Below are positions 1-64,000 of a stretch of DNA of 64,000 bases, piece by piece. The DNA is taken from positions 1-64,000 of IMG/VR virus record IMGVR_UViG_3300010885_055964, one strand, 5' to 3'. The notes under the pieces were generated by a model. That model was not told the DNA's origin. It made no database searches and was given only the letters and a program-made list of their open reading frames with translations. Position 1 is the first letter of the stretch; each line of letters opens with the position of its first letter. This stretch comes from a virus. The translations under genes were made by a program, and so were the position numbers.

Positions 1-630
1 CACCTCGTAAACCGCCCCAAAGCTTTTGCTCGCAAGCCAGCCATACAGGATGCCGCGGTCATACATGATCGCCCTGTAAACCACCTCTGCCGCGGCCTCA
101 ACGATGGCACTGTCGGACGCCCGCGTATCGCCGGTGACCGAGGGTGTGCGAGCCTCGTGTGCTTTCCCAGCGGCATGGTCCGCAGGGACCGCCGCCGGCG
201 CGGCGTCATGAGCGGTGGTGATGCGGCGGCGGTATGAGCGACCTTTGCCGGGCTCAACGACCCGGCCAACAACCCTCACGCGACTCCAGTGGTCGGGTTT
301 CAAGGCCCAAAACTCGTCCCCGTCTTCCGTTGTTTCTCCAGGCACCAAATAGCGCCACCCGCGTCCCGAGCCGTTCGCATCGCCATCGGCCAGCGCGTCG
401 GCAGCCGGCGCGGCGTCTAGATCAGTAGTGCCACGCGCGGCGAGTGTGGCGTCAATCGTCACCGTCACAGTGCCGTTACGCACTGATAACGTAGCGTCTT
501 GTTCTGCAAGTAGCCGAATGGCTTCACGTAATTTAACGATCTCTTCCCGGGCTGCATCCACGTCAAAAATCGTCACAGCCGTGTGGTCGGCCAATTTGTC
601 AACAATATCGTACCCCCAAACAGCGGGCAT
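1..630 (-). CDS. Partial hypothetical phage protein, GC-rich (3' end off the window)
   Basis: An open reading frame of 210 codons runs from an ATG at 630 to the window edge without a stop. AAGGAAA lies 6 bases before the ATG as a ribosome binding site. The N-terminal ~50 residues look like a short helical coiled segment. Around residues 95-140 there is a GWRYLVPGE-x-GDEFW...VGRVV-PG...YRRRI pattern, which I recognise as a motif common in uncharacterised phage and planctomycete-associated proteins. Base composition is clearly richer in G+C than everything that follows, and the protein is rich in Ala, Asp and Arg. It could be a recent acquisition. Function unknown. Confidence 0.7.
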   Translation of the reverse strand, partial: MPAVWGYDIVDKLADHTAVTIFDVDAAREEIVKLREAIRLLAEQDATLSVRNGTVTVTIDATLAARGTTDLDAAPAADALADGDANGSGRGWRYLVPGETTEDGDEFWALKPDHWSRVRVVGRVVEPGKGRSYRRRITTAHDAAPAAVPADHAAGKAHEARTPSVTGDTRASDSAIVEAAAEVVYRAIMYDRGILYGWLASKSFGAVYEV

Positions 631-663
631 GGTGTTTCCTTTTTGACGCGTTGGTAGTGAAGC

Positions 664-703
664 ATCCAAGTCGGTATTATACTCTTGAAGTTGCTCGTCT
701 CTG
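664..703 (-). promoter_or_regulatory. Possible promoter for the first gene
   Basis: On the minus strand a perfect TATAAT lies at 681-676, about 45 bases before the ATG at 630. No good -35 hexamer is visible at 16-18 bases, so this is a -10 match only, in AT-rich DNA. The rest of 631-874 holds no gene. It contains a short tandem TCTAATATG pair near 790-809. Confidence 0.25.
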
Positions 704-874
704 CTCCGTTTTAAGAAGGTTCAATTATATACAGTAGCAAGGTTATGCTTATTATTAAAGCTACAGTTACGTAGTTGGGTAATTGGTCTAATATGTCTAA
801 TATGATCATTGTGGGTAGTCCATTCATACTAACGATAATTTTAATACATTCTTATACCTCAAGCCAAGGCATAA

Positions 875-2626
875 TTATGTTTTGACCATTTGGTATTTGA
901 TTACTTGGATATGTGTGGTGTTGCACCAATGTAATTTGATGCCTGTACCTTCTATTACTCTAAAACGACCTACTGGTGGTCTACCATGTACCACTAAATC
1001 AAGCATCTTATCATTGTCGTACCCCACAGTCACGAAAGTGACTTTGTAGGTTTTTGACTGTCCGTTCTTTGTTTTTCTCTCCCCGGTATATTTTCTATAA
1101 GTAGCGACTAATCCTCTGAATGTAACATAGGTTTTGTCATCTTCTCCTATCCATTCCTTGTAGTAACAACCATCTAGAAACTGATCATCTATCCAATACC
1201 CATATTTGGCCAGATCTGACTTTTGCCCGGATGAAGCGTAAGTTTCAATTCCGACTATAGTGTCGTGTTCAATACGCCATGGCGGCTTGCCTAGAGTCAA
1301 CTTCAGACCGGATGCGACAGCATGCCTAAAGAATACCCATTTTTCATACATTGATTCGCAATGATTCAATGCTGTTAACCAGAATTGTTGTGGTTGTCGG
1401 GCTTTCTGATAAGCGAGTGCCCATACCAATTGGCCGTAAGAAATAGCATGTGATTTGCAAAAAGAATATAATGATAGCCTTTTAAAATTATCTCTGATTA
1501 ACTGCTTATCTTCTTCTGATGCTATTCTAGACATCAGCTCTTCTATTTGGTCTTCTTTGTTTTTGGCGAACGCTCTTCTGTAATTGTCTGCTTGTGCTTC
1601 TGTGCAGCCAGTCAATTGTCTGAATTTATCTATCGCATCATCATCGAAAACCAATACAGGATCATGTCCATTTAATATTTTGTCTTTATTACCTTCGGCT
1701 GCTGCTGCCGGTCTTAGAAGTGCTAATGCAAAGGCTACATCCGATCGGCTTTTAGGCTTCATGGACGTGAATATCTTCCTCATAGCAGGTGACTCTGCTA
1801 TGGTGATACCCATATTATCGCCTCTTGATAACAGGTCGCTGGTCGCTGTATCCTCTTCTGGATATTCTGACAGACCTCGTGAGCTTAAATCGTTGAGCTG
1901 GGCTAATGCTCTATTAGATAGTATGTCTATTTTGATCAAGTTCTTCTGTTCAACTTGGTCCTTATTTAGCTTGATCTGATTTCCTTTGAGTATCCATTTG
2001 GGTGGGATGCGTTGATCGAAGATTACTATACCACCACAATGAAGTGAAAATCCTCTGAATGTGTTGCATAGTCCAGCTGCTGTTTGTATTACTTGCTCTA
2101 ATGTTTCTCTACCCAATATCTCCTCTAGATCTGCGTATTTGCCAAACTTTTTCCTATAACCATGTCTTCTAATGGCCTCTCGGATCGCTGATTTTTCTTT
2201 GTAGTATAGATGATTAGATATTCTTGCAACTCTGTGTTTGCCAAAGTGGTCATATATTCTTTGGAAGACATCTTCTCTTCTATTGTATGGAAAGTCTATA
2301 TCGATGTCTGGATTATCGATTCTTTCTTCGTGCATAAATCTGGCTAACGATATGTTATATAGTATTGGATCTATATCTGTTATTCCCAATAGATAGCATA
2401 CTAGTGAGCTACCTGCTGAACCTCTTATCACGTGGGGTATGTCTTTAGTTAACTCGAGTATGGTTTTTACTTGGATGAATGTATCGGTAAAATTCCTATC
2501 TCTGATTAATCGTAGCTCTTGCCTGAGCCTTTGTTTATATGTCTCGTTTTTGGGTAATCGTCTGGTGAAGCTAGATATAATAGTCTGCAGCTTAGATATA
2601 TCGTCTTTCATACTTATCAAATACAC
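875..2626 (-). CDS. Compact DnaE-family DNA polymerase III alpha-like protein lacking the PHP domain
   Basis: A 583-residue C-family DNA polymerase. The core is clear: RGSAGSSLVCYLLGI at residues 68-82, the catalytic aspartates in PDIDID (106-111), and the third aspartate in KIDIL (D234). The late SFCKSHAISYG segment matches the DnaE fingers region, and a C-terminal ~120 residues look like an OB-fold (TFRGLVATYRKYTG). Unlike cellular DnaE (~1,100-1,200 residues) it has only about 65 residues before the core, so no PHP domain, and no clamp or tau-binding tail. It is distinct from the split DnaE at 54.6-60.0 kb. It could be a translesion or repair polymerase, by analogy with DnaE2; that is inference. 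The start may be GTG at 2626 or ATG at 2611; neither has a strong binding site. Confidence 0.85.
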   Translation of the reverse strand: MYLISMKDDISKLQTIISSFTRRLPKNETYKQRLRQELRLIRDRNFTDTFIQVKTILELTKDIPHVIRGSAGSSLVCYLLGITDIDPILYNISLARFMHEERIDNPDIDIDFPYNRREDVFQRIYDHFGKHRVARISNHLYYKEKSAIREAIRRHGYRKKFGKYADLEEILGRETLEQVIQTAAGLCNTFRGFSLHCGGIVIFDQRIPPKWILKGNQIKLNKDQVEQKNLIKIDILSNRALAQLNDLSSRGLSEYPEEDTATSDLLSRGDNMGITIAESPAMRKIFTSMKPKSRSDVAFALALLRPAAAAEGNKDKILNGHDPVLVFDDDAIDKFRQLTGCTEAQADNYRRAFAKNKEDQIEELMSRIASEEDKQLIRDNFKRLSLYSFCKSHAISYGQLVWALAYQKARQPQQFWLTALNHCESMYEKWVFFRHAVASGLKLTLGKPPWRIEHDTIVGIETYASSGQKSDLAKYGYWIDDQFLDGCYYKEWIGEDDKTYVTFRGLVATYRKYTGERKTKNGQSKTYKVTFVTVGYDNDKMLDLVVHGRPPVGRFRVIEGTGIKLHWCNTTHIQVIKYQMVKT

Positions 2627-2707
2627 TCGCGATATTTGATACTATAGTTGTATATGTCGGCTTATGCCAGGTTTATCTAGTCCCGCCAAAGACGTCAAAA
2701 CCCAGGT

Positions 2708-3049
2708 TTATGGCGTTTTGTATGGTCTTTTATCGCCGTTCGGATATTTGGATAGGATTAGACTGTTCACATTTTCTAATTGTCTTTCTAAATTCATCTT
2801 TGACAATGTCATAGCTTGATACTCGGTTACGAATTCACTCTCTGTAAACAGTAATTCACCCCCATGTACATATGATCTTCTATCACCGTATAAACTAGCG
2901 CTGACAGCACCTGCAACACCAGCGTATACAGAGTATACCCATTCTAGTCCCCTCTTGGATATACCGCTTATTCTTACTGGCTCGAGAAACCCTAATGCAG
3001 CTGATTCCCTTAGATACACTATATCATTAATTTCGTATACGGGCTTCAT
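2708..3049 (-). CDS. Conserved hypothetical phage protein, SH3-like N-terminus
   Basis: 113 residues. The first ~70 residues have the pattern Y-x-I-x-D-I-V-Y-L-R-E-S-A-A-x-G-F-L-E, followed by a WVYSVY strand, which looks like a small beta-barrel seen in uncharacterised phage proteins. The last 35 residues are helical. It ends about 80 bases upstream of the polymerase start and may share its transcript. Function unknown. Confidence 0.7.
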   Translation of the reverse strand: MKPVYEINDIVYLRESAALGFLEPVRISGISKRGLEWVYSVYAGVAGAVSASLYGDRRSYVHGGELLFTESEFVTEYQAMTLSKMNLERQLENVNSLILSKYPNGDKRPYKTP

Positions 3050-3059
3050 AGTAGTCTCC

Positions 3060-3287
3060 TTATATATTTTTGGTTCTATTGTCTTCGGAGCATCTGATAT
3101 ATTCTATCGTGTCTCTAAGTAGTGCTGTAAAATCCTGCAATTCTTTAGGAGTCAATTCAGCCCCAATGCAAGACATGTATTCTCTGACTTTAAGCATATT
3201 ACATTCGGCCTGGGCAACAGCTGGTTCTAAAATAGTTATGTGGGCTTTAACATAATTTAACCACATTTTGATTATTTCATCATCCAT
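3060..3287 (-). CDS. Small hypothetical protein
   Basis: 75 residues from the ATG at 3287 (MDDEIIKMW). A longer reading to 3338 would run into the neighbouring gene ending at 3301, and GAGAT precedes the 3287 ATG, so I chose the shorter form. Predicted all-helical, acidic, no motif recognised. It sits between two minus-strand genes with gaps of about 10 bases, so it is probably co-transcribed. Confidence 0.6.
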   Translation of the reverse strand: MDDEIIKMWLNYVKAHITILEPAVAQAECNMLKVREYMSCIGAELTPKELQDFTALLRDTIEYIRCSEDNRTKNI

Positions 3288-3300
3288 GATTATATCTCGA

Positions 3301-3591
3301 TTATTCTGATTTGCCCACGGTCGGTAATCGATAACCAAGAGCCCATAAAACCCTAGATAAATCAGCAGCAGTTGCGGTCACACATTCTTCTGATACAATA
3401 TCAGGTCCCAATATAGCATGTAGGGCTTCGTGGCATTCAGTTTCTAATCTTACCCTGCCTTTTAATTTAGAATTAATTAATACTTTTCTATCTGCAAACA
3501 TCGTCCAGCCATCGGCTAGACCTTTGAGTGGTGAATATCGCCATAACCAACGGCGTTCAGACAGTCGAAAGTGGTGGTCTCTGTCTGCCAT
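3301..3591 (-). CDS. Small HExxH-type (zincin-like) conserved phage protein
   Basis: About 96 residues from MADRDHH. Near the middle is E-T-E-C-H-E-A-L-H-A, an HExxH metal-binding signature, preceded by a short KGRVRLE strand and followed by a LSRVLWALGYR helix. This layout (a strand, HEALHA, a helix ending in LWxLGYR) is a recurring family in phage and environmental genomes. The protein is too small for a normal protease, so it may be a mini-zincin or a toxin/antitoxin-like remnant. Function not established. Confidence 0.65.
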   Translation of the reverse strand: MADRDHHFRLSERRWLWRYSPLKGLADGWTMFADRKVLINSKLKGRVRLETECHEALHAILGPDIVSEECVTATAADLSRVLWALGYRLPTVGKSE

Positions 3592-3705
3592 AATTACCAC
3601 TGTTATTAACTCTTAATAACTACATCAACACTGGCCAATCATAAGGCCAGTCGTCCTCTCCGATGATCGATAAATCAATGTCTATCTCCATGACACCAGA
3701 CTCTC

Positions 3706-5070
3706 TTATTTATTACTAGCTGGTAGTCCCGTGTAAGTGTCTATATTAGACTGGAGTCGTGCTTCCGGCCCAGTATGATAATCCCAGACGAATGCCATAG
3801 CTCCCCGCTTCTGCCAATTAAATCCTTTAAGACGGTGCCACTGGTTAGGGGGAGTCAACGCTGGAAGATATTCCACACTTACTCCTTGCTCCTCCATACT
3901 ACTGGGTTTGCCTGACCCCTTACGATGTTGATCCCCTAAATGCCACTCTCGATATATCGTTTGAGACCAGTCAGCTGGCCTTTCATTCGCCATCAATGCT
4001 GGAAGTCTAGTGTTAGAGATATGATGGCCGTGTTCAAACCCTATTAGATTAACACCATATCTGTGAAATTTGTACGGCGAGCTATCAGCATCTACTATCA
4101 CATTTTGATCATTTCTATAGTAAGCATTTAAAACTCTGGCTAGGGTATAAGAAGAGTGATGATCATGGTTGCCAGGGATGCTAATTACTTTGACATTAGC
4201 TTCTCGTTTAAGTCTCTCTACCATATTTATGGCTAATATTTCTGCTCTCTCGTAGACGTAGCTCCATGAAATTCCTTCAGGTTGAGAGGTACCTTTTGTT
4301 GTTTCATGCTTCATGCCATCATGATGCATATAGTCATTGCCGAAAGGAAATATTATTTCCTCGAAAGGACCATGATGTTGAGCTTTGTGGATTAAGTCCT
4401 CGATAGCCCACATACACAAATCTTCACACTCTTCGAGGCTCCATTGCATGTCAGAGGACGGTTTGTAGCATTGCAAACCAAAATGTGGATCCATAATCGA
4501 GACTTCCAAAGAACGTTTCAGGTCCTTGGCTTTTTTAATAGTCTGCCTTTTGATTAAAGGCACCTGTTTCGATTTGCTACCAACCATTTCGATAAGTGAC
4601 TCTATCGCTAATCTCTCATCTGATTTTCTCCGCAATCTGATCTTTATTTGTCTTAGAGGCATCTTCCACAATCTTTGTGTGGCTCGCTCGTCAGATTCTC
4701 CTTTGTGATTAATCTTTCCACCTAATTCCCAATTATTTATGGTCACTTCTGCCACTTCCCATATGTTCAGATCTACCTTACTACTAGCTAATAATTCGTC
4801 AGATGTCTGTATGGAATTACCGACATATTCTATTATTATGTTGTTATCAGATTGTCTAATCTCTGTTTTCTCTGGCGTTTCTTCGCCAGCATGATCATTA
4901 CTATTTGCTTTCGGTGTGTCGCCTAATTTTCTCAGTGCTATTGCATATCGGTCGTAAATCGTACTTCTAGAGAGTCCTAATTGTTTAGCTGCTTTTGAAA
5001 AATTACCATTATTCGCTTCTACTGCGTTCTTCGCTTGTATTAATGATTCTAAGCTTACTTTAACTGGCAT
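3706..5070 (-). CDS. HTH-fused calcineurin-like metallophosphoesterase
   Basis: 454 residues. Residues 1-50 form a Fis/resolvase-like helix-turn-helix (NFSKAAKQLGLSRSTIYDRY). After an ~80-residue linker, residues ~190-410 carry metallophosphoesterase motifs: D-P-H-F-G (DxH type), FPFGNDYMHHD (GD-x region), IPGNHDHH (GNH[DE]), EHGHH and a late W-H-L-G-D-Q-H. Such HTH plus phosphoesterase proteins occur in several large phages. It could be a DNA- or RNA-targeted nuclease/phosphatase or an autoregulated repair enzyme; the substrate cannot be read from sequence. It starts back-to-back with the plus-strand gene at 5172 across a 100-base gap that should hold promoters for both. Confidence 0.8.
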   Translation of the reverse strand: MPVKVSLESLIQAKNAVEANNGNFSKAAKQLGLSRSTIYDRYAIALRKLGDTPKANSNDHAGEETPEKTEIRQSDNNIIIEYVGNSIQTSDELLASSKVDLNIWEVAEVTINNWELGGKINHKGESDERATQRLWKMPLRQIKIRLRRKSDERLAIESLIEMVGSKSKQVPLIKRQTIKKAKDLKRSLEVSIMDPHFGLQCYKPSSDMQWSLEECEDLCMWAIEDLIHKAQHHGPFEEIIFPFGNDYMHHDGMKHETTKGTSQPEGISWSYVYERAEILAINMVERLKREANVKVISIPGNHDHHSSYTLARVLNAYYRNDQNVIVDADSSPYKFHRYGVNLIGFEHGHHISNTRLPALMANERPADWSQTIYREWHLGDQHRKGSGKPSSMEEQGVSVEYLPALTPPNQWHRLKGFNWQKRGAMAFVWDYHTGPEARLQSNIDTYTGLPASNK

Positions 5071-5171
5071 GTTTTACTCCGTACATGCTTCATTGATTAG
5101 ACAAGTTGTGCATATTATCTTCAGGCTTGCATGTCTTTTTTATACTCTTAATTCCACGAGAGCGGTGACGT

Positions 5172-5516
5172 ATGCTATGTGATATATGCCAGCAACCTCT
5201 TACAGCTCTAATCAGATATGATGATTATCCTTTTATAGATGGTAAGTATTATGACATTGTATGCCACATATGCCATAGTGTGCCTAGGACATGGCAATAT
5301 GACCAAGAAGGTAATGTTATATATTATGGATACTTAGATTGTACCCGACTAGCCTCTGTTCAGACACTCATGCGAGAGGGCTGGGACCAACAGCAAGCTC
5401 TATGCTCTATACGTGCCGTCAAAAAATTAATCAAATATAAAGAGTATAGTATTCACATCAGGCAATCATTCTTTATTATTAAACAATTGTATAACATGAA
5501 TGTCGAACTATGGTAA
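5172..5516 (+). CDS. Small zinc-ribbon protein
   Basis: 114 residues. MLCDICQQP near the N-terminus and CHICHSVPRTW near residue 35 give two CxxC pairs, a likely zinc ribbon. The C-terminal half has a helix with the pattern REGWDQQQALCSIRAVKKLIKYK. Its stop codon overlaps the next gene's start, so translation is probably coupled. Function unknown. Confidence 0.65.
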   Translation: MLCDICQQPLTALIRYDDYPFIDGKYYDIVCHICHSVPRTWQYDQEGNVIYYGYLDCTRLASVQTLMREGWDQQQALCSIRAVKKLIKYKEYSIHIRQSFFIIKQLYNMNVELW

Positions 5517-5965
5517 CACAGGGTGGTAATAGTGATCACCCCTATCGACAATCGATACCTTTACTAATATTTAAAGATCTAGCTAAGCAATTCCGTAAGC
5601 AGCTGGGTATACAATTCGATATCAAAGCACATCCCATTAACGCCACGTCAGCTACATTAGTATTCAAAAATCCGGACCACAAAATATCATTCTACTTATT
5701 CGCTGGTAACTTAGACCTATTACTCGCCATAGTCAAATTGCTGTCGGTGCCTTATGTCAAGGCATGGGTAGATAAGCATAAATTATTTAGTCAACCATTT
5801 AATTCGGAAGCCAGCACCAGCAAATACATAATATCAGTAGATATAATCAAAGGTAACAAACTATCCAGTGCCAAGTCACCAGTACCCATTGGAATAGATT
5901 TGGCAGACCCAGACAGCATTTCAGAAATAAAAGACTGGATATCAGTCGTCGTTCAAAATGTTTAA
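5510..5965 (+). CDS. Hypothetical protein
   Basis: 151 residues, mixed alpha/beta. Its start overlaps the preceding stop by a few bases and its end overlaps the sulfatase start by 8 bases, giving a tightly coupled three-gene set. No motif is recognised and there is no signal peptide. Confidence 0.6.
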   Translation: MVTQGGNSDHPYRQSIPLLIFKDLAKQFRKQLGIQFDIKAHPINATSATLVFKNPDHKISFYLFAGNLDLLLAIVKLLSVPYVKAWVDKHKLFSQPFNSEASTSKYIISVDIIKGNKLSSAKSPVPIGIDLADPDSISEIKDWISVVVQNV

Positions 5966-7328
5966 TTCACCATCTAATCTTAATCTTTTATTTATCATAA
6001 CTGATCAACAAAGATACGATGCTATAGGATATACAAACCATTTAGTCAAGACACCCAATTTAGATGGATTAGCTGATCAATCTATAGTTTGCCGTCAAGC
6101 GATAGTACAAAGCCCCCAATGCCAGCCTAGCAGGGCTTCTTTGTTGACTGGTCTTTATCCAGACAATATAAAAATGTGGTGGAATGAGACCACTCTCGAT
6201 CCAAAATACCGTACTATAGGCAACCATCTCATTGATAATGGTTATAATACTGGATACTTTGGCAAACTACACATTGATGGAGAACCTAACTACAAACAGG
6301 TGGCTAATCATTATGGATTTACCAACACATACTTAACTGAAGATTGGATAGGTTTAATCCAATCAAACAAAGATCATGCTGTGAATAAGGCCAAGCATGA
6401 ATTTTATTCACCGATGCAAACAGACATTCAAATATCTTTACCACTAAAGTACATGGCGCCATGGACAGGCAAACTCTCATCGAGCCAATCACATCACGAA
6501 GATGTAGTAGTTAATAATGCCATAAGATTCTTACAACAACAAAAATTACAACACAAACCTTTTGCTTGCTTCGTTAGTTTCCATGGTCCTCATCCTCCAT
6601 ATTGTTCACCGCCGCCATTTAATGATTTATATCGCTATGGCGACATACCTTTGCCAGATCAATTATCGACCACGTGGTTTGGTCATCAATTGTCTAAGAC
6701 CGATTGGCACAACATCAAAGCCCAATATTATGGTGCAATAGCATGGATAGATGATTATATCGGTCAGATATTGTCTACGGTAGACCTAAGTGATACTTTG
6801 GTCATATTCACATCTGATCATGGTGACATACTGGGTGATCATGGTTATTTTTCTAAAGGCGTTTTCACATATGAAGGAAATGTAAGAGTTCCATTAATTA
6901 TCCATTGGCCTGGGATGGGTAGGGTCGAATATCATCATCCTGTGCAGTTAATCGATATATTGCCGACTGTTATGGACATTATGGGTTTATCATTTAATGA
7001 TAAGATAGACGGGATAAATCTTTCTCAATCACTATTAAGCGATTCTCCAGTAAATGAATTCGCATTTAGTGCTATTGGTATTAATCCGCGTCATTATATG
7101 GCACGTCAATCCCAATATAAATACAATATTGGAGATAAGCAGCAATTCTACGATCTAGTGACTGATCCAGGAGAATCAGTTAATCACATAGACAATCCGA
7201 CATATGCTGAACAGCTTATGAAAATAAGAACAGGTTTATCTGATCACTTATCGAAGCTCAATAACCATCATTCACGTAATGCGAGTGATTGTATGAATAG
7301 AATGGCTAATGTCATATATTATTCTTAA
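5958..7328 (+). CDS. Sulfatase family (arylsulfatase-like) hydrolase
   Basis: 456 residues, the usual length for bacterial type I sulfatases. Metal-binding ITDQQ at residues 14-18, KTPNLDGLA at 31-39, then the formylglycine motif C55-Q-P-S-R59 followed by ASLLTG. FTSDHGDILGDHG near residue 285-297 gives the second metal-binding Asp/His cluster. The family removes sulfate esters after the Cys is converted to formylglycine. There is no signal peptide: the enzyme starts straight into the first core strand, so it would act in the cytoplasm or be carried on the virion. It may desulfate a host polysaccharide, alter a metabolite, or be a phosphonate-type relative. All catalytic motifs are present. 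Confidence 0.9.
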   Translation: MFNSPSNLNLLFIITDQQRYDAIGYTNHLVKTPNLDGLADQSIVCRQAIVQSPQCQPSRASLLTGLYPDNIKMWWNETTLDPKYRTIGNHLIDNGYNTGYFGKLHIDGEPNYKQVANHYGFTNTYLTEDWIGLIQSNKDHAVNKAKHEFYSPMQTDIQISLPLKYMAPWTGKLSSSQSHHEDVVVNNAIRFLQQQKLQHKPFACFVSFHGPHPPYCSPPPFNDLYRYGDIPLPDQLSTTWFGHQLSKTDWHNIKAQYYGAIAWIDDYIGQILSTVDLSDTLVIFTSDHGDILGDHGYFSKGVFTYEGNVRVPLIIHWPGMGRVEYHHPVQLIDILPTVMDIMGLSFNDKIDGINLSQSLLSDSPVNEFAFSAIGINPRHYMARQSQYKYNIGDKQQFYDLVTDPGESVNHIDNPTYAEQLMKIRTGLSDHLSKLNNHHSRNASDCMNRMANVIYYS

Positions 7329-7446
7329 TCATATAGAGGCTAATCTCCAGGACCTTTACTTGCCCTTAGGTGGCTTTATCCGCTTACTATCCACACGACG
7401 CTGTATAGCAGCGACCTGTTCAGCCCAACTACACCCACACTTAAAA

Positions 7447-8295
7447 CTAATTTTCTTGGTTATACTTAATAGTATGTGCTATATATTCTTGGATCATGAG
7501 TGGTGTGCTATTAACTATATCGACTCTTCCTATTGGTGTCCAACCCTGTCGAAATATTTTTGGTACTTTATTAGAACTAGCTAAAACAAATCCATCGTAG
7601 CTGGTCGTATGCGTGAGAAAATCAGATGAGACTATAATGTTATAATTATGATTAGTAATAATGCTTAAGACATCATCATGTAGTTCTTGAGAGTGGGTCG
7701 AAATGAACGCATAACCTATTTTCGAATTTTCAAATGCGATCTTTGCTTCCTCTAGCATATCGATTTCGTACCCTTGTATATCAGAATGTAGAATGTCTAT
7801 ATAATCTATATTGTTGTCCGACATTATCTTATCAACGTTTAGGTGGTTCTTGCCAATCAGTCCAGAGATATGAGTGGCTCGATAGTTATTCATCAATATG
7901 TTTAACTTGCCTACATCCATATGGTGGTCGTCTGGCTCTAATATGAAGCATTTTGCTTCCCTCCTTACCCTCATTAGCCACATAGAATAATGAGCCCAAT
8001 AAGCACCTAGCTCTAACATTGTAGGTGCAGCCGGCATTATTTTTAAGACCTGTTGAAAGCAATATTCTTCAAGCGGCTCATGCACACCACGGTTTAGTAT
8101 TAATATGTCACTAAATCTACCGTAGTAACTATCCAAAGACACAATATTTCCATTATGCAAAATTACACAATTATTGGCAACATAGCCAGCGTTCGGCACT
8201 CTTTCAATTAATATATTATGAGGGTCGGATATAATTTCCCTAAATCTATCATATTTAACATTAGCTTTTTCAGTATTTATCTTATGTATTAACAT
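7447..8295 (-). CDS. FkbM-like SAM-dependent methyltransferase
   Basis: 282 residues. TMLELGAYWAHYSMWL (residues ~112-127) is the SAM-binding glycine-rich loop, CFILEPDDHH the following acidic strand, and IDILHSDIQGYEIDMLEEA is the characteristic FkbM DIQGxE segment. FkbM enzymes O-methylate sugars or small molecules, so this fits the glycan-modification theme. It converges on the sulfatase with a 118-base gap that contains a short CGCTG/CAGCG hairpin near 7400 but no U-tract. Confidence 0.8.
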   Translation of the reverse strand: MLIHKINTEKANVKYDRFREIISDPHNILIERVPNAGYVANNCVILHNGNIVSLDSYYGRFSDILILNRGVHEPLEEYCFQQVLKIMPAAPTMLELGAYWAHYSMWLMRVRREAKCFILEPDDHHMDVGKLNILMNNYRATHISGLIGKNHLNVDKIMSDNNIDYIDILHSDIQGYEIDMLEEAKIAFENSKIGYAFISTHSQELHDDVLSIITNHNYNIIVSSDFLTHTTSYDGFVLASSNKVPKIFRQGWTPIGRVDIVNSTPLMIQEYIAHTIKYNQEN

Positions 8296-8321
8296 ACTGA
8301 CACGGTATGATATAGTTATGC

Positions 8322-8609
8322 TTAATTGGCTACGGAGTAATCCGTATACATTTTCAGCATATTAGTCTTACCGCTTTGTCTATATGTTCTATATATGAAT
8401 CGGAATTTGTCTATGTCGAGACCAGACCCATCAGGTCTGCGTGGAAGGTAAAAATCATCATCTTGGTTTAGGGGTAAATACCTCTCATCGAACGATTGAT
8501 TTTCTGGTAAATGATGCACGACATAACGCGAACCGTCCTTCACAGCGGCCATGGCCAATTTAGACATCATTGCTATAAATGGTAAACTTAAGAAGGCTCG
8601 ACGTCGCAT
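8322..8609 (-). CDS. Small exported protein with N-terminal signal
   Basis: 95 residues. MRRRAFLSLPFIAMMSKLAMAA is a basic start followed by a hydrophobic segment and an AMA|A-like cleavage site; the double Arg recalls a Tat signal but a Sec signal is equally possible. The mature part is polar with YLPRRPDGSG. AAAGGGA precedes the ATG. The start overlaps the end of the next gene upstream by 22 bases. Function unknown. Confidence 0.6.
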   Translation of the reverse strand: MRRRAFLSLPFIAMMSKLAMAAVKDGSRYVVHHLPENQSFDERYLPLNQDDDFYLPRRPDGSGLDIDKFRFIYRTYRQSGKTNMLKMYTDYSVAN

Positions 8610-9247
8610 GTTTGATTCCCTTTTGGTTTATCTAGACCTAGTTGATGCCTCATTGTTGTTATTACTGCTACTGCTCCGCAGTGCCCATTTACTCCCAAAT
8701 GATTTAGTAAGTCTTTGTACATTTTTTCATAATCACCTAGAGGAGCTTGGTGATCATGAGTCGCTTCAACTGTAGGTGTAGTCTTTTCTCGTGATTTAAC
8801 TATTACTTGAGCCTCGAGCAGCTTTATAGTATTGTTAAATGCGGTTTTAAGTAGTTCTTCTGGCAATGTTATATCAGATAATTTACCGTTTCTAGCGAGC
8901 CCAGCCATCACACAATCAGATATGTATTCTATAACGTCGACCAAATTAACGTCGGCGGGTACGCCATCTGGGTTGTTAAGGTGATGACGATGTATCTTAC
9001 GGTGGTTATCCCACCACTCAGTCTGCCTAAAGCCAGTCATATAATCTTGGTAAAACCAATCTATTAATGTGAGCTTATCATAATCATGTGAGCCAGCGGC
9101 TTCCATCATTTTACCAGAGAAAAAAGCAAGAGCTTTGGACACATCTCCAATATGAAGGCGGCTTGATTCTAACAGTGTTTCTTTTTTAGTGTTTAGATAA
9201 GGACAATAGCGCGTATCAGCAGTAGGCGATTTCTGTATTTCTATCAT
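8588..9247 (-). CDS. Conserved phage all-alpha protein with HD-like histidines
   Basis: 219 residues. Residues ~33-130 match a family common in phages: DVSKALAFFSGKMMEAAGSHDYDKLT, then TEWWDNHRKIHRHHL, then DVNLVDVIEYISDCVMAGLAR. The ordered His/Asp residues suggest a metal-dependent all-alpha phosphohydrolase (HD or MazG-like fold), but this is inference. It lies immediately downstream of dUTPase and ThyX in the same direction, which supports a nucleotide-related job. The C-terminal ~70 residues look like a separate small domain. Confidence 0.65.
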   Translation of the reverse strand: MIEIQKSPTADTRYCPYLNTKKETLLESSRLHIGDVSKALAFFSGKMMEAAGSHDYDKLTLIDWFYQDYMTGFRQTEWWDNHRKIHRHHLNNPDGVPADVNLVDVIEYISDCVMAGLARNGKLSDITLPEELLKTAFNNTIKLLEAQVIVKSREKTTPTVEATHDHQAPLGDYEKMYKDLLNHLGVNGHCGAVAVITTMRHQLGLDKPKGNQTCDVEPS

Positions 9248-9984
9248 TTATTTAGTCCTATGTTCGGATTACTGACGTCCGTCGATGAACTCACTACCCA
9301 GTTCTTAGTCGCCACCCCAGTTGATCCAAACCCACCTTCTCCCCTCACCGTATCTTGGACTGCACCCTCTTCAATTATAGACTGATTAAATCCAAACATA
9401 ACACCCTGAACTAATCTATCACCATGTCTTATTGTGATAGGCTTGCTAGTATTGCGATTGTGTAGAACAGCCCACAATTCACCTCTGTAATCAGGATCGA
9501 TAATTCCAGTGCTATTGGCTAATTCTAACCCCATCATACCTATCGAACTTCTAATATGCAACATTAAAACATATGCTTTACTAAACTCACATTTGTATCC
9601 GAGAGACACCATTACAGTCTCCCTCGGATATATGATCAATTCTTTAGCATATGCCCCCATCGGTGTCGGAGCAGCACTTGCCCACCACTGTTTATCGCCT
9701 GGTCGATCTGGCGGGTAATAACTCTCAATGATCCCTTCCTCATAGAAATGTCTGAGTTCTAAAGCCCATCTATCAGGCAGGCTAATTAGCTTACCCGTCA
9801 GAGGATAAAAAGGTCTGGTCTCACTAAATTTTGCTGCCTCGGGAACCAACCTCTGTGGCCTAGTCAGACACGCTGGAAAGTCTACTCCAGCCGAATTGAT
9901 AGTTTCATATTTTGGTAATGGTAGATCATTACCTTCTAATCTTTCTAATATTAACCATTCTGTCATTTTTAAATGGTGGTCCAT
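9244..9984 (-). CDS. dut: dUTPase (dUTP diphosphatase)-like, with insertion
   Basis: About 246 residues starting at the ATG at 9984, preceded by AAGGTG at good spacing. Trimeric dUTPase motifs are all recognisable: NSAGVDFPA (motif 1), HIRSSIGMMGLEL (motif 2), GIIDPDYRGEL (motif 3), HGDRLVQGVMFG (motif 4) and RGEGGFGSTG (motif 5, glycine-rich tail). Between motifs 1 and 2 there are about 70 extra residues, so the protein is longer than the ~150-residue norm. It converts dUTP to dUMP, the substrate of ThyX encoded just upstream. Confidence 0.9.
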   Translation of the reverse strand: MDHHLKMTEWLILERLEGNDLPLPKYETINSAGVDFPACLTRPQRLVPEAAKFSETRPFYPLTGKLISLPDRWALELRHFYEEGIIESYYPPDRPGDKQWWASAAPTPMGAYAKELIIYPRETVMVSLGYKCEFSKAYVLMLHIRSSIGMMGLELANSTGIIDPDYRGELWAVLHNRNTSKPITIRHGDRLVQGVMFGFNQSIIEEGAVQDTVRGEGGFGSTGVATKNWVVSSSTDVSNPNIGLNK

Positions 9985-10006
9985 GTCGAGCACACCTTGT
10001 TAGTGG

Positions 10007-10894
10007 TTATTTGATACAGTGACTACTTGTGATACGCGTCAGCTTTTGTAAAGCTTCTTTACGTTCCCTTGTATTCTCAATAAACTCTACCGCTTTTTCG
10101 ATGGTGTCGCATTCAGGGTTCGTATTATATATCTCCAGTGCTATCAGTTCTATGCGAGACAAAAACATTCCATATAACCGATAATCTTCAAACGCTTCCC
10201 ATACAAGAGGAAATAATGGCTTGACTATTTCTTCACCTATTATGGTTGCATATTGCCTGATTTCTAACTGTGCATGTGAGTCCATCCGTAATGCAAGGAA
10301 ATGCATCAGATTATGTAGGTCGATTTTCCAGTATGCCTCGGTATATGTTGATAATGGTAGGTCCTTTCTAGCTTGCTCTCTAGCCACACCGTTACTTATT
10401 CTATGCTCATAAACTTCTCTCGAGTAACTTAACAATTTAGCTTCTGCGTCTGATAATTGTGATCCGAGTGTCGTGTCTATATTGCCTTCCGAGCCTTGAT
10501 TGTTAGAAGACGATTGTATCCTCCAGCCATCTGGAGCAGTAGTAGAGGCTGAATCAATCGCATTCGAATAACGAGTACTATATTCATTGATATTAGCAGT
10601 TCTATGCCTGACCCATTGCCTCCAACAGTCCATAGGAACTCTAACAGCTAATTTAATTTCGGCCATTTCGAATGGAGTGCTATGCCGATGACGCATTAAG
10701 TATCTTATTAGATTTCTGTCATCATTAACATGCTTAGTACCATCTCCATAACTTACCCTAGCGGCCTGGACGATAGATGCGTCATTGCCCATCACATCCA
10801 CCAAACAAACGAATCCATCATCTAATACTTTAAACTTAACCCATTTGAGCTGGTCGAGTGACGTTTGTGCATTCGTTGCTGCTGCTTGATCCAC
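10007..10894 (-). CDS. thyX: Flavin-dependent thymidylate synthase ThyX
   Basis: 295 residues. The ThyX signature RHR-x7-S-x-R (RHRTANINEYSTRY, residues 96-109) is intact, preceded by AARVSYG and RYLMRHRHSTPFE and followed by DLHNLMHFLALRMDSHAQLEIR with the expected basic and His residues. It makes dTMP from dUMP using FAD and methylene-tetrahydrofolate. The start is GTG at 10894, with a strong AAGGAG 7 bases upstream. A ~25-residue insertion (SSSNNQGSEGN region) follows the signature. Confidence 0.95.
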   Translation of the reverse strand: MDQAAATNAQTSLDQLKWVKFKVLDDGFVCLVDVMGNDASIVQAARVSYGDGTKHVNDDRNLIRYLMRHRHSTPFEMAEIKLAVRVPMDCWRQWVRHRTANINEYSTRYSNAIDSASTTAPDGWRIQSSSNNQGSEGNIDTTLGSQLSDAEAKLLSYSREVYEHRISNGVAREQARKDLPLSTYTEAYWKIDLHNLMHFLALRMDSHAQLEIRQYATIIGEEIVKPLFPLVWEAFEDYRLYGMFLSRIELIALEIYNTNPECDTIEKAVEFIENTRERKEALQKLTRITSSHCIK

Positions 10895-11032
10895 TTTTTA
10901 TCTCCTTATTAGGATGCATAACATTTTTTTAATACTTCGTACTCTTCGATTGTGTCATAATCATCTGTCATAGCTCTTGATATGGGTTATTTCTGGACAT
11001 CAATGATTCGATTCTGCGTATTTAAATCAGAT

Positions 11033-11106
11033 GCTCCCGTAGCTCAGTTGGATAGAGCATGGGATTTCTAATCCCAGGGTCGTAGGTTCGAGTCCTACCG
11101 GGAGTA
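11033..11106 (+). tRNA. tRNA-Arg (anticodon TCT)
   Basis: A complete cloverleaf can be drawn. Acceptor GCTCCCG pairs with CGGGAGT (first pair G-U); D-arm GCTC/GAGC; anticodon stem TGGGA/TCCCA with loop TTTCTAA, giving anticodon TCT for AGA codons; T-arm GTAGG/CCTAC with loop TTCGAGT. CCA is not encoded. AGA is frequent in the AT-rich genes here, which explains a phage copy. The last 12 bases overlap the antisense 3' end of the methyltransferase gene. Confidence 0.96.
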
Positions 11107-11865
11107 TTTCGGTTTCTTATAAATACCAACTAATGACTCTACGTTCTTTAATTGTATATCGAACTGATGTACTGATGGCAGCCAACTCTGTTTGATGACG
11201 GTCAATTGTTTAGCCCAATCCAACAGCGTTTGTTTATACAGTTTGATAGGCCTTCTCTTGTCATAATATATGTCCGGTGTTAAATGCTTAGTACCTACCA
11301 TGCCATCGAACACTCTTTCCATAACAACAATGATACCACCAGGCTTAACTATCTTTATTAGATTATCCAACACCATCTCTGCATTAGACACATGCTCTAG
11401 ACAAGCTATACATAAAACAGTGTCGTATTCCTCACATATCATGACAGTCTCTGCAGAATCACATATCAATTCTGGTACATAATCTCCAAATCTTCCTGAG
11501 CGATATTCACATATTGGTAATTGGACTAGATTTTCCAACAATGGGTCTAATAGGGTTACATGTTCCATTTTCTTGGTAAAATGTGTTAACTGTGGACAAG
11601 GACCACAACCTATCTCGATAGTCTTACCCAAATTAGCTGGAATAGATCTATTAATCATCTTATAATCATAATATTGACAAGGGACTGACTCACTATTGGC
11701 GAACCAGTATTCTAACTCTTGTTTTTGAGCATCTCGCCATCTGCCAGGGTCTACTTTGAATATTCCTTTGGTTTTGTCCCAATACTTCTTATCATTCGAA
11801 GCACTCAATAGCTTTTTTGCTTCATCACCAGTCACTCTCTTGGTTACGTCAGTCCATGTAATCAT
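11095..11865 (-). CDS. Class I SAM-dependent methyltransferase
   Basis: 256 residues. IEIGCGPCPQL (about residues 80-90) is the SAM-binding motif I, VTLLDPL the acidic strand, TVLCIACLEHV motif post-II, and IVKPGGIIVVMER motif III. Its ATG overlaps the stop of the radical-SAM gene (ATGA), so the two are coupled and may act on the same molecule. The last codons run antisense into the tRNA-Arg 3' end. Substrate unknown. Confidence 0.8.
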   Translation of the reverse strand: MITWTDVTKRVTGDEAKKLLSASNDKKYWDKTKGIFKVDPGRWRDAQKQELEYWFANSESVPCQYYDYKMINRSIPANLGKTIEIGCGPCPQLTHFTKKMEHVTLLDPLLENLVQLPICEYRSGRFGDYVPELICDSAETVMICEEYDTVLCIACLEHVSNAEMVLDNLIKIVKPGGIIVVMERVFDGMVGTKHLTPDIYYDKRRPIKLYKQTLLDWAKQLTVIKQSWLPSVHQFDIQLKNVESLVGIYKKPKYSR

Positions 11866-12932
11866 GTGGCAAAACTTCCAGTGGTGCCATCAAATATCTT
11901 ATTAGCTTGGATATATGCCTGCAATACTTGCATGTTGGAAAATGTCTTAGATGGTTTTACTTTACCATCATAAGAGCCAGCGTGTGTCAAAACGAATCTT
12001 AGTTCATGTATGCCAAATTTTTTGGCCATATTTTGTGCTTGATTAAGTAGCTCATAATCATCGTTAACGTCGAATAATATGTATTTCCATATTATCTTAC
12101 AGCTAGATTCGAATTTCTTATTCATTTCCACACCGATCTTCATAAAATCCAAAGCTTTATCTAATACACCGCCAATGCGGTATTGTTGATATGAACTTTG
12201 TTCTACTCCGTCGATCGAACAATTGATCGTATCTAATAACATATATTCAGTCTTAAAATCTTGGTTGGCATTTGTATCCATACTAAGCCTGGTATGTGGC
12301 ATTTGACGGTTGACATACAATAGCATCTGAGGATAGGCCTTATTTAATGTAGGTTCTCCTCTGCCGACGAATCTAATCAGACCGAGTGATACGTCATGAT
12401 TCTGAATCGAATCGATTATTTTTACGAACCACTCGTAAGGCAGCACATATGGGGGATCCTCAGTCTTCAGTGGATTAGGCAACCCTTGCAGGCATCCACC
12501 ACATCTTAAGTTACATGGAAATGATGGCTCCATCTGTATTTCACTTATCTTGTCAATGCTACCAAAAGCCCAATTTCTTGCTTTACTCACATCACTTAAG
12601 TAATCAATAGCTGCTTGTGCCTTATGGTTAGATCGATCATCTATTAATTCATCTACACCAAATCGATAATGCTTGCCTCTGTTCTCATCAACCATACAAC
12701 AGCATGTTCCACATTCAGGGATATAATATTGATTATTTAGCAGTATTTTAGTGCGCATATCTCTCATATGCTGATGATTGAGTATGTCTGGCACAAAATC
12801 GCATTTTTCGAAATCTTTATTAGCTAGGATTGTATATTTCTCACCAGAATCACACCAACATGGTACCCGCCCATTCGATTTAATATAAACCTTGTCCCAA
12901 GCCCAGCAATACTTTCTGTTATTCAAAAACAT
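11862..12932 (-). CDS. Radical SAM protein
   Basis: 356 residues from the ATG at 12932, which has AGGGC 7 bases upstream; a GTG at 12956 is an alternative. SFPCNLRCGGCLQG carries CxxxCxxC for the 4Fe-4S/SAM cluster, followed by GLIRFVGRGEPTLN, the family's strand with GGEP-like motif. Before the core there are Cys-rich pieces (VPCWCD and GTCCCM) that could bind an auxiliary cluster, unusual in being N-terminal to the core. It is coupled to the methyltransferase. Likely peptide or sugar modification, not resolvable further. Confidence 0.8.
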   Translation of the reverse strand: MFLNNRKYCWAWDKVYIKSNGRVPCWCDSGEKYTILANKDFEKCDFVPDILNHQHMRDMRTKILLNNQYYIPECGTCCCMVDENRGKHYRFGVDELIDDRSNHKAQAAIDYLSDVSKARNWAFGSIDKISEIQMEPSFPCNLRCGGCLQGLPNPLKTEDPPYVLPYEWFVKIIDSIQNHDVSLGLIRFVGRGEPTLNKAYPQMLLYVNRQMPHTRLSMDTNANQDFKTEYMLLDTINCSIDGVEQSSYQQYRIGGVLDKALDFMKIGVEMNKKFESSCKIIWKYILFDVNDDYELLNQAQNMAKKFGIHELRFVLTHAGSYDGKVKPSKTFSNMQVLQAYIQANKIFDGTTGSFAT

Positions 12933-13025
12933 ATATTTAAGCCCTACTATATACACCTAACAGTATAACCGATACATATTTGAACTTACTCCAACATACT
13001 TAAAGATGTATTATAGAACTTACAA

Positions 13026-13241
13026 ATGGCCCAGCAACCTAAAAGACAATCGGTCATAAAGCGATATTGTAATAGATGTAATGAGGAGAAACAATGTAAT
13101 AGACCTTGCCTTATTTGCGGCTGTCCTGAATTCAGGTTCGTTATACAAGAACGCACACATAACATACAAGACGTTGAGAACCGACCTAATAAAATCACCC
13201 CACCCGAAATACAAACAGCTACGGAACGGGTGGATGGTTAG
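13026..13241 (+). CDS. Small zinc-ribbon protein
   Basis: 71 residues. YCNRCNEEKQCNRPCLICGCPEF contains two CxxC pairs within 20 residues, a compact zinc ribbon, followed by FRFVIQERTH. Minus-strand readings over the same DNA lack any domain, so the plus reading is preferred. There is no clear ribosome binding site. It lies alone among minus-strand genes. Confidence 0.55.
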   Translation: MAQQPKRQSVIKRYCNRCNEEKQCNRPCLICGCPEFRFVIQERTHNIQDVENRPNKITPPEIQTATERVDG

Positions 13242-13516
13242 TCACCTAGATATTTTTTAATAGCATCGTCTCTTTCATTGGCCGTAGCATTTCTATCGAA
13301 TTCTATATATCGCACATTTAACATTATGTCTTCTAACTGTGGCAATATCGATTTGATAACCATCTGTCTGTGCTTAATCATGCTTTCTATTACATCTATT
13401 TGACTTAAAAAAGTATTGGATATGTCAGTCGGCAATTGGTTAATCATCTGCCTTAATACATATAACTGGTATTCTAATCCAAATTCACCATTAGGAGTCT
13501 GTTCCTTTGGCGTCAT
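13238..13516 (-). CDS. Hypothetical protein
   Basis: 92 residues, strongly helical, with amphipathic heptad-like spacing around LRQMINQL and IDVIESMIKH that suggests a coiled coil. The C-terminus is rich in polar residues. It follows csrA in the same direction after about 57 bases. Not recognised. Confidence 0.55.
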   Translation of the reverse strand: MTPKEQTPNGEFGLEYQLYVLRQMINQLPTDISNTFLSQIDVIESMIKHRQMVIKSILPQLEDIMLNVRYIEFDRNATANERDDAIKKYLGD

Positions 13517-13573
13517 CAGCGTAGACGTGGTTTTTTGCTCAGAAAGCGGAGTAGACCAGAACTATCGGATTTT

Positions 13574-13759
13574 TTATTTATACGGCTTGGCAGAAATCGC
13601 CTTCGTTGCTGCTTCATTTATCTCTGCGCGGAATACTGGCAGTTCGCGTGGTGCATCAATACTGATTCTTACTCGATTACCTTGTATAGCTAAAACAGTG
13701 ATAGTAATCTTATTGTCAATTACTATTTGTTCGTTCAATTTTCTAGTAAGGACTAACAT
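13574..13759 (-). CDS. csrA: CsrA/RsmA-like post-transcriptional regulator
   Basis: 61 residues from the ATG at 13759 ([14 protein letters not shown]), with TGAGGC 5 bases upstream. The family layout is intact: MLVLTRK first strand (Arg6-equivalent), [20 protein letters not shown] with the central strands, the IDAP/AP turn and [10 protein letters not shown] with the VxRxEI helix. CsrA dimers bind GGA in hairpin loops of mRNA leaders and block or stabilise translation. A phage copy would compete for host CsrA targets or control phage mRNAs. The leader DNA upstream has several GGA triplets and a tiny upstream reading frame (13817 region). Confidence 0.9.
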
Positions 13760-13783
13760 ATATGCCTCATTACTTACGAACAT

Positions 13784-14173
13784 TCATTAAATAGGCGAAT
13801 TATAGCACCGATGAATCCGCGACGATCCATGCTCAAATCCACTCCTGTAGCGGTTGCCAAAAGTCAGTCGTTCTGACCGAACCGACGACCGTCGGTAAGT
13901 ATTGTATGGGGTATACTACGGCGTCTCTCAATCACGGAACGTAATACGGATCAGCCGGCAACTCGGCTTCTTTGCCGATAAAAATGAAAGCTTGCGATTC
14001 AGTTCTATCCGTCTGCTAACCTATCGCGTGGATTTCGACGGAACACCGCTCGATAAGCGGATCCAGCGTAAACTCAAACCGCCACGTAGGAAGGCCCGCG
14101 CACCATACAGGCGAACTCGGAGACGGTTGCCATAAAAATCGATTTGGTAACGACATGCAGCGTGTCTGCCATA
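13784..14173. other. GC-richer stretch with hairpins, no firm gene
   Basis: This 390-base stretch is richer in G+C than its neighbours. It holds a perfect ACCGAC/GTCGGT hairpin at 13880-13895, a CGGCAA/TTGCCG pair near 13956-13977, a CCGCT/AGCGG hairpin near 14047-14060, and the 9-mer CGGTTGCCA twice (13851-13859 and 14124-14132). On the minus strand there is an 18-codon reading frame beginning MDRRGFIGA just upstream of csrA, with four GGA triplets around its start. It may be the csrA leader, a structured RNA, or decayed coding DNA. Confidence 0.4.
13902..14135 (+). CDS. Doubtful small basic protein
   Basis: A 77-codon frame beginning at TTG directly after an in-frame TAA. The product is very basic at its C-terminus (PPRRKARAPYRRTRRR). 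There is no convincing ribosome binding site, no recognisable domain, and it lies inside a hairpin-rich GC island. Third positions are moderately GC-biased, which is the only support for coding. Confidence 0.2.
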   Translation: MYGVYYGVSQSRNVIRISRQLGFFADKNESLRFSSIRLLTYRVDFDGTPLDKRIQRKLKPPRRKARAPYRRTRRRLP

Positions 14174-15001
14174 TCACACTTTCTCATACCCATTCTTCTT
14201 GAGCTGTGCACGAGCCTTGTCCAAGTCTTTGATAGCAAACCAAGGCTTGTGTGCCGCCTTGTCTGTAGTGGTCACTTCCCGATCATGGATAAAAGCATCG
14301 ACTGGCAAAGAAGTCGACTTCTTTCCCAATGCACCATCATACGTGTTAAAGCACAGCTTACGTGGATTATTCCCTGAGAAAATCAGGGCATGTGCCTGTA
14401 CGTCCACCTCCACATGGTCAAACTTGACAGACTTCTTAGTCCACAACTCCAAGTGGGGCTTGTGGGCCAAGCTGGCTAGATCGACCTTCGGACTGGGCTG
14501 TGTCTCTTTCTTCAATACGGTCTGTGGCTTATCCATCTTATTCGCCTGTGGCTTGGGGTTTGAGGATTTGGTCTTGGGAACATTATGTACGGCGTGACCA
14601 GTCGTATCAGTCGTTGCGGAATCCTTCATCGGTCTATCTCCTATCCAAAAAAGTGGTAGTGCTGTCGAGCACTTGGGACAAGTAATTTCTTCAATCGAGC
14701 CAGTTACCTCTAATACATGCTGGCATTTGTTGCAGACTACTCTGTACTTATTTCCAGATTCAATTACAGGCACTCGATTTCCGACACTAACTGGTAAAAT
14801 ACGTCTAGACTGGATTCTCAATTCCTTCTTATCGACGGTACTCTTTACAAGCACTAATCCTTTTCTATCGGCTACGATTACGTCATTAGGATTGTCTGGA
14901 TCTAAGAGGTATTCCTGATCGGACACACTACCCCGCAATGTGATGTACCTAACTTTCTGACCCCTAGGGAATTTGTTTCGGCCGCCATTATTGCTTTTCA
15001 T
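14174..15001 (-). CDS. Hypothetical protein with zinc ribbon
   Basis: 275 residues. The N-terminal ~80 residues have strands typical of an OB/SH3-like barrel (GQKVRYITLRGSVSDQEY). CNKCQHVLEVTG...CPKCS at residues ~90-115 is a clear zinc ribbon. A low-complexity Lys/Pro/Thr linker (residues ~130-175) joins a C-terminal domain with FDHVEVDVQAHALIFSG. It could be a DNA- or RNA-binding factor; function unknown. Confidence 0.65.
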   Translation of the reverse strand: MKSNNGGRNKFPRGQKVRYITLRGSVSDQEYLLDPDNPNDVIVADRKGLVLVKSTVDKKELRIQSRRILPVSVGNRVPVIESGNKYRVVCNKCQHVLEVTGSIEEITCPKCSTALPLFWIGDRPMKDSATTDTTGHAVHNVPKTKSSNPKPQANKMDKPQTVLKKETQPSPKVDLASLAHKPHLELWTKKSVKFDHVEVDVQAHALIFSGNNPRKLCFNTYDGALGKKSTSLPVDAFIHDREVTTTDKAAHKPWFAIKDLDKARAQLKKNGYEKV

Positions 15002-15028
15002 GAATATCTCGTAGGGTTAAGGGTGGGA

Positions 15029-15214
15029 TCACCTATCCTTTGGTGGTGATGGTATACCATTAGTACGCGATTTTTTAGCGGCATCTGATTTGGCCACGAT
15101 ACCCATTGCTGCCTTCACATCAGCTTCCACTTGCTTTGAGCCAGGCATCAACTGTTTTGCGAGGTCGCTAAGTGCTATGATAGCAGCCCGTTCTGGCCCG
15201 GTAAGGTATTCCAT
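15029..15214 (-). CDS. Small hypothetical protein
   Basis: 61 residues from the ATG at 15214 (MEYLTGPERAA), chosen because AGGAAAGG sits 8 bases upstream; a longer form from 15277 lacks such a site. One amphipathic helix (AAIIALSDLAKQL) and a basic Ser/Pro-rich tail. Function unknown. Confidence 0.55.
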   Translation of the reverse strand: MEYLTGPERAAIIALSDLAKQLMPGSKQVEADVKAAMGIVAKSDAAKKSRTNGIPSPPKDR

Positions 15215-15433
15215 CACATTTTCCTTTCCTAGGGGTAACCCTGCATCAAACTCTGTGTTACAGCCGCCGAATACCATGTTTAGTTACAAGGACACGACCG
15301 GGCAGCGGGCGATGCCAGCGTCCGGCCCCCGGGTTGACCCGGTTCCGGCAATCGGAGGAGGACGCCGCGTTGTTGCATCAAATAAATATCTAATGAATTC
15401 GGCCGCATGTTTATTCGACTACAGTGTCTACTT
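15215..15433. other. Gene-poor stretch with GC-rich core
   Basis: About 15290-15370 is markedly GC-rich, with a CCCGGGTTGACCCGG-type inverted stretch near 15331-15346. It can be read through in several frames, but no reading has a binding site or a domain. It may be decayed coding DNA or the 3' remnant of the broken gene next to it. Confidence 0.3.
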
Positions 15434-15674
15434 CTATATCTCACGAGTAGAAGATAGGTGTGAATGATCAGGACAATAATACAAGCGTATCTCAGGACAA
15501 TAATACAAGCGTATCTGATTATCGGATGATCCTGGATAACTGTAGGTTCCACACTGGATCCATCCTGAATGGTCACCAGGTAATACATTACCATCACAAC
15601 CTGTAGCATCGCACTCTATTCGTACGAGTTACTCTGCGGCCATTATTCTCTTCGACTGCGTACACTCTACCCAT
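15434..15674 (-). pseudogene. Frameshifted small zinc-ribbon gene
   Basis: From an ATG at 15674 with a strong AGGAGAAGG upstream, the frame reads MGRVYAVEENNGRRVT and then stops after 26 codons. A +1 shift near 15615-15630 opens a second frame reading RIECDATGCDGNVLPGDHSGWIQCG, ending near LYYCPDH and a TAG at 15434. The second part resembles the C-x-x-x-G-C...W...CPEH zinc domain common in small phage proteins. The joined product would be about 79 residues. It carries an in-frame 24-base tandem duplication repeating IRLYYCPE. Either a decayed gene, a programmed shift, or a sequencing error. Confidence 0.6.
15468..15515. repeat. Tandem direct repeat, 2 x 24 bp
   Basis: The unit TCAGGACAATAATACAAGCG followed by TATC occurs at 15468-15491 and again at 15492-15515 without mismatch. 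Being 24 bases it keeps the reading frame of the zinc-ribbon gene that contains it and duplicates eight residues. Confidence 0.9.
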
Positions 15675-15705
15675 ATCCTTCTCCTATAACTATTGGCAGA
15701 TATAT

Positions 15706-15963
15706 CTATCTTAACCTTAAGCCGTCCATTAGTATTCTATCAAACCTACCTGAAGTTATCAATTCACATTTATGAAGATTAGGCATCTTCACAGTTAAAT
15801 TAGACAACAGAGCACTAATTTGCTCTTCTAATACGGCCAATTCTGCAGGCTCGAGTGGTGCTAAACTCAAGACATCTATCACCATGCAATCCCGACTGTA
15901 CCCACTTGTAGATTTCACCGACAGATAATTAGGGGGATACCCTGGATAAACTTTCTTCATCAA
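15706..15963 (-). CDS. Small hypothetical protein
   Basis: 85 residues with a beta-rich start and a central helix (LEPAELAVLEEQISALLSNL). Its ATG overlaps the stop of the HNH-like gene, indicating translational coupling. Not recognised. Confidence 0.6.
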   Translation of the reverse strand: MMKKVYPGYPPNYLSVKSTSGYSRDCMVIDVLSLAPLEPAELAVLEEQISALLSNLTVKMPNLHKCELITSGRFDRILMDGLRLR

Positions 15964-16643
15964 AACCCCATGATTGATTTTATATATTCCCTGATAGCAT
16001 CGCCACCACGCTTGGGTAACAATATTTCAATAATCCTCAAATACGTTGATTTAAGTATGATGCCGGCAGACAACAAAGAGGCCACGTCATCACCTCTATT
16101 GTCTGTTTTCATCAGCTTACATACTGGTATAACATTAGCAGGAACATTGGGTGAATCCACTGTCAAATTAAATGCATGCGTTAAAGCGTCTGCTTGGTTG
16201 CCCCAACATGATTTGCTTTGATCGCAGTATGCACACATGCCGTTAAAGTTTTTAATCGTAGTTTGAACGTCTTGTATCGTTAGGTCACTGGGTATTTGCT
16301 TCTTGCTAGCTCTGTATCTTGCTTGACGTATCCAATTACTTACTGATTTATTATCCATGAGCCGCCCTGCTTCTGATTTTCTAGCCACTTGACCAGTCGA
16401 CTGGTCTTCCATTGTATATTCGCCTGCATGGGTAATTTCTCCTATAGGACCTAACAATTCTGGTATGGCCTTAACGACTAAATCGATCTCAAAATCGATC
16501 GGATAATGTCTTAGTAGTGAGCGTGCTTGCTCTCTGACCTCTCGTTTGACGCCCTTTATGCCACCACCATATGGTGATATAAGCCTTAGTAAAAAGGCAC
16601 GTGTCAGCAAAATCGATCTCGTACGCTGGTATGGTAATGTCAT
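15960..16643 (-). CDS. HNH-endonuclease-like protein
   Basis: 227 residues. The C-terminal half has CAYCDQ (CxxC), LTHAFNL in the position of the HNH His, and ANVIPVCKLMKTDNRG, which resembles the N-x-x-P-x-C-x-x-x-N part of the beta-beta-alpha-metal fold. The second CxxC is incomplete (a single Cys), so catalytic competence is uncertain. The N-terminal half is basic and helical and could bind DNA. Phages use HNH proteins for packaging or as homing enzymes; nothing here tells which. Confidence 0.55.
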   Translation of the reverse strand: MTLPYQRTRSILLTRAFLLRLISPYGGGIKGVKREVREQARSLLRHYPIDFEIDLVVKAIPELLGPIGEITHAGEYTMEDQSTGQVARKSEAGRLMDNKSVSNWIRQARYRASKKQIPSDLTIQDVQTTIKNFNGMCAYCDQSKSCWGNQADALTHAFNLTVDSPNVPANVIPVCKLMKTDNRGDDVASLLSAGIILKSTYLRIIEILLPKRGGDAIREYIKSIMGF

Positions 16644-16691
16644 ATGTTATCTACATAGATGGATATCACATGATTTATGTACATAATACGT

Positions 16692-16862
16692 ATGTCTGAC
16701 ATTAACTTTTCTAATGAGACAGAAGTACCGATAGAGCCTCCTGTAGACATGCCTCAATTAACACCACAATATACAAATCTAAACCATCCTCTTAATCCTT
16801 ATTATTATGAAGAAAGCGATCTATATCAATGCTTTGACGTTAATCAAGAATATACGTCTTAG
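16692..16862 (+). CDS. Small acidic hypothetical protein
   Basis: 56 residues from MSDINFSNETE, or 61 residues from an upstream ATG at 16677. Rich in Pro, Asn, Tyr and Glu, probably disordered. No binding site is obvious. It lies between a divergent and a convergent minus-strand gene, so it would need its own promoter. Confidence 0.4.
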   Translation: MSDINFSNETEVPIEPPVDMPQLTPQYTNLNHPLNPYYYEESDLYQCFDVNQEYTS

Positions 16863-16863
16863 A

Positions 16864-17262
16864 TCATTCAGCGGTCGCCGATTCGATAACTCCGATCGCT
16901 TCTTCTATACTATAACTTTTATTAATTATAGTCTCCATATTCGAAAAATGTTTAGCTAATTTGCCGATCGCCTCTTCAGCATCCTGACCCAACGGAGAAG
17001 GATTATATATAATATTCACTAAGGGCTGTAATACTCCAATCATCTTTAGCATATCAGTGGCATATTTCGTATTGTTACATATTTGTATTTGTAATTCCTC
17101 CTTATCGATTAATAGATCTTTGAATAATGATTTGAAGCTTTTGACGAATTCGCTAGCTAATATAGGTTCACTGAATATTGGTAATTTGAGTATGCCGTCT
17201 TCTTCCCATGTGCATAATTTTTTCGACAACCCATAAGTAATTAATATAAGTGGGATTCTCAT
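16864..17262 (-). CDS. Hypothetical protein
   Basis: 132 residues, mostly helical, with several amphipathic helices (EFVKSFKSLFKDLL, AEEAIGKLAKHFSNM). No motif recognised. Its start lies only 20 bases from the start of the plus-strand gene at 17283, so the two promoters must lie inside each other's 5' ends. Confidence 0.55.
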   Translation of the reverse strand: MRIPLILITYGLSKKLCTWEEDGILKLPIFSEPILASEFVKSFKSLFKDLLIDKEELQIQICNNTKYATDMLKMIGVLQPLVNIIYNPSPLGQDAEEAIGKLAKHFSNMETIINKSYSIEEAIGVIESATAE

Positions 17263-17282
17263 TTGTTACTCAAAAATAAATT

Positions 17283-19085
17283 ATGAGGATTCAGAACATC
17301 ACATCGGGCGGGTTTGCCCATTCTCAGCGAATTCGAATTATATACGGTTCGTATAATCCTCTGGTAGAAGCATCTTCTCGCAGCACTACTCCGCTTTCAT
17401 ATATATTTATCGAGTCAGTTGTTGATTGTTGTGTGGTAGAATCTAGCTATTTGTCCCAACTGCTTAATTCAGGTCTTAGTCAGCTTCGTGCAGCTATGAC
17501 TGCGGATTCTGCTCAAGATCTAAATATATTACTTCAATTTATGGGCACAGATGAAGGACTACTTCAATTACCAGCTATACTCAATCAGGCTAAATCTGGC
17601 GATAATATAATCGATAACCAACAATGGTGGGATCAACTATTTCAAGCTACGGGTATTATAGATGATCAGGTCAAGGATTCTATACGAGATCAAGTTAAGA
17701 ATCTAATGAAGCCGCCCACCGTAGCTAGTCAGTCATATAGCCAAAGATTGAAGCAAGCCAGACAGGATGACCCATCACAAACTGATTCACCTACTAGCAC
17801 ACAAACAGATCCGGCCGGTCAGACTACTCCAACTACTTCTAATGATATACAGAGACAACAACAACAAGAGCAGACATATAATAATTATTTAGGTCAACAA
17901 CTCACCAAATTACAAGCTGGTCGAGAGGCTAACAGGGCCGAGATACAGAAGTTGCTGAAGGCCTTAGAGGACAAAAAGAAAGCGGCACAGACAGAGTCTG
18001 TGTGCAATTATTTAGCAAGCACACTATTAGAAAATGATCAAGTCGTTAATAATCTCAGCCTTATTAACGATATCATGGCACGAAAAATCGGTATCGAATA
18101 CAGATGCCATTATATGCCTATATTAGAAGCTGGTGCATTAAACAGGCTGAAACGAGCGTTTAGCGATACAGCGAATATAGTGGCTAATCCTCAACTTTTA
18201 AATGCAAATAAATCGCAATATGATAGTCAAAGGGCTGGTAAGTTAGCTGTACAATTAATCACTAGACATCTAAGAACCCAGTTTAATAGTAAGTTGCAGG
18301 CGGCCAAGATGACGCCTGATGATATTATAGCCGATTACCAGAAATTATTATCTTTAAATAAACTACCTAAGAAGGTTCAGCAGGATCCTGCAACTACTCA
18401 ACAGATTAATCAGTTGGTCGATAAGATGAAGAATGTGCAACAGCTATTTGGCAGAGTAGCACCCGATTCTCAAGCAGAAGCAGGTGTTCAGCCCGATTCT
18501 CTGTCTGTAGCTGGTCCTAGTGGGGTTGAGGCACAAGAAGACCAGTCACAATCACAGACTACACAGCAGGCAGATCCTAAACATAAGTTCACGCCTGAAC
18601 AAAAACGATACGGAAAACAACTGTTGTCTTTGATGATACAAGCTGGCCAACAAGCAGCTAGTAATTTCAAGCTCGGATTTTTTGATGACAGTGAAGAATA
18701 TTATAAAGTCGATGATCATGAAACTTGGATACCACTCAAGCTAGCTATTATTGATGCTGTTTCTTTGTTCAAAAAAGGCGTAGCCTATGACTCGCACGAC
18801 TTGCCCCCCGATATTCCGCGTCCTTCCCCTGATGATTATAAAAAGATAGCTAATATCGCTTTCAGATACTTCATGAATGGACCAGGATTTGATAGCAGAT
18901 ACACGCCGGTCTACGATTTGGCTCTCGTTGGTGATAAGCAGAAGCTAGCCGATAAATCGCCGTTTTACATTATATATCGTAACGAAGTCAATGCTAGGAA
19001 GCAGGCGGCAAAAGAACGTAAACAGGCACAACTTAAACAACAACGCCTTAAGTCAGGATTGCTCGGCTGGTTACGCCGAAAATAA
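17283..19085 (+). CDS. Gln-rich hypothetical protein, possibly structural
   Basis: 600 residues as read from ATG 17283; the first ~70 residues are different in character and the true start may be downstream. A Gln/Thr/Ser/Pro-rich linker (~residues 155-200) separates an N-terminal helical part from a long coiled-coil-like section (LTKLQAGREANRAEIQKLLKALEDKKKA), a second low-complexity linker around 395-430, and a C-terminal globular domain ending in a basic tail. No enzymatic motif is visible. Size and composition fit a virion or internal-head protein, but this is a guess. It ends 2 bases before the convergent NucS gene. Confidence 0.6.
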   Translation: MRIQNITSGGFAHSQRIRIIYGSYNPLVEASSRSTTPLSYIFIESVVDCCVVESSYLSQLLNSGLSQLRAAMTADSAQDLNILLQFMGTDEGLLQLPAILNQAKSGDNIIDNQQWWDQLFQATGIIDDQVKDSIRDQVKNLMKPPTVASQSYSQRLKQARQDDPSQTDSPTSTQTDPAGQTTPTTSNDIQRQQQQEQTYNNYLGQQLTKLQAGREANRAEIQKLLKALEDKKKAAQTESVCNYLASTLLENDQVVNNLSLINDIMARKIGIEYRCHYMPILEAGALNRLKRAFSDTANIVANPQLLNANKSQYDSQRAGKLAVQLITRHLRTQFNSKLQAAKMTPDDIIADYQKLLSLNKLPKKVQQDPATTQQINQLVDKMKNVQQLFGRVAPDSQAEAGVQPDSLSVAGPSGVEAQEDQSQSQTTQQADPKHKFTPEQKRYGKQLLSLMIQAGQQAASNFKLGFFDDSEEYYKVDDHETWIPLKLAIIDAVSLFKKGVAYDSHDLPPDIPRPSPDDYKKIANIAFRYFMNGPGFDSRYTPVYDLALVGDKQKLADKSPFYIIYRNEVNARKQAAKERKQAQLKQQRLKSGLLGWLRRK

Positions 19086-19087
19086 TA

Positions 19088-19738
19088 TCATGCGTCGAAG
19101 TCTATAGTTATGAATCGACATTGATGCTGACTTAAATATTTACTGGCTTTGGGGCTAATATTTGGAGCAGCGATATACCCTTTGGCCCCCGGTATACATT
19201 CTAAATACTTTCTTAATTGCGTTACATCTTTGATAGACGCTTTTCTTCTTTTTACTTCTACTACGTGTTTACAATCAAATATGTCTACCCCTACCAAATC
19301 AACAGGTCCATAGTCGGTTGAATATTCACGTACGATAGTATGGCATTCTACATCAATAAAATATTGCCAATCATGCAATAGTTTTTCTACTAATTCTTTC
19401 TCTGTCTTATTAATGACAATCGAGTGATCAGACCATTCCTGCAGTGGTAATAATTGTAATATCTGATTTATGTTTACCAAGATCTTTTCACGCTTATTAT
19501 GTGACACTAATTGCCGACCATCAAAAGATAATCTAGATTTGGCCCCCTGATAATTTCTAGGCATTATCTTATCAGCTCCATGTATCTGCAATGAACCATC
19601 TGATTTATAAATCGTTAGAAAATTCCCATCACTTAATAAGCTACTAGCTCTACCATCGTATACGACATTACAGTTAGCATATAAAACGAAAGGCGTATTA
19701 GAAGCTACATAACTAGCTAAAACTGGTAACAATATCAT
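19088..19738 (-). CDS. nucS: NucS/EndoMS mismatch-specific endonuclease
   Basis: 216 residues, close to the usual NucS length. N-terminal dimerisation domain with DGRASSLLSDGNFLTIYKSDGSLQIHG, a signature stretch of the family. C-terminal PD-(D/E)XK nuclease: D147 in GPVDLVGVD, E161-V-K163 in VVEVKRRKA, and Q174...Y178 in VTQLRKYLE, matching the catalytic D-ExK-Q-Y set. In archaea and actinobacteria NucS cuts both strands at mismatches and is recruited by the sliding clamp. The extreme C-terminal clamp-binding tail is short (FITIDFDA). In a phage with its own DnaE polymerases it could provide mismatch repair or resist/exploit modified DNA. Confidence 0.88.
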   Translation of the reverse strand: MILLPVLASYVASNTPFVLYANCNVVYDGRASSLLSDGNFLTIYKSDGSLQIHGADKIMPRNYQGAKSRLSFDGRQLVSHNKREKILVNINQILQLLPLQEWSDHSIVINKTEKELVEKLLHDWQYFIDVECHTIVREYSTDYGPVDLVGVDIFDCKHVVEVKRRKASIKDVTQLRKYLECIPGAKGYIAAPNISPKASKYLSQHQCRFITIDFDA

Positions 19739-19760
19739 AACATATTTACGTTGTACCTGT

Positions 19761-19794
19761 CTAATATGAATATCTATCTAATATGAATATCTAT
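19761..19794. repeat. Tandem direct repeat, 2 x 17 bp
   Basis: CTAATATGAATATCTAT is repeated head to tail at 19761-19777 and 19778-19794. It duplicates the last codons and stop of the sulfotransferase gene, so the second copy lies just downstream of the stop. Confidence 0.85.
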
Positions 19795-20485
19795 CGATAC
19801 TGTCATGATAGAAGTCACTTAATAGTAATATTTCTGGTTCAAGCAATTTCCGTATATTGTTTATCGTCTGTTTAGATATTTTCAATTGGCTGCTATTAGA
19901 TTGATTCTCGCAGACTTCTTTTAAAACTAAACCGAAAGGATTTATATCGTTGAATCGGTCCACACAGTTTTTCAGGTCCTCCGATTTAAAAATGAAATTG
20001 TATCTGTCTAATTCTTCTCTAGCTAAATTAAATCTAGTTTCTATGTCCAATATCTGATCTTGGTATCTTATATGTGTTAAACAATTAATGAACACCATCC
20101 CATACTGTTCAGCTTTATCTTTTAATACTTTGTAGGAACATTGCTGCGGATTTATCTTGTCGAAGTAGTACATGTGGCTGATGAATCTATCTATTGGGTT
20201 ACGTATATTAATCATACGATATGTATTATTGATATCTAAATTAAATCTATCTTCAAAATAATATGTATTACTATGGTCAATAAATACCTTACTACCATTA
20301 TGTACGACAGTCGTCGCATCTGGTCGTTCTTGTAAACATATGTTCTCATGCGTATAAGGAGGAATGAACATTGGCGACCGACTAAATATGGCATTATCCA
20401 AGCAAGCTTGATAGAACATGTGCCTTAGGCTGGTACCAGCACATTTGGGTATATGATTCAATACTATGTGAGTATATTGACTCAT
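19778..20485 (-). CDS. Sulfotransferase-like protein
   Basis: 235 residues from the ATG at 20485 (MSQYTHIVL), with AAGG 7 bases upstream; the fibre gene ends at 20493. HIPKCAGTSLRHMFYQ is the 5'-phosphosulfate-binding loop and MINIRNPIDRFISHMYYF the 3'-phosphate-binding segment with the conserved Arg and Ser. Length and motifs fit carbohydrate sulfotransferases of the Sulfotransfer_2 type, which move sulfate from PAPS to sugars. It directly follows the giant fibre gene, so it could modify a surface glycan or the virion. The phage also encodes a sulfatase. Confidence 0.82.
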   Translation of the reverse strand: MSQYTHIVLNHIPKCAGTSLRHMFYQACLDNAIFSRSPMFIPPYTHENICLQERPDATTVVHNGSKVFIDHSNTYYFEDRFNLDINNTYRMINIRNPIDRFISHMYYFDKINPQQCSYKVLKDKAEQYGMVFINCLTHIRYQDQILDIETRFNLAREELDRYNFIFKSEDLKNCVDRFNDINPFGLVLKEVCENQSNSSQLKISKQTINNIRKLLEPEILLLSDFYHDSIDRYSY

Positions 20486-20492
20486 ATGGGCC

Positions 20493-23400
20493 TTACCAAC
20501 ATTGGTCTGGCTTAGTGGGATCACAATCCGGCCAGTTAAAGCGATTAGGCAAGATCTCGTTCGAGCGTATATGAGCAAGTATCCTATTGATACTACTCGT
20601 ATCGTTTATTTGTTTATGAATCAAGACTATTCTCATTTTTGTAGATGTTACCGTGCTAAAATCAGTCTCAAATATCTCAGCCCCATCCCGTAAATATGGA
20701 ACATATTCATTAGGTCTGAGTCCCTTAGACGCAGCTAATTGTTTTATCGTCCTGTTATTACTCGGGTCGAATAGATCTCTTTCGATCTTGATTCTCGTAG
20801 AAACATTTAGTATGTCTGGTATCGAATCTGGACCACAACAAGGCTCTAGTACAACTGGTGCATCTCCTGGTTCAGGGTGGCACAACAGGGGGCCATTATC
20901 ATAATCGTACTGTTGTCCGTTGTCACATGTCGGCAAAGGATATAAATATGGTGGTGATAATACTTTCTGTAATGCTGATGGGTCGCATATGAGAGTCTGC
21001 TCAAACACTGGTTCTACTATAGGCACGTTACCGAATTTGCTTTTAAACTCAATTAAATAACGATAATTCTGTTCCGATAGTGTCCTCGAACGCTCAGCGA
21101 TTGTTACGTCTCCTACGACGAAAGGAGGTAATGCGGTAATGATCTGCTGTAACGCTTCTGTCGACACGTTCCAAGGTATAGCAGGTGTCTGGTAGGTATT
21201 GGGCCCGACTGTTATCTTCAATGTGTAAGTGCCTCTATTGGCACGTGATACAGTTAATAATTGCTGCTCTCTGATACCGTTGCCCTGCTCTAATACTCGT
21301 ACAGTCGCGGTGCCGCCTTTAAGTTGGATGCCATTTAGCTGCGTCAACGGAATATTCTGTCTTACATATTGACCTTTGAACTCTAATTTATATGTATAAA
21401 TTCCGTTGTTGGCATCTCTAATGACGCTGGTTACCGATAAATCATTAGCTGTTAACCATGGTATTACCGTAACTATGGCTGTCTTCAATTGGGAAGGTGT
21501 CGCATTGAAAACTATACTATTGGTATTGTATGTGATTGGACTGGTAGCTGGACTGGTAAATGAAAGCTCATATGTACCATCTTTAGCATTTACTGTCACT
21601 AACTGCTGCTCATTCACGCCACCGCCCACACCTCCATTCCAGTCGGTAATAATCGTATAGTCAGGTTGTGGTTGTATTGTCATCTCACCCACGTTTTGCC
21701 TGCTATAGTCTCCGATGAATGATAACCTATATGGTCCTCGGTAGACAGCATCGCGGTCACTTATGTCCCCATCTACCCTTAGGTTACCTGAACCTATATT
21801 AGACATACCAGTCAATATGCTGGTTATCTGATTCAATGAGGCGTTGTGTTGTATGTTCTGACTGGTTATACCGCCAAATGTTACAGTAAAGTTGCTTGTG
21901 CTTTGATTTGTATTGGTGATAGTCTTCTGTTCATTAGTAGTGCCGTCTACGATTTTGCTCACGAATGAGTCTGAAGTGCCTAATAACCTTGACACATCTA
22001 CGATAATGGTGTTCTGGTTAATTGATCCTAATTCGTTAATGAATTCTATTACATAAGGGTCGAGTGCGGTACCCTCACCAGTCACTAATATATTATTACG
22101 ACCACCAGTGATAGATAGGCTACCGAATCTATTCCTTACGACGCTTGCAGTAGCACCGTACTCTATTAACACCGATTGTGTCTGGCCTGCATTTCTCCAC
22201 CTTAGTTCCCACTGACCACTAACTGCATTCGGTAGTGTGATAGATTGCTTCTCATTAACACTTAAACCATCTACTACCAAATCGATTTTCACATTAGCAC
22301 TACAAGGATCGTATACTACTCCTTTGCCGGTTATAGTTAATCGATTCAAAGACAGGTCACCGTTGCCTTCTGGCTTATTACAAGCAAATGTAGTAATATT
22401 GGCTGGGTTACCATTAATAACACCATTGCCAGACGCATCAGCCATTACTTGAGCAGGTGCATCATCGCTCTGTGTTGCATATTCCCAATAACCCGGATTG
22501 TCGCCATTATAGTAAGCTGCCTTGTACCATTCAGCTTCTGTAGGTAGATGGTACTTAGCATTTTCATTAGGTTCTACGACATTAGTGCCTTGCAAATGAT
22601 ATGCTCCGTCCTCTGTGGTGGTTAGATCCTGTTGACCACTGGGCTGGCCATTATGTAACCAATTGCAATATCTAGCGCTTGCAAACCAATCTACATAGAC
22701 TACAGGTTTGTCATCCATATCCTCAATTATATCATACGTATAGTTGCCCTGTGTCCCACTCCTGGTTATTCCTCCATAAGTTGGCGACCCAGCTGGTCGA
22801 CCCATTCTTATGTCATACAATCCATATGTGTCTGTCTTAGCGATACTATTTAGAAAGACTACATAATCACAGTTGGTTACAGCGAATTTGGCGATATGGT
22901 AAGGATATGATACGGCACCAACACCTGACGAGTCATTCTGATTGTCAATATCTTCTACGCTTACCATTTGTGGTAAGTCGAATGGATTTGGACTTTCGTA
23001 ACGACTGGCTATTCTAAATCCTATATTGTATTTCTTGTCTGATGCAGTTAGCGTATCTTTATATCTCTTAAATAATGATTCTGGCGTGCTTACATTAGCA
23101 CCTCTGACACTGCTTTTGTCTGTATCACTCGCTTGTGCGGTGATCCCAGCGTCATCGCTCATACCATTCTTTAAGCTGAAGCTAGTTAACGTAATCGATG
23201 CGCCTATATAATGGCTTATTCCATTGCCTGCACATATCTTTATATTACTGTCAATGTCGACTATTTTAGTCAATGGTAATGAACTGAATCTTTGTCCACC
23301 CCAAAACCATACTTGGCCATTTCTTATACCCAAAGAATGAGCATATCCAGCACTTATCTTAGTCCATCCGGTAGAACTCGCAGGAGGGCGTACTTGAGAA

Positions 23401-25571
23401 GGATAATTCCTGGATATCCAATTATTGATACCATCGGCATTAACACCATCGAGTTGCCCATAAATGTTATTTCCCCATGACCATGCATCACCTCCAATAC
23501 TTAATGCCAGGGAATGTTTTGTACCAGCAGCTACTTCGAACCAATTTTGTGTGCCGGATATTAATACTGGAGAATTTCTATCTACGTAAGTGTTATCGCC
23601 TAGTTGGCCAAGATAATTACTACCCCAAGACCACAATGTTTTATCGGACTTGATCGCCAATGTATGGCACGGAAAACCTTCCTGGGAAGCAGAATAATTA
23701 CCATAAGCATTACTAGCTGAAATAGATATCCAAATACTCGAGCTAATTTGAGTTGGCACTAACTTATCCGCATTAGTACCATCTCCTAATTGGCCGAAAC
23801 GATTATACCCCCAAGCCCATAATGTCCCGTCAGATCTGATAGCTAACGAATAACCATAACCAGCACTAATGCTTTTCCACGTGTCTGTGCCGATTTGGGA
23901 AGGTAAAGAACCATTGTTAGTAGTTCCGTTTCCTAATTGTCCGTATCTGTTATCTCCCCAAGTCCAAAGAGTACCATTCGATTTAATAGCTAAATAATGA
24001 TCTTCGCTAGATGATATGTTAGCCCAGTCCGTATCTGTCCCCACTTGCACAATAGGGTAAGATTTGGATAACCCAAGGTATCTCGACCCCCAAAGAGAAC
24101 CGTCACTTTTTATCCCAATATCCGACGAAATTTCTATCCATGTGTCTAGTCCTATCCGCACTGGATTCGGTCGTTCACTGCTGCTGGTTGGTGGTGGGAG
24201 ATCTATATCCGGCTGATACCCCCATCCCCATAGTGCACCGGATGGAATCGGCGGAGGTGGTGGTGGTGGTGGTGGTGGTGGTGGTGGTGGTGGTGGTGGT
24301 GGTGGTGGCGGCGGCGGCGGAGGTGGCGGCGGCGGCGGAGGTGGCGGCGGCGGAGGTGGCGATGTAACTGTAACCGAAGCTGTATTGCTTAATAATGTTA
24401 TATTGGCAGATTGTGTATCCATTACTATGAATACGCGTACTAACCACCCATCGACATATGATGGGACATTTATTAGGTCAAAGTAAAACCTGTTCGTATA
24501 CGGAGCTATAGTACCTGGAGTATCCCAAGTTATACCTCCATCTCTGCTAACAGTCCAATTGTATATTAGGGCGGAACCATTAGATGCATTCGCTGACACA
24601 GAAAAACTAGCAGTGCCACCAACCGATATTGTCTGATTCTGTGGCTGTTGCGTTATAATTATACTTGGAGCCTGAGGGGCAGTTACAGTCAGAACAGCGG
24701 AATTACTTATAACCTCGCTTACTACTCCCAGCGAGTTTACAACTGTAACAACTACGCGTATCAAGCTTATCCTGGGGTAAGGACGGATAAATGATGATGT
24801 CGGTAACGTTAATTTAATACCGAACTTACCTACATAACTTCCCAAACTTACCCAATTAATTCCATCATCATAGCTGATTTGCCAATTGGATGTTATCGTA
24901 ACATCATCAAATGTAGCGTTAGATATGTTGATAGCTATGCTAAAAGTAGCATCAAGACCAACAGTTACCGTCTGGTTCTGTGGCTGCTGAGAGATACTGA
25001 TAATGGTGGGAAGTGGCGGTGGAATAATAGTTTCACACCATTCGGATACGTTCCCATCCTGATCACATGTTCCATAATAACTAGGGCCACCGTTACTTCC
25101 CACAGTGGTCAAATTACCTATCGTAGAGCCATTCCATTGAGCAACACCATTGTAATTAGCGCTATTGCTTTGACTCACATTACCTAAATCTACTCGTACA
25201 GCTAATAGTGATTCACGACTAACAGCTATATCATTAATAATGGCCTTGCGTAATGTATCATTAGTTAGCTGTGAAGCGGTAATGTCGTAGTTATGTGACG
25301 CATATTTAATATCATATTTCACACCTGGTATGACGGATTGCTTGGCTACCAGCTCAGGCTCCGGGGATACAGTTCGAAGTAGCTGGTTAGTGCAATCAAC
25401 GCCGAAGGCCACTCGCCTCAGAGATGTCTGCACATCAGGAGTATTGTTCCTGATAGCTGGTGCTACCTCGCACTCTTTTGCCCACACTAACTCGACAAAT
25501 GTGGGTTGACCTATTTCGGTCGACCCATCGTTATCTGGTTTGGCTATACCATCAAAAGGATCTGTAGCCAC
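20493..25571 (-). CDS. Giant multidomain fibre/adhesin with RCC1 propeller and permuted FGE-like domain
   Basis: 1,692 residues; GTG start at 25571 with GAGGT upstream. Order: residues 1-137 unassigned; 138-182 a middle piece of a formylglycine-generating-enzyme-like (C-type-lectin-fold) domain (YYGTCDQDGNVSEW); 185-400 two Ig-like domains each starting with QPQNQT; 404-441 a run of 37 prolines; ~445-790 RCC1-type repeats (WGDNRYGQLGNGT, AIRSDGTLWAWG); ~835-865 the end piece of the FGE domain (YNIGFRIAS); 868-1060 its beginning (MVSVED...TDTYGLYDIRMG...EDGAYHL...PTEAEWYKAAYY...YWEYATQSD). Then ~500 residues of repeats of the NEQQLVTVN...GTYELSF type, and a Cys-containing C-terminal domain. 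No signal peptide. Most likely a tail fibre or host-attachment protein. Confidence 0.8.
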   Translation of the reverse strand: MATDPFDGIAKPDNDGSTEIGQPTFVELVWAKECEVAPAIRNNTPDVQTSLRRVAFGVDCTNQLLRTVSPEPELVAKQSVIPGVKYDIKYASHNYDITASQLTNDTLRKAIINDIAVSRESLLAVRVDLGNVSQSNSANYNGVAQWNGSTIGNLTTVGSNGGPSYYGTCDQDGNVSEWCETIIPPPLPTIISISQQPQNQTVTVGLDATFSIAINISNATFDDVTITSNWQISYDDGINWVSLGSYVGKFGIKLTLPTSSFIRPYPRISLIRVVVTVVNSLGVVSEVISNSAVLTVTAPQAPSIIITQQPQNQTISVGGTASFSVSANASNGSALIYNWTVSRDGGITWDTPGTIAPYTNRFYFDLINVPSYVDGWLVRVFIVMDTQSANITLLSNTASVTVTSPPPPPPPPPPPPPPPPPPPPPPPPPPPPPPPPPPPPPIPSGALWGWGYQPDIDLPPPTSSSERPNPVRIGLDTWIEISSDIGIKSDGSLWGSRYLGLSKSYPIVQVGTDTDWANISSSEDHYLAIKSNGTLWTWGDNRYGQLGNGTTNNGSLPSQIGTDTWKSISAGYGYSLAIRSDGTLWAWGYNRFGQLGDGTNADKLVPTQISSSIWISISASNAYGNYSASQEGFPCHTLAIKSDKTLWSWGSNYLGQLGDNTYVDRNSPVLISGTQNWFEVAAGTKHSLALSIGGDAWSWGNNIYGQLDGVNADGINNWISRNYPSQVRPPASSTGWTKISAGYAHSLGIRNGQVWFWGGQRFSSLPLTKIVDIDSNIKICAGNGISHYIGASITLTSFSLKNGMSDDAGITAQASDTDKSSVRGANVSTPESLFKRYKDTLTASDKKYNIGFRIASRYESPNPFDLPQMVSVEDIDNQNDSSGVGAVSYPYHIAKFAVTNCDYVVFLNSIAKTDTYGLYDIRMGRPAGSPTYGGITRSGTQGNYTYDIIEDMDDKPVVYVDWFASARYCNWLHNGQPSGQQDLTTTEDGAYHLQGTNVVEPNENAKYHLPTEAEWYKAAYYNGDNPGYWEYATQSDDAPAQVMADASGNGVINGNPANITTFACNKPEGNGDLSLNRLTITGKGVVYDPCSANVKIDLVVDGLSVNEKQSITLPNAVSGQWELRWRNAGQTQSVLIEYGATASVVRNRFGSLSITGGRNNILVTGEGTALDPYVIEFINELGSINQNTIIVDVSRLLGTSDSFVSKIVDGTTNEQKTITNTNQSTSNFTVTFGGITSQNIQHNASLNQITSILTGMSNIGSGNLRVDGDISDRDAVYRGPYRLSFIGDYSRQNVGEMTIQPQPDYTIITDWNGGVGGGVNEQQLVTVNAKDGTYELSFTSPATSPITYNTNSIVFNATPSQLKTAIVTVIPWLTANDLSVTSVIRDANNGIYTYKLEFKGQYVRQNIPLTQLNGIQLKGGTATVRVLEQGNGIREQQLLTVSRANRGTYTLKITVGPNTYQTPAIPWNVSTEALQQIITALPPFVVGDVTIAERSRTLSEQNYRYLIEFKSKFGNVPIVEPVFEQTLICDPSALQKVLSPPYLYPLPTCDNGQQYDYDNGPLLCHPEPGDAPVVLEPCCGPDSIPDILNVSTRIKIERDLFDPSNNRTIKQLAASKGLRPNEYVPYLRDGAEIFETDFSTVTSTKMRIVLIHKQINDTSSINRILAHIRSNEILPNRFNWPDCDPTKPDQCW
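24249..24359. repeat. GGT/GGC microsatellite encoding 37 prolines
   Basis: A 111-base trinucleotide tract, mostly GGT in its first half and GGC/GGA in the second on the plus strand, read on the minus strand as 37 consecutive Pro codons (CCA, CCG, CCT). It separates the Ig-like domains from the RCC1 propeller in the fibre and probably forms a stiff polyproline rod. Its length may vary by slippage. Confidence 0.95.
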
Positions 25572-25609
25572 AATCTACCTCGCTTACCAGTATTTATTTT
25601 AGGTTTGAA

Positions 25610-26056
25610 TTATAAATTAGATACATTAGTATTGCCATGGTCATCTAACCCGTATTTCTGCTTAATCAATTCCTTATTTTCCCTTTTTACTTGTTCTATC
25701 AATCGAATCACTTCTGGAGCGTTAGCTCGCATTTTAGTGGCATACTTTTCTTTGATCTGATCGCGATCCCATTTTGCTACAAGTAATGGGTCGATATTCC
25801 TGATTCTGGATACGGCTATTTCTAATTGTAATCGATACCATTCATCTTCTTGATCCCATGGTTCTCCCAAATCTGGACAACCGACTTCTTTTAAGCACTC
25901 GATAAATATGCTATATTTTATAGTCTCTTCAACTATTAATTCCCATTCTTTATCGGTAACCTGTGTATGCAGTTGTAACATAGTTCCATCATCATAATAT
26001 CTAGGAGTACCTTCAAATACGAATAAGGTAGGATGATTTTCTTTTTTCTTGCTCAT
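25610..26056 (-). CDS. Hypothetical protein
   Basis: 148 residues with an acidic N-terminal half and a basic helical C-terminus (LIEQVKRENKELIKQKYGL). AGGAG precedes the ATG. It is immediately upstream of the giant fibre and could be a chaperone or small tail component, but nothing in the sequence proves it. Confidence 0.6.
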   Translation of the reverse strand: MSKKKENHPTLFVFEGTPRYYDDGTMLQLHTQVTDKEWELIVEETIKYSIFIECLKEVGCPDLGEPWDQEDEWYRLQLEIAVSRIRNIDPLLVAKWDRDQIKEKYATKMRANAPEVIRLIEQVKRENKELIKQKYGLDDHGNTNVSNL

Positions 26057-26147
26057 AGATTATCTCCTAATATTAACTACCAGCATCGATATTCGCTGTG
26101 ATATTCGGTCTTGCGATGTATAATATTATATAATCTGATCCTTGGTC

Positions 26148-26432
26148 TTACCCATGTAAGTAATATCGTACTCTTTGCGAACCAATGTCTAATACTAATG
26201 TCCCGGAATGATCGTACCACTCGATAACAACATTGCCGCATGGTGATGCGACTATGTTTGAGGGAGGTTGCATATATAAGCGGTCCCTCATATCGCGGAT
26301 AATAGTGGTAGCAGTCGCTATAGCTTGCTGAGATGGCTTTGCAGCTCCATCTCCATCCCAATCTTCAGTCAGCTCTCGCAGAGCTGATAACCACTGCATT
26401 GCTATGTGCCACGAAGTATTGTTGGCAATGTG
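26148..26432 (-). CDS. Small conserved protein with WDG-G-A motif
   Basis: 94 residues from the ATG at 26432, preceded by TAAGGT; longer readings would overlap the next gene. LRELTEDWDGDGAAKPSQQAI matches a short widespread motif (L-x-x-NWDGxGAxxP-S-x-x-A) of uncharacterised bacterial and phage proteins; the second half is beta (GNVVIEWYDHSGTLVLDI). Function unknown. Confidence 0.65.
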   Translation of the reverse strand, partial: HIANNTSWHIAMQWLSALRELTEDWDGDGAAKPSQQAIATATTIIRDMRDRLYMQPPSNIVASPCGNVVIEWYDHSGTLVLDIGSQRVRYYLHG

Positions 26433-26442
26433 CATAACTACC

Positions 26443-26634
26443 TTATGATTGCTTCCGCCCGTCTTTAGAGCTTGGAACGATACGGCGGCGCTTAGACACA
26501 CGAGAGGTAGTAACTGTGCCGATTGGTGTCCATATACCATCTGGCTCTGCTACGTACATTCCTAGGACGAGATTTTCGATTCTAACTCGACGTCGACGAC
26601 TCGATGGCCGCGTCCTTCTCATGATCGTATTCAC
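26443..26634 (-). CDS. Small basic hypothetical protein
   Basis: 63 residues (GTG at 26634) or 59 (ATG at 26622). Very basic at both ends (RRTRPSSRRRRVR and VSKRRRIVP) with a central beta piece (GMYVAEPDGIWTPIG). It could bind nucleic acid. It lies head to tail between two minus-strand genes. Confidence 0.5.
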   Translation of the reverse strand: MNTIMRRTRPSSRRRRVRIENLVLGMYVAEPDGIWTPIGTVTTSRVSKRRRIVPSSKDGRKQS

Positions 26635-26637
26635 TAA

Positions 26638-27159
26638 CTATTTTTTGCCAGCTCGTGCTAACCATTTTTTTAACATGTTCAGTATTCTGGTACGTTCTTT
26701 TTCAGCAGCTAATCTCGTATCCATAAGATTAGATTGAGGCATCCATTCATCGTTATCGTTGCCGTAGTAGTATTCGCCTGTCTGATTATTACGAGATATA
26801 TGACAAATTCGAAATTGTTCTACCATCAAATCAGAAGTCAATAATGAAACTATGCCTATAAAGTCCATATGGTGCAATTTCGGCAGTTTTTGATGCTTGT
26901 CCCAGGCAGTTTTATAAGGACCTCTTGTATATAGTTCTTTGGCATGGCAATCGAACATCCATTGATATTCTGTAGGTATATCTTGCTCATCCATGATAGG
27001 AGCTTTAATATACCTTATAGCCACCCACCACGCTATGTCATCTATTTGATATCTACCTAATTCTAGTACAGATCTCACCTTACGATGATGATCTAGCCTA
27101 GAATGACGTTGTTGGTCGCCTGGCTTATGATATCGTCTGCTATTTTCTTGTTCGGACAT
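26638..27159 (-). CDS. Hypothetical protein
   Basis: 173 residues from MSEQENSRRY. The N-terminus is His/Arg-rich (HKPGDQQRHSRLDHHRKVRS); the rest is helical with conserved-looking Trp residues. It overlaps the end of the upstream gene by 67 bases. Not recognised. Confidence 0.55.
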   Translation of the reverse strand: MSEQENSRRYHKPGDQQRHSRLDHHRKVRSVLELGRYQIDDIAWWVAIRYIKAPIMDEQDIPTEYQWMFDCHAKELYTRGPYKTAWDKHQKLPKLHHMDFIGIVSLLTSDLMVEQFRICHISRNNQTGEYYYGNDNDEWMPQSNLMDTRLAAEKERTRILNMLKKWLARAGKK

Positions 27160-27308
27160 TCTGCTATTACCACCCAAATGTTGTTTTCTTTGATTTCGAT
27201 TTGATAAGATCCGCTGTGGACATTCTGTCCTTGCATAGGAACCGATCTAACATTGGTAGTACCAGCTGCTTTTATCCTGTTAACAGCCTCATTAACATTA
27301 ACTGGCAT
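27093..27308 (-). CDS. Small conserved phage protein
   Basis: 71 residues, AGGAG upstream of the ATG. The stretch SGSYQIEIKENNIWVVIAE...ADDIISQATNNVILG is a short alpha/beta motif that recurs in phage hypotheticals (strand, strand, helix ending in NRVILG-like). Its 3' end overlaps the next gene. Confidence 0.65.
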   Translation of the reverse strand: MPVNVNEAVNRIKAAGTTNVRSVPMQGQNVHSGSYQIEIKENNIWVVIAECPNKKIADDIISQATNNVILG

Positions 27309-27327
27309 GATTGCTCCTAAATTAGGT

Positions 27328-28167
27328 TTAAATTGTGACTCTAGATTTTCCTAAAACGCTGAGCAAACCTTCAACGGCGTAAGAGAAAGTATCTTCTTTG
27401 GTAGTAGCTGATCCGAATTTTCTACCGAATGATGGTTCAATAGCAAACCATCCTTTATATTTATTATCGACAGCATCATTGATCGTCATATCAATTCTCG
27501 AGTCACCGTGGCCCACTACTTTAAAACCCTGTCCTATCTTTAGGTCACGTACATCTATTATATGCGTATAATTCCTCAATAAAGGCCAATGTTTAATGAA
27601 CGGATTGAAGTTATGCTTGATTATCAAACCAGCTGCATCATATATCAAACCGATATTATTATCTTTAATCAGTTTAATCGTTTCCACTGCATCAAAAATC
27701 GTAGAATCACTAGTTATTTCATATAAGCATTGTATGCCATTTAACAAGCTGATCTCAGACACTCGGCGTATCCAAGCGTCAACCATAACCATATTCACAG
27801 AGTTGTTAAATTTATCCTTTTCCCCAACAAAAATCCTTAAATAATTGCATCTGTAATACTTACATATATTCATCGCATCGGTTATCTGCTGGTCTGTAAT
27901 AGTAGACAGACTTCTATAATCTATTTTTCCTAATGTAGATGCTATCATTATAGTTTGGATGCCATAATCAGATAGTATAGATTTCAATTTACCATGACCA
28001 GAATCAGACATGCTGCATACATTACCGGACCAAGCTTCTCTTAATATAGCGTGTTTAATATTGTGTTGCGTTAATGTCTTACATGCTGATAAAGGATCTT
28101 CGCCTGCTTCATCTAAATAAGCAGCTATGTTATTTTGCACTATACACCCATTTATCTCTAGGTTCAT
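27328..28167 (-). CDS. Xylose-isomerase-like TIM barrel (sugar epimerase/AP endonuclease IV superfamily)
   Basis: 279 residues from the ATG at 28167, with GAGAGGA upstream. Strand/helix alternation fits a TIM barrel: IQTIMIAS, NYLRIFVGE, IQCLYEI, IGLIYDAAGLI, YTHIIDVRD, FKVVGHGD and GWFAIEPSFG at the expected strand ends, with acidic residues where the family binds metal. Members isomerise sugars or cut abasic sites. The absence of the full endonuclease IV metal set favours sugar epimerase/isomerase, perhaps serving the glycan genes. Confidence 0.65.
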   Translation of the reverse strand: MNLEINGCIVQNNIAAYLDEAGEDPLSACKTLTQHNIKHAILREAWSGNVCSMSDSGHGKLKSILSDYGIQTIMIASTLGKIDYRSLSTITDQQITDAMNICKYYRCNYLRIFVGEKDKFNNSVNMVMVDAWIRRVSEISLLNGIQCLYEITSDSTIFDAVETIKLIKDNNIGLIYDAAGLIIKHNFNPFIKHWPLLRNYTHIIDVRDLKIGQGFKVVGHGDSRIDMTINDAVDNKYKGWFAIEPSFGRKFGSATTKEDTFSYAVEGLLSVLGKSRVTI

Positions 28168-28603
28168 TCGCTGATTCCTCTCTTGGAGGTGAGAGCATAT
28201 CATCTATAATCTGATGAGCAGATGTAGCAGTAATCGTATATTGATATTTTATTTCATGCCTGACGATTCTAGTTAGTATACCAAATCGTGGCATTGGGAT
28301 CTTTAATGGTAGATTATTTGAAACTACTTCATCTTCGGCAGCAGCGTGGAACCACCATCTGAGTGCTTGAGCTGATGCATAACTATATAAGCCGCAGTTT
28401 ATCATTTGACCAGAGCTATCATAACAACCCGGATTAGGCACACCCTTATCACCGCGTGAAAATTCTAACTTAACCCATTTATCTCCGATCATATTACCAT
28501 TAACTAAAGTAGGCCCATGCGGAGAACGTGCCTCGACAGTATATCCTATTTTGGTGCCGGATCCATTACTTCGATCTGCTTTGTAATCATCTTCTAAATT
28601 CAT
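28130..28603 (-). CDS. Hypothetical protein
   Basis: 157 residues, AGGAGCG upstream of the ATG. Gly/Asn-rich N-terminal half; LYSYASAQALRWWFHAAAE is a distinctive helix, followed by beta strands (HEIKYQYTITATS). Its end overlaps the TIM-barrel gene and its start overlaps the PurZ-like stop, so all three are coupled. Not recognised. Confidence 0.55.
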   Translation of the reverse strand: MNLEDDYKADRSNGSGTKIGYTVEARSPHGPTLVNGNMIGDKWVKLEFSRGDKGVPNPGCYDSSGQMINCGLYSYASAQALRWWFHAAAEDEVVSNNLPLKIPMPRFGILTRIVRHEIKYQYTITATSAHQIIDDMLSPPREESANEPRDKWVYSAK

Positions 28604-29877
28604 TGCTCGCTCCTAAACGCAGTGTCGCGAAAGCAAACATGATTGTTTTGCGGGCCGGTACCGACAATAGTAACAGGAATCTGTGCTACATCCTCGACTC
28701 GCTTAATGAACTGCTTCACCTTGGTCGGAAGTCCATCGAAATCATTTGTTCCATAGCATGACCAATCAATATAGTTTGCGAAGTTGAGTGCTATCTGAGT
28801 GGCACCATTAATCGTTACAGCGTCACGTAGCTGTTCATCCGAGAAGGTGAATACTCTACGTAATCTTTTGGTTACAGTCGTTAGTTCTTTGTCGGCCAAC
28901 GTTGGAGGTGCACCAGCTTGTTCAGCAACTTCTTTCCAACTGATTTCCTTCTGTCCTTCATAAACACCACCAGAGTGACCGACTACTACACCATCTTCAA
29001 CCACGTTACCAACTCGGATTGGGTATGGCCTGATGACCAAATACACATCTCCCATACGCTTGGCTGACAGACCCATATCAGCTAAGTTCTGTACAGCTGT
29101 GGTTCCTCTACTGGTGCACTGAGGGTAATGAGAACCGTGATTAATATCTAACGAAAACCCTTGTGATCCTTCATGCAGAATAGTAAAGCCATCACTCAAC
29201 AACATATCCAAAGACACAGCTATATTCCAGGGCCAAATGTAATTATTATATCCTCCAGCAACCACATACTTTGCTAATTCGGGGCAATCTCTAGCCAATA
29301 TCAGCCCGACCCGACGCATAACTTTATCTGCAAGAAACGCACCACATCCTTGCATCGTACTAGCTATATGCTTTGTACCATCAGTTGAGTTATTTTCTCT
29401 GATTCTTTGTTCATCAGTTATTACTCCTGCTCTTTCGTGAATCCAGATCTTGTTTTCAAGATTGCATTCCTGTATCTCTTGTAACAGCCTTTCAAGGTGA
29501 AATGCGGCTGTTGCGCCTATATAGATTAATGGTCTGTAAGGAATTGGGATGTTGTTATTCACAGCATTCACAGCTTCATCAACTGAATCACAAGGTATTG
29601 GATCAGTAGCGTTATGACTTCCCTCCCTCCACCCGGTCAATCTAGGCTTGACTACCCAAGGCTGAGCAGCCCATTTATTAATAGCCGCACACGATGGAAC
29701 TGCCTTAGCAACAAATGCATCACCTAGATTATTGACTGCGGTATGGCCGGCATTAGCCATGTTAGTGGTTGATATGATTTGTGGTTGATAGCGGTACGCC
29801 AAAGCAGTAGAAATCAAGCCTTTACCGCAAGAACCCCATTGTCCGTCTGTCACAACATTAAACTTTTGCTTCTGCAT
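28600..29877 (-). CDS. purZ: Adenylosuccinate synthetase homolog, PurZ-like
   Basis: 425 residues, the normal PurA/PurZ length; GGAG upstream of the ATG. The GTP loop reads DGQWGSCGKG (residues 11-20): where PurA has the catalytic Asp of GxQWGDEGKGK, this protein has Ser16. NAGHT (42-46) with the catalytic His is kept, as are HEGSQGFSLDINHG and the later CTSRGTTA. Replacing that Asp by Ser is the published hallmark of PurZ, which condenses dGMP with Asp on the way to dZMP (2-aminoadenine). The symbol is therefore tentative. No DatZ or MazZ homolog is evident in this window, so a full Z-genome pathway is not shown. Confidence 0.72.
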   Translation of the reverse strand: MQKQKFNVVTDGQWGSCGKGLISTALAYRYQPQIISTTNMANAGHTAVNNLGDAFVAKAVPSCAAINKWAAQPWVVKPRLTGWREGSHNATDPIPCDSVDEAVNAVNNNIPIPYRPLIYIGATAAFHLERLLQEIQECNLENKIWIHERAGVITDEQRIRENNSTDGTKHIASTMQGCGAFLADKVMRRVGLILARDCPELAKYVVAGGYNNYIWPWNIAVSLDMLLSDGFTILHEGSQGFSLDINHGSHYPQCTSRGTTAVQNLADMGLSAKRMGDVYLVIRPYPIRVGNVVEDGVVVGHSGGVYEGQKEISWKEVAEQAGAPPTLADKELTTVTKRLRRVFTFSDEQLRDAVTINGATQIALNFANYIDWSCYGTNDFDGLPTKVKQFIKRVEDVAQIPVTIVGTGPQNNHVCFRDTAFRSEQ

Positions 29878-29933
29878 TTGTTACTCCGATTAATAGTTTA
29901 TCTAACTTGTAATCTAATACACCAACCGAGATA

Positions 29934-30329
29934 CTAAATACCAGATGACCTTAACAATTTGGACGAATCTACATCATATCCATCTTTTAGCCAATCTGAT
30001 ATGTGCTTCCGAAAATTTTTCCTGCCGACTATATTACTACTATCGTCTAATAGATCAATAGCGTCTGGCAACGATAATATTTTGATCATTATGTCCCTTA
30101 TACAACCATTTTCGTTTTTGATAATATGTTTAACAGCTACCATATTCTTGCTCTGCAATAGTCTTTTTATCTTCATAGCTAGAAGAATTCTCTCTAGATC
30201 CTTTACTTTTTCATCTATGTCTGTAGACAAAGACACTCGTTCCTGATTCAACCATTCATCTGTTTTGGTGATCAGGTCTAATTCATTCTTCAACTGTTTA
30301 GTCAATACATCTAAATCTTCTTTATACAT
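29934..30329 (-). CDS. Hypothetical coiled-coil protein
   Basis: 131 residues from MYKEDLDVL at 30329; its ATG overlaps the previous gene's stop (ATGTATAA). Residues 1-60 are a heptad-like helix (LTKQLKNELDLITKTDEWL and VKDLERILLAMKIKRLL). Not recognised. Confidence 0.55.
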   Translation of the reverse strand: MYKEDLDVLTKQLKNELDLITKTDEWLNQERVSLSTDIDEKVKDLERILLAMKIKRLLQSKNMVAVKHIIKNENGCIRDIMIKILSLPDAIDLLDDSSNIVGRKNFRKHISDWLKDGYDVDSSKLLRSSGI

Positions 30330-30648
30330 GTCTGTCCACCCATTCGTTAGGCATCCATATCCTAATACCATTCACTTCCAATCTAACATGCTTGTGTTTA
30401 ATACCGCAAACCAGTGCTATTTCTTGATAGTAAGGATGCTCCATATTGTTTATTATTACACTCTCGCCCATACGTAAATCTGATACAATAATATGTTGAC
30501 TTACGTCATCCGTTTCTGGCCTTACTATGCATAATTCGATCGACTTAAAGGGCCTGAGGTCTGTAATAGGCTTATTGCACACTGGACACATATCATCTTG
30601 AATATCTATCGTACTACTACAATTGGGGCATGATATATTATTCTTCAT
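30322..30648 (-). CDS. Zinc-ribbon/double-strand protein
   Basis: 108 residues. N-terminal CPNCSSTIDIQDDMCPVCNKP is a classic double CxxC zinc ribbon; the rest is beta-rich. Overlaps both neighbours by a few bases, so part of a coupled set 31330 to 29934. Function unknown. Confidence 0.65.
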   Translation of the reverse strand: MKNNISCPNCSSTIDIQDDMCPVCNKPITDLRPFKSIELCIVRPETDDVSQHIIVSDLRMGESVIINNMEHPYYQEIALVCGIKHKHVRLEVNGIRIWMPNEWVDRHV

Positions 30649-31330
30649 ATAATAGTTTTCTTAGCTCCTCCGCTGGCTGACTTTGATATTCTTTAATTAT
30701 AGTCTTAGCTTGGGATAGGTTAACAGCGAATCTTTTAGCTCTCTTACATTGAATCAAAGCCCTAAAGTTACTTATGTTGCCTGATACTTTGATAGGTGTT
30801 TTGACGGTGGCAGATACCTTATCTATAAAGTCATTATGTGTTTCAGAATTAGCCTTGATGATCTGTGTTTTGAGCAAAGCATCATTTCGAATGAAACTCG
30901 GAGCCCTGACTGTTTTAATGGCCTCGCAAAGTAGCTGAATATTCTCATCACTTCGTGAAAAAGTGCCTAAAACGAATCTGATTTCATGTAGCTCAGTTAG
31001 GTGATTTCTAATAAAATCAGTCAAGGCTTTGATTTCATTTTTCGTTTCTGCCATGTTCTTCTTGTCGGTGAGCAATATCTCAAATCCTTCAACTTCCAGA
31101 GCATCTGTAGATAAACCTCTCATCTTGAGCAACCCATAATTGTTGCCCTTAGGCCAATCAATCGGTGTAATTATTTTATAATTAGCTTGTTGCTGTGCTC
31201 TAAGGATATAAGCCTCACTAGATAGGTCGGGATGCACTACCATAGCAGGCAATTTGTACTTGGCACTTATTTGCGAGGCTTCTTGTAATTCATTAGCCTG
31301 CATTACGTCGATTTCTAATGTAGTAATCAT
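30638..31330 (-). CDS. DeoC/aldolase-like TIM-barrel protein
   Basis: 230 residues; GAGGA 8 bases before the ATG. AMVVHPDL, YKIITPIDWPKG, GFEILLTDKKN, IRFVLGTFS, APSFIRND, PIKVSGNISNF and AKRFAVNLSQAK mark seven strand ends of a barrel similar to deoxyribose-phosphate aldolase. The catalytic Lys assignment is not certain. A role in deoxyribose or sugar phosphate metabolism would suit the nearby nucleotide genes. Moderate confidence in fold only. Confidence 0.5.
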   Translation of the reverse strand: MITTLEIDVMQANELQEASQISAKYKLPAMVVHPDLSSEAYILRAQQQANYKIITPIDWPKGNNYGLLKMRGLSTDALEVEGFEILLTDKKNMAETKNEIKALTDFIRNHLTELHEIRFVLGTFSRSDENIQLLCEAIKTVRAPSFIRNDALLKTQIIKANSETHNDFIDKVSATVKTPIKVSGNISNFRALIQCKRAKRFAVNLSQAKTIIKEYQSQPAEELRKLLYEE

Positions 31331-31453
31331 CTAGTCATCCTCGTTACGTTAATTAGCATTCATTTATAATACGATTCAAAACCGACATTGTAGCAATTTA
31401 TTATTCAACGACGATTACTATAATAATATTCGTGATTATCTGAATCTAGAGCG

Positions 31454-31720
31454 TTAGTCTTGTTTAGTATTTCTCTCGCGAACTGCTTTTTTCAAAGTCT
31501 CAAACTCTTCAATGCTCATTGGGCACTCAGGGCACTTTGATATTGGCTTGTGAGGTCCTTTATCATAAGATCTCCATTCAGTACCGCACCCACTGCACAC
31601 AGTAATTACTGGCTCAGGCTGTACGGGGATAGGTTGTGGTGTCTGCTGAGGATTGCATCCAGAAAAAATGCTAACCACCAGTATACATAACGATACCACA
31701 CCAGCTAAGAAATGTCTCAT
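31454..31720 (-). CDS. Small lipoprotein with zinc ribbon
   Basis: 88 residues from MRHFLAG at 31720 (GGAGC upstream). A hydrophobic signal ends in the lipobox-like IFSGC, so Cys is probably lipidated. After a Pro/Gln linker (PQQTPQPIPVQPEP) there is a CSGCGTEW...CPECP zinc ribbon. It may sit in the host envelope, for instance in superinfection exclusion or lysis; the location in a run of non-lysis genes leaves this open. Confidence 0.65.
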   Translation of the reverse strand: MRHFLAGVVSLCILVVSIFSGCNPQQTPQPIPVQPEPVITVCSGCGTEWRSYDKGPHKPISKCPECPMSIEEFETLKKAVRERNTKQD

Positions 31721-31799
31721 ATTAAGCTCCATAATTCATTGTTTGTGTGTCAACAGGATCATCCGAGGTCAGCAATAGCTTGTGGCAAGTCTTTATCCG

Positions 31800-33479
31800 T
31801 CATGGAGAAGGGTCCACAGGCCCAGGAGGAGGTGGCTGAGAAGTGTTATCGCTGCAAGGAGGATCCTGAACATTCGGGCACCAGAAAAAAGGCTCCTGAC
31901 AGCATTCATCAGCTGGTGGTGCTTTAGGTCTCTGTATCCTCCAAGGATATTTAGAGGCCCTGACACCATTAGGGCCGAACCATCTGCCCTTTTCCGCACA
32001 AGGTCCAATTGCCGTAGCAGGAATCCAATTAAATTTGTGCCTATTGAAATTTCTCTTCTTCACACAGCCTGGTTGAGGTTCCCAGTTTGGTAACTCGAGT
32101 TCAGGCACTTCTTCTTGTTGTAGATCTATTCGATAAGATGTGATCTTCTTACATTCGTCCAAAGTCGTTTCTAAAGCTACAAATGTGCTTGTAAAGGCTG
32201 GTGCGTCTGATATTATATCAGCATTTGGAGATATGTTTATAAAACGAGCACATATACTTGTGATCAAATCAGAACACAATGTATAAATCACATCATCTTC
32301 ACAATCTAACCGCACATTGATTATGGGGCAATCAGCTCTGATGCTTTCAGTATCTATCTCGCAATTAACTAGTCTTATCTTACAATCGCCAGGATCACCA
32401 CTTACACCATCAGGCCCTTTTTGCCTTGATTTAATGCCCACTCCTGCCACAAACAATTTATCCCACGAACTGCCTACTGGCAAATAGATAGACCCGCACA
32501 CTATATTAGTATTTCGATCATATTTGATAGATTTTAAGGTATTGTCTAATGACAGTTTATCACTGGGTACGTCAGATCTGAAGCTAACTGTTACTTTATT
32601 AGGTTCAATAGGATCTATTTCGACTATAACCACAGGTTCTAGCTGTGTGGTGACTTCACCATTCATGACCTTACTTAATTTGATCCCACATAAACTAGAA
32701 ACAGATGGCTTAACGCCCATGCTCTGTTGTTGGTAAGCCCATCTAGTTTTCGTAAAATCCTGATATAACTCTGGCCTGCTATCCTTTAAAGGTGCCAAAG
32801 TAGCTTCTAAATAAGCTAATTGCAAAGATTCATTCGATTTCTGGGCAGAGATAGTAGATTTAGGAGGATCAATAGCGTAAACTCTAACAGATATTTCAGG
32901 CACATGATCATTAGGGAGAGGAACAGGTCCTCCTAGTTTTAAGGGAGTAGGGGTAAATATGGCAAAATCTAATCGATTAGTGTTTATGGTGCTAGGGCTA
33001 TAATAAGGTTCAGGCACTGCATGCCTGCCAGAAGGTCCACGATCTCCAGGATCACCTTGAGGACCCCTGGGGCCAGGACACTTATTTTTAAGCAATATTT
33101 GGTAGATTCTTGCTTTATCGACTTCAATCCTGAGCTGATTTTCGCCTTCGGCTTTGAATTTAATCAGTTTATCACTGGACTTAAAATAATACCAATAAGC
33201 ATCACTACCAGGTAATATCTTTAAAGGACGTAGATCAGGATTATTTTTAGTAAAAGCTTCGAGTTTTAATAATTGGTCATAGATATTAGGAGTAATAATA
33301 CCATCTTTATTTTCACTAACTGTATCAGGTAGAGCAATAGTACCTCTACTAATCCAAGCATCTTGACCGGCGTCATATTGATAACGATTGCCATAAGAAT
33401 CACATATTTCGTCACCATGATTAGCTGATAGGGGAAGGTTATCTATTTTACCAGATTTGCAAAAAGGTTGATTTGACAT
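31800..33479 (-). CDS. Collagen-like fibre protein
   Basis: 559 residues; GAGG upstream. Short collagen-like stretches GPRGPQGDPGDRGPSG (~residue 135-150) and KGPDGVSGDPGD (~355-367) separate beta-rich domains; many Cys in the C-terminal half (CEDDVIYTLCSDLITSICARF), and a Cys/Pro-rich end (CCQEPFFWCPNVQDPPCSD) finishing in PPPPGPVDP. The N-terminus begins with SGKIDNLPLSANHGDEICDSYG. This architecture fits a trimeric tail or head fibre. It follows the large structured non-coding stretch in the same direction. Confidence 0.7.
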   Translation of the reverse strand: MSNQPFCKSGKIDNLPLSANHGDEICDSYGNRYQYDAGQDAWISRGTIALPDTVSENKDGIITPNIYDQLLKLEAFTKNNPDLRPLKILPGSDAYWYYFKSSDKLIKFKAEGENQLRIEVDKARIYQILLKNKCPGPRGPQGDPGDRGPSGRHAVPEPYYSPSTINTNRLDFAIFTPTPLKLGGPVPLPNDHVPEISVRVYAIDPPKSTISAQKSNESLQLAYLEATLAPLKDSRPELYQDFTKTRWAYQQQSMGVKPSVSSLCGIKLSKVMNGEVTTQLEPVVIVEIDPIEPNKVTVSFRSDVPSDKLSLDNTLKSIKYDRNTNIVCGSIYLPVGSSWDKLFVAGVGIKSRQKGPDGVSGDPGDCKIRLVNCEIDTESIRADCPIINVRLDCEDDVIYTLCSDLITSICARFINISPNADIISDAPAFTSTFVALETTLDECKKITSYRIDLQQEEVPELELPNWEPQPGCVKKRNFNRHKFNWIPATAIGPCAEKGRWFGPNGVRASKYPWRIQRPKAPPADECCQEPFFWCPNVQDPPCSDNTSQPPPPGPVDPSP

Positions 33480-33550
33480 AATAACCTCATTATATATTTA
33501 ATTACAATATAATCAGTCGAAAGAAGACAATCAGATAGTCATAATATATG

Positions 33551-34150
33551 GAAAAGGCTTCCCCGTACTAGTTAAAAACCAAAAATCTGATGAACTTTTT
33601 TGGTTTTAATAAGTCGAGACAGGAACTTACTTATAGTTCCTCTTTAACTCCGACACAAGCACCAACTTTGCCTTTTTGGGGAAGTTTCGTTGGTCGAAGT
33701 GTCGTGTCCTTCTCCTGCCCGTGTCACATTCTGCCAAGAATGTCGAACACTCTATCAGTTTCGGTGCCTCAGGAGATTCGAGTTATTTAGATTCTGTCTA
33801 TTACTGTCAGTCCTTACAATCGTACCTTGGCTTTACATGCTAAGAGCTTTGATGCTGGTACTCATGTCGCAAAACTGATAGACCCCAGGTGGAATCTAAA
33901 CTCGTGACTAATCAACAATTTGACCTGAAGCCTATTGCTTCTCTAGTGTCGGGTGATACTTTTAATCTACAACCTCTTGTTGTAATAGCTATGACAGGTG
34001 GCCCATTACGAAACCCGTTCTATTGCTAGAACAAGAACACCCTAAAGAACCTATCATAACCCATTGACAGTCACGATACCAACCTAACAGCAAACAGAGC
34101 TGTTATAAATGACTTGATTGTCATAACGATACTGGGATATCGTTAAAAAC
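33551..34150 (-). ncRNA. Candidate large structured non-coding RNA (~600 nt)
   Basis: This stretch lacks any ORF of note and is packed with perfect hairpins. Perfect pairings: 34125-34131/34138-34144; 34109-34113/34120-34124; 34085-34091/34099-34105; 34017-34022/34027-34032 (loop GCAA on the minus strand, a GNRA tetraloop); 33968-33973/33979-33984; 33927-33931/33937-33941; 33726-33731/33738-33743 extended by 33721-33724/33747-33750; 33651-33656/33699-33704 enclosing 33661-33666/33689-33694; 33621-33627/33635-33641. Long-range: 33779-33794/33892-33904 (13 bp, one bulge), 33990-33999/34049-34058 (one mismatch) and 33558-33564/33678-33684, a possible pseudoknot. The GNRA loop and both flanking genes point to the minus strand. 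Size and ornate folding recall the phage-borne GOLLD and ROOL RNAs; membership is not shown. Confidence 0.75.
33574..33607 (-). terminator. Terminator-like hairpin at the 3' side of the ncRNA
   Basis: On the minus strand AAAACCAAAAA (33607-33597) pairs perfectly with TTTTTGGTTTT (33585-33575) across an 11-base loop, and one more T follows. The stem is AT-rich with only two G-C pairs, so it would be a weak intrinsic terminator. It also works on the plus strand. Confidence 0.35.
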
Positions 34151-34167
34151 TCAAATACTTGTAAGAT

Positions 34168-34683
34168 TCACAGTTCTATATAATCTACTTTTGATAACAT
34201 TTCCAAATATTCTTCTGGTATGTTTCTATCATTATTGGTGCTAAATCTCATTAATATACCGTCTTCTTCTCCGAATAAATATTTAGCTATCCCTATAGCC
34301 TTGAACTCATTCTTTTTGAGTAACATGAGCATGGGTAATTTTGTTTCGTTGACCCAAGCATCAATACTACTATTATATATATTATTTAAATCAGTTCGGA
34401 ACATATCTGCTATTAGATATGTTGCTATCTTTTTTCTTCTTTTCTTGGGGTTAACTGTTAGATTAATTATTTGATAATATTTTTCATTCACACTGTAGAA
34501 ATTATATGCTTCAACTTTGTTATTAACTTCAGCTACTTTTGAACTTACATTTTCGTCAAAGAATAGATTAGTTAATGTGTCTATATCCCATGGATGTTGA
34601 TACGATTTGTTTTCTAAATCTAACACTCTATCCACATCAGTATCTACCATCTGCCTCACCGATATATCAATTTTAGCTACCAT
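34168..34683 (-). CDS. GNAT family N-acetyltransferase
   Basis: 171 residues with a strong AGGAGG upstream. VRQMVDTDVDRVLDLE is the N-terminal GNAT strand-helix; LTVNPKKRRKKIATYLIADM matches motif A with the R-x-x-x-I-A acetyl-CoA loop (a less glycine-rich variant), and MLLLKKNEFKAIGI motif B. It resembles RimI-type enzymes. The substrate may be a protein N-terminus. Its stop codon lies 18 bases before the non-coding RNA begins, so the RNA may be processed from a shared transcript. Confidence 0.7.
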   Translation of the reverse strand: MVAKIDISVRQMVDTDVDRVLDLENKSYQHPWDIDTLTNLFFDENVSSKVAEVNNKVEAYNFYSVNEKYYQIINLTVNPKKRRKKIATYLIADMFRTDLNNIYNSSIDAWVNETKLPMLMLLKKNEFKAIGIAKYLFGEEDGILMRFSTNNDRNIPEEYLEMLSKVDYIEL

Positions 34684-34765
34684 TGATATACCTCCTGTTT
34701 ATTTTATATTTTCATATTTCTTATCTCCAGATATATCTATTATATATTACGGGAAAACATATGCA

Positions 34766-35881
34766 TCATACTTCTTCGGTTGATTCCAAAGAATATATCT
34801 CGTCACCTTCATGTACCACTTCAGAGTTACACCTTGTTAGGATTGCTATATCTAAATCTTTGATATTATTACTGTCATCTCTTATCCATGCAGCGAACAT
34901 ATCATTGTTAGTAGTTGGTATATGAGATTGCTTATCCGATTCTTTAGATATTTTTACCTGCTTATTGTATAAATCCATCCATCTAACACTATTAGCCCCT
35001 AGAGCTAATATTCTTGTTTTTAAATCATTCTTTTCATTAGGAGTATATTCTCTTTGTAATGCGATTCTTACTATACAATTTTGGATATCTTGTTGTGTTT
35101 TATTATCTATTTCTGTGTCTAATATGGTTGTGAACTGTGGAGGAGCAGTTAGTTCTGGGAAGAATTTTTCACCAGCTCTCCATATATTAATGAATTTATG
35201 TGTGTCTGCCTCTGTATCGTAAACATAGAATCCATGTGGTACGTCCCCCTCATCGAATTTAAAAGGAATTGGGGAACCTGGATACCATACATTATCTCCT
35301 ATCTGTTGCTTACTATGGAAATGTCCAGTATAAATCCTATGAAATGGCATACCTTCGAAAGATACTATAGACCAATCTTTGATCAAGAAACAGGTATTAA
35401 GTGTAGCGCTGCGAACTCCAATATGTGTGAGTAGATTATCTGTAGGTAAAAATGATGGATGCTTGATGATCGATTTAATAACTTTCATATATGTCTTTTC
35501 GTACGTTATGAATGGCACTATCCAAAATCTGGTACCTTGTATTTCTAAGATGCATATGTCTTCTATTACAGTTAGATGTTTACGTAATGGCGAAAGGCTA
35601 TTGATTTCCCAAGAATGTCTTAAGAACATATCATGGTTACCAGGAAACACGACCCATTGTTGATTATATTGTTCTTTGGTTTGCTCGAAGAAAGCACAGA
35701 CCTTGGAATTGATATCTATTTCTATCGATTGTCTATTATGATATAGGTCACCTAGAACTATGATGGTATCTATGCCAAAAACTCGGCAATATTCTCTGAT
35801 TACTCGGCAAGCCCACAATATATCATCTGTACGGCCAGGCACACCAAAATGAATATCTGCTGTGATACATATCTTTGCCAT
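34766..35881 (-). CDS. sbcD: SbcD/Mre11-like nuclease (gp47-type)
   Basis: 371 residues; GAGGAG upstream. ITADIHFG (D-x-H), VLGDLYHNR (GD-x-x-H), FPGNHD (GNHD), THIGV and YTGHFHSKQ (GHxH) give the full metallophosphoesterase set of Mre11/SbcD. YPGSPIPFKFDEGD matches the capping region. With SbcC encoded at 40003 it forms the double-strand end processing complex used in phage recombination-dependent replication. Confidence 0.9.
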   Translation of the reverse strand: MAKICITADIHFGVPGRTDDILWACRVIREYCRVFGIDTIIVLGDLYHNRQSIEIDINSKVCAFFEQTKEQYNQQWVVFPGNHDMFLRHSWEINSLSPLRKHLTVIEDICILEIQGTRFWIVPFITYEKTYMKVIKSIIKHPSFLPTDNLLTHIGVRSATLNTCFLIKDWSIVSFEGMPFHRIYTGHFHSKQQIGDNVWYPGSPIPFKFDEGDVPHGFYVYDTEADTHKFINIWRAGEKFFPELTAPPQFTTILDTEIDNKTQQDIQNCIVRIALQREYTPNEKNDLKTRILALGANSVRWMDLYNKQVKISKESDKQSHIPTTNNDMFAAWIRDDSNNIKDLDIAILTRCNSEVVHEGDEIYSLESTEEV

Positions 35882-35957
35882 TTTTACTCCTCTATATTGA
35901 TAGGATGACTTTAATTAATTCTAATACATGTAGGCTCTGGATATAGTGATACACAAT

Positions 35958-37013
35958 ATGCCAATAAATAAATTAACTATAAAAGATAGAAAAACTATTT
36001 ATAGTTACGTGGAGATATTTAATACCTTATATGAGGATTTTGGAATTAAATTGTTCGCTATTGGTGGGACATTATTAGGTGCGATGCGAGAACATGACGT
36101 GATTGAATGGGATGATGATATAGATTATGGTTTGTGTGTAGATGATTTTAAGAAGATGTACGATACGAAGCTTATAAGATTTTTAAATGACAGAGGGTTG
36201 GTCTTATTTAAAAAGAAAGGAATCAAATATGACCACATTTGGCATTTGTTTAAAACAAATACGGGCTTTAGACAAGACGATGTGATAAACATAACCCATT
36301 CCGATTACCATAATATAATGGGTCACAGGCATGGCGATGTGATACCTGAGAATAATATCTGTGCTGATATGTTTGGGTATCAATTATATGATGGTCGATA
36401 TTACTTAAAAAGGGATGGAAAGTACATTCAACCTATATCCTCGAGTGCTATTGAACATGATTTGGTCAAATACCAATTTGGTAAAACTAATATTTTTTCT
36501 ATATGTGAGCCTACGGTTTATCTTACCACTACTTATGGTCCTGATTGGATGACTCCCAAGGCACACCAAGTACATCGCAAACATTTTATAAGAGATAACG
36601 TTGATATAATATATATTATTGGTGTCTTCGACGTGTTGCATTCCGGTCATTATAATTTGTTTCATAGATGCAAATCTTCGAATTGTAAGATAATTATAGG
36701 CGTGTGCTCAGATAGGTTGGTACGATTGACAAAAGGACTTGAATGCTTATTTGATCAACAGCTCAGATCTAGCATGATTGAGCGATTGGACATTGTACAA
36801 CAAGTAATAATATATGATGAAATGGATCAGTCTATTAATCTGATAAGACACAATGTGGATGTCTTTGTAGTCCCGCCTGATTATGGTAGTTTAGAGGGCC
36901 ACGCTCAAGGCTTGTTATTGTGTGATAGGTTAGGAATCAAGGTGCAAAGATTACCGAGAACCAATGGGATTAGTAGCTCGCATATCAAAGAAGCGATAAG
37001 AAAGTCGATGTAG
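35958..37013 (+). CDS. LicD-type phosphotransferase fused to a cytidylyltransferase
   Basis: 351 residues from ATG 35958 (a GTG at 35946 is possible). Residues ~10-200: LicD/FKTN-like nucleotidyl/phosphotransferase with FAIGGTLLGAMREHDVIEWDDDIDYG, the family's DDxD core. Residues ~215-351: TagD/GCT-like cytidylyltransferase with IGVFDVLHSGHYNLF (HxGH) and the ISSSHIK C-terminal motif. LicD enzymes transfer phosphocholine or similar groups to glycans and the second domain makes the CDP-activated donor, so one chain may do both steps. It heads a plus-strand operon with a methyltransferase. Confidence 0.82.
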   Translation: MPINKLTIKDRKTIYSYVEIFNTLYEDFGIKLFAIGGTLLGAMREHDVIEWDDDIDYGLCVDDFKKMYDTKLIRFLNDRGLVLFKKKGIKYDHIWHLFKTNTGFRQDDVINITHSDYHNIMGHRHGDVIPENNICADMFGYQLYDGRYYLKRDGKYIQPISSSAIEHDLVKYQFGKTNIFSICEPTVYLTTTYGPDWMTPKAHQVHRKHFIRDNVDIIYIIGVFDVLHSGHYNLFHRCKSSNCKIIIGVCSDRLVRLTKGLECLFDQQLRSSMIERLDIVQQVIIYDEMDQSINLIRHNVDVFVVPPDYGSLEGHAQGLLLCDRLGIKVQRLPRTNGISSSHIKEAIRKSM

Positions 37014-37015
37014 TA

Positions 37016-37666
37016 ATGACTAAAGATCAGATCAACTTAGAGACAGTAGCCCGTCTTTTTTGGCAATCTAGGTCTACATATCCTAACTATGGGTTTATTA
37101 AGAGAAGAAGGTTTTATGAGGTGTCATATATTCTTGAGAAAGTAAGCTTTAAGCGTATCGATAAATTAGTAGATTTAGGTTGTGGTGATGGTGGTTTGGT
37201 TAAATGCTTAGATAACTTTTTAGATATCGGCCACATATATTGTTATGACTATTCTGTTTCTCTGATGGATAATATATATGATCCTAAAATCGACAAGCAT
37301 CTATTCGACATAAATGATTTTGCTTATTATAGGAATCTACCCAAGTGTGATTTATTAGTGTTCGGGGGCGTTCTTAATTTCATGTTTGATGATCGTGTGG
37401 CCGTACATTTGTTGGCTCATTTCGATGCTGAGCATATTTTTATCAGGTGTCCTTGTACACAAAAGCCAGATGATGAGGTGGTTAATGTATTCAGTGACCA
37501 ATTGAATTCTTACTACTCGAGCGTGTATAGGACAGTAAAAAATACTATACGATTAATTGAGCAATCTGGCTTGACGATAAATCAGTGTGTCAGAATTTAT
37601 CCTGATGATATAGAGAGCAGCTTTGGTACTAAGCAACAGATGTTTTACTGCACCAGAAAAGGGTAA
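37016..37666 (+). CDS. SAM-dependent methyltransferase
   Basis: 216 residues, 2 bases after the LicD fusion, so coupled. DKLVDLGCGDGGLVKCL (~residues 52-68) is motif I, HIYCYDYS the next acidic strand, and CDLLVFGGVLNFM the post-motif strand. It probably methylates a product of the upstream glycan enzyme, or the phosphocholine-like head group. Confidence 0.75.
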   Translation: MTKDQINLETVARLFWQSRSTYPNYGFIKRRRFYEVSYILEKVSFKRIDKLVDLGCGDGGLVKCLDNFLDIGHIYCYDYSVSLMDNIYDPKIDKHLFDINDFAYYRNLPKCDLLVFGGVLNFMFDDRVAVHLLAHFDAEHIFIRCPCTQKPDDEVVNVFSDQLNSYYSSVYRTVKNTIRLIEQSGLTINQCVRIYPDDIESSFGTKQQMFYCTRKG

Positions 37667-37671
37667 ATTAA

Positions 37672-38160
37672 ATGTTTAATGCCGCACTAATATCTTTAAC
37701 AGGCGGGCAGTCATACAAGTCAGTCGAAATATGTGAGTTTAAAGATTTTGATAAGTTGGGTATCCAACCAATATTAGGTCAAAGTACTTCTTGTTTTTAC
37801 AGTGACCGCAAATGTATTGTATTGCATAATTGGTCTATTGCTTTGATTCATTTAAATAAAGATCATATCAAGTCTGGTATATATATAAATAGGTTGATTT
37901 TGTCAGGTGGTATTTCTTTTTCTGATGTTACGTTGATAGACCAATCTAGATTAGGTGATCTGAATATTCCTGATTATTTTAATAATGAACAAAACCAATT
38001 CACATTTTCGCACAGAGAAGGAACGTTTTTGACCAATTCTAATCATGTGATCACGGCGGATATGCCTAATAATAGATTTGTTGGATTGACTAAGAAGTTC
38101 AGTTATAGCCAGAAAACCGTCAAGCAGAGTATACAACCTAGAATCAATAATGCTAAATAG
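37672..38160 (+). CDS. Hypothetical protein
   Basis: 162 residues, six bases after the methyltransferase. Mixed alpha/beta with repeated short strands (CIVLHNWSIALIHL, GIYINRLILSGGISF). No motif recognised. A role with its two operon partners is likely only by position. Confidence 0.5.
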   Translation: MFNAALISLTGGQSYKSVEICEFKDFDKLGIQPILGQSTSCFYSDRKCIVLHNWSIALIHLNKDHIKSGIYINRLILSGGISFSDVTLIDQSRLGDLNIPDYFNNEQNQFTFSHREGTFLTNSNHVITADMPNNRFVGLTKKFSYSQKTVKQSIQPRINNAK

Positions 38161-38203
38161 ATTAGGTCGATTGCCACATATTACGTGTATTTGACATAAA
38201 CAC

Positions 38204-38272
38204 ACCCGTCGTACCTCTCCCATCTACGGAAGGTGACGTACATCAAGGACGGGTTTATATTCTCGATTAATA
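38204..38272 (+). promoter_or_regulatory. Possible sigma70-type promoter with overlapping inverted repeat
   Basis: GTGACG (38233-38238), a 17-base spacer and TATATT (38256-38261) resemble a -35/-10 pair upstream of the helicase. An inverted repeat ACCCGTC (38204-38210) / GACGGGT (38248-38254) spans the -35 and the spacer, which could be an operator or a transcript hairpin. Similarity to consensus is partial. Confidence 0.35.
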
Positions 38273-38282
38273 GGACCATTTC

Positions 38283-40001
38283 ATGTTACAGCTTGATTGT
38301 ATAGACCAGCACTTTCCAAAGGCTACTTATCGAGAAGGTCAGAAGGAATCTATACAGTTCGCTGTTGAAGCTTTCAATTCTGGTAAAAAGGTAGTCATAC
38401 TCGAATGCCCAACTGGCAGTGGTAAGTCAGCTATAGGCATGACTTTAGCTAATATGTTTGGAAACAGCTACTATTTAACCATAACTAAAATATTACAGGA
38501 TCAGTTAGTCGATGACTTTGGTGATGCTATTGTGGAACTTAAAGGAAGAAATGCTTATCCTTGCACATTCTATGACAGATATGGTGCCAAGCTAGTAGAA
38601 AGAAAACTGTGGTCGACAGATCAACTAGATAGACTTAGAGATAAAGCTAATTGTTCGAGTGGATTTTGTCGCACTAAATTCAACCAAGGTGATGATAAGT
38701 TCAAATGCAGTAAGTGTTTTTTGGAATCAGGTGTAGACGGTAACCCAAAGCCAAAAGGTGAATTAAAACAGCTACCAGTTGGCATGCAATATAGTGCGTG
38801 TCCTTACTATGAACAAGTTTACAAGGCGATCCGCTCTAGCAGAGTGGTTATGAACTTCTCTAGCTTTTTATTTCAGACTCAGATGACCAAGAGGTTCGAT
38901 CTACCTAGAGATTTAATGATTATAGATGAATGTCATAATATTGAACCACAGTTACTAGAGTTCGTTAGTTTTAGCATTAATGATCAGCATTTAAGCACAG
39001 CTGGTATTCAAATTCCGGAATTAGATACGGCTAAAGAATATAGAGATTGGATGTTAGAAGCTAGCATCAAAGAAGTCTTATTTGATCGTATCAAATTAGC
39101 TTCTAGCCAAGGTGACGCAAAATTAGAAGATGATTTATCTAGATCGCTCAAAAAGTACCAGATGTTTATTGATAATATGCAGGAAGAAGATGCAGAATGG
39201 ATATGTGAATACGAGCAAGTCGGCAGCCATGTATCAGCTTATCGTAAGGTAACTCTTAAGCCTGTCTTTGTAAAGAAATTCGTTCATAAGTTACTATTCA
39301 AGTATGCTACTAATATTTTAATGATGAGTGCTACAGTGTTGGATGTGAATGTTATGTGTGGTGCGTTGGGTATAGATAGAGAACATGTGGCTGCTTACCG
39401 CGTTAAGAATAGGTTTCCTAAAGCTAATAGACCAATATTTCTTCAAACTGTTGCTAAGATGACTGGTGGTAAGCAAAGGATGGCAGAGTGGGGTCCGCCT
39501 TTACTAAAGAAAGTGGTAGAAATAGTACGCAAGCACCAGGGCCAGAAGGGTATTATACATACGCATAATTTCGCTATCATGGATATTATATTAAATAAGA
39601 GTGACCCTGATGTGCGAAAGAGATTTCTGGATCAGCGAGATTTTAAAGACAAGAAAGAATTAATACAATACCACAGTCAGTCAAAGCAAGACACTGTGCT
39701 TGTAGCCCCAGCAATGCACGAAGGAGTAGATCTAATAGGAGATCTAAGTAGATTCCAAATAATATGCAAGGTTCCTTATCCTAATTGCTTTGATGATAAG
39801 CAATTAGCACGTAGGGTAGAATTAGATAGAAAGTATTACACTTGGTTGACTACATTAAAGCTAATTCAATCTTATGGCCGATCGATTAGAAGTGTAGAAG
39901 ATCGTGCCGATACATACATTTTAGATGAGTCAATTTACAAACTACTCAAGGACGCGGGTAAGATGATTCCCGCTTGGTTCACCGAAGCCATAGTGGAATA
40001 A
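38283..40001 (+). CDS. XPD/DinG-like superfamily 2 helicase
   Basis: 572 residues. Walker A ECPTGSGKSAIG (~residues 40-51), DECHN (Walker B, ~216), and the late QSYGRSIRSVEDRADTYILD (motif VI). Between motifs I and II four Cys-containing stretches (NCSSGFC, KCSKC, SACPYYEQ) fit the 4Fe-4S cluster of XPD/DinG/FancJ helicases. 5'-3' helicase for repair, replication fork restart or D-loop removal. AGGA precedes the ATG. It ends 1 base before SbcC, so co-expressed. Confidence 0.85.
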   Translation: MLQLDCIDQHFPKATYREGQKESIQFAVEAFNSGKKVVILECPTGSGKSAIGMTLANMFGNSYYLTITKILQDQLVDDFGDAIVELKGRNAYPCTFYDRYGAKLVERKLWSTDQLDRLRDKANCSSGFCRTKFNQGDDKFKCSKCFLESGVDGNPKPKGELKQLPVGMQYSACPYYEQVYKAIRSSRVVMNFSSFLFQTQMTKRFDLPRDLMIIDECHNIEPQLLEFVSFSINDQHLSTAGIQIPELDTAKEYRDWMLEASIKEVLFDRIKLASSQGDAKLEDDLSRSLKKYQMFIDNMQEEDAEWICEYEQVGSHVSAYRKVTLKPVFVKKFVHKLLFKYATNILMMSATVLDVNVMCGALGIDREHVAAYRVKNRFPKANRPIFLQTVAKMTGGKQRMAEWGPPLLKKVVEIVRKHQGQKGIIHTHNFAIMDIILNKSDPDVRKRFLDQRDFKDKKELIQYHSQSKQDTVLVAPAMHEGVDLIGDLSRFQIICKVPYPNCFDDKQLARRVELDRKYYTWLTTLKLIQSYGRSIRSVEDRADTYILDESIYKLLKDAGKMIPAWFTEAIVE

Positions 40002-40002
40002 A

Positions 40003-41835
40003 ATGTTAGAAATCAAAAGTGTCGAATGGCGTAACTTTATGTCTTACGGTGATTACGATACCGTTATAGACATAGATACTTTAGGACAATGCTTAATAAC
40101 TGGTGAAGTAATTGGCCAAGATAAATTGGTATATGACGAAAGTAATATCATCAAGAAATCGAATGGTGCGGGTAAGTCTACTATTCCGAATGTTATATTA
40201 TGGACTCTGTTTGGTCGCACTATGCATTCTCATAACCCAGGCGACAAAGTAATCAATTGGTTTACTGGCTCTGATTGCAGATGCAAAGTCACATTCACCA
40301 ATGGCGATTACATCATTCGGACAAGGAAATCCGATGGTAAAAACGAATTAGCTTTGGTTAAGGATGGAGATGAAACCAATCTGGTTTCAGATACGCTTTC
40401 TACTCTTAAAAATCAACAGAAGTTGATTAATCAAATATTCGATCTTGATTGGGAGTTATTATGTGGTTCCATGTTCTTCAATCAATATAGTAAACCATGG
40501 ATGGAAATGGCTGATTCTACTAGGAAGAAAGCAATTGAGAGAGCTTTACATGTAGATAGATTTGAATATAGAGCTAAAGTAGCAAAGAATAAAAAAGACT
40601 ATTTAGACAACCAAGTAGAATCCAAAAAACGAGAAATAGATGACCTCAATAGGGAGACTGACCGATTATCACAGGAGCTTATTAGAGTTAAGCAAGCTTG
40701 CGAGAGCTTTGATACGAGTAGAAGTGAGCGGAAACAAAAAGCTTTGGAAAATGCAGCATTAGCACAGAAGAATAGAGACGATATAACCAAACCCGATTTG
40801 GAAAAATTAAGAGCCAAGTGGGACATAGTCAAAAAAGTCCGTGAAAAAATCCAGATTATGCAGGATCAGGCTAATGATCTGTCTAGATCTATAGCTACAT
40901 TAGAAGGATCGGTTTCAAGCGATAGACAAAAAATATCTTTATGGCGTTCTAAAGCTGGAAAGATATGCAGCAGCTGTGAGCAGTCTGTGCCCGACGGCCA
41001 TACCCATGACAAGATCAAGCCTTATGAAGACCATTTAGCTGAAACGTTATCCAAGATAACTGAGAAGCAGGAGTCTGCCACTCAAGTAGCTGCAATGATG
41101 GATAAGGCTAAGCAGTTATTAAAGGATAAAACTCCTGATATGACTATGAGCGATGCTGCTTCTATTATTGACAGATGGAACATACAAGATAAAGACATAC
41201 AGAGATACCTTGATCTTGCCAAGGAGATACAGACAGAAGACAATCCGCACCAAAAGTCTATTAATAACGTTGAGCTGCTTATACAAAAAATAACCGTTAA
41301 ATTAGCTGAAGCTCATAGTGAAATAGAAAAATTAGATTATCTTAATAGGCATTACCATTATGTGTACAAGGCGTGGAGCGATCGTACCAAAATTAAGAGC
41401 TTTGTGTTTAAAGAGCATATACCTTATATCAATGAGAGGCTCAAGCATTATTTGAATGTTTTTGGTTTAGACATACAGATCGAATTAACTGCAGCATTGG
41501 GTATCAGTAGTAACCTATGGGGATACGAGTTTGAGTCAGGTGGTGAACGTAAAAGAACTGACGTTGCTTTTATGCTTTCGATGTTTGACTTTCACGAGCA
41601 GATGTATGGCCGTCAATCGAACTTATTGGTGTTAGATGAGGTCGACGGCAGGTTAGATGACGATGGTATAGATTCTCTAATCAATATCATCAAGAATGAC
41701 CTGGCACCCAAGGTAGAATCGGTGTTGATCATATCACATAGAAATATGATGCATGACACTTTTGCCAGAGAACTAGTGGTTAAACGTGAGGGGGCTGATG
41801 ATTTTAGAGGTTTTTCTCGTTTAGAACTGGTATAA
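40003..41835 (+). CDS. sbcC: SbcC/Rad50-like recombination ATPase (gp46-type)
   Basis: 610 residues. N-terminal LEIKSVEWRNFMSYG and NGAGKSTIPN (Walker A), long coiled-coil arms (residues ~200-420) joined by the zinc hook CSSCEQSVPDGHTHDK (~322-337), then the C-terminal ATPase half with FESGGERKRTDVAF signature and LLVLDEVDGRLDDDG (Walker B). Size is like T4 gp46. Partners with the SbcD homolog at 34766, although on the opposite strand 4 kb away. Confidence 0.9.
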   Translation: MLEIKSVEWRNFMSYGDYDTVIDIDTLGQCLITGEVIGQDKLVYDESNIIKKSNGAGKSTIPNVILWTLFGRTMHSHNPGDKVINWFTGSDCRCKVTFTNGDYIIRTRKSDGKNELALVKDGDETNLVSDTLSTLKNQQKLINQIFDLDWELLCGSMFFNQYSKPWMEMADSTRKKAIERALHVDRFEYRAKVAKNKKDYLDNQVESKKREIDDLNRETDRLSQELIRVKQACESFDTSRSERKQKALENAALAQKNRDDITKPDLEKLRAKWDIVKKVREKIQIMQDQANDLSRSIATLEGSVSSDRQKISLWRSKAGKICSSCEQSVPDGHTHDKIKPYEDHLAETLSKITEKQESATQVAAMMDKAKQLLKDKTPDMTMSDAASIIDRWNIQDKDIQRYLDLAKEIQTEDNPHQKSINNVELLIQKITVKLAEAHSEIEKLDYLNRHYHYVYKAWSDRTKIKSFVFKEHIPYINERLKHYLNVFGLDIQIELTAALGISSNLWGYEFESGGERKRTDVAFMLSMFDFHEQMYGRQSNLLVLDEVDGRLDDDGIDSLINIIKNDLAPKVESVLIISHRNMMHDTFARELVVKREGADDFRGFSRLELV

Positions 41836-41892
41836 ATATATCTTTTAGCATATTACTAACCAAATATATATTGATAGAAATAGGAGCCAAAG

Positions 41893-42432
41893 ATGGATTC
41901 TTACGTCACAGATAGAATCAGGTATAGAGCGAATGCAGAGGTAGTACGTCGTCTGTTGATTAAATACTTTATGGAAAAGGGATATAATGAGTCATTTGAT
42001 AGGCAATTATACCCATGTATAATACAGGATCTACCTATGGTTATACCAGTATTATCTTCTAAGGTAGAAATAATTCCTCATATGGAAAATTTAGATAATA
42101 TACAAGGCAAAGCTGTTCTAGGATGGAATCTATTTGTGCTCGGAAATCAGCGAATGTATCTAGGTGACACATATCACAACGACCTGCAAACATTAGCTAG
42201 ACAAATCAAATCTAAGACTTTTTTGATACCTGAGGGAGTTAATCCTAATGCTACAAGGTTATCGACACCTCGCCGCATTATTCATTTTATAATGCGGGCG
42301 TTACAAGGTCATGAGGGAGGGTACGTAGATTTAGCTGCTCCCACTCACACGAACACTTTCCGAATGGGTGCTAATTTCAACGGCTTGGGTATGCAACCTC
42401 AGTTTTATAACCGTAGCGGATATGGGACTTAA
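41893..42432 (+). CDS. Hypothetical protein
   Basis: 179 residues with AGGAG before the ATG. Helical N-terminus, a central beta section (KVEIIPHMENL, KAVLGWNLFVLGNQRMYLG) and a Gly/Asn-rich C-terminus. Not recognised. It ends five bases before the deoxyribosyltransferase-like start. Confidence 0.55.
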   Translation: MDSYVTDRIRYRANAEVVRRLLIKYFMEKGYNESFDRQLYPCIIQDLPMVIPVLSSKVEIIPHMENLDNIQGKAVLGWNLFVLGNQRMYLGDTYHNDLQTLARQIKSKTFLIPEGVNPNATRLSTPRRIIHFIMRALQGHEGGYVDLAAPTHTNTFRMGANFNGLGMQPQFYNRSGYGT

Positions 42433-42436
42433 AATC

Positions 42437-42859
42437 ATGCACATTGGAAAAGTATATGTAGCAGGTATGTTAGGAAATAATCAAGAGATCAGAATGATCC
42501 AAGATATGTTGAGAGCCAATCAAATACTAATAACATATGATTGGACCACTCACGGTCGGGTAAATGATAGAAGCCAACTTACAGAGATAGCAAAGAAAGA
42601 ACAACAAGGCGTGTCCGATTGCGATGTATTCTTTGCTGTATTGCCAGGCGGTGGAGGTACCCATTGTGAGCTTGGTATGGCTATAACACTAAATAAGCAG
42701 ATTATATTATTAGAAACTGGTAATGTAGAGGAGAAATCTTTTTATAATTTGCCAAATATTCACAGAATCCAAAACGTTGGTCCGGGTTATGAGTCGATAT
42801 ATGACGCCGTACGGCAGACAGTACTATTATTAAACCGTATCAATCAAAACGATAATTAG
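42437..42859 (+). CDS. Nucleoside 2-deoxyribosyltransferase-like protein
   Basis: 140 residues from MHIGKVYVAG. The first strand and glycine turn (VYVAGMLGN), the aspartate/aromatic stretch TYDWTTHG, DVFFAVLPGGGGTHCELGMAIT with the catalytic Glu in the GTxxELGxA motif, and IILLETG match the NDT/DUF4406 family, which cleaves or exchanges nucleobases on 2-deoxyribose. It may salvage or exchange bases for phage DNA synthesis, perhaps linked to purine modification. Confidence 0.72.
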   Translation: MHIGKVYVAGMLGNNQEIRMIQDMLRANQILITYDWTTHGRVNDRSQLTEIAKKEQQGVSDCDVFFAVLPGGGGTHCELGMAITLNKQIILLETGNVEEKSFYNLPNIHRIQNVGPGYESIYDAVRQTVLLLNRINQNDN

Positions 42860-42911
42860 AAGATAAAATATACTTCATACACAAACATAATATAAATAAT
42901 GGAGGATAATT

Positions 42912-44504
42912 ATGTTAGTATGGTCATTATCTGTGACTGTAACCTATACTGATGGTTCGTGGTCAGGTACTGATTATACTTATCATAGAGGCACATTGAT
43001 AATTAACGGTCCAGATGTAGCGTCACTTACGCGAGTCAAATCATTGTGGGCCATTCTGGGCATGAATCCTAGTTCAGAATCACCTACTAGAACCGACGTT
43101 ACGGACGTAGTTTTTAGGTTTATGTCAATCTATACTAACTCATATATTAACGTTCTAGGATCTAATGAATCGTTAGATATTCAATCTAACGATACCCAGG
43201 CCGTGATTCAAGCTTTGCAAAATAACCCTGAGTTTAGTGAAAAGTTTTTAAGCAATTCATATGCTTTGATATTTGGGGCAGATAATGAATCGGGCTTATA
43301 TACTTATCCTCAGAGTGTGACAGCAGACACGTCAGGAGTATACTCATTATCTCGTTTAGATGGCCAGAGTAATGTAATAGTAGTAAGAAAATTGAGCGGC
43401 TCCCAAATACTATGGACCACATCTTTAGATAGCTTGGCTGATCATTCACCTAGTCGTATTAGGATTAATCCAGTCGATGGCTATTTATATGTGCTCGTTG
43501 CCAGCGGTATCATTAAAATATCGCCGGATAACGGGAATGTGGCTTGGTCTTATTATGATCAAAACGGTGGCATTAATAACTTGTTCTATAGTATAGGATT
43601 TAAATCTAACGGCGATTTGATAACTGTTAGCAGCGGGAACGCCCCCTTTGCTGCTAACAAGATAATCATAGCGACTTGGAGGGGATTCTCTATTTCAGCA
43701 GTTAAGTTATCCGAACACGAAATATCATTAGCTGGACCTCGAGAATTATATATCAACGCTGATATTCTTGTGGATTCATCGGACAATGTCATAATACCAA
43801 TAGACTATTATAGTAATGGTTATGGTACTATGGTCGTAAAATGGAATACATCATCCGCCAGTGTAATTTGGCAATATAATATTTATGAATCTTATTACGA
43901 TGATCAAGATCAAGATTGCACTGCCTGTGGTATGGACGATTTAGGGAATATTTATATAAATGGTTATGGTAGAGGTCTAACTAAACTCAGTCCCGATGGT
44001 AATCTTATATGGGCCAGACTGATTAATAGATATATGCCGGGAATGGGTGTATTTAGCAATGGTGATTGTATAATGTATGGTGATCCAGGTAATGATTTAA
44101 GCCTAGTTAAAATAAATGCACAAGGAGCGATTGAGTGGGCCACGGTGATAACGTCTACTCATGATTTAGATAATGGTGGATGGTACCTGTCGGCTAATTC
44201 GATGGCTCAAGTAGTTAATAATAGATTGTATTTGGTAGCTGGATATACTGTTTATGGTGAACATGAATTAATTATTAATCTTGGCTCTAATCAGGATCTG
44301 GGCACATACTCAGCTATCGATGGCCTAAATACTTTAGATCTAACGTTTACAGATAATGCTAGCGATTTGAGTATCGAGACTGTAACGCCAGTAAATGATC
44401 ATATAAGCATTACACATGTGCCTTCGACTAACTTAGTAGAAGCTATGATCAATCCGATAATTGTTACGACTAGTCAGACAGTAACCAAGATAAGCATAGG
44501 GTAA
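42912..44504 (+). CDS. PQQ-like beta-propeller protein
   Basis: 530 residues; GGAGG 6 bases before the ATG. Repeated blades such as RIRINPVDGYLYVLVASGIIKISPDNGNVAWSYYD, and similar segments with DDLGNIYINGYGRGLTKLSPDGNLIWA, mark a beta-propeller from about residue 140 to 480. The N-terminal 100 residues look like a separate domain (a possible virion attachment piece) and no signal peptide is visible. Most likely a tail or fibre accessory binding a surface glycan. Confidence 0.7.
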   Translation: MLVWSLSVTVTYTDGSWSGTDYTYHRGTLIINGPDVASLTRVKSLWAILGMNPSSESPTRTDVTDVVFRFMSIYTNSYINVLGSNESLDIQSNDTQAVIQALQNNPEFSEKFLSNSYALIFGADNESGLYTYPQSVTADTSGVYSLSRLDGQSNVIVVRKLSGSQILWTTSLDSLADHSPSRIRINPVDGYLYVLVASGIIKISPDNGNVAWSYYDQNGGINNLFYSIGFKSNGDLITVSSGNAPFAANKIIIATWRGFSISAVKLSEHEISLAGPRELYINADILVDSSDNVIIPIDYYSNGYGTMVVKWNTSSASVIWQYNIYESYYDDQDQDCTACGMDDLGNIYINGYGRGLTKLSPDGNLIWARLINRYMPGMGVFSNGDCIMYGDPGNDLSLVKINAQGAIEWATVITSTHDLDNGGWYLSANSMAQVVNNRLYLVAGYTVYGEHELIINLGSNQDLGTYSAIDGLNTLDLTFTDNASDLSIETVTPVNDHISITHVPSTNLVEAMINPIIVTTSQTVTKISIG

Positions 44505-44508
44505 GAAC

Positions 44509-44778
44509 ATGAAATCACTAGTAGAACAGAGTATTACTATAAAGAGCACGAGCAAGGGTCCGAAAGTTAAGACTATCTTCGATCAGGTAGAAAGAGGCCT
44601 GTCTAAATATTTAGACATATCAGAATTATCTGGTAAGTCTGCTGTCGTAGAATATCAATATGTGGAGGCACAGCTGACCAGTTCGCAAGTATCATATATA
44701 TCAATACCAGCAGACCTAGATGAATTAGGTGTAAAAGAATATATCATAGCAGCAATTACTCAAACATTAAATAATTGA
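44509..44778 (+). CDS. Small hypothetical protein
   Basis: 89 residues following the propeller gene by four bases. Strand/helix mix with KYLDISELSGKSAVVEYQYVEAQL. It may be a small tail partner of the propeller protein. Not recognised. Confidence 0.5.
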   Translation: MKSLVEQSITIKSTSKGPKVKTIFDQVERGLSKYLDISELSGKSAVVEYQYVEAQLTSSQVSYISIPADLDELGVKEYIIAAITQTLNN

Positions 44779-44867
44779 AGGTCATAAGAATTGTAACCAG
44801 ATAAGTCTGAATAAAAGTATATATGACCAGCTAAGGCACCAGATATTAAGCACATAGAGAGACAGAC

Positions 44868-45566
44868 ATGACTATTAATTCCCTTTGGGTGGCTGGCGAA
44901 TTACTACCAATTAACCATCTCACGATCGCTTCTTTCAAAGCTAATGGGCATGAATTTGTTCTATGGACTTATGAAAATGATTTGAAAGCTGATTGTATCA
45001 TTAAGGACGCTCGCACTATATTACCAGATACAGAAATATTTTATTATAAGAATATGAATGGAGGTGGGCCTCAGTGGAAATTCGGTGGTATATCTGATAG
45101 GCTTCGTGCTGAATTGATATATGCTATCGGAGGGTGGCATGTAGATTTAGATGTCACTTGTTTGAGGCCGTTTGACGATTTGAATGATGAGTATGTTTTT
45201 GCACCACACCCGCTAGGAATAGTAGCGAATATTATAAAAGCACCCAAAGGCTCAGAATTCGCTAAACGTTATGTAGAACTTACAAAGAAAGTCGATGCAG
45301 ATAACACCAAATGGACTAAATCTTTTGACGGTCTTATTGATATAGTCAAAGAGTTAGAACTTGAACGATATATACAGCCTATTTCGACTTTTGGGATAGA
45401 TGAAGATGCCTATATAGTCCCATTATTAAAAGATTCTAAAATAGCTCCTTCAAAGGAGAGACACGCGATTCATTGGTGTGGTGCCATGCAATGGTATCAA
45501 AATAATGAGGCAGGCTCTTTTTATTCGTTACTACTCGAGAAATATAATGTTACTACTGAGCGATAG
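44868..45566 (+). CDS. GT32-like glycosyltransferase with DxD motif
   Basis: 232 residues. SLWVAGELLPINHLTIASFKANGHEFVLWTY at the N-terminus and SDRLRAELIYAIGGWHVDLDVTCLRPFDDL match the OCH1/capsule-type sugar transferase family, with the D-L-D metal/nucleotide-sugar motif. It transfers a sugar, probably hexose, to an acceptor. It overlaps the next glycosyltransferase by 17 bases. Confidence 0.82.
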   Translation: MTINSLWVAGELLPINHLTIASFKANGHEFVLWTYENDLKADCIIKDARTILPDTEIFYYKNMNGGGPQWKFGGISDRLRAELIYAIGGWHVDLDVTCLRPFDDLNDEYVFAPHPLGIVANIIKAPKGSEFAKRYVELTKKVDADNTKWTKSFDGLIDIVKELELERYIQPISTFGIDEDAYIVPLLKDSKIAPSKERHAIHWCGAMQWYQNNEAGSFYSLLLEKYNVTTER

Positions 45567-46242
45567 AGTTAGTATAGTCATACCATGTTACAACCAAGGA
45601 CACTTTTTGCATGATGCTATAGAATGCTCTCTAAATCAAACTCACAAGAACATAGAAGTAATAGTGGTGAATGATGGTAGTACTGATAATACACGCGATG
45701 TGGCCCACTCATATGGCCCAAAAATCATATATATAGAACAAGAGAATCGAGGATTGAGCGCAGCCAGAAACTTAGGGATCAGATTATCGACTGGTAAATG
45801 GATTATTGCGCTTGACGCTGATGATAAGATACATTTGGATTATGTCAAAAGGTTGATAGGAGTAGACGATATTGTATGTTCCTATCTCCGTTGCTTTGGA
45901 GATAATTATGATGAATGCAAGCTTCCGAAAGCACACCCTACCCATAATGATTTTCTACTACAGAATCATTTGTATTATAGCGCTATGTTTAAGAAGGAAA
46001 TTTGGGAGAAGATAGGAGGTTATGACGAACAGCAATTTATACGTGGAGAACAGAGAGTAAATGGTTTTGAAGATTATAAGTTTTGGCTACGGGCCACTAA
46101 AGCAGGTTACACAATTACTGTTGTTCCAGAATTTATGTTCTTCTATCGTAAACACGGCAGAAGCATGATAAGTGAGGCAAATATCAATAGGGATAAGATA
46201 TTAGCATACATGCGACAAGAATTCCCATTAATAAATCAATGA
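45550..46242 (+). CDS. Family 2 glycosyltransferase
   Basis: 230 residues from MLLLSDRVSIVIPCYNQG. Motifs VSIVIPCYNQ, IEVIVVNDGSTDNT, and IIALDADDKI (DxD) are standard GT2 features; the C-terminal part with GGYDEQQFIRGEQ and EDYKFWLRA matches the acceptor region. It is coupled to the GT32-like gene, so together they likely build one oligosaccharide. Confidence 0.88.
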   Translation, partial: LLLSDRVSIVIPCYNQGHFLHDAIECSLNQTHKNIEVIVVNDGSTDNTRDVAHSYGPKIIYIEQENRGLSAARNLGIRLSTGKWIIALDADDKIHLDYVKRLIGVDDIVCSYLRCFGDNYDECKLPKAHPTHNDFLLQNHLYYSAMFKKEIWEKIGGYDEQQFIRGEQRVNGFEDYKFWLRATKAGYTITVVPEFMFFYRKHGRSMISEANINRDKILAYMRQEFPLINQ

Positions 46243-46243
46243 T

Positions 46244-46759
46244 ATGGGCAGACTCAGAAACATATACGAAGAAGATTCTGATTTTAATCTAAGCATATTC
46301 GACCAGCCCAGACGCAAAATATTAAGAATAGATCCTGATGACTCGAGAAGATTTACACTAGAGTTGTATCGTGGCTTTGACGCTGATTTAAGTAAGATAC
46401 AAAAAGATAAGAATGGATCTTTAATTTTTAGCCCTAAGAAAAGCCAACAGGGTTTGATTTGGTTTACGCATCAGATGATTAGTCATCATGATCCTGTTGA
46501 ATATGCTAAGGCTCATGGCGAATGGTTATTAACATATCCTTTAGAGTGCATTAGGCATTTTACTAGGCGTTGGTATGATGACGGTGACTATTATGACGAT
46601 ATACCAGAGAGCATTAAAAAGCAGACTGTACACACAGAGAATTGTAGATATTATATGGGTATAGAGTTGCCTGAAGGTTGGGTTTTTAGTTATAAAACAC
46701 AAAAATTCATTGGTTGCTCTAACGAGTTGTTGGTGAGTGCCGATATGATATCCAAGTAA
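46244..46759 (+). CDS. Hypothetical protein
   Basis: 171 residues, one base after the GT2 stop. Strongly polar with TLELYRGFDADLSKI, WFTHQMISHHD, TYPLECIRHFTRRWYDDG and PEGWVFSYKTQKFIGC. No known domain is identified. Its stop overlaps the radical-SAM start, so it belongs to this operon. Confidence 0.55.
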   Translation: MGRLRNIYEEDSDFNLSIFDQPRRKILRIDPDDSRRFTLELYRGFDADLSKIQKDKNGSLIFSPKKSQQGLIWFTHQMISHHDPVEYAKAHGEWLLTYPLECIRHFTRRWYDDGDYYDDIPESIKKQTVHTENCRYYMGIELPEGWVFSYKTQKFIGCSNELLVSADMISK

Positions 46760-47544
46760 TGATACTACCACACGATAAAAACGAATATCTTATATCTAAA
46801 CGATTAGTAGTAGCGATGGTTGAATATACGAGTAGGTGTAATTTAAGATGCTCATATTGTAAAGTAAGCCAACGCGATTGGGTCGGTGTAGACTTATCTG
46901 AAGACATGGCCACTATGGTCACGAATCAGATAATCAAGGCCGCTCCAAATGTGGTTATAATGCATGGTCATGGTGAAACGACTATGCTTAAGAATTGGGT
47001 AGAACATGCTAGTTATTTAGAACGTGCTGGAATTAAATTAAGTATTTGTAGCAATCTGTCTAAAGAATATGATGAGCAAGAGTTACTAGCTCTATCTAAA
47101 TTCGCACATATAGCAGTAAGTATTGACACAGTAAACGCGTCGTTATTTAAAACACTACGCAGAGGTGCCGACATCTATAGAGTATTATATAACATAGTCC
47201 GTATAAAGATGATAGCTGCTAGCTATGATAGGCAGATATTTATTACATGGAGCATTGTGTGTTGTGATAAAACATTACCAGGATTATTAGAGCTAGTCCG
47301 TTACGGTATAGAACTGGATATCAATGGATTTACTTTTTGTAATTTGACCGTTTATGATAATTTGAGCAATGATATGAATCTAATACATATATCGGAGTTA
47401 TCTATTGACGACTGTGTCCGAGCTTTAGATATATTCGACCAAATAAAAGAATTATGTGGTAATAATAATAAGGTCTGCCAAATAAGCGCTGGTATCATCG
47501 ATACAATAGTTCAAAAATTAGAGTCATCAGGAGCTAACATATAA
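46759..47544 (+). CDS. Radical SAM enzyme (core domain only)
   Basis: 261 residues. EYTSRCNLRCSYCKVSQRDW has the CxxxCxxC cluster motif, followed by HGHGETTML and KLSICSNLS, strands of the partial TIM barrel. There is no C-terminal auxiliary-cluster domain in this chain. The missing SPASM-like part appears as the next, separate gene. Such enzymes modify peptides or sugars. Confidence 0.82.
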   Translation: MILPHDKNEYLISKRLVVAMVEYTSRCNLRCSYCKVSQRDWVGVDLSEDMATMVTNQIIKAAPNVVIMHGHGETTMLKNWVEHASYLERAGIKLSICSNLSKEYDEQELLALSKFAHIAVSIDTVNASLFKTLRRGADIYRVLYNIVRIKMIAASYDRQIFITWSIVCCDKTLPGLLELVRYGIELDINGFTFCNLTVYDNLSNDMNLIHISELSIDDCVRALDIFDQIKELCGNNNKVCQISAGIIDTIVQKLESSGANI

Positions 47545-47864
47545 TGAATAATGAGACTAAGTACTATTCGGTAGCACCTCCTGCTGGGATGACTCGCTTG
47601 TGCTTAGATGCTTGGGGCAAGTGCTTCGTTAAATCCAACGGCGATGTGTGGTTATGTTGTAACAGTACTTTGGTAGGCAATATAAAAAATGACGAATTGA
47701 TGGATATACTCAATAATGTTCAAGCTCAGGCATATAGAAAAGGGCTATTAGACGGTGTTCTACTGCCTGTATGTAAGAATTGCATAGACAAACCAATATG
47801 CACGGTAGAAGCATTATCTTCTGCCGTGAAGGCTTTCTACCACTTCGGTCAATTCGATTATTAA
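47544..47864 (+). CDS. Stand-alone SPASM-like domain protein
   Basis: 106 residues, overlapping the previous stop by one base. RLCLDAWGKCFVKSNGDVWLCCNSTLVGNIKNDELMDIL, then RKGLLDGVLLPVCKNCIDKPICTV reproduce the SPASM layout (C-x-x-x-W...G-x-V-x-x-C-C...G-N-I...L...R...C-x-x-C). Normally this is fused to a radical-SAM core and binds auxiliary Fe-S clusters; here it is separate and encoded next to a SPASM-less core, so the two probably form a heteromer. Confidence 0.78.
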   Translation: MNNETKYYSVAPPAGMTRLCLDAWGKCFVKSNGDVWLCCNSTLVGNIKNDELMDILNNVQAQAYRKGLLDGVLLPVCKNCIDKPICTVEALSSAVKAFYHFGQFDY

Positions 47865-47866
47865 TA

Positions 47867-49180
47867 TTATGACTCTGGGAACATGCCGTGGGCCAGCATG
47901 TTGATTCTTATGGTCTCTTTATGTTGATTAACTGCTCGAGTTGTTATCCGCATATGACGAGCGATATGATTGATGCATGCCCTCTTATCACCATATTGTT
48001 TAGTGAACTCGATGAAAGAGTCACCTCGACCAGCCCAAATATCGAACACAAGTTGACATTCTCCATCCGGCAGAGAATTTCTTATAGCTGTTAATACATC
48101 TTCGTTGTCTATAGTCGCGGTGTGACTTTCTTGGTACATTTGCTCAGCTCCAATGGTTCTGTAAGAGACCTGTGAAATGGTAAAACTTTGACCTTCATCA
48201 TCATCATCCGAATTGTTTGGGCCATTGAGCATTAGAACATGCTCAGATTTAGTGACATATGCTTCCAGGAAAGGCACATCATCACTCTTACGAATAATAA
48301 TACTGTTATCACTAGTTATGATAGGGATATTATTACTTTCCGCCTTACACAATATATCTAAGAATTCCGCTGTAAACTCTGGTGGAGTTTTCAGGCCAGA
48401 CACGATAATAACATATTCTTTCTTGGTGCGTGTATCTTTATCATAATGATGTTCTATTTTCATCTTGGAGCAAAGGCACAATATTTCTTCTAATATGATT
48501 TCATCACCAGGCCCATGTATAAATTGAGGGCCTTTATGATGCTCAAACCTGCTATTCTCCTTGAGCATCTGTCGGAAATAGTTCCACAAGTATTCGCTGA
48601 AGAATTTAACCAACTGATCATCATCATTCAATATATTGTCAGGGTTATCGAATCTAGTGCTTATCACATGGTAAGATATTGTGGTTTTACACTCTGGGGT
48701 TATCTGTTCGCAGTTGAAATCTGCGTAGGCTTTTTGGTATTGAGCATGATCAACATACTGGCCGACAGTGAATGCAGTATCGCCAGACTTAATTATTTCA
48801 ACGCAGTTACAAGATGGGCAGATGGGATATTGTCTGTCGAACTCTTTATTACGACCATTTTTACCGATATAAGAAGACTTTAGACAGTGCCTGCAAGAGA
48901 ATCTGTATTTGTTATGGTATATTAGATCAACTGCACCTCTCCATATTGCTATTTGAAACTCTTCTTCGGCCACTGCACGGTCATCTTTATAATCAGCACC
49001 AATGGTGCTGCCTAGCTCTTTGATAAACCTAGCTTTGTGGTTAGCCATTTTAGGATGGCTCGATATCCTCTCTATTGTTTTTTCGATATATTTTTGCTGT
49101 TCTTGAGTTAGGTTAGCCATCGTGACATTAGCGAGAGAACCACGAAGCAGTAATTGGCTCATCTGACGTACTATCGACAT
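47867..49180 (-). CDS. Sigma-factor-like protein with zinc-binding insertion
   Basis: 437 residues from the ATG at 49180, chosen because AAGGAG lies 7 bases upstream. The N-terminal part (EEEFQIAIWRGAVDLI) resembles sigma region 2 entry; CRHC...CPSC (~residues 95-125) forms an inserted zinc finger; FFSEYLWNYFRQMLKEN looks like region 2.2-2.3; the C-terminal ~60 residues (INHIARHMRITTRAVNQHKETIR) look like a region-4 helix-turn-helix. The middle ~110 residues are unassigned. It is divergent from the gp55-like gene. A role in phage-directed transcription is likely but the assignment rests on pattern, not full homology. Confidence 0.5.
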   Translation of the reverse strand: MSIVRQMSQLLLRGSLANVTMANLTQEQQKYIEKTIERISSHPKMANHKARFIKELGSTIGADYKDDRAVAEEEFQIAIWRGAVDLIYHNKYRFSCRHCLKSSYIGKNGRNKEFDRQYPICPSCNCVEIIKSGDTAFTVGQYVDHAQYQKAYADFNCEQITPECKTTISYHVISTRFDNPDNILNDDDQLVKFFSEYLWNYFRQMLKENSRFEHHKGPQFIHGPGDEIILEEILCLCSKMKIEHHYDKDTRTKKEYVIIVSGLKTPPEFTAEFLDILCKAESNNIPIITSDNSIIIRKSDDVPFLEAYVTKSEHVLMLNGPNNSDDDDEGQSFTISQVSYRTIGAEQMYQESHTATIDNEDVLTAIRNSLPDGECQLVFDIWAGRGDSFIEFTKQYGDKRACINHIARHMRITTRAVNQHKETIRINMLAHGMFPES

Positions 49181-49284
49181 CGACTTACTCCTTGTCGTTG
49201 TGGACATTAAGGGATTAATGTCCGTTATAGTAAACTACTCCCGTATTACTGAATTAACACCTTTGGATAATAACAGGAGCTAAC

Positions 49285-50133
49285 GTGGGACAATACTGCG
49301 ACACAAAGGTCCTTGAGAAAAACTGGTTCCATTGGCTACTGTCGTCATCTGTGCCTGATCTCGAATTATATCGGGAACATGGCTTGTTATGGACAAAAGT
49401 GATTGGTTCTAACCAGTCTAGCAGGCATTTACCTAACCCGAGAAGTCCTGAACGAACACATTGCATAGCCTTAGCTAATCCGATTTACATTGACAGCAGC
49501 AATGGAAGATTACGAAGACAAGGGCATGTGGAATATGCCATTGCTTCTCGAGCACTTAGGCAAGCACATCCTCAAGGTACAGTTATCCAAGGCAAGCACA
49601 AAAGAGTAGACTTGCCTAAGCAAGTACATCCCCAAGGTACAGTTATTATCCAAGGCAAGCACAAAAGAGTAGACTTGCCTAAGATAGAAGATCTGAGCCT
49701 CCTTTCCGATAGTTGGTTGCACGATTTGAACCATCCTCTGAGACAGATCGACGAAGTTATTCCTGCATTGCTGTCTAAAGGCTACATCCTTGAATTGCCT
49801 ACTAAAACGACATGGCATTCGATGTTGGACGATATCAACAAAATGTGCCATGGCATCGCTGTAAGGTTTAAACAACCCACTGACGAAGAACAAGCAGACT
49901 TGGCCAATGAAGCCCTGATACAAGTAATACGTAAACTCGTAGATTACAAATTGGTCTATACGCCGGGACTTGCCCCAGTATTCAATCTGTTGACTACAAC
50001 AATCCATCGTTGCATGTATAGTATTATGAACCGCCGCAAAACCCAAAGAACAGGATTACAGAAGTTTAGCGATGAGGTTCAGGCTGGCATCGTCCCTGGC
50101 TACAAGTCAAACGTAAGGATCAAATCCTGCTGA
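49285..50133 (+). CDS. T4 gp55-like late sigma factor, with internal duplication
   Basis: 282 residues; GTG start at 49285 with AGGAG upstream. Residues ~180-265 (DDINKMCHGIAVRFKQPTDEEQADLANEALIQVIRKL, then FNLLTTTIHRCMYSIMNRRK) resemble the region-2 core of T4 gp55-like sigma factors: a helix, an Asp-rich helix, then the FAYFTtiihnaf-type segment. Residues ~93-133 hold two copies of HPQGTVIQGKHKRVDLPK in tandem. The N-terminal ~90 residues are unassigned. A phage-encoded sigma would recruit host RNA polymerase to late promoters. Confidence 0.6.
   Translation: MGQYCDTKVLEKNWFHWLLSSSVPDLELYREHGLLWTKVIGSNQSSRHLPNPRSPERTHCIALANPIYIDSSNGRLRRQGHVEYAIASRALRQAHPQGTVIQGKHKRVDLPKQVHPQGTVIIQGKHKRVDLPKIEDLSLLSDSWLHDLNHPLRQIDEVIPALLSKGYILELPTKTTWHSMLDDINKMCHGIAVRFKQPTDEEQADLANEALIQVIRKLVDYKLVYTPGLAPVFNLLTTTIHRCMYSIMNRRKTQRTGLQKFSDEVQAGIVPGYKSNVRIKSC
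49561..49683. repeat. Tandem duplication, 60 + 63 bp, inside the gp55-like gene
   Basis: 49561-49620 and 49621-49683 are near-identical (two substitutions and a 3-base insertion ATT in the second). Both keep the reading frame. The repeat encodes a basic, lysine-rich linker. Confidence 0.92.
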
Positions 50134-50263
50134 AGACATTAAAACATACCCGATCGAGGTACACAAGATAGGGGTCCAGACTCCATACCGGTCCTCGATA
50201 GAATTATTGTGAACGTATTTGAAAATAAGAGATCTAAAACCATACCTCTTGAGGACCCGACGA

Positions 50264-50500
50264 ATGAACAAGTTGGTCAAAAGAGGCAAGGATGCCGATA
50301 GTATTCCTAATAGCGTTCTACAGGTACTCTCTCAGAATAAAGAAGTGTTAATTATCACTGCTAACCCGTGCCAAGGCGAATCTAATATAGCGGTATACAC
50401 CAAATTATTAGATGATAATGGGGTGTTGGCCAACACCTTAGTAGAGATACTTACCAATATAATGTTGACGGCCAATAGAAATGGTAAATGTACGACTTAA
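50264..50500 (+). CDS. Small hypothetical protein
   Basis: 78 residues from the ATG at 50264; GAGGA sits ~8 bases upstream. Alpha/beta with LSQNKEVLIITANPCQGESNIAV. Between 50134 and 50263 there is no gene; a 7-bp inverted repeat ATCGAGG/CCTCGAT spans 50152-50205 and may form a transcript hairpin. Confidence 0.5.
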   Translation: MNKLVKRGKDADSIPNSVLQVLSQNKEVLIITANPCQGESNIAVYTKLLDDNGVLANTLVEILTNIMLTANRNGKCTT

Positions 50501-51440
50501 AACACAGCCCCAACTGATTCGCAAGCGTACAATAGTAGCCGTTCCGCCCAATATAGTGGTTAGTCATGCTAGATCACGTATGAGGAGCATACGTGATATA
50601 GCTGTACACCCTGCGACACAACCGCCTAAACATATACCAATACCGGTAGCTGTCGTTTCAGCAAAAAAGACTAGGTCTACGAAGAATATTTATATAGACG
50701 GATCTAATCAAGAACCTAAAGTCAGAAGACCCAAGATTATATATAAAACAAGTGATCCATCCCCAGACTCACGATCCAAAATACTAAAGTTAAAGAATGT
50801 CGGCCTAAACAAGGCCCTGTTGATTATAGGAAATGGTCCATCCATAAATGAAGTAGATTTCACATCTATTAAATCAATACCCAATATTCATACATTGTCC
50901 ATCAACAAGCCTGATCCACGTTTGTGGCCAACCAATTATTGGGCTTTTTTCGACACGTCGCAAGTAAGAAGACACAAGAATCTGTGGGATAGTTATGATG
51001 GCATAATATTTAACAGTACGGCCATAAAGAATCAGAAACCTAGTTCTATGCAATTTAAGAATATCGGCGGGAAAGGATTTAACCTAGACCCATCCCAAGG
51101 CATATATATTGGAAGATCATCAGTCTACGCTGCAATGCAAATAGCCATATGGATGAATTATCTAGAGATTTTTATTTTCGGTTGTGATATGAATCCTGCT
51201 GGCATCAATGGAGTATTACATTTCTATGGCGATAATCCAGATGTAAACCCAGTAGTGAGAAAGAATAGATTCAAGAACGAGGCTGAATACTATGATTTGG
51301 CGGCCGAAACATTAGACGAGCCATTAAGAAAACGGATATATTTTTGTTCTACTTATAATCACTGGAGCTTTGTAAGAAGATTTAATTCACTAGATCACAA
51401 GGAGGCTGTTGATTATATAGTAAATAAATACCAACAATGA
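50481..51440 (+). CDS. DUF115/MptE-like glycan-associated protein
   Basis: 319 residues. After a basic, disordered ~100 residues, KALLIIGNGPSINEVDF and HTLSINKPDPRLWPTNYWAFFD, then GIYIGRSSVYAAMQIAIWMNYLEIFIFGCDMN match the DUF115/MptE-like Rossmann family, related to sialyltransferase-like enzymes. Members occur in flagellin or surface glycosylation loci and as phage glycan enzymes. It follows in the same direction as the next gene, which has a related domain at its C-terminus. Confidence 0.72.
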   Translation: MVNVRLKTQPQLIRKRTIVAVPPNIVVSHARSRMRSIRDIAVHPATQPPKHIPIPVAVVSAKKTRSTKNIYIDGSNQEPKVRRPKIIYKTSDPSPDSRSKILKLKNVGLNKALLIIGNGPSINEVDFTSIKSIPNIHTLSINKPDPRLWPTNYWAFFDTSQVRRHKNLWDSYDGIIFNSTAIKNQKPSSMQFKNIGGKGFNLDPSQGIYIGRSSVYAAMQIAIWMNYLEIFIFGCDMNPAGINGVLHFYGDNPDVNPVVRKNRFKNEAEYYDLAAETLDEPLRKRIYFCSTYNHWSFVRRFNSLDHKEAVDYIVNKYQQ

Positions 51441-51461
51441 TACTATAAATGGAGCTGAGCA

Positions 51462-52889
51462 ATGGCATCGCTTATATTTTATTTTAATCAGCAAGAATTT
51501 ATCGCTGAAACTTTAGATGATCTGTGTGATAAGACGGATATGAGTGACTTAGAAGTGATAATATGTAACGATACTGGCACTTTGATAAATGGCATACAAA
51601 TTAATCCATTGATACGTGAGAAGGTGAGAGTAATCGACAGTAACCGTGTGGGAAGGGCTAAGTCCTGGGCAGCCGCAGCGGATCAAGCTTATAATAAACA
51701 ATTAGTTTTCATAGGAGGAATTACCAAATTTTCGGAAGGATGGTTGCCTTACCTAATCGACCAACTAGATGATACTGCTATCTTGACACCTGTCATTCAT
51801 TTATTAGACACCAACATATGGCAAAGTCAAAGCAATAGATGGCAAAAGATTGGGTGGCAATGGGATCTAGAATTATGTAGTAAACCATTATCCAATGATA
51901 ATTTAACGGCAACTGTTACTTCCTATTGTTTTGCTATTGCCAAGCAGCGATACGACCAGATAGGAGGTTTAGATCTCGGCATGGACGTAGGAGGTGGTGA
52001 AGATATTGAAATATCATACAGGAATTGGATATTTGGTGGCTATTGTGCTGTAGTGCCTAAATCAGTCATAGCCACGGCAGCCCAACGAACCCCTGCAGCT
52101 AATTCATTAAGAAATATACATCGTATCATACAAGCTTGGCTACCAGAATACGAAACATATGTAAAGAGTCATTATGGAGAATTACCAGACACGGGTAAAT
52201 TTAACGATTTGCTACAGCTCGAGAGACTAAGAGTTAAATCTAACCTCGATGTGATACAGCAATTACAACCAGAGCTGCTGGGTGTTTATTCTTTGCGGCA
52301 GTCGATACAGGGCCGCTCCTTGGCCATAGTAGCTCCTGGACATTCATTCGATTATACAGACAAATCTTCGATCAATCGTAATCAAGTAGTGGTAGGTATC
52401 GATTATGTTGGTATGTGCATAGATTGCGATTATGTCATAACCGATAATGTGGATATCGCATTAGAGTTAATGAAGAAATATGAGGCCAATAAATTAATAT
52501 TACCAACAGTCATACGGAACAGGATAATAGGCCGATACGAATTCGCTGCAGAAATTTGCCCTGGAAGTATCGTTTTCGAATTAAAACAGTTTGGCCATTT
52601 AGACATATCTATCCATCCGCCATTCATAAATATAGATGATATAGTGGTAACAGCCGTGCACATGGCTTTATTTATGAAACCATCGAACATTAATTTATAT
52701 GGGGTCGATTATAGATTGATAAATTATAAGAGCCACGCTGCTAAGATTGGATATTATGAAGATGGATCAATGTTGGCTGATTCGGAGACTACTACAAACA
52801 AGTTTAGATTCAGCGAATACGCACTACATAAAATTGGAGATATAGCAGTGATCGCCGGAATACCTATTATGAGGATAAATCATTTGTGA
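51462..52889 (+). CDS. Glycosyltransferase fused to a DUF115-like domain
   Basis: 475 residues; GGAGCTGAG upstream. N-terminal ~250 residues: GT2-like with LEVIICNDTGT and the GalNAc-transferase-like GGLDLGMDVGGGEDIEISYRNWIFGG. C-terminal ~190 residues: GRSLAIVAPGHSFDYTDKSSI, VVVGIDYVGMCIDCDYVITDN and NLYGVDYRL, a DUF115-like Rossmann domain with the G-x-G/APGHS start, similar to the upstream protein. The two domains may synthesise and attach a sugar, as in bifunctional phage glycan enzymes. Confidence 0.72.
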   Translation: MASLIFYFNQQEFIAETLDDLCDKTDMSDLEVIICNDTGTLINGIQINPLIREKVRVIDSNRVGRAKSWAAAADQAYNKQLVFIGGITKFSEGWLPYLIDQLDDTAILTPVIHLLDTNIWQSQSNRWQKIGWQWDLELCSKPLSNDNLTATVTSYCFAIAKQRYDQIGGLDLGMDVGGGEDIEISYRNWIFGGYCAVVPKSVIATAAQRTPAANSLRNIHRIIQAWLPEYETYVKSHYGELPDTGKFNDLLQLERLRVKSNLDVIQQLQPELLGVYSLRQSIQGRSLAIVAPGHSFDYTDKSSINRNQVVVGIDYVGMCIDCDYVITDNVDIALELMKKYEANKLILPTVIRNRIIGRYEFAAEICPGSIVFELKQFGHLDISIHPPFINIDDIVVTAVHMALFMKPSNINLYGVDYRLINYKSHAAKIGYYEDGSMLADSETTTNKFRFSEYALHKIGDIAVIAGIPIMRINHL

Positions 52890-52923
52890 ATGGTATCGAG
52901 TATTGATAATTCAAACATAATAT

Positions 52924-53253
52924 ATGGACATTATACACATCATATTATGTTTGCTAGTGTTATCACAAGTAATCGCGCAACTCATCACATTGGTACTACT
53001 ATACAAGATATATTACATTTTTGATAGATTTAGATTTCCCTGGGAAGAGATCAAGGCTATAACAAATGCTTGGAAAACCACAATACCCCCAAGCGATTTC
53101 TCGTCAAACAAGGATATTACGCCAACTACGGGAGCTAAAGCAGCTAGCACAGTTAAAGAACTCCCACCAGAAGCAATTGCCCCCAGTCTTAAAAGAATGC
53201 AAAGAACATCAGGCTTCGGTTCCGGTATTAGTGACAAGAACAGTGATACATAA
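52924..53253 (+). CDS. Small membrane protein
   Basis: 109 residues. One strong hydrophobic segment at residues 4-29 (IIHIILCLLVLSQVIAQLIT and onwards) with an uncleaved-looking start, then a Ser/Thr/Pro-rich polar tail. Probable single-span inner-membrane protein. No binding site is obvious. Not further recognised. Confidence 0.55.
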   Translation: MDIIHIILCLLVLSQVIAQLITLVLLYKIYYIFDRFRFPWEEIKAITNAWKTTIPPSDFSSNKDITPTTGAKAASTVKELPPEAIAPSLKRMQRTSGFGSGISDKNSDT

Positions 53254-53425
53254 GTTTACTCAACAGGTGACCGTACGCAGAGAGATTAAAGTAATAATCA
53301 ATAGCGATCGTCCAAGACCATGCCAATTACCAAAAGATAGTGCGATACAGCCTGATATTGACCACGCGGTTGATGAGTTACAAGTATATAGGCTAGGTGA
53401 TGTCTTCAACGGCAGGAGAGTAGTT

Positions 53426-54508
53426 ATGCAACACTTAGGCATCGATGTGGGCACTAAGACTATAGTTTTAGCATATAGATCAGATGATAAGGTAGGATAT
53501 CTGTCAGAAATTAATGGCTATTACCCTTTCGAAAGGTGTACACCATTTATCAAGAATATGCTCAATGATCCGAATAAGGTACGGTCTGATGGCACCAAGA
53601 GACCAGCTAGGTGGTTCGAACACGATGGTAAGGCGATCGTATTAGGTAGAGATGCTGAAGAATTCGCATATGCTAAGAACGATACATTATTGAGACCAAT
53701 GGCTGAAGGCGGCATAGCAGCAGATGAAGCGGCTATGACCGTGTTAGCTGCTATAGTTCAGGGTTTAATGACTATGGCTGAGCATGATGTAGGAAAGTTC
53801 GATGATCAAGTTAAGCTATGTTATTGTACTACTGCTAAAGCGATAAACAAGCATTCGAATATAGATTATCATCAGAGAGTCGTTAATTTGGTTCTCGAGG
53901 GTTATGATACCAAGGCCAAGCTATCATATAATTCGATATATGAATCCCACGCTATTGTTATAGACATGAGTGAAGACGGTACTGGAATAGGGATATCATG
54001 GGGGGCAGGTACTGTAACTGTTAGCTACGTCAAGTACGGTTTAGAAGTATACTCTTTCTGTTGGGTAGGTGCCGGTGATTGGATAGACTCACAAGTAGCA
54101 TCTAGGCATGGGTATGATCCAAATGCTGTAAACACTATGAAGAAAAAGGCGAAGGAAACGCCGACAACTGTGGCCAAGAAGAAGACTGAAGTAGACTTGA
54201 CTCCGGGTGTAGATTATAGTAATGATAGATTAGCGATGGATATAGTGCTTCATTACGACGTGCTTATAAATCAAGTGATAGAAGGCATTGTTGAAGGCTT
54301 TAAGCAGAACGAGTCTGAAGCGAGAATTGAAGGTGCTGTGCCTATATTTATGGCTGGCGGCACCTCGTCGCCAGTTGGTTTCGTAGAAAGATGCGCTGAA
54401 AAGTTAAATCAATTAGAACCGCCTTTTGAAGTAGGAACTATCAAAAGGGCCGAACAGCCATTGTATTCCGTAGCGACTGGCTGCCTAAAGGCAGCTGAAA
54501 TGTTTTGA
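53426..54508 (+). CDS. Actin/Hsp70-superfamily ATPase
   Basis: 360 residues from ATG 53426, which has AGGAGAG 7 bases upstream. LGIDVGTKTIVLA (residues 4-16) is phosphate-binding loop 1, IVIDMSEDGTGIGISWGAGTVTVS the second phosphate loop region, and PIFMAGGTSSPVGFVER near residue 306 the adenosine loop. These are the three hallmarks of the actin/Hsp70/ParM fold. Family members in phages make filaments that position DNA or the phage nucleus-like structures, or act as chaperones. Which one cannot be told. Upstream DNA 53254-53425 stays open in the same frame, so a longer start is not excluded. Confidence 0.75.
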   Translation: MQHLGIDVGTKTIVLAYRSDDKVGYLSEINGYYPFERCTPFIKNMLNDPNKVRSDGTKRPARWFEHDGKAIVLGRDAEEFAYAKNDTLLRPMAEGGIAADEAAMTVLAAIVQGLMTMAEHDVGKFDDQVKLCYCTTAKAINKHSNIDYHQRVVNLVLEGYDTKAKLSYNSIYESHAIVIDMSEDGTGIGISWGAGTVTVSYVKYGLEVYSFCWVGAGDWIDSQVASRHGYDPNAVNTMKKKAKETPTTVAKKKTEVDLTPGVDYSNDRLAMDIVLHYDVLINQVIEGIVEGFKQNESEARIEGAVPIFMAGGTSSPVGFVERCAEKLNQLEPPFEVGTIKRAEQPLYSVATGCLKAAEMF

Positions 54509-54613
54509 CATAATATGTGACGGACTGCATTTGTATTCTGGTTAGTATTGATATGTGTTTGTATCGAAGTGGCCATTGTATTCAAAAGCAAAAACTTTCA
54601 ATAGATATGAACA

Positions 54614-56062
54614 ATGGCATATGATCCCAAAGATTATAGTGGTTCTACGCAATTTGTACATTTGCACAATCACACTGTATTTTCTGCTCTGGATGGTGTA
54701 GCCACTCCAGAACAATACGCTAAATTATGCTCTGAGCGTGGGTATCCTGCTATGAGTGCTACTGAGCACGGGCATATGGCATCGGTACCCGACATGTACT
54801 TGGCGTTTAAAAAATATGGAATCAAGTATATTCCAGGATGTGAAATATATTATAATGACTGGGAACCGCATAGACAAACGCTGGAACAAAGCGGAACAAA
54901 GGTCAGATCTCCCGAATGGAGAAAAAATAATCCTGATATTTCTGCTAGGATATCTAGAAACAGACATTTAACTATATTATGTAAAAACGAAGTAGGATAC
55001 CATAATTTATTAAAACTTACTACTCAAGCATATGAGACTGGTTTATTCGGCATGGGTAGGACGCAGTATAACCGAATATGGTTTGAAAAGCTATGTGAGT
55101 ATAAAGAAGGTCTTATTATATTATCAGGCTGCTTAAATGGCCCAATTAGTCATGAACTTAGGCATCGCTTCCTTAAGGATAAAGAAGGCGTCAAGATTTT
55201 CGAACGAGATAAACAACAAGCTTTCAATGATGCTATAAAATATGTAAAGATGTTTAAAAAAGAATTTGGTGATGACTATTATATAGAATTACAGATGCCT
55301 GGTATTGAAGCCATTGATAAGTGGGGCGAAAAAACGGTAAGTGATGATGCTGTCTTCAAGTGGTCAATAGCTATAGCCGATAAATACAATATACCTGTCG
55401 TTTTGACCAATGATTGTCATTATTTAGATCGCAAAGACTTCGAATTGCAAAAGCTTATGATGGCTGTGGCTCAAGAAACAACTATGGATTCTCCCGATTT
55501 ATTTCATGTTAATAGTAGTGAGCAATTCGTACAATCTAGAGCTGAATTGTGGTCTAGATTTAAAAACAATAAATATAGCGAAGGTATAGACGATAGAATA
55601 TTTGAAGTGATGTGTGATAATACATTGAAAATAGCAGAAAAATGCGTAGCATTTGATGTAGACACGTCCCCTAAGATACCTGAAATAGATAATGCTGATG
55701 ATTCTATCAAGCAGATCGTAGCCAAACGCTTAAAGGAAGGTGGATACGATAAAATAACTAAGAGATATTTAATAGACGGAAAAGAAGTGACATACGTTGA
55801 GCAAGCTAAAATAGAATTAAATAGATTTATCGATAAGGGATATTCGAGTTATTTTTTAATAACTCAAGATCTTGTTAACTATGGTAGACAAAGAGGTTGG
55901 CCGTTTAGCCCAAGAGGCAGTGCTGGTGGTTCTTTGGTGTGTTTCTTGATGGGCATCCATACGTTGAATCCTATGTTGTGGGGTCTATCGTTTGATAGGT
56001 TTTTATCACCTAGTAGAGGTGGTTATATGTTAAACGTAGACATGCCAGATCCAATCAGTTGA
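54614..56062 (+). CDS. dnaE: DnaE DNA polymerase III alpha, N-terminal fragment (PHP domain and palm start)
   Basis: 482 residues. PHP domain with VHLHNHT (H16, H18, H20), ATEHGH and IPGCEIYY; then the thumb/palm entry with AKIELNRFIDKGYSSYFLITQDLVNYGR and SPRGSAGGSLVCFLMGI. It ends FDRFLSPSRGGYMLNV-DMPD-PIS, that is, immediately before the catalytic PDxDxD motif, after which three codons and a stop follow. It therefore has no catalytic aspartates. The rest of the enzyme is encoded by the gene starting at 57290. The two must assemble, or the first may act as a free PHP nuclease/proofreader. Confidence 0.92.
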   Translation: MAYDPKDYSGSTQFVHLHNHTVFSALDGVATPEQYAKLCSERGYPAMSATEHGHMASVPDMYLAFKKYGIKYIPGCEIYYNDWEPHRQTLEQSGTKVRSPEWRKNNPDISARISRNRHLTILCKNEVGYHNLLKLTTQAYETGLFGMGRTQYNRIWFEKLCEYKEGLIILSGCLNGPISHELRHRFLKDKEGVKIFERDKQQAFNDAIKYVKMFKKEFGDDYYIELQMPGIEAIDKWGEKTVSDDAVFKWSIAIADKYNIPVVLTNDCHYLDRKDFELQKLMMAVAQETTMDSPDLFHVNSSEQFVQSRAELWSRFKNNKYSEGIDDRIFEVMCDNTLKIAEKCVAFDVDTSPKIPEIDNADDSIKQIVAKRLKEGGYDKITKRYLIDGKEVTYVEQAKIELNRFIDKGYSSYFLITQDLVNYGRQRGWPFSPRGSAGGSLVCFLMGIHTLNPMLWGLSFDRFLSPSRGGYMLNVDMPDPIS

Positions 56063-56088
56063 TTTATTACAATTGCTGGAGTCATTAA

Positions 56089-56580
56089 ATGACAGAGACA
56101 AAAGATTTAGAAATAGCGATTAGCGAACTTAAGCATTCTATAAAGATTCATCTGTTAATAATGGCAGGTCCGAGCCAGCAGCTTTGTGCTTTTTTGGTAA
56201 AAACGATCGATTTATTAGAAGATGATGATATTCAAAGGAAAAAGCAGGAAACATTGTTGTTGGCCTTTAGTATCGTAGAGGCAATAGCGGTGCATGTTCA
56301 ACAGGCGATTGATGCGAGGGGCCAAGTAGCGAAAAACAAAGGTAATCATATGCCAGAGAATGTCAGATCTTATTCTGATAATATATTAATAACGTTAGGC
56401 CAGGTAAGAGGACTAAATGACAAGAGGGTGGCTAAAACGGCTGTGCTTGTCGCTATAGGCAAAGCATTAGATGCTCTGGGGACATTTACTGGCGCAGTAT
56501 ACCCTACGATTTTTGAAGTTGATGGACGTCAGCTGAATAATCACCAGACAAGACCCGGAGAACAAGCGGAGACATTATGA
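56089..56580 (+). CDS. Hypothetical protein in the dnaE interruption
   Basis: 163 residues; GGAG precedes the ATG. Helix-rich with LEIAISELKHSIKIHLLIMAG, LLEDDDIQRKKQETLLLAFSIVEAIAV, and a Gly-poor C-terminus. No homing-endonuclease or intein motif can be seen. Its stop overlaps the next start (ATGA). Confidence 0.55.
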   Translation: MTETKDLEIAISELKHSIKIHLLIMAGPSQQLCAFLVKTIDLLEDDDIQRKKQETLLLAFSIVEAIAVHVQQAIDARGQVAKNKGNHMPENVRSYSDNILITLGQVRGLNDKRVAKTAVLVAIGKALDALGTFTGAVYPTIFEVDGRQLNNHQTRPGEQAETL

Positions 56581-56831
56581 AGGATTTTAGCTGGTACACC
56601 GCCGTTATTGTATTCGTTATATATATATTATTCGATATATTATATGCTCTTTATGTCATGTGTGTTAGTCAACAAAGAGCTTTGCGGGCTAGTGTTATAA
56701 GCTCGATATTATATAGCATAGGTGCATATGGGGTTATGAATTATTTAGAGAATCCATTGTACATTATTCCCTTAGCATGCGGTGCGTTTATAGGCACTTT
56801 TATTGCTGTGAAATATATGGGCCATTTGTAA
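56577..56831 (+). CDS. Small three-helix membrane protein
   Basis: 84 residues with three hydrophobic segments (TAVIVFVIYILFDILYALYV, ALRASVISSILYSIGAYGVM, PLYIIPLACGAFIGTFIAV). ILYALYVMCVSQQRALRA and NPLYIIPLACGAFIGTFIAVK resemble a short membrane family seen in phages and bacteria. Possibly a small transporter-like or holin-type protein; not proven. It is within the interval that splits dnaE. Confidence 0.6.
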   Translation: MKDFSWYTAVIVFVIYILFDILYALYVMCVSQQRALRASVISSILYSIGAYGVMNYLENPLYIIPLACGAFIGTFIAVKYMGHL

Positions 56832-56873
56832 TTAGGCAGATTGAATAGCGGAATAACGTGTATTAGGAAGAAC

Positions 56874-57293
56874 ATGAACATCAATTATGAGAAGACTGCC
56901 TTTGTGCTGATCAAACCTCCTTCTAAGGTAGTTTCTACACATAAGATCAACAACAGGCATGAGCATATCAAGCTAATCGAGACAGCTAAACATAATGAAT
57001 TGTTGCTATATTATTCCCATGTCATAAAAAAAGGAAATAAATATTACACTGATCAACCGTTAATAGTTGATGAAGAATCAGCTAAAAACTATATCGATAT
57101 GTTCTCTGACAACACAGAGAAGGAGGACAGTGTTGAAGTTCAGCCCAGTGTTCAGGTCGCACCGCCAATCACAGAAGAACGGTCGCTTGTATGTCCTTTT
57201 TGTAATAAAAAAATGTCAAGCACACCGGGGCGGACTTTACACATTAAATCTAAACATCCCGATAAGTTAGATGAGTACAAGGGCATGCTATGA
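56874..57293 (+). CDS. C2H2 zinc-finger protein
   Basis: 139 residues from the ATG at 56874 (AGGAAG upstream). C-terminal CPFCNKKMSSTPGRTLHIKSKH is a clear C-x2-C-x12-H-x4-H finger. N-terminal ~95 residues have a helix-strand pattern with HIKLIETAKHNELLLYYSHVIKKG. Its stop overlaps the start of the C-terminal DnaE gene (ATGA), so translation is coupled. It could bind DNA or act with the polymerase. Confidence 0.65.
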   Translation: MNINYEKTAFVLIKPPSKVVSTHKINNRHEHIKLIETAKHNELLLYYSHVIKKGNKYYTDQPLIVDEESAKNYIDMFSDNTEKEDSVEVQPSVQVAPPITEERSLVCPFCNKKMSSTPGRTLHIKSKHPDKLDEYKGML

Positions 57294-59995
57294 AGAATTG
57301 GGATCAGATAAAGGAATTAGCTTATCGAGTAGTGTCCGATCGTGGTCTAGATAAAAAATATCAAGAACGTTTGGCTTTTGAAATTATTGAAATAGAAAAA
57401 CAAGGTGCTAGTGCTAAGTGGGAAATATATTATAACGATAATAAGAAATTCGCTACCAATCCAAATAATTTAGTGTTACCGTGGTTATTAAATATGGTTA
57501 ATGAGGATCCTATACTTAGTAGGAATGATATTATATTAAACACAGTTAGAGCATCAAAAGTCAAAGAATACCGAGCCAAATATGGGAGTATTCCTTCTGA
57601 TTTTATTAAAGATACAGACATGCCAGACATTGATCTAGATTGCTTACCAGAAGCTAGAGATCCTATTAAAGAATATGCCGCTAAGACATATAGTATGGGT
57701 ATAACGGATGGATATGGTCCTGTCTGTTCTGTAGGAACTTGGCAGACTTATAAATTCAAAAACGCTATTATTGATGCTTGTGCTGGAACAGGATTGGTGG
57801 ATAGAAGTGTAGCTTTCGAGCTGACTACTCAATTGCCAGATGAAGTCGATCAATTAAAAGACGGAGGTGAGGCCGCTTGCAAAAACCGCATTATTGATAA
57901 TGGAGAGGAAAAAGAATGCGGATTTATTCATAGCTTAACCGAATGCCCAAGATGTGGTTCAGCAGACACTGATGCCCCAACCATAGGTAAGTTATTACAA
58001 GAATACGAAATATTAAGAAATTTCGCTTCTACGCATAAAACAGTAGTTGGATATGCTGTTAAACTGGTGGGTCGTGTGCGTAATATGGGCATGCATGCTG
58101 GTGCTCTCATAATAGCAGATAGGTCACTATTCGGTAATATCCCAATGGCTAAAAGCAGCAGCAAAGGCTATTGGGTCAGTATGTGGACAGAAGGCCGCAA
58201 TGCTCAATTATCTAAATTTGGATATAATAAATGGGATATACTTGGTCTCAAAACACTTAAATATATTTTTGAATGTTGTAAATTGATAGAAGCCAATCGC
58301 GGTATATCTTTCGGACCTAACATGGAAGGATGGGACTATAACGATCCCGAAACCGGGATAGCAGGATGGTATATTGATGGAACCGGAAAGAAATGTGATA
58401 TATTACTTAATGACGAACATACCTTAAGATTAGCTAACGAATTAAAAACAGATGGTGTTTTCCAATTCGACACAGATTTAGCTAAACAAATATTATCGAA
58501 TGGTGTACGCAACTTCGATGACTTAATGTTGTTTAATGCTATGGGCCATCCAGGCCCAATGGCTTCGATTCCAGAAGCAGTAGAAAATAGAGATAATTTC
58601 AAGAAAGATTGGCGATCTGCTTTGCCTAAACCTATTTATGAAATATTAAAGTATACATATGGTGTAATCGTTTACCAGGAGCAATTGCAAGCTATTTGGC
58701 AGATAATGGCAGGGTTTACAGCTCCCGAGGCCCAAGAAGCACGTAAGGCTGTAGCCAAAAAATGGACTCATAAACTAAAACCCATAAGAGAAAAATGGCT
58801 TAAGGGTGCGAGCAGGTCTATGAGTGATAAGGATGCAGAAGCATGGTGGGCCAAAATGGAGACATTCGGTCGTTATGCTTTCAATAAAAGCCACGCCGTC
58901 AGTTATTGTTTGGTAGCTCATAGATGTCTTTGGCTCAAAGCTCATTTTACACCAGAATGGTGGGCCGCAGTGATGAGCGATTGCCACCAAGAAAAGCTAG
59001 TAAGATATATGGGGATAGCTAGGTCTGAAAAATGGAGGCCGACCGAAATCACTTATTCTGGGAAACATCGTCCTGCTAAAAAATCGGATGGAGTCATATT
59101 TGATACGCTAAATTTAGAAAATATGACAAGGAGTTTCACTGTAACAGGAGACACGGTCAATCAGGGCTTAATCGGAATAAAAGGTATAGGGGAAACAGCT
59201 GCTGTAAAGTACGAGCGAAAAGGCGTTTATGCGGACATCGACGAGTTTATTACAAAAACAGGTGGAAAAGATAAAGCCGCATGCGAGCGGTTCATAAAAT
59301 TGGGTGCTTTCAAATATATGCAAGGACATAGCAATTCGAAGGCTGTATGGACATGGTATCAATATAAATATTGCAGTGGGAAAGATATTACTGCACTTAG
59401 GACAACTATCAAAGAGCAATTACTAGCTGCAGAAGGATGGAATGATCAGACTATCGAGCAAGAGAGAAAAAGGCAGATCACTGAATACAAGAAGGCTTAT
59501 CCTAATAGAAGGAAAGTTCCTGAAAAGCTAATAAATTGGAAACCGAGTCCAAATGATTCTCGTGATAATGTAATGGCATTGGTAACTGAAGACTTCTCTC
59601 TTGTGGAAGTGCTGCAGTTTGAGAAAGACTATTTAGGGTATTATTTACATTCTCCTTTAGATCTATACGAGTGTAAGGGACAATGCTCTATTGAAACAGC
59701 TAAAGATTATTCTACTAAAGACACATCAACCAGATTAGAAGGAGTTATCGTAAGCGTAGATTATGGTAAGACCAAAAATGATAAAGATTTCGCTAAGATA
59801 ATAATAAGTGATGGTATACAACAGACATTAGTCTTAATGTGGGAGTCAGAAATCAAACATCAAAATCAAGATACATTAAAACCAGGCGTAGGAGTACAAT
59901 TATACGTCAATTATGACCCTACTAGAAATATCTTCTCAGTAGCAAGAAATGAAGCTATTCTTAGACTAAAACGGAAGCAACATGCAACTAGTTAG
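57290..59995 (+). CDS. dnaE: DnaE DNA polymerase III alpha, C-terminal fragment (catalytic core)
   Basis: 901 residues. The catalytic motif MPDIDLD at residues 111-117, third aspartate in KWDILGL (~316), and the polymerase fingers including NKSHAVSYCLVAH (~540) are intact; a Cys-rich insertion CGFIH...CPRCG lies near residue 205-225, and a C-terminal OB-fold-like region (LEGVIVSVDYGKTKNDKD) ends the protein. The first ~110 residues resemble a degenerate copy of the region before PDIDID, lacking the GPGRGSA-type loop, which is supplied by the N-terminal gene. Together the two fragments make one full replicase. Confidence 0.92.
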   Translation: MKNWDQIKELAYRVVSDRGLDKKYQERLAFEIIEIEKQGASAKWEIYYNDNKKFATNPNNLVLPWLLNMVNEDPILSRNDIILNTVRASKVKEYRAKYGSIPSDFIKDTDMPDIDLDCLPEARDPIKEYAAKTYSMGITDGYGPVCSVGTWQTYKFKNAIIDACAGTGLVDRSVAFELTTQLPDEVDQLKDGGEAACKNRIIDNGEEKECGFIHSLTECPRCGSADTDAPTIGKLLQEYEILRNFASTHKTVVGYAVKLVGRVRNMGMHAGALIIADRSLFGNIPMAKSSSKGYWVSMWTEGRNAQLSKFGYNKWDILGLKTLKYIFECCKLIEANRGISFGPNMEGWDYNDPETGIAGWYIDGTGKKCDILLNDEHTLRLANELKTDGVFQFDTDLAKQILSNGVRNFDDLMLFNAMGHPGPMASIPEAVENRDNFKKDWRSALPKPIYEILKYTYGVIVYQEQLQAIWQIMAGFTAPEAQEARKAVAKKWTHKLKPIREKWLKGASRSMSDKDAEAWWAKMETFGRYAFNKSHAVSYCLVAHRCLWLKAHFTPEWWAAVMSDCHQEKLVRYMGIARSEKWRPTEITYSGKHRPAKKSDGVIFDTLNLENMTRSFTVTGDTVNQGLIGIKGIGETAAVKYERKGVYADIDEFITKTGGKDKAACERFIKLGAFKYMQGHSNSKAVWTWYQYKYCSGKDITALRTTIKEQLLAAEGWNDQTIEQERKRQITEYKKAYPNRRKVPEKLINWKPSPNDSRDNVMALVTEDFSLVEVLQFEKDYLGYYLHSPLDLYECKGQCSIETAKDYSTKDTSTRLEGVIVSVDYGKTKNDKDFAKIIISDGIQQTLVLMWESEIKHQNQDTLKPGVGVQLYVNYDPTRNIFSVARNEAILRLKRKQHATS

Positions 59996-60551
59996 TAAAG
60001 ATGGAATAGCATGTGATCAATGTGGTACCACTCATAAATTAGACTTTACATATTATTCGTTCGATTTCAGGGTCGTATCCGTCATATCAGGTAGAAGGTT
60101 AGCTTTAAGGGAATTATTAAGATCTAAGATAGTTCACTCGCTGGACATATGCCAGCAATGCTATGACAATATAAAAATGGAAGTGATTAAAAACTATCAA
60201 TCTACTATGACTAATGATGTGAGAAAACGGGGTACGAGTAATACGGTAATTTGCGAAATTAGTGGTAGGAAAATATTAGGTGCTAACTATAATTATTATT
60301 TATGTTGTGTGACAGAAGTAAATGTGTCTACATCAGGCCAGCCCAACATTTGCACAACATGCAGACAACAGACTAGAGATAGTGATAAAATATGTAGCAA
60401 TTGCAAAGGTAGCTCGTTTACAAGGACAGCTAATACCTCGACATACGATAGATTACTCGATATAAATGTATGTCAGGAGTCATTTAAAGATATGGTAAAT
60501 AAGTCAGAGTTGGTGAAAAAACAAGCGTCAGAGTGGTCTACTAATAGTTAG
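59982..60551 (+). CDS. Multi-zinc-ribbon hypothetical protein
   Basis: 189 residues, its ATG lies inside the end of the polymerase gene. CDQCGTTHKLDFTYYSFDFRVV, DICQQCYDN, CTTCRQQTRDSDKICSNCKGS supply several CxxC pairs. Likely a zinc-stabilised protein tied to the replicase by overlap. Function unknown. Confidence 0.65.
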   Translation: MQLVSKDGIACDQCGTTHKLDFTYYSFDFRVVSVISGRRLALRELLRSKIVHSLDICQQCYDNIKMEVIKNYQSTMTNDVRKRGTSNTVICEISGRKILGANYNYYLCCVTEVNVSTSGQPNICTTCRQQTRDSDKICSNCKGSSFTRTANTSTYDRLLDINVCQESFKDMVNKSELVKKQASEWSTNS

Positions 60552-60559
60552 GGATAAAA

Positions 60560-61156
60560 ATGTATAATCCATATGACCTAGTTAAGATCAAGATAAATGG
60601 CAAAGAGACATATGGTAGACCTGTGGCATTCGACTCTGACCCAATAAACATACATACTTTGAAAAATAAGGATGGTGAGCTAATTAAGCCGATTTTATTG
60701 ACTAGTGCCTGTCCAGATTGTGGCCAAGGCCTTGAGATTAATATAAGCCAGGGTGAATGCCCATCAGGAGTGTATATTGAATGCCACCTGTGTAAGGATA
60801 AATCGAAAATCAAGGTCGGAACCGTTAATAGGTTCAGGAAAAATGAGGAAGCACCAACAGATGAACCACTGCTTTGTAAAAATAATGATATTTGCAATAT
60901 CGACACGACAGTAGAACAAAGATTCGATATGCCTGAAGAACAACACCCAGATGTCGCTTCTGAGACTAAAGACGAACCCAAGCAGAACATAAAGAAAAAT
61001 AAGAGAAGTAAGAAGAAGACAGACATTAATGAGCAAACCAATGCCGACCCAGTAGGATTCGTTAATGTACCTCCATTAAAGAAGAGGATCGAATCAGCTC
61101 AAGGCTTAACAGAGGAAGTAGAAATAGACGACGCAGACATGGTCGAATTAGAATGA
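60560..61156 (+). CDS. Hypothetical zinc-ribbon protein with Lys-rich region
   Basis: 198 residues; GGGAT upstream. The first half has CPDCGQGLEIN...CHLCKDKSKI, a zinc ribbon. A basic NIKKNKRSKKKTDIN stretch (~residues 140-155) and an acidic C-terminus follow. Overlaps the next gene by 4 bases. Function unknown. Confidence 0.6.
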   Translation: MYNPYDLVKIKINGKETYGRPVAFDSDPINIHTLKNKDGELIKPILLTSACPDCGQGLEINISQGECPSGVYIECHLCKDKSKIKVGTVNRFRKNEEAPTDEPLLCKNNDICNIDTTVEQRFDMPEEQHPDVASETKDEPKQNIKKNKRSKKKTDINEQTNADPVGFVNVPPLKKRIESAQGLTEEVEIDDADMVELE

Positions 61157-62100
61157 AAATCATATTAGGTTCAGGCATAGTAGGACTAATAGCTAAGTTG
61201 ATATTAGGTCCCTCGTGGACGATAATCCCGTTTTATAGAAGCAGGTTTTATAGCTTTAATCCTTCACTAGATGATAACTTCATAATAAGGGATGAACTAA
61301 TAGATGATGTTATAAAGCAGATAACGCAAGAAATCAAATTGTCAGTGTTCGAATATAAAAGAGCTTGGTCGATTGGCGGGCAAATATTACCAGACTGGAA
61401 TGAAGCTATATGTAGTGATTGGTTATACAAGATATTTGGCGATAAGATACCTCCACAATCACAGATTTATAATAAACAAAAAATGACTTTTGGTGTATAT
61501 GATTTGAGAATAAATGATCTATATTCTAAATTAACTAACATATATATAGATGAATTAAAACAGCAATCGGCAGTAGGTAAAGTTACAGAGATAGGAGATC
61601 ATTATATAGTAAGGAACGGTGTGAAGAGCGATTTTGAGCAGGCCATAAACACCATACCTTTAAACCACCTGGCGAGCCTATGTAAGTTATCTATAAATCT
61701 TCCTTGTAAAGATATTCATTACTGGCATGTAAGAACTAATGATTTAAATTTTGAAGGATATAATCAGTTATTGGTCGCTGATCGTCTGTTCGGCTTTTAT
61801 AAAGTGACTAATATAGCACCTGGTAGATTTATGTTTTATTGCCACGAAGACATACCGAATCCTGGTACGTATCTAATGGGATTTATGCAAAAGTTCGAGA
61901 TAATCGATGGTACATCTATTCCGGAGGCGATGCCTTTAGGCCCGATGCCAGAATTGCAAATATTGGATCAAATGGGCATATTTAATGTCGGAAGTTATGC
62001 ACAATGGGATTGGTGCTCTGATGTGGGTAGCAATATACTAAAATTAGTAAGGTTTGCTAATAGGGGCTATGTCAATGCTAAACCAAAATATATTCACTGA
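61153..62100 (+). CDS. FAD-dependent oxidoreductase-like / UDP-galactopyranose-mutase-like protein
   Basis: 315 residues. ILGSGIVGLIAKLIL is the N-terminal Rossmann FAD/NAD-binding loop (GxGxxG) and the closing AQWDWCSDVGSNILKLVRFANRGY is like the C-terminal FAD-contact helix of NAD(P)/FAD-binding amine oxidase/UGM-type enzymes. Short for the class (usually 370-450 residues) with few motifs in between. May modify a sugar precursor; assignment is to the fold, not the reaction. Confidence 0.55.
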   Translation: MKIILGSGIVGLIAKLILGPSWTIIPFYRSRFYSFNPSLDDNFIIRDELIDDVIKQITQEIKLSVFEYKRAWSIGGQILPDWNEAICSDWLYKIFGDKIPPQSQIYNKQKMTFGVYDLRINDLYSKLTNIYIDELKQQSAVGKVTEIGDHYIVRNGVKSDFEQAINTIPLNHLASLCKLSINLPCKDIHYWHVRTNDLNFEGYNQLLVADRLFGFYKVTNIAPGRFMFYCHEDIPNPGTYLMGFMQKFEIIDGTSIPEAMPLGPMPELQILDQMGIFNVGSYAQWDWCSDVGSNILKLVRFANRGYVNAKPKYIH

Positions 62101-63242
62101 TACATAATAGGATAAGAACGATTTAGCACAGTTAGTCTATTATATAATAATCGGTGTATCATAAACATGTCGAATAATATAGACTGATCAACCATACCAG
62201 CACCTAGTAGAGAAAGATGTTCGACAATACATTGTTCCTGCTCGGTGATATTAGATAATACGAATTTCCACTCTTTAAGTGGGATATTCGATTTAGCCAT
62301 TAGATGATCTCGAGTATCGATGGGTTCGAGTATTCCGCCTAATGAACTAAATGACTCATGAGTAATGAACCCTTTTACTTTATTCCACAGGTGGGCACCA
62401 CCATGATTAGAGCAATGATTGTCTTGCCATAATAAATGTGGAGCGGTATTCCTTTGATTAGAAAAAGGTGCTGTGTCTATCTCAATCGCATATGCATTAA
62501 CAGCACCACGCCAATAAGACGACTTAGGAGGAAAACGCCCTTCGTCGGTGTATGGCTCTGTCAATCGTTCATATCCATGCCTGATGAATATGGAATCTCG
62601 ATTAATATAAAAATATGACAGGACAGGCCTTAAATATAAATAGAATGCATCAATAGTCGATTTAATGTCTTTATCTAAAATGCCATATGTATATGCATAT
62701 CTGCCATCCACCCATTGTCGATGGTCATCATATCTTCTTAATTCTATGCGATCCGCCTTGACTAATGTCCATTCGGTCTGTTGATCAACTACACCAGAAT
62801 GGCGGTATGTGATAGGTTGCAATTGATTGTAGAAGTACTCGAGATGTGTGTCATGGAGTGGTTGTGCATAGCCATTTGTTTTAAGGAAATCGTGCAGAAT
62901 GATTGATACCCAAGTATGTGGATTGATAGTTGAATCTATAAGATAAGCGATAATGCAGCTGCAGATGCCATGGAAGAATCCATGTTCGACATCGTTAAAG
63001 TATGCTTGTATCATTGATTGGTCGAATGGCTTAAATGGGGTTAGATATTTGTTTATTTTGCTATAGTTATGGATTACATTTTTTTTATTAGTATGGGCCA
63101 ATCCTAGCTCGGTTAGGTATTTGATGTTACCGAAAGAACACCTAGTGCATAGGTCATATTTGATCTTTTTGAGACAGACAGATATAGAAGTGTATTGTTT
63201 AAGACATAATTGTCCACGTATATGTTGGTCGAGAGAGGCCAT
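62094..63242 (-). CDS. HD-domain-like hydrolase, uncertain
   Basis: 382 residues from the ATG at 63242, which has GGAG 7 bases upstream. FFHGICSCIIAYLI, ILHDFLKTNGY and HDTHLEYF place a His, His-Asp and later Asp in an order reminiscent of HD phosphohydrolases; VKADRIELRRYDDHRQW could provide the last Asp. C-terminal half is unassigned and Cys/His-containing (WQDNHCSNHGGAH). It converges on the FAD-like gene with a 7-base overlap. Confidence 0.45.
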   Translation of the reverse strand: MASLDQHIRGQLCLKQYTSISVCLKKIKYDLCTRCSFGNIKYLTELGLAHTNKKNVIHNYSKINKYLTPFKPFDQSMIQAYFNDVEHGFFHGICSCIIAYLIDSTINPHTWVSIILHDFLKTNGYAQPLHDTHLEYFYNQLQPITYRHSGVVDQQTEWTLVKADRIELRRYDDHRQWVDGRYAYTYGILDKDIKSTIDAFYLYLRPVLSYFYINRDSIFIRHGYERLTEPYTDEGRFPPKSSYWRGAVNAYAIEIDTAPFSNQRNTAPHLLWQDNHCSNHGGAHLWNKVKGFITHESFSSLGGILEPIDTRDHLMAKSNIPLKEWKFVLSNITEQEQCIVEHLSLLGAGMVDQSILFDMFMIHRLLYNRLTVLNRSYPIMYQ

Positions 63243-63303
63243 GTGATTCTCCACTTAAGTATATTTTAGTGATATGTAGCACAAGTAATTATATTGGTGT
63301 ATT

Positions 63304-64000
63304 ATGAAGCATAGTAGTCGTAGAAGCTTTTACGAATCAGGTTTGAGGATAAATAAGCACTCTAATGATAGGTTATCGGAAGAGATAGAAGAATTCGATT
63401 GGCACAATAAGAATATTATAATAACAAAGGTTAATAAACCTAAACAATTGATAGTCGCTGGTTTAACCGAAACAGAAGTAGAGCAGAAGGATAAATTTAT
63501 AGGACAGTTATACACCGCATGTATGACTTGCTCTATTTGCCCTATCGGAACCGAGTGTGTTAGTAAAGACGGTATTTATAGGGATCCTCACTTATTGAGC
63601 AATAGAAATATTTCGAAATATGTTATGGTGTGTGATAGACCAACGTGGGATGATATTACTAATAGGGATAATGATGGGCATGCTAGCGAAATAGAAAAGT
63701 TAACGCAGGTCAAAGAAATATTAGATAGATTATATATAACATATCTTGTTAAATGTAGTAGCATTGATAGAGGTGATTATTACGAAAATTGTCGCCCATT
63801 TATACAATTAGAAATGAATATATTAAAACCCACATTAATCATATCATCAGGTCAGGAACCTTTCGATAGACTCAAGGCAGATAGTAGTTTAGAATATAAA
63901 GATAATGTTAAGAAGATAACGAATAGTATATTTAATATTAAAATGCTAACCATAGCGGATATATCTGACGTACGATTTATTGATCATATAAAAATAGTAA
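63304..64000 (+). CDS. Partial uracil-DNA glycosylase superfamily-like protein (3' end off the window)
   Basis: An open frame of 232 codons from ATG 63304 to the window edge without a stop. After a polar N-terminal ~60 residues, CMTCSICPIGTEC resembles the Fe-S ligands of family 4 glycosylases, followed by KYVMVCDRPTWDDIT where active enzymes have V-x-x-G-E-x-P-G, then DRLYITYLVKCSS and NILKPTLIISSGQ, the third and fourth conserved strands. The lack of a Glu in the GEAPG position suggests a diverged or inactive member, or a protein that only binds DNA. Distance from the divergent HD-like gene is ~60 bases of AT-rich promoter DNA. Confidence 0.55.
   Translation, partial: MKHSSRRSFYESGLRINKHSNDRLSEEIEEFDWHNKNIIITKVNKPKQLIVAGLTETEVEQKDKFIGQLYTACMTCSICPIGTECVSKDGIYRDPHLLSNRNISKYVMVCDRPTWDDITNRDNDGHASEIEKLTQVKEILDRLYITYLVKCSSIDRGDYYENCRPFIQLEMNILKPTLIISSGQEPFDRLKADSSLEYKDNVKKITNSIFNIKMLTIADISDVRFIDHIKIV

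Follow-up and report, generated by a model that had tools for sequence, protein, structure and literature searches.

Few structured non-coding RNAs as large as about 600 nt are known (GOLLD, ROOL, OLE, HEARO and raiA) and, to our knowledge, what the large ones of phages do is not known. The window analysed here (a stretch of 64,000 nt) belongs to a 178-kb virus record of a contractile-tailed phage (a tail sheath gene was found). In this window, a gap of about 690 bases separates the stop of a GNAT acetyltransferase gene (34168) from the start of a fibre-like protein gene (33479), which raises the question of whether the gap encodes such an RNA and, if so, of which kind. The initial annotation had read it as a large ornate structured RNA, a member or a relative of GOLLD or ROOL.

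We found that the gap contains a conserved, structured, non-coding RNA on the minus strand, which lies outside Rfam 15 and is new. Compensatory change keeps its fold, in which a strongly conserved 3' core containing a pseudoknot is combined with a 5' domain and a linker that both vary, and with one or more long-range pairings of a loop. As an explanation of the whole, we favour, with moderate confidence, an independent gene for a non-coding RNA of about 600 nt, of a new class, which would act as an RNA body of the GOLLD/ROOL kind.

Coding status, strand and homologues

The minus strand of the GNAT-fibre gap has no ORF of at least 50 aa, the only ORFs being small ones on the plus (antisense) strand, and no reading frame is open throughout the homologues. 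The lack of coding signal noted initially was thus borne out, and no conserved frame emerged in the relatives. Neither ARAGORN nor Rfam called the RNA as a tRNA or tmRNA; with no matches and no open frame, a tRNA or tmRNA, an Rfam family and a coding gene were all rejected as its identity.

The minus strand of 33529-34163 has a minimum free energy of -187.5 kcal/mol (z -4.0 against shuffles; z -4.5 in a separate shuffle test of the RNA region). Sixteen random stretches of the same genome, used as a control, gave z values of -1.8 to +1.1, and no comparable excess stability was found in the other large gaps of the genome (z -2.4 to +1.0). After GC correction, positions 33900-34200 form the top over-stable 300-nt segment of the minus strand in the whole 178-kb genome. 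The plus strand of the same region also exceeds its shuffles (z -4.7), so that folding energy alone cannot assign the strand. Better folding of both strands is what would be seen if the region were palindrome-rich DNA (e.g. an origin) or a decayed gene, and not an RNA. However, in the homologue alignment read as the minus strand, G-U cells outnumber A-C cells by 86 to 18; this excess places the RNA on the minus strand and refutes the reading as DNA palindromes or a decayed gene. The compensatory changes and crossing long-range pairings described below also oppose that reading, to which we give next to no credence.

Thirteen further contigs of large phages in IMG/VR (L015, L016, L019, L172, L173, L190, L193, L197, L198, L199, L203, L204 and L233) were found to carry homologues of the RNA, which makes 14 phages with the window; 11 sequences, including that of the window, are full-length. 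The copies in L203 and L204 are close relatives, and L205 is identical to L203 at the RNA site. Across these contigs the RNA is conserved in shape, not in sequence. A blastn search of 50,697 phage records with the window sequence alone gave chance matches only, as did searches with two homologues as queries. Proteins served as baits in IMG/VR, starting with the fibre protein and going on to the SbcD-like product of the upstream gene; both yielded relatives, in which the RNA was located by nucleotide and profile searches. The GNAT protein and the DNA polymerase, used in the same way, gave no useful relatives. The matches of a DNA pattern scan in genome contigs, and most of those in viral contigs, were judged by profile to be due to chance.

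A covariance model of the conserved 3' core (R1; 33644-33787), built from ten sequences, scored 139.7 bits on the core (E 1e-39). The four records held out of R1 scored 53.5 (L198), 46.6 (L203), 45.9 (L204) and 79.5 bits (L233); the last (the record behind L196; E 8e-22) was discovered by the covariance model. As judged by the covariance model, the RNA was absent from the distant fibre relatives L002-L004 and from several SbcD relatives, although the records of both groups may be fragments.

A separate observation concerns a recurring N-terminal peptide, M(N/K)P(K/E)DIA(K/R)(L/M)I(T/S)EDPD, present on otherwise dissimilar short proteins of L002, L003, L004, L015 and L199. It has eight matches within 13 kb of L002, four in L003, five in L199 and none in the window genome, and looks like a common targeting or leader tag.

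A fold kept by compensatory change

In the alignment of the 3' core (A7; 10 sequences, 34 pairs) 97.1% of the cells are paired and 23 of the 34 pairs show compensatory changes. The corresponding values for the full-length alignment (A8; 11 sequences, 82 pairs in 14 helices), which was made without fitting to structure, are 89.1% and 65 of 82. The covariation score of A7 was 0.593, compared with 0.234 for shuffled and at most 0.135 for slid partners; that of A8 was 0.533, compared with 0.253 and at most 0.138. With the partners slid, 36-45% of the A8 cells were paired, against 89% in the real arrangement. The helices were picked on the same alignments that were scored, and the slid control therefore favours them; the strong contrast and the four held-out records answer this point. 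Covariation in homologues, proposed initially as a check, is strong and, together with the ratio of G-U to A-C cells, upholds the reading of the locus as a large ornate structured phage RNA of the minus strand. The region and the helices listed for it by the initial annotation are present in the sequence as described.

The whole RNA gene as aligned (33529-34163; minus strand, as for all features below) is about 595-635 nt long, as judged from the 11 full-length homologues, the covariation and the strand call. The RNA reaches approximately position 34158, beyond the limit of 34150 set initially, given the conserved GUAUUU at 34153-34158. From 5' to 3' it is composed of the GTATTT box, P1, the optional P2, AUAG, P3, P4, P8 and P9 around the linker, and the 3' core.

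In the 5' part, hairpin P1 (34125-34144; 34139-34144 with 34125-34130) shows compensatory change in six of six pairs. Hairpin P2 (34110-34123; UGAC...GUCA) is present in most phages and absent from L015, L016 and L019 in A8. Behind the conserved AUAG lies hairpin P3 (34087-34103; compensatory change in four of five pairs, 94.5% of cells paired). Helix P4 (33987-34061; 34053-34061 with 33987-33996) covaries in eight of its ten pairs, corresponds to the 10-bp helix seen initially at 33990-33999/34049-34058, and encloses variable hairpins. The GCAA loop (34023-34026) to which the initial annotation drew attention is present in the window on a hairpin at 34017-34032, whose stem is kept in the homologues with other loops, such as UUCG (L015) and UUUG (L016).

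Helix P8 (33785-33901; 33896-33901 with 33785-33792), whose conserved strands are UUUAGAUUC/GAAUCUAAA, closes the central domain and the linker and shows compensatory change in all eight pairs. It forms the inner part of the long-range helix proposed at 33779-33794/33892-33904. The outer CGAG/CUCG part of that helix proved to be specific to the window; it overlaps the conserved AACUCGAA motif, which pairs elsewhere (33777-33781 with 33694-33698). Helix P9 (33807-33878; 33875-33878 with 33807-33810; compensatory change in three of four pairs) encircles the variable linker, which is longer in L193, L197 and L233. The linker of L019 contains an insert with a basic ORF of 55 aa (L019:3740-3907), rich in lysine and glutamine. 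In L203 the core follows the SbcD stop by only about 240 nt; this interval retains a P3-like hairpin and a GUAUUA box, and neither P1 nor PK1 (described below) was recognised.

The 3' core is built around helix PA (33711-33776; 33770-33776 with 33711-33717), with compensatory change in seven of seven pairs and 97% of cells paired. PA encloses the small helix PB (33748-33766), with its conserved loop AAACUGAUAGAG, supported by alignment and covariation, and hairpin PC (33726-33743; compensatory change in six of seven pairs). Helix PD (33646-33708; 33699-33703 with 33652-33656 and an outer extension, 33706-33708 with 33646-33648; compensatory change in eight of eight pairs) encloses helix PE (33662-33693; 33689-33693 with 33662-33666), in which 100% of cells are paired and three of five pairs show compensatory change. 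PD and PE are the nested helices recognised initially at 33651-33656/33699-33704 and 33661-33666/33689-33694, and they are kept in the homologues.

Three pairings (H1, PF and PK1) cross others. The pseudoknot H1 (33694-33781; UCGAA at 33777-33781 with UUCGA at 33694-33698) is nearly invariant, with a single compensatory change; in the raw alignment L198 has UCAAA/UUUGA. The long-range helix PF (33558-33684; CUUCCCC at 33678-33684 with GGGGAAG at 33558-33564) connects the PE loop with a strand close to the 3' end and crosses PD and PE. This 7-bp pairing had also been seen initially and is retained here, with compensatory change in three of seven pairs, only 74% of cells paired and an uncertain register.

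The third crossing pairing, PK1, was not among the helices first listed. It joins the loop of P1 (34131-34136) to a strand between P8 and P9 (33884-33889), with compensatory change in six of six pairs and 82% of cells paired. In most phages it is perfect or nearly so with differing letters, e.g. UCUAAC/GUUAGA (L019), UCUGGC/GCCAGA (L173), AUCAGA/UCUGAU (L190) and GUUGGU/ACCAAC (L197), and in L193 the P1 hairpin loop and its distant partner strand have both been lost. PK1 may form within one molecule or between copies, and in the latter case multimers would result. We consider it possible, though only tentatively, that this is a further phage RNA class, unrelated to GOLLD and ROOL, which would form homo-oligomeric RNA-only particles with P1 loops joining the copies via PK1.

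Several stretches of the 3' core are conserved and unpaired (AACUC, AAACUGAUAGAG, GACGRCGG and UAAAAG). These are candidate binding sites, and the RNA might therefore act in trans in host takeover, by binding RNA polymerase, the ribosome or a nuclease of the host. For GOLLD, work cited in PMC12286853 describes ribosome binding in pull-downs. We think such a role unlikely; it would fit the favoured account of an independent GOLLD/ROOL-like RNA body and would not oppose it.

Neighbouring genes and the putative promoter

The genes around the RNA differ between phages. The GNAT acetyltransferase gene (34168-34683, minus strand), its upstream neighbour, occupies this place in the window phage only. 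In most phages an SbcD-like nuclease gene (34766-35881, minus strand, in the window) lies upstream of the RNA and in the same orientation, either adjoining it or a few genes away; in L198 the two are on opposite strands, and in the L233 record they are about 10 kb apart. This constant position after SbcD could indicate a link to recombination and not a free-standing particle. Many GOLLD and ROOL loci are close to tRNA genes; no tRNA was found near the RNA at 12 homologous loci, and the nearest one in the window is 22 kb away.

The fibre-like gene (31800-33479, minus strand), whose product had no match in PHROGs or Pfam, follows the RNA in roughly half of the homologues. In the window, L172, L173, L203 and L204 it comes after the RNA in the same orientation, and less than about 110 nt separate the RNA end from the gene in the window, L173 and L203. 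This arrangement would suit a leader or processing element that acts in cis on the fibre mRNA, setting its translation or stability. However, other genes intervene before the fibre gene in L015, L016 and L019. Small same-strand or opposite-strand genes replace it downstream of the RNA in L190, L193, L197 and L199, and the downstream gene of L198 is not a fibre gene either. A leader would require a constant place directly upstream of the fibre gene, which is not seen among the homologues, and a length of about 600 nt with its own closing helix exceeds a leader's needs. Since the downstream genes differ between phages, we infer that the RNA is an independent transcription unit, and regard a fibre leader as decidedly unlikely.

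A structured RNA beside a fibre gene also resembles diversity-generating retroelements, a lead which would make it the guide or template RNA of such a system, of a retroelement or of a group II intron. Against this, a reverse transcriptase (PF00078) was detected in only one of the 14 records, and neither the window nor the homologues matched a group I or II intron in Rfam. This explanation, a retron RNA included, is largely refuted, and we regard it as extremely improbable.

The favoured independent RNA gene would have a promoter of its own. At its 5' edge the promoter-like GTATTT box (34153-34158, minus strand), invariant in 11 phages, reads GTATTTGA in the window. The sequence GTATTTAA has seven copies in the 178-kb genome, three of them intergenic; one is located 14 nt ahead of the tRNA-Arg at 11032 and another ahead of a tRNA-like sequence at genome position 86878. 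These two placements suggest, weakly, that a box of the GTATTTAA type may be a phage promoter. The tRNA-like sequence itself (L006, about 2878-3050; genome 86878 onwards) seems to contain an insert and is not called by ARAGORN.

Other genes of these phages are also worth recording. The window encodes an adenylosuccinate synthetase-like protein (28600-29877, minus strand) with a match at E 1.5e-57 to phrog_1211, a family labelled 2-aminooxy adenylosuccinate synthetase. The protein is a PurZ-like candidate, and the DNA of the phage may contain modified adenine. A protein of 1692 aa (20493-25571, minus strand), whose translation shows a long polyproline run and RCC1-like repeats, is probably a structural or adhesion protein. 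In L008, the ORFs for the large terminase subunit and for ribonucleotide reductase (L008:13593-16715 and L008:5358-8801) match their families in split stretches with phrog_9666 matches between them, and possibly contain inteins.

Comparison with known large RNAs

When the window was compared with Rfam 15 at E values up to 10, and the homologues at E values up to 1-5, nothing exceeded chance (two chance-level hits for the window; two chance-level eukaryotic hits for the homologues). OLE, HEARO and raiA are likewise large structured bacterial RNAs, and neither the window nor any homologue matched these or the remaining Rfam 15 families. A literature search, which did not extend to preprints and most subscription journals, turned up no account of this RNA.

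The proposed membership of GOLLD or ROOL was not supported: besides the lack of an Rfam match, the models of GOLLD (RF02032) and ROOL (RF03087) were both silent in the 14 phage records. Of these two results, only that for ROOL is backed by a positive control; it is meaningful, because this model detected the RNA of L. salivarius pMP118 (130 bits, E 1e-29). Conversely, neither R1 nor profiles of the new RNA matched the pMP118 ROOL locus. The control RNA is of interest in itself: this abundant Lactobacillus salivarius lncRNA (L237, plasmid pMP118 178263-178805, minus strand) scores as ROOL, whereas a 2017 report describes it as found in this species only (PMC5643018).

These comparisons (the models against 14 phages, R1 and profiles against the ROOL carrier) revealed no relationship in sequence to GOLLD or ROOL. 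The new RNA might still be a true member, so highly diverged that the Rfam models miss it; the same size, the occurrence in phages, the richness in hairpins and the constant 3' and variable 5' parts would agree with this. Set against the negative results above, including those obtained with a ROOL model that works, we consider it very unlikely.

A large unclassified RNA has also been described in the Vibrio phage ICP1, where an abundant lncRNA of about 800 nt lies in a gap without ORFs (PMC7567579). The likeness extends to the large size, the phage origin and the ORF-less gap; as a homologue this RNA was rejected, since R1, at its sensitivity, found nothing in the whole ICP1 record.

By analogy, the new RNA most likely works in the manner of GOLLD and ROOL, i.e. 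as a large RNA that folds by itself and is produced in infection. It would be transcribed alone from a phage promoter (the GTATTT box) during infection, fold unaided into a compact body held by pseudoknots, and act in trans as a stable particle, consisting of the RNA alone or associated with itself or with protein, as GOLLD and ROOL do. Both of these RNAs come from phages or prophages and assemble into homo-oligomers (PMC12286853), and in the known case GOLLD is produced during lytic growth (PMC12286853; PMC7567579, the latter citing Harris and Breaker 2018). As a new class in large uncultivated phages, the RNA provides an independent case on the question of whether phages repeatedly evolve big RNA bodies.

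The new RNA differs from GOLLD in its conserved motifs, in having no tRNA nearby and in giving no covariance-model match. It resembles GOLLD, which has been described with a constant 3' part and a variable 5' part (PMC12286853), in being phage-borne, large and ornate and in having the same two-part organization; this is a resemblance only. From ROOL it is set apart by the mutual silence of the covariance models, R1 failing to recognise the ROOL carrier. It shares with ROOL a length of about 500-600 nt, a multi-helix architecture, a variable linker and a long-range loop-junction covariation, which is represented here by PK1 (six of six pairs). In ROOL, such a loop-junction pairing was first detected as covariation and turned out to be inter-chain (PMC12286853). 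With its defined fold and 14 natural variants, the new RNA bears on whether assembly through loop pairing is a common principle.

Follow-up and report, generated by a model that had tools for sequence, protein, structure and literature searches.

A DnaE-type polymerase of a large-phage lineage, divided within the palm and probably formed of two subunits

Two genes of the window, the 64,000-nucleotide stretch of viral DNA analysed here, together encode the parts of a DnaE-type polymerase, and three small genes lie between them (Table 1). The Pfam families PF02811, PF07733, PF17657 and PF14579 all score above their cut-offs, shared out across the upstream (N) and downstream (C) proteins. N matches PF02811 at 4.3e-35 and positions 4-99 of the 260 in the PF07733 model, which C takes up at 99-260, followed by PF17657 (5.1e-29) and PF14579 (4.5e-6). 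Likewise, N covers positions 1-397 and C positions 397-1020 of the 1022 in TIGR00594, both scoring under the whole-protein cut-off of that model, as expected for halves. The earlier note, made from the sequence alone, had placed the break at the catalytic PDIDLD motif. We recovered both reading frames, each with its own start and stop codons, and with the N protein ending in DMPDPIS (stop at 56062) and DMPDIDLD lying within C.

Table 1. Coordinates in the window of the split dnaE locus and of a second DnaE-like gene
Feature	Position	Strand	Description
N gene	54614..56062	+	482 aa; DnaE PHP, thumb and first half of palm
RGSAGGSL loop	55913..55936	+	N residues 434-441
12-bp repeat, copy 1	56038..56049	+	in N tail (DMPDPIS)
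Intervening gene 1	56089..56580	+	163 aa, no known family
Intervening gene 2	56577..56831	+	84 aa, hydrophobic
Intervening gene 3	56874..57293	+	139 aa from ATG; 150 aa from TTG at 56841
C gene	57290..59995	+	901 aa; catalytic half of palm, fingers, HHH, OB
C N-terminal segment	57290..57622	+	degenerate thumb/palm-1 copy without GRGS loop
12-bp repeat, copy 2	57616..57627	+	in C
PDIDLD catalytic motif	57623..57640	+	C residues 112-117
Third catalytic aspartate codon	58235..58237	+	C residue D316, in KWDILGLK
Second DnaE-like gene	875..2626	-	583 aa, complete palm, no PHP

The palm is thus not in one chain here, being divided between two genes, and its active-site motifs are divided with it: the GRGS loop occurs in N only and the catalytic aspartates in C only. 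The RGSAGGSL sequence of N is presumably the dNTP-phosphate-binding GRGS motif. Its RGS-loop motif is present in 18 of 19 N frames, and in the 19th (L040) an intein-like stretch breaks up the loop. All nine residues that we take to be the PHP metal ligands are found in the six N rows compared. None of the 19 N tails has PDxDxD, leaving N without catalytic aspartates. That motif is present in 19 of 20 C frames, with no RGS-loop motif ahead of it in any of 19. C residue D316, which we assume to be the third catalytic aspartate, falls in a column at least 90% conserved in a 101-row alignment.

What precedes the catalytic motif in C appears to be a worn copy of what N already carries. The first ~110 residues of C align with the thumb and palm-1 of 77 undivided DnaE rows; each of the 18 split C rows covering that region has a gap of 11 columns where GPGRGSxxGS would stand. 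The PF07733 match begins at model position 2-8 in the C frames of seven records and at 99 or beyond in the remaining C frames. Taken alone, the segments of L041, L042 and L043 match PF07733 at 3.6e-4, 5.8e-3 and 1.4e-3, under the Pfam cut-off, and that of L028 at 0.13; six of the ten segments tested in this way, the window's own included, gave no PF07733 match. For the segment of the window, Pfam returned nothing relevant, a tblastn search of annotated phages was empty up to E 10, and a profile-profile comparison with palm-1 of N was weak (E 0.012, probability 3.6%, 59 columns). Complete C proteins align further: that of L042 aligns with an intact phage DnaE from residue 1 (1e-45), and the window's own with the intact DnaE H11 from residue 7 (25.8%, 8e-38). 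AlphaFold2 gave C a DnaE fold with a pLDDT of 92.4 from 101 rows and OB matches at 793-897, although intact DnaE rows in alignment A4 may have pulled the segment into that fold; some rows of A4 are near-duplicates, L026 and L180 being one gene, and with 5 rows the pLDDT was 47.3. The segment lies within the superposed range in two of the ten best DnaE structure rows, the other eight beginning at residue 95 or later. For the window's own C segment, the evidence of homology to palm-1 is mostly indirect.

The 12-bp repeat noted earlier at both edges of the break was also found: the plus strand of the window has two copies of AGACATGCCAGA, at 56038 and 57616, that share a frame and each encode D-M-P-D. 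Within 54614-59995, six different 12-mers recur, three of them overlapping in one longer repeat, against an expectation of 2.06 (5-95% range 0-6). Twelve shared bases at the homologous breakpoint nevertheless exceed all 200 random pairs, the longest of which shared 8. The repeat is private to the window genome among 16 split contigs, with 4-6 shared bases in each of the remaining 15.

The gene content of the interval varies among relatives. Gene 1 has relatives by tblastn in 13 related records, though none in those that are most distant. At the position of gene 2, three of five relatives' genes tested match RNase H under the cut-off; gene 3 has a zinc-finger-like end with a CxxC, and zinc-finger matches likewise under the cut-off. 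ATGA overlaps connect genes 1 and 2, and gene 3 and C, so the translational coupling proposed earlier holds at these two junctions, but not across the 26 bases between N and gene 1 or the 9 or 42 bases between gene 2 and the start of gene 3. The claim that deleting the interval restores a canonical DnaE holds for the motif, but the spacing differs: nine residues separate RFLSPSR from PD in the N tail, versus three in most intact rows. As for the three small genes and ~110 codons said to lie inside the break, the genes are there, and the codons look like the palm-1 copy rather than unrelated filler. In agreement with the absence of an intein motif, neither N nor C matched an intein or Hint domain at E up to 1, and no Rfam family reached its gathering score in 54000-61000. 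Intein-like stretches do occur in relatives, at other conserved motifs of these polymerase genes.

The search for fused and split relatives suggested in the earlier note found the split in 25 of the 30 virus records surveyed and an undivided palm in five distant ones. Given near-copies among the records (G030 and the window; L012-L013; L043-L045; L046-L047), the 25 records represent fewer than 25 lineages. Both genes are present in 24 records, and in 23 of these N lies upstream of C on one strand; in G016 they are ~58 kb apart on opposite strands. Assembly error is unlikely, because the relatives agree with the window, as does a separate record that overlaps it over 10,289 bases with 2 mismatches and may stem from the same sample.

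We built trees with 15 bacterial and 18 viral undivided DnaE rows, hand-picked out of 80. Split C (17 rows, three of 20 frames being too short) and split N (11 rows, excluding L040, L047, L049 and five frames without the F[VM]HLH string, eight of 19 in all) each form one clade with SH-aLRT 100. Because the split rows group in this way in both trees, we judge the split to be old and not a recent insertion. As gauged from substitution rates, both genes are conserved and under purifying selection: dN/dS for L012-L014 is about 0.07 in the segment, 0.017 in the C core and 0.016 in N, with dS saturation in the majority of the seven pairs analysed. Across these pairs, the ratio of dN in the segment to dN in the C core ranges from 0.8 to 3.9.

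Since the active-site motifs are split between N and C, we interpret the pair as a two-subunit DnaE-type (PolIII alpha) replicative polymerase that arose by duplication and reciprocal loss and was ancestral to this large-phage lineage, a reading to which we assign a probability of roughly 0.7. A dnaE gene would have been duplicated, whole or in its 3' part only. The upstream copy would then have kept nothing from the catalytic PDxDxD on, and the downstream copy would have shed the PHP domain, the GRGS loop and most of the thumb, while retaining a shrunken first half of the palm as a scaffold. The partial duplication and divergence that the earlier note offered as one of two origins fits, with the C segment as the diverged palm-half copy. 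Its non-covalent two-subunit polymerase is the best-supported reading, given the complementary motifs and purifying selection, and the association itself is what we infer. On binding, N would supply the phosphate-binding loop to the C palm and place the PHP domain, possibly a proofreading nuclease, beside it. Because C retains its own palm-1 remnant, palm-1 of N would have to share space with that remnant or displace it. The enzyme probably works only once N and C come together. We consider it somewhat better than an even bet that the pair is an obligate heterodimer with an active site built in trans, stable through the large-phage lineage and broken at the point where other jumbo phages divide their minimal polymerases. 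In such an enzyme, which would likewise stem from duplication and reciprocal loss, one subunit would bring the dNTP-phosphate loop and a PHP proofreader, and the other the metal-binding aspartates on a palm with a hollowed-out copy of its donor's half.

Other replication genes bear on what the pair might do. DnaB was found in all 13 records examined, within 20 kb of C in 12 and 46 kb away in G007. Family B polymerase (PF00136) was found in none of the 13, which may be incomplete, and sliding clamp by PF02767 also in none. A small family A polymerase match is present in all 12 relatives examined (11 over the cut-off), and none was found in the window's own record. A PHP-less DnaE is present in G000 and G001. 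The earlier note held that relatives with an intact separate DnaE elsewhere would count against the split. Of the six split records that reach 200 kb, five showed no other C-family palm; a DnaE-like gene with a whole palm, PHP-less and far diverged, does occur in the window's record and in G001. Given the family A matches and this PHP-less DnaE, the split pair is one candidate for the genome-copying enzyme.

Alternatively, C alone may be the polymerase, with a palm independent of the GRGS loop, and N a stand-alone PHP nuclease with a leftover palm half. The model of C, its remnant included, is a confident DnaE fold (pLDDT 92.4), and the presumed PHP ligand set is complete in six of six N rows. 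Against this, a leftover would decay, whereas N is strongly constrained and retains the RGS loop in 18 of 19 frames, and a loop lost from C but kept in N is the pattern expected under complementation. We regard this explanation as unlikely. There is a slimmer chance that the pair is decaying and that the phage is replicated by the PHP-less DnaE or a host enzyme. The second gene is indeed present in the window's record and in G001; these, however, are two of 26 split-carrying records (many of them fragments), purifying selection acts on the split genes, and dnaB lies near C in 12 of 13 records.

Insertion of a mobile element or gene cassette at PDIDLD, the other origin suggested in the earlier note, would account for an exact in-frame repeat longer than in any of 200 random pairs as a target-site duplication, and relatives have intein-like stretches at other conserved motifs of these genes. 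The idea is already contradicted, and we give it very little weight: the repeat is missing from 15 of 16 split contigs and so is not common to the carriers, the interval genes vary between relatives, N and C lack an intein domain and the region an Rfam family, and the split is old. A simple insertion would also not be expected to leave the diverged copy of the upstream half of the palm that C contains. Hardly credible at all is that the chains are joined after expression into one DnaE, by a split intein or RNA trans-splicing. A break at a conserved motif, in a gene family whose members have intein-like stretches, would suit such joining, yet each gene has its own start and stop codons, neither intein nor Rfam intron was detected, and the product would hold two palm-1 segments.

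To our knowledge, replicative polymerases normally have the palm in one chain. The split lineage, in which the redundant palm half is visibly hollowed out, offers a test case for how an essential enzyme may become an obligate complex through duplication and complementary loss. That a second, minimal family in phages is cut there too suggests that the palm border can re-assemble in trans, and such a cut may be useful for split-polymerase design. Furthermore, 'truncated' dnaE genes in phage genomes may be readable as real subunits.

DnaE is divided elsewhere in other ways. Cyanobacterial dnaE also consists of two genes, with a split intein; the intein domain is absent from N and C here. Among ten annotated phage loci checked for splits, seven have one long CDS. 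In Gordonia phage Djokovic (annotated genes 64 and 66) and Bacillus phage vB_BpsS-140 (two ORFs without annotation), DnaE likewise occupies two genes, but the cut is at the PHP/thumb border and the whole palm is in the second protein, unlike here. Lactococcus AM1 has two CDS labelled DNA polymerase. In the C tree, the unsplit DnaE placed closest (SH-aLRT 97) is that of LR756511 (L005), an uncultured 595-kb phage, and is a single 1179-aa chain with GRGS and PDVDVD together; our regular expression for a one-frame palm, which missed at least one intact palm (Djokovic gene 66), was relied on for L005 only.

The closest parallel is the split minimal PolIII alpha of group 2.2 jumbo phages, described as an NTP-binding and a metal/template-binding protein encoded by distant genes alongside a family B polymerase, with Agrobacterium phage Atu_ph07 as a member (Iyer et al. 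2021, PMC7824862; sections consulted). We compared Atu_ph07 and Escherichia phage 121Q, the latter our own choice. Both have the palm cut at the same point as the window pair: their N pieces end NEFLKW and SEFLE, with PF07733 matches ending at model 95 and 98 (98-99 here), and their C pieces begin ...TDIDIDF and MKNIPDIDIDF. The border between PHROG 7513, which ends, and PHROG 12219, which begins, falls at the same breakpoint on the intact DnaE L026, a hint of more phages with this cut. No split DnaE of the present kind appears in the parts consulted of PMC7412058, PMC8504454 and PMC12926913, and we found no description of a variant with PHP kept and a loop-less palm copy in C in the open-licence PMC papers searched. 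In Atu_ph07 and 121Q the pieces are 177-180 and 191-212 aa long and lie 30 and 180 kb apart, and C starts at the catalytic motif with no palm-1 copy ahead of it. Compared with the minimal form as set out in those sections, the polymerase here retains PHP, HHH and the full C-terminal part, its genes are mostly neighbours, a ~110-residue loop-less palm-1 copy precedes the C motif, and family B polymerase was found in none of 13 records. Polymerases cut at this point are thus already published for other jumbo phages, and what appears new, relative to those accounts, is the form that keeps PHP and a palm copy.

The window covers bases 1-64000 of a virus record that comprises 178,026 bases and carries a DnaE polymerase divided into two genes, N and C, with three small genes between them. 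By Pfam, the PHP domain and the opening portion of the PolIII alpha palm lie in N, and the remaining palm, fingers and HHH in C; their matches to TIGR00594 meet at position 397 of 1022. The earlier note had asked for misassembly to be excluded. Over bases 53712-64000 a second record differs from the window at only 2 of 10,289 bases, and relatives are divided alike, so the split is not an accident of the window's assembly.

Features of the window and their positions
Feature	Position	Strand	Remarks
PHP-less compact DnaE	875-2626	-	whole palm
Sulfatase-like gene	5958-7328		resemblance by eye
1692-aa protein	20493-25571	-	RCC1 repeats and FGE-sulfatase domain
Adenylosuccinate-synthetase family protein	28600-29877	-	
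Actin-like protein	53066-54508		directly upstream of N; Volactin family (PF25216, 7.1e-43)
N gene	54614-56062	+	complete gene, same frame as C
12-bp repeat, copy in N tail	56038-56049	+	
Second interval gene	56577-56831		small hydrophobic protein rather than RNase H-like gene
C gene	57290-59995	+	complete gene, same frame as N
12-bp repeat, copy in C	57616-57627	+	

The search for fused and split relatives that the note had proposed was run with both N and C as queries. In a PF07733 survey of 30 records, the palm is divided at about model position 98/99 in 25 and undivided in five, all distant. With the near-identical record excluded, the longest matched segments share 43-71% identity in N and 36-67% in C. 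One split record (G006) begins within C; in 23 of the 24 with both genes, the two share a strand and N comes first, and the interval is 764 to 3231 bases at the 16 loci measured, window included. Record G016 has its N gene at 145 kb (plus strand) but its C gene at 87 kb (minus strand), and a relative of interval gene 1 lies upstream of this C. Provided that G016 is assembled correctly, this shows that N and C are able to lie apart. Relatives of the window's actin-like protein occur upstream of N in many related loci, and at the second interval place genes of three of five relatives tested (L039, L042 and L043) match RNase H (PF00075; 3.4e-5, 0.0018 and 0.0029, under cut-off).

The motifs of the active site are partitioned between the two genes. 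Each of the six aligned N rows has the complete set of PHP ligands. The RGS-loop motif occurs in 18 of 19 N frames, the nineteenth (L040) having an intein-like stretch at that site (PF14890, 1.1e-5, under cut-off). Of 20 C frames, 19 have PDxDxD, and the one without it is a short frame of L025. PDxDxD is absent from all 19 N tails, and RGS[AG] precedes PDxDxD in none of the C frames bearing it. That each protein lacks what the other retains is the chief reason to think that the active site would be assembled in trans from N and C.

Intein-like stretches were seen in the N genes of L040, L046, L023 and L049 and in the intact DnaE of L048, with PF14890 under cut-off in each and Hint_2 and LAGLIDADG_3 over cut-off in L049. 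Four of the five lie between RG and S of the GRGS loop; L046 and its near-copy L047 differ in the presence of the stretch. C genes are interrupted between FNK and SH in L039, L043, L046, L047 and L049.

The first ~110 codons of C resemble a second copy of the palm start. In a 101-row alignment of split C and undivided DnaE, the opening residues of C fall on the thumb/palm border of the latter, with YxxRLxxE, YW in place of YF, and LVLPWLLG...DP in place of SLVAYLLGI..DP; all 18 split rows covering GPGRGSxxGS have an 11-column gap there. The likeness is clearest in the deepest branches: PF07733 matches C of L043 over 2-260 of 260 (2.7e-34), the segment alone matches it under the Pfam cut-off in L041 (3.6e-4), L042 (5.8e-3) and L043 (1.4e-3), and the alignment of L042 C with intact phage DnaE starts at residue 1 (1e-45). 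The window's own segment, too diverged for a Pfam match, gave none when searched alone; its whole C aligns with one intact DnaE from residue 7. The segment is under constraint, with dN/dS of ~0.07 between L012 and L014, compared with 0.017 for the catalytic portion of C and 0.016 for N; dS is mostly saturated in other pairs. An AlphaFold2 model of C built with the same alignment is confident (pLDDT 92.4, pTM 0.85) and has a DnaE fold, superposing on DnaE 5lew (Z 22.4, rmsd 10.5, 532 aligned) and 2hnh (Z 21.4, rmsd 5.2, 488 aligned). Among the best ten rows these two alone cover the segment, so the structure adds little regarding it.

How did the split arise? The earlier note had pointed to a 12-bp repeat at both edges as the trace of one possible origin, an insertion. 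The repeat is exact and exceeds chance at its homologous place, its 12 bases being more than in all 200 random pairs, but of the 16 split contigs that include both ends the window alone has it. In the other 15 the shared stretch is 4 to 6 bases, where the 95th percentile of random pairs is 6 to 8. A scar of the split-forming event should recur in more carriers, which speaks against this reading. Both copies encode DMPD; MPDP-type N tails also occur in L049, which lacks the DNA repeat, and L023, outside the repeat test, and other tails include LNVKLPEFK, LNVKMTKGD, LNVKMPSPIN and LQVTM. Partial duplication with divergence, the note's other proposal, fares better. In a tree of C built from 52 rows by a quick method, the 17 split rows form one clade (SH-aLRT 100) neighbouring (97) the intact DnaE of LR756511, a 595-kb phage, and the 11 of the N tree (44 rows) form one clade (100) whose neighbour was not placed, LR756511 being flagged as a long branch. 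In a palm-1 tree based on few columns, which does not give the relative age of the copies, the C copies are one long-branched clade. A single duplication with reciprocal loss would account for the motifs, the palm copy in C and the trees. It is possible that the cut came first and C gained its palm piece later, but this order requires more steps.

The gene content fits a phage replication module centred on the split polymerase. Among the six split records that reach 200 kb or more, five show no further C-family palm; a PHP-less DnaE accompanies the pair in the remaining one (G001) and in the window's record. All 13 records examined encode DnaB; dnaB and the C palm are at most 20 kb apart in 12 of them and 46 kb apart in G007. 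A frame of ~390-470 aa matches family A in 12 of the 13 (11 over cut-off; absent from G000). A stretch of 15 kb in G002 takes in both palm parts (N and C), dnaB and the family A gene. Neither a family B polymerase nor beta-clamp model PF02767 was found in the 13, none known to be complete.

The PHP-less proteins of the window and of G001 (L057, 487-2166, minus strand, also with whole palm) have matches (0.0026 and 2.3e-8) to phrog_11778, which represents the C half of the minimal split family and matched none of four further proteins tested, each a DnaE or a C; their phrog_11127 (N half) match is common to intact DnaE also. They may represent the minimal polymerase in its unsplit form. The top NCBIfam match of the adenylosuccinate-synthetase family protein is PurZ (7.8e-63, under cut-off), in a near tie with adenylosuccinate synthetase (1.9e-62); 2-aminoadenine (Z) DNA would be possible.

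Split PolIII alpha is a kind already known from Iyer et al. (PMC7824862), who report group 2.2 jumbo phages with a split minimal enzyme and propose that its halves reconstitute it. A search of open-licence PMC papers found no description of the present variant. Phages 121Q and Atu_ph07 have N pieces with the ending ...NEFLKW or ...SEFLE, and their C pieces open with ...TDIDIDF or MKNIPDIDIDF. Unlike N and C, these pieces are without PHP and palm copy, yet the palm is cut at the same place. A cut common to both split types makes trans assembly more credible, whether or not they share an origin.
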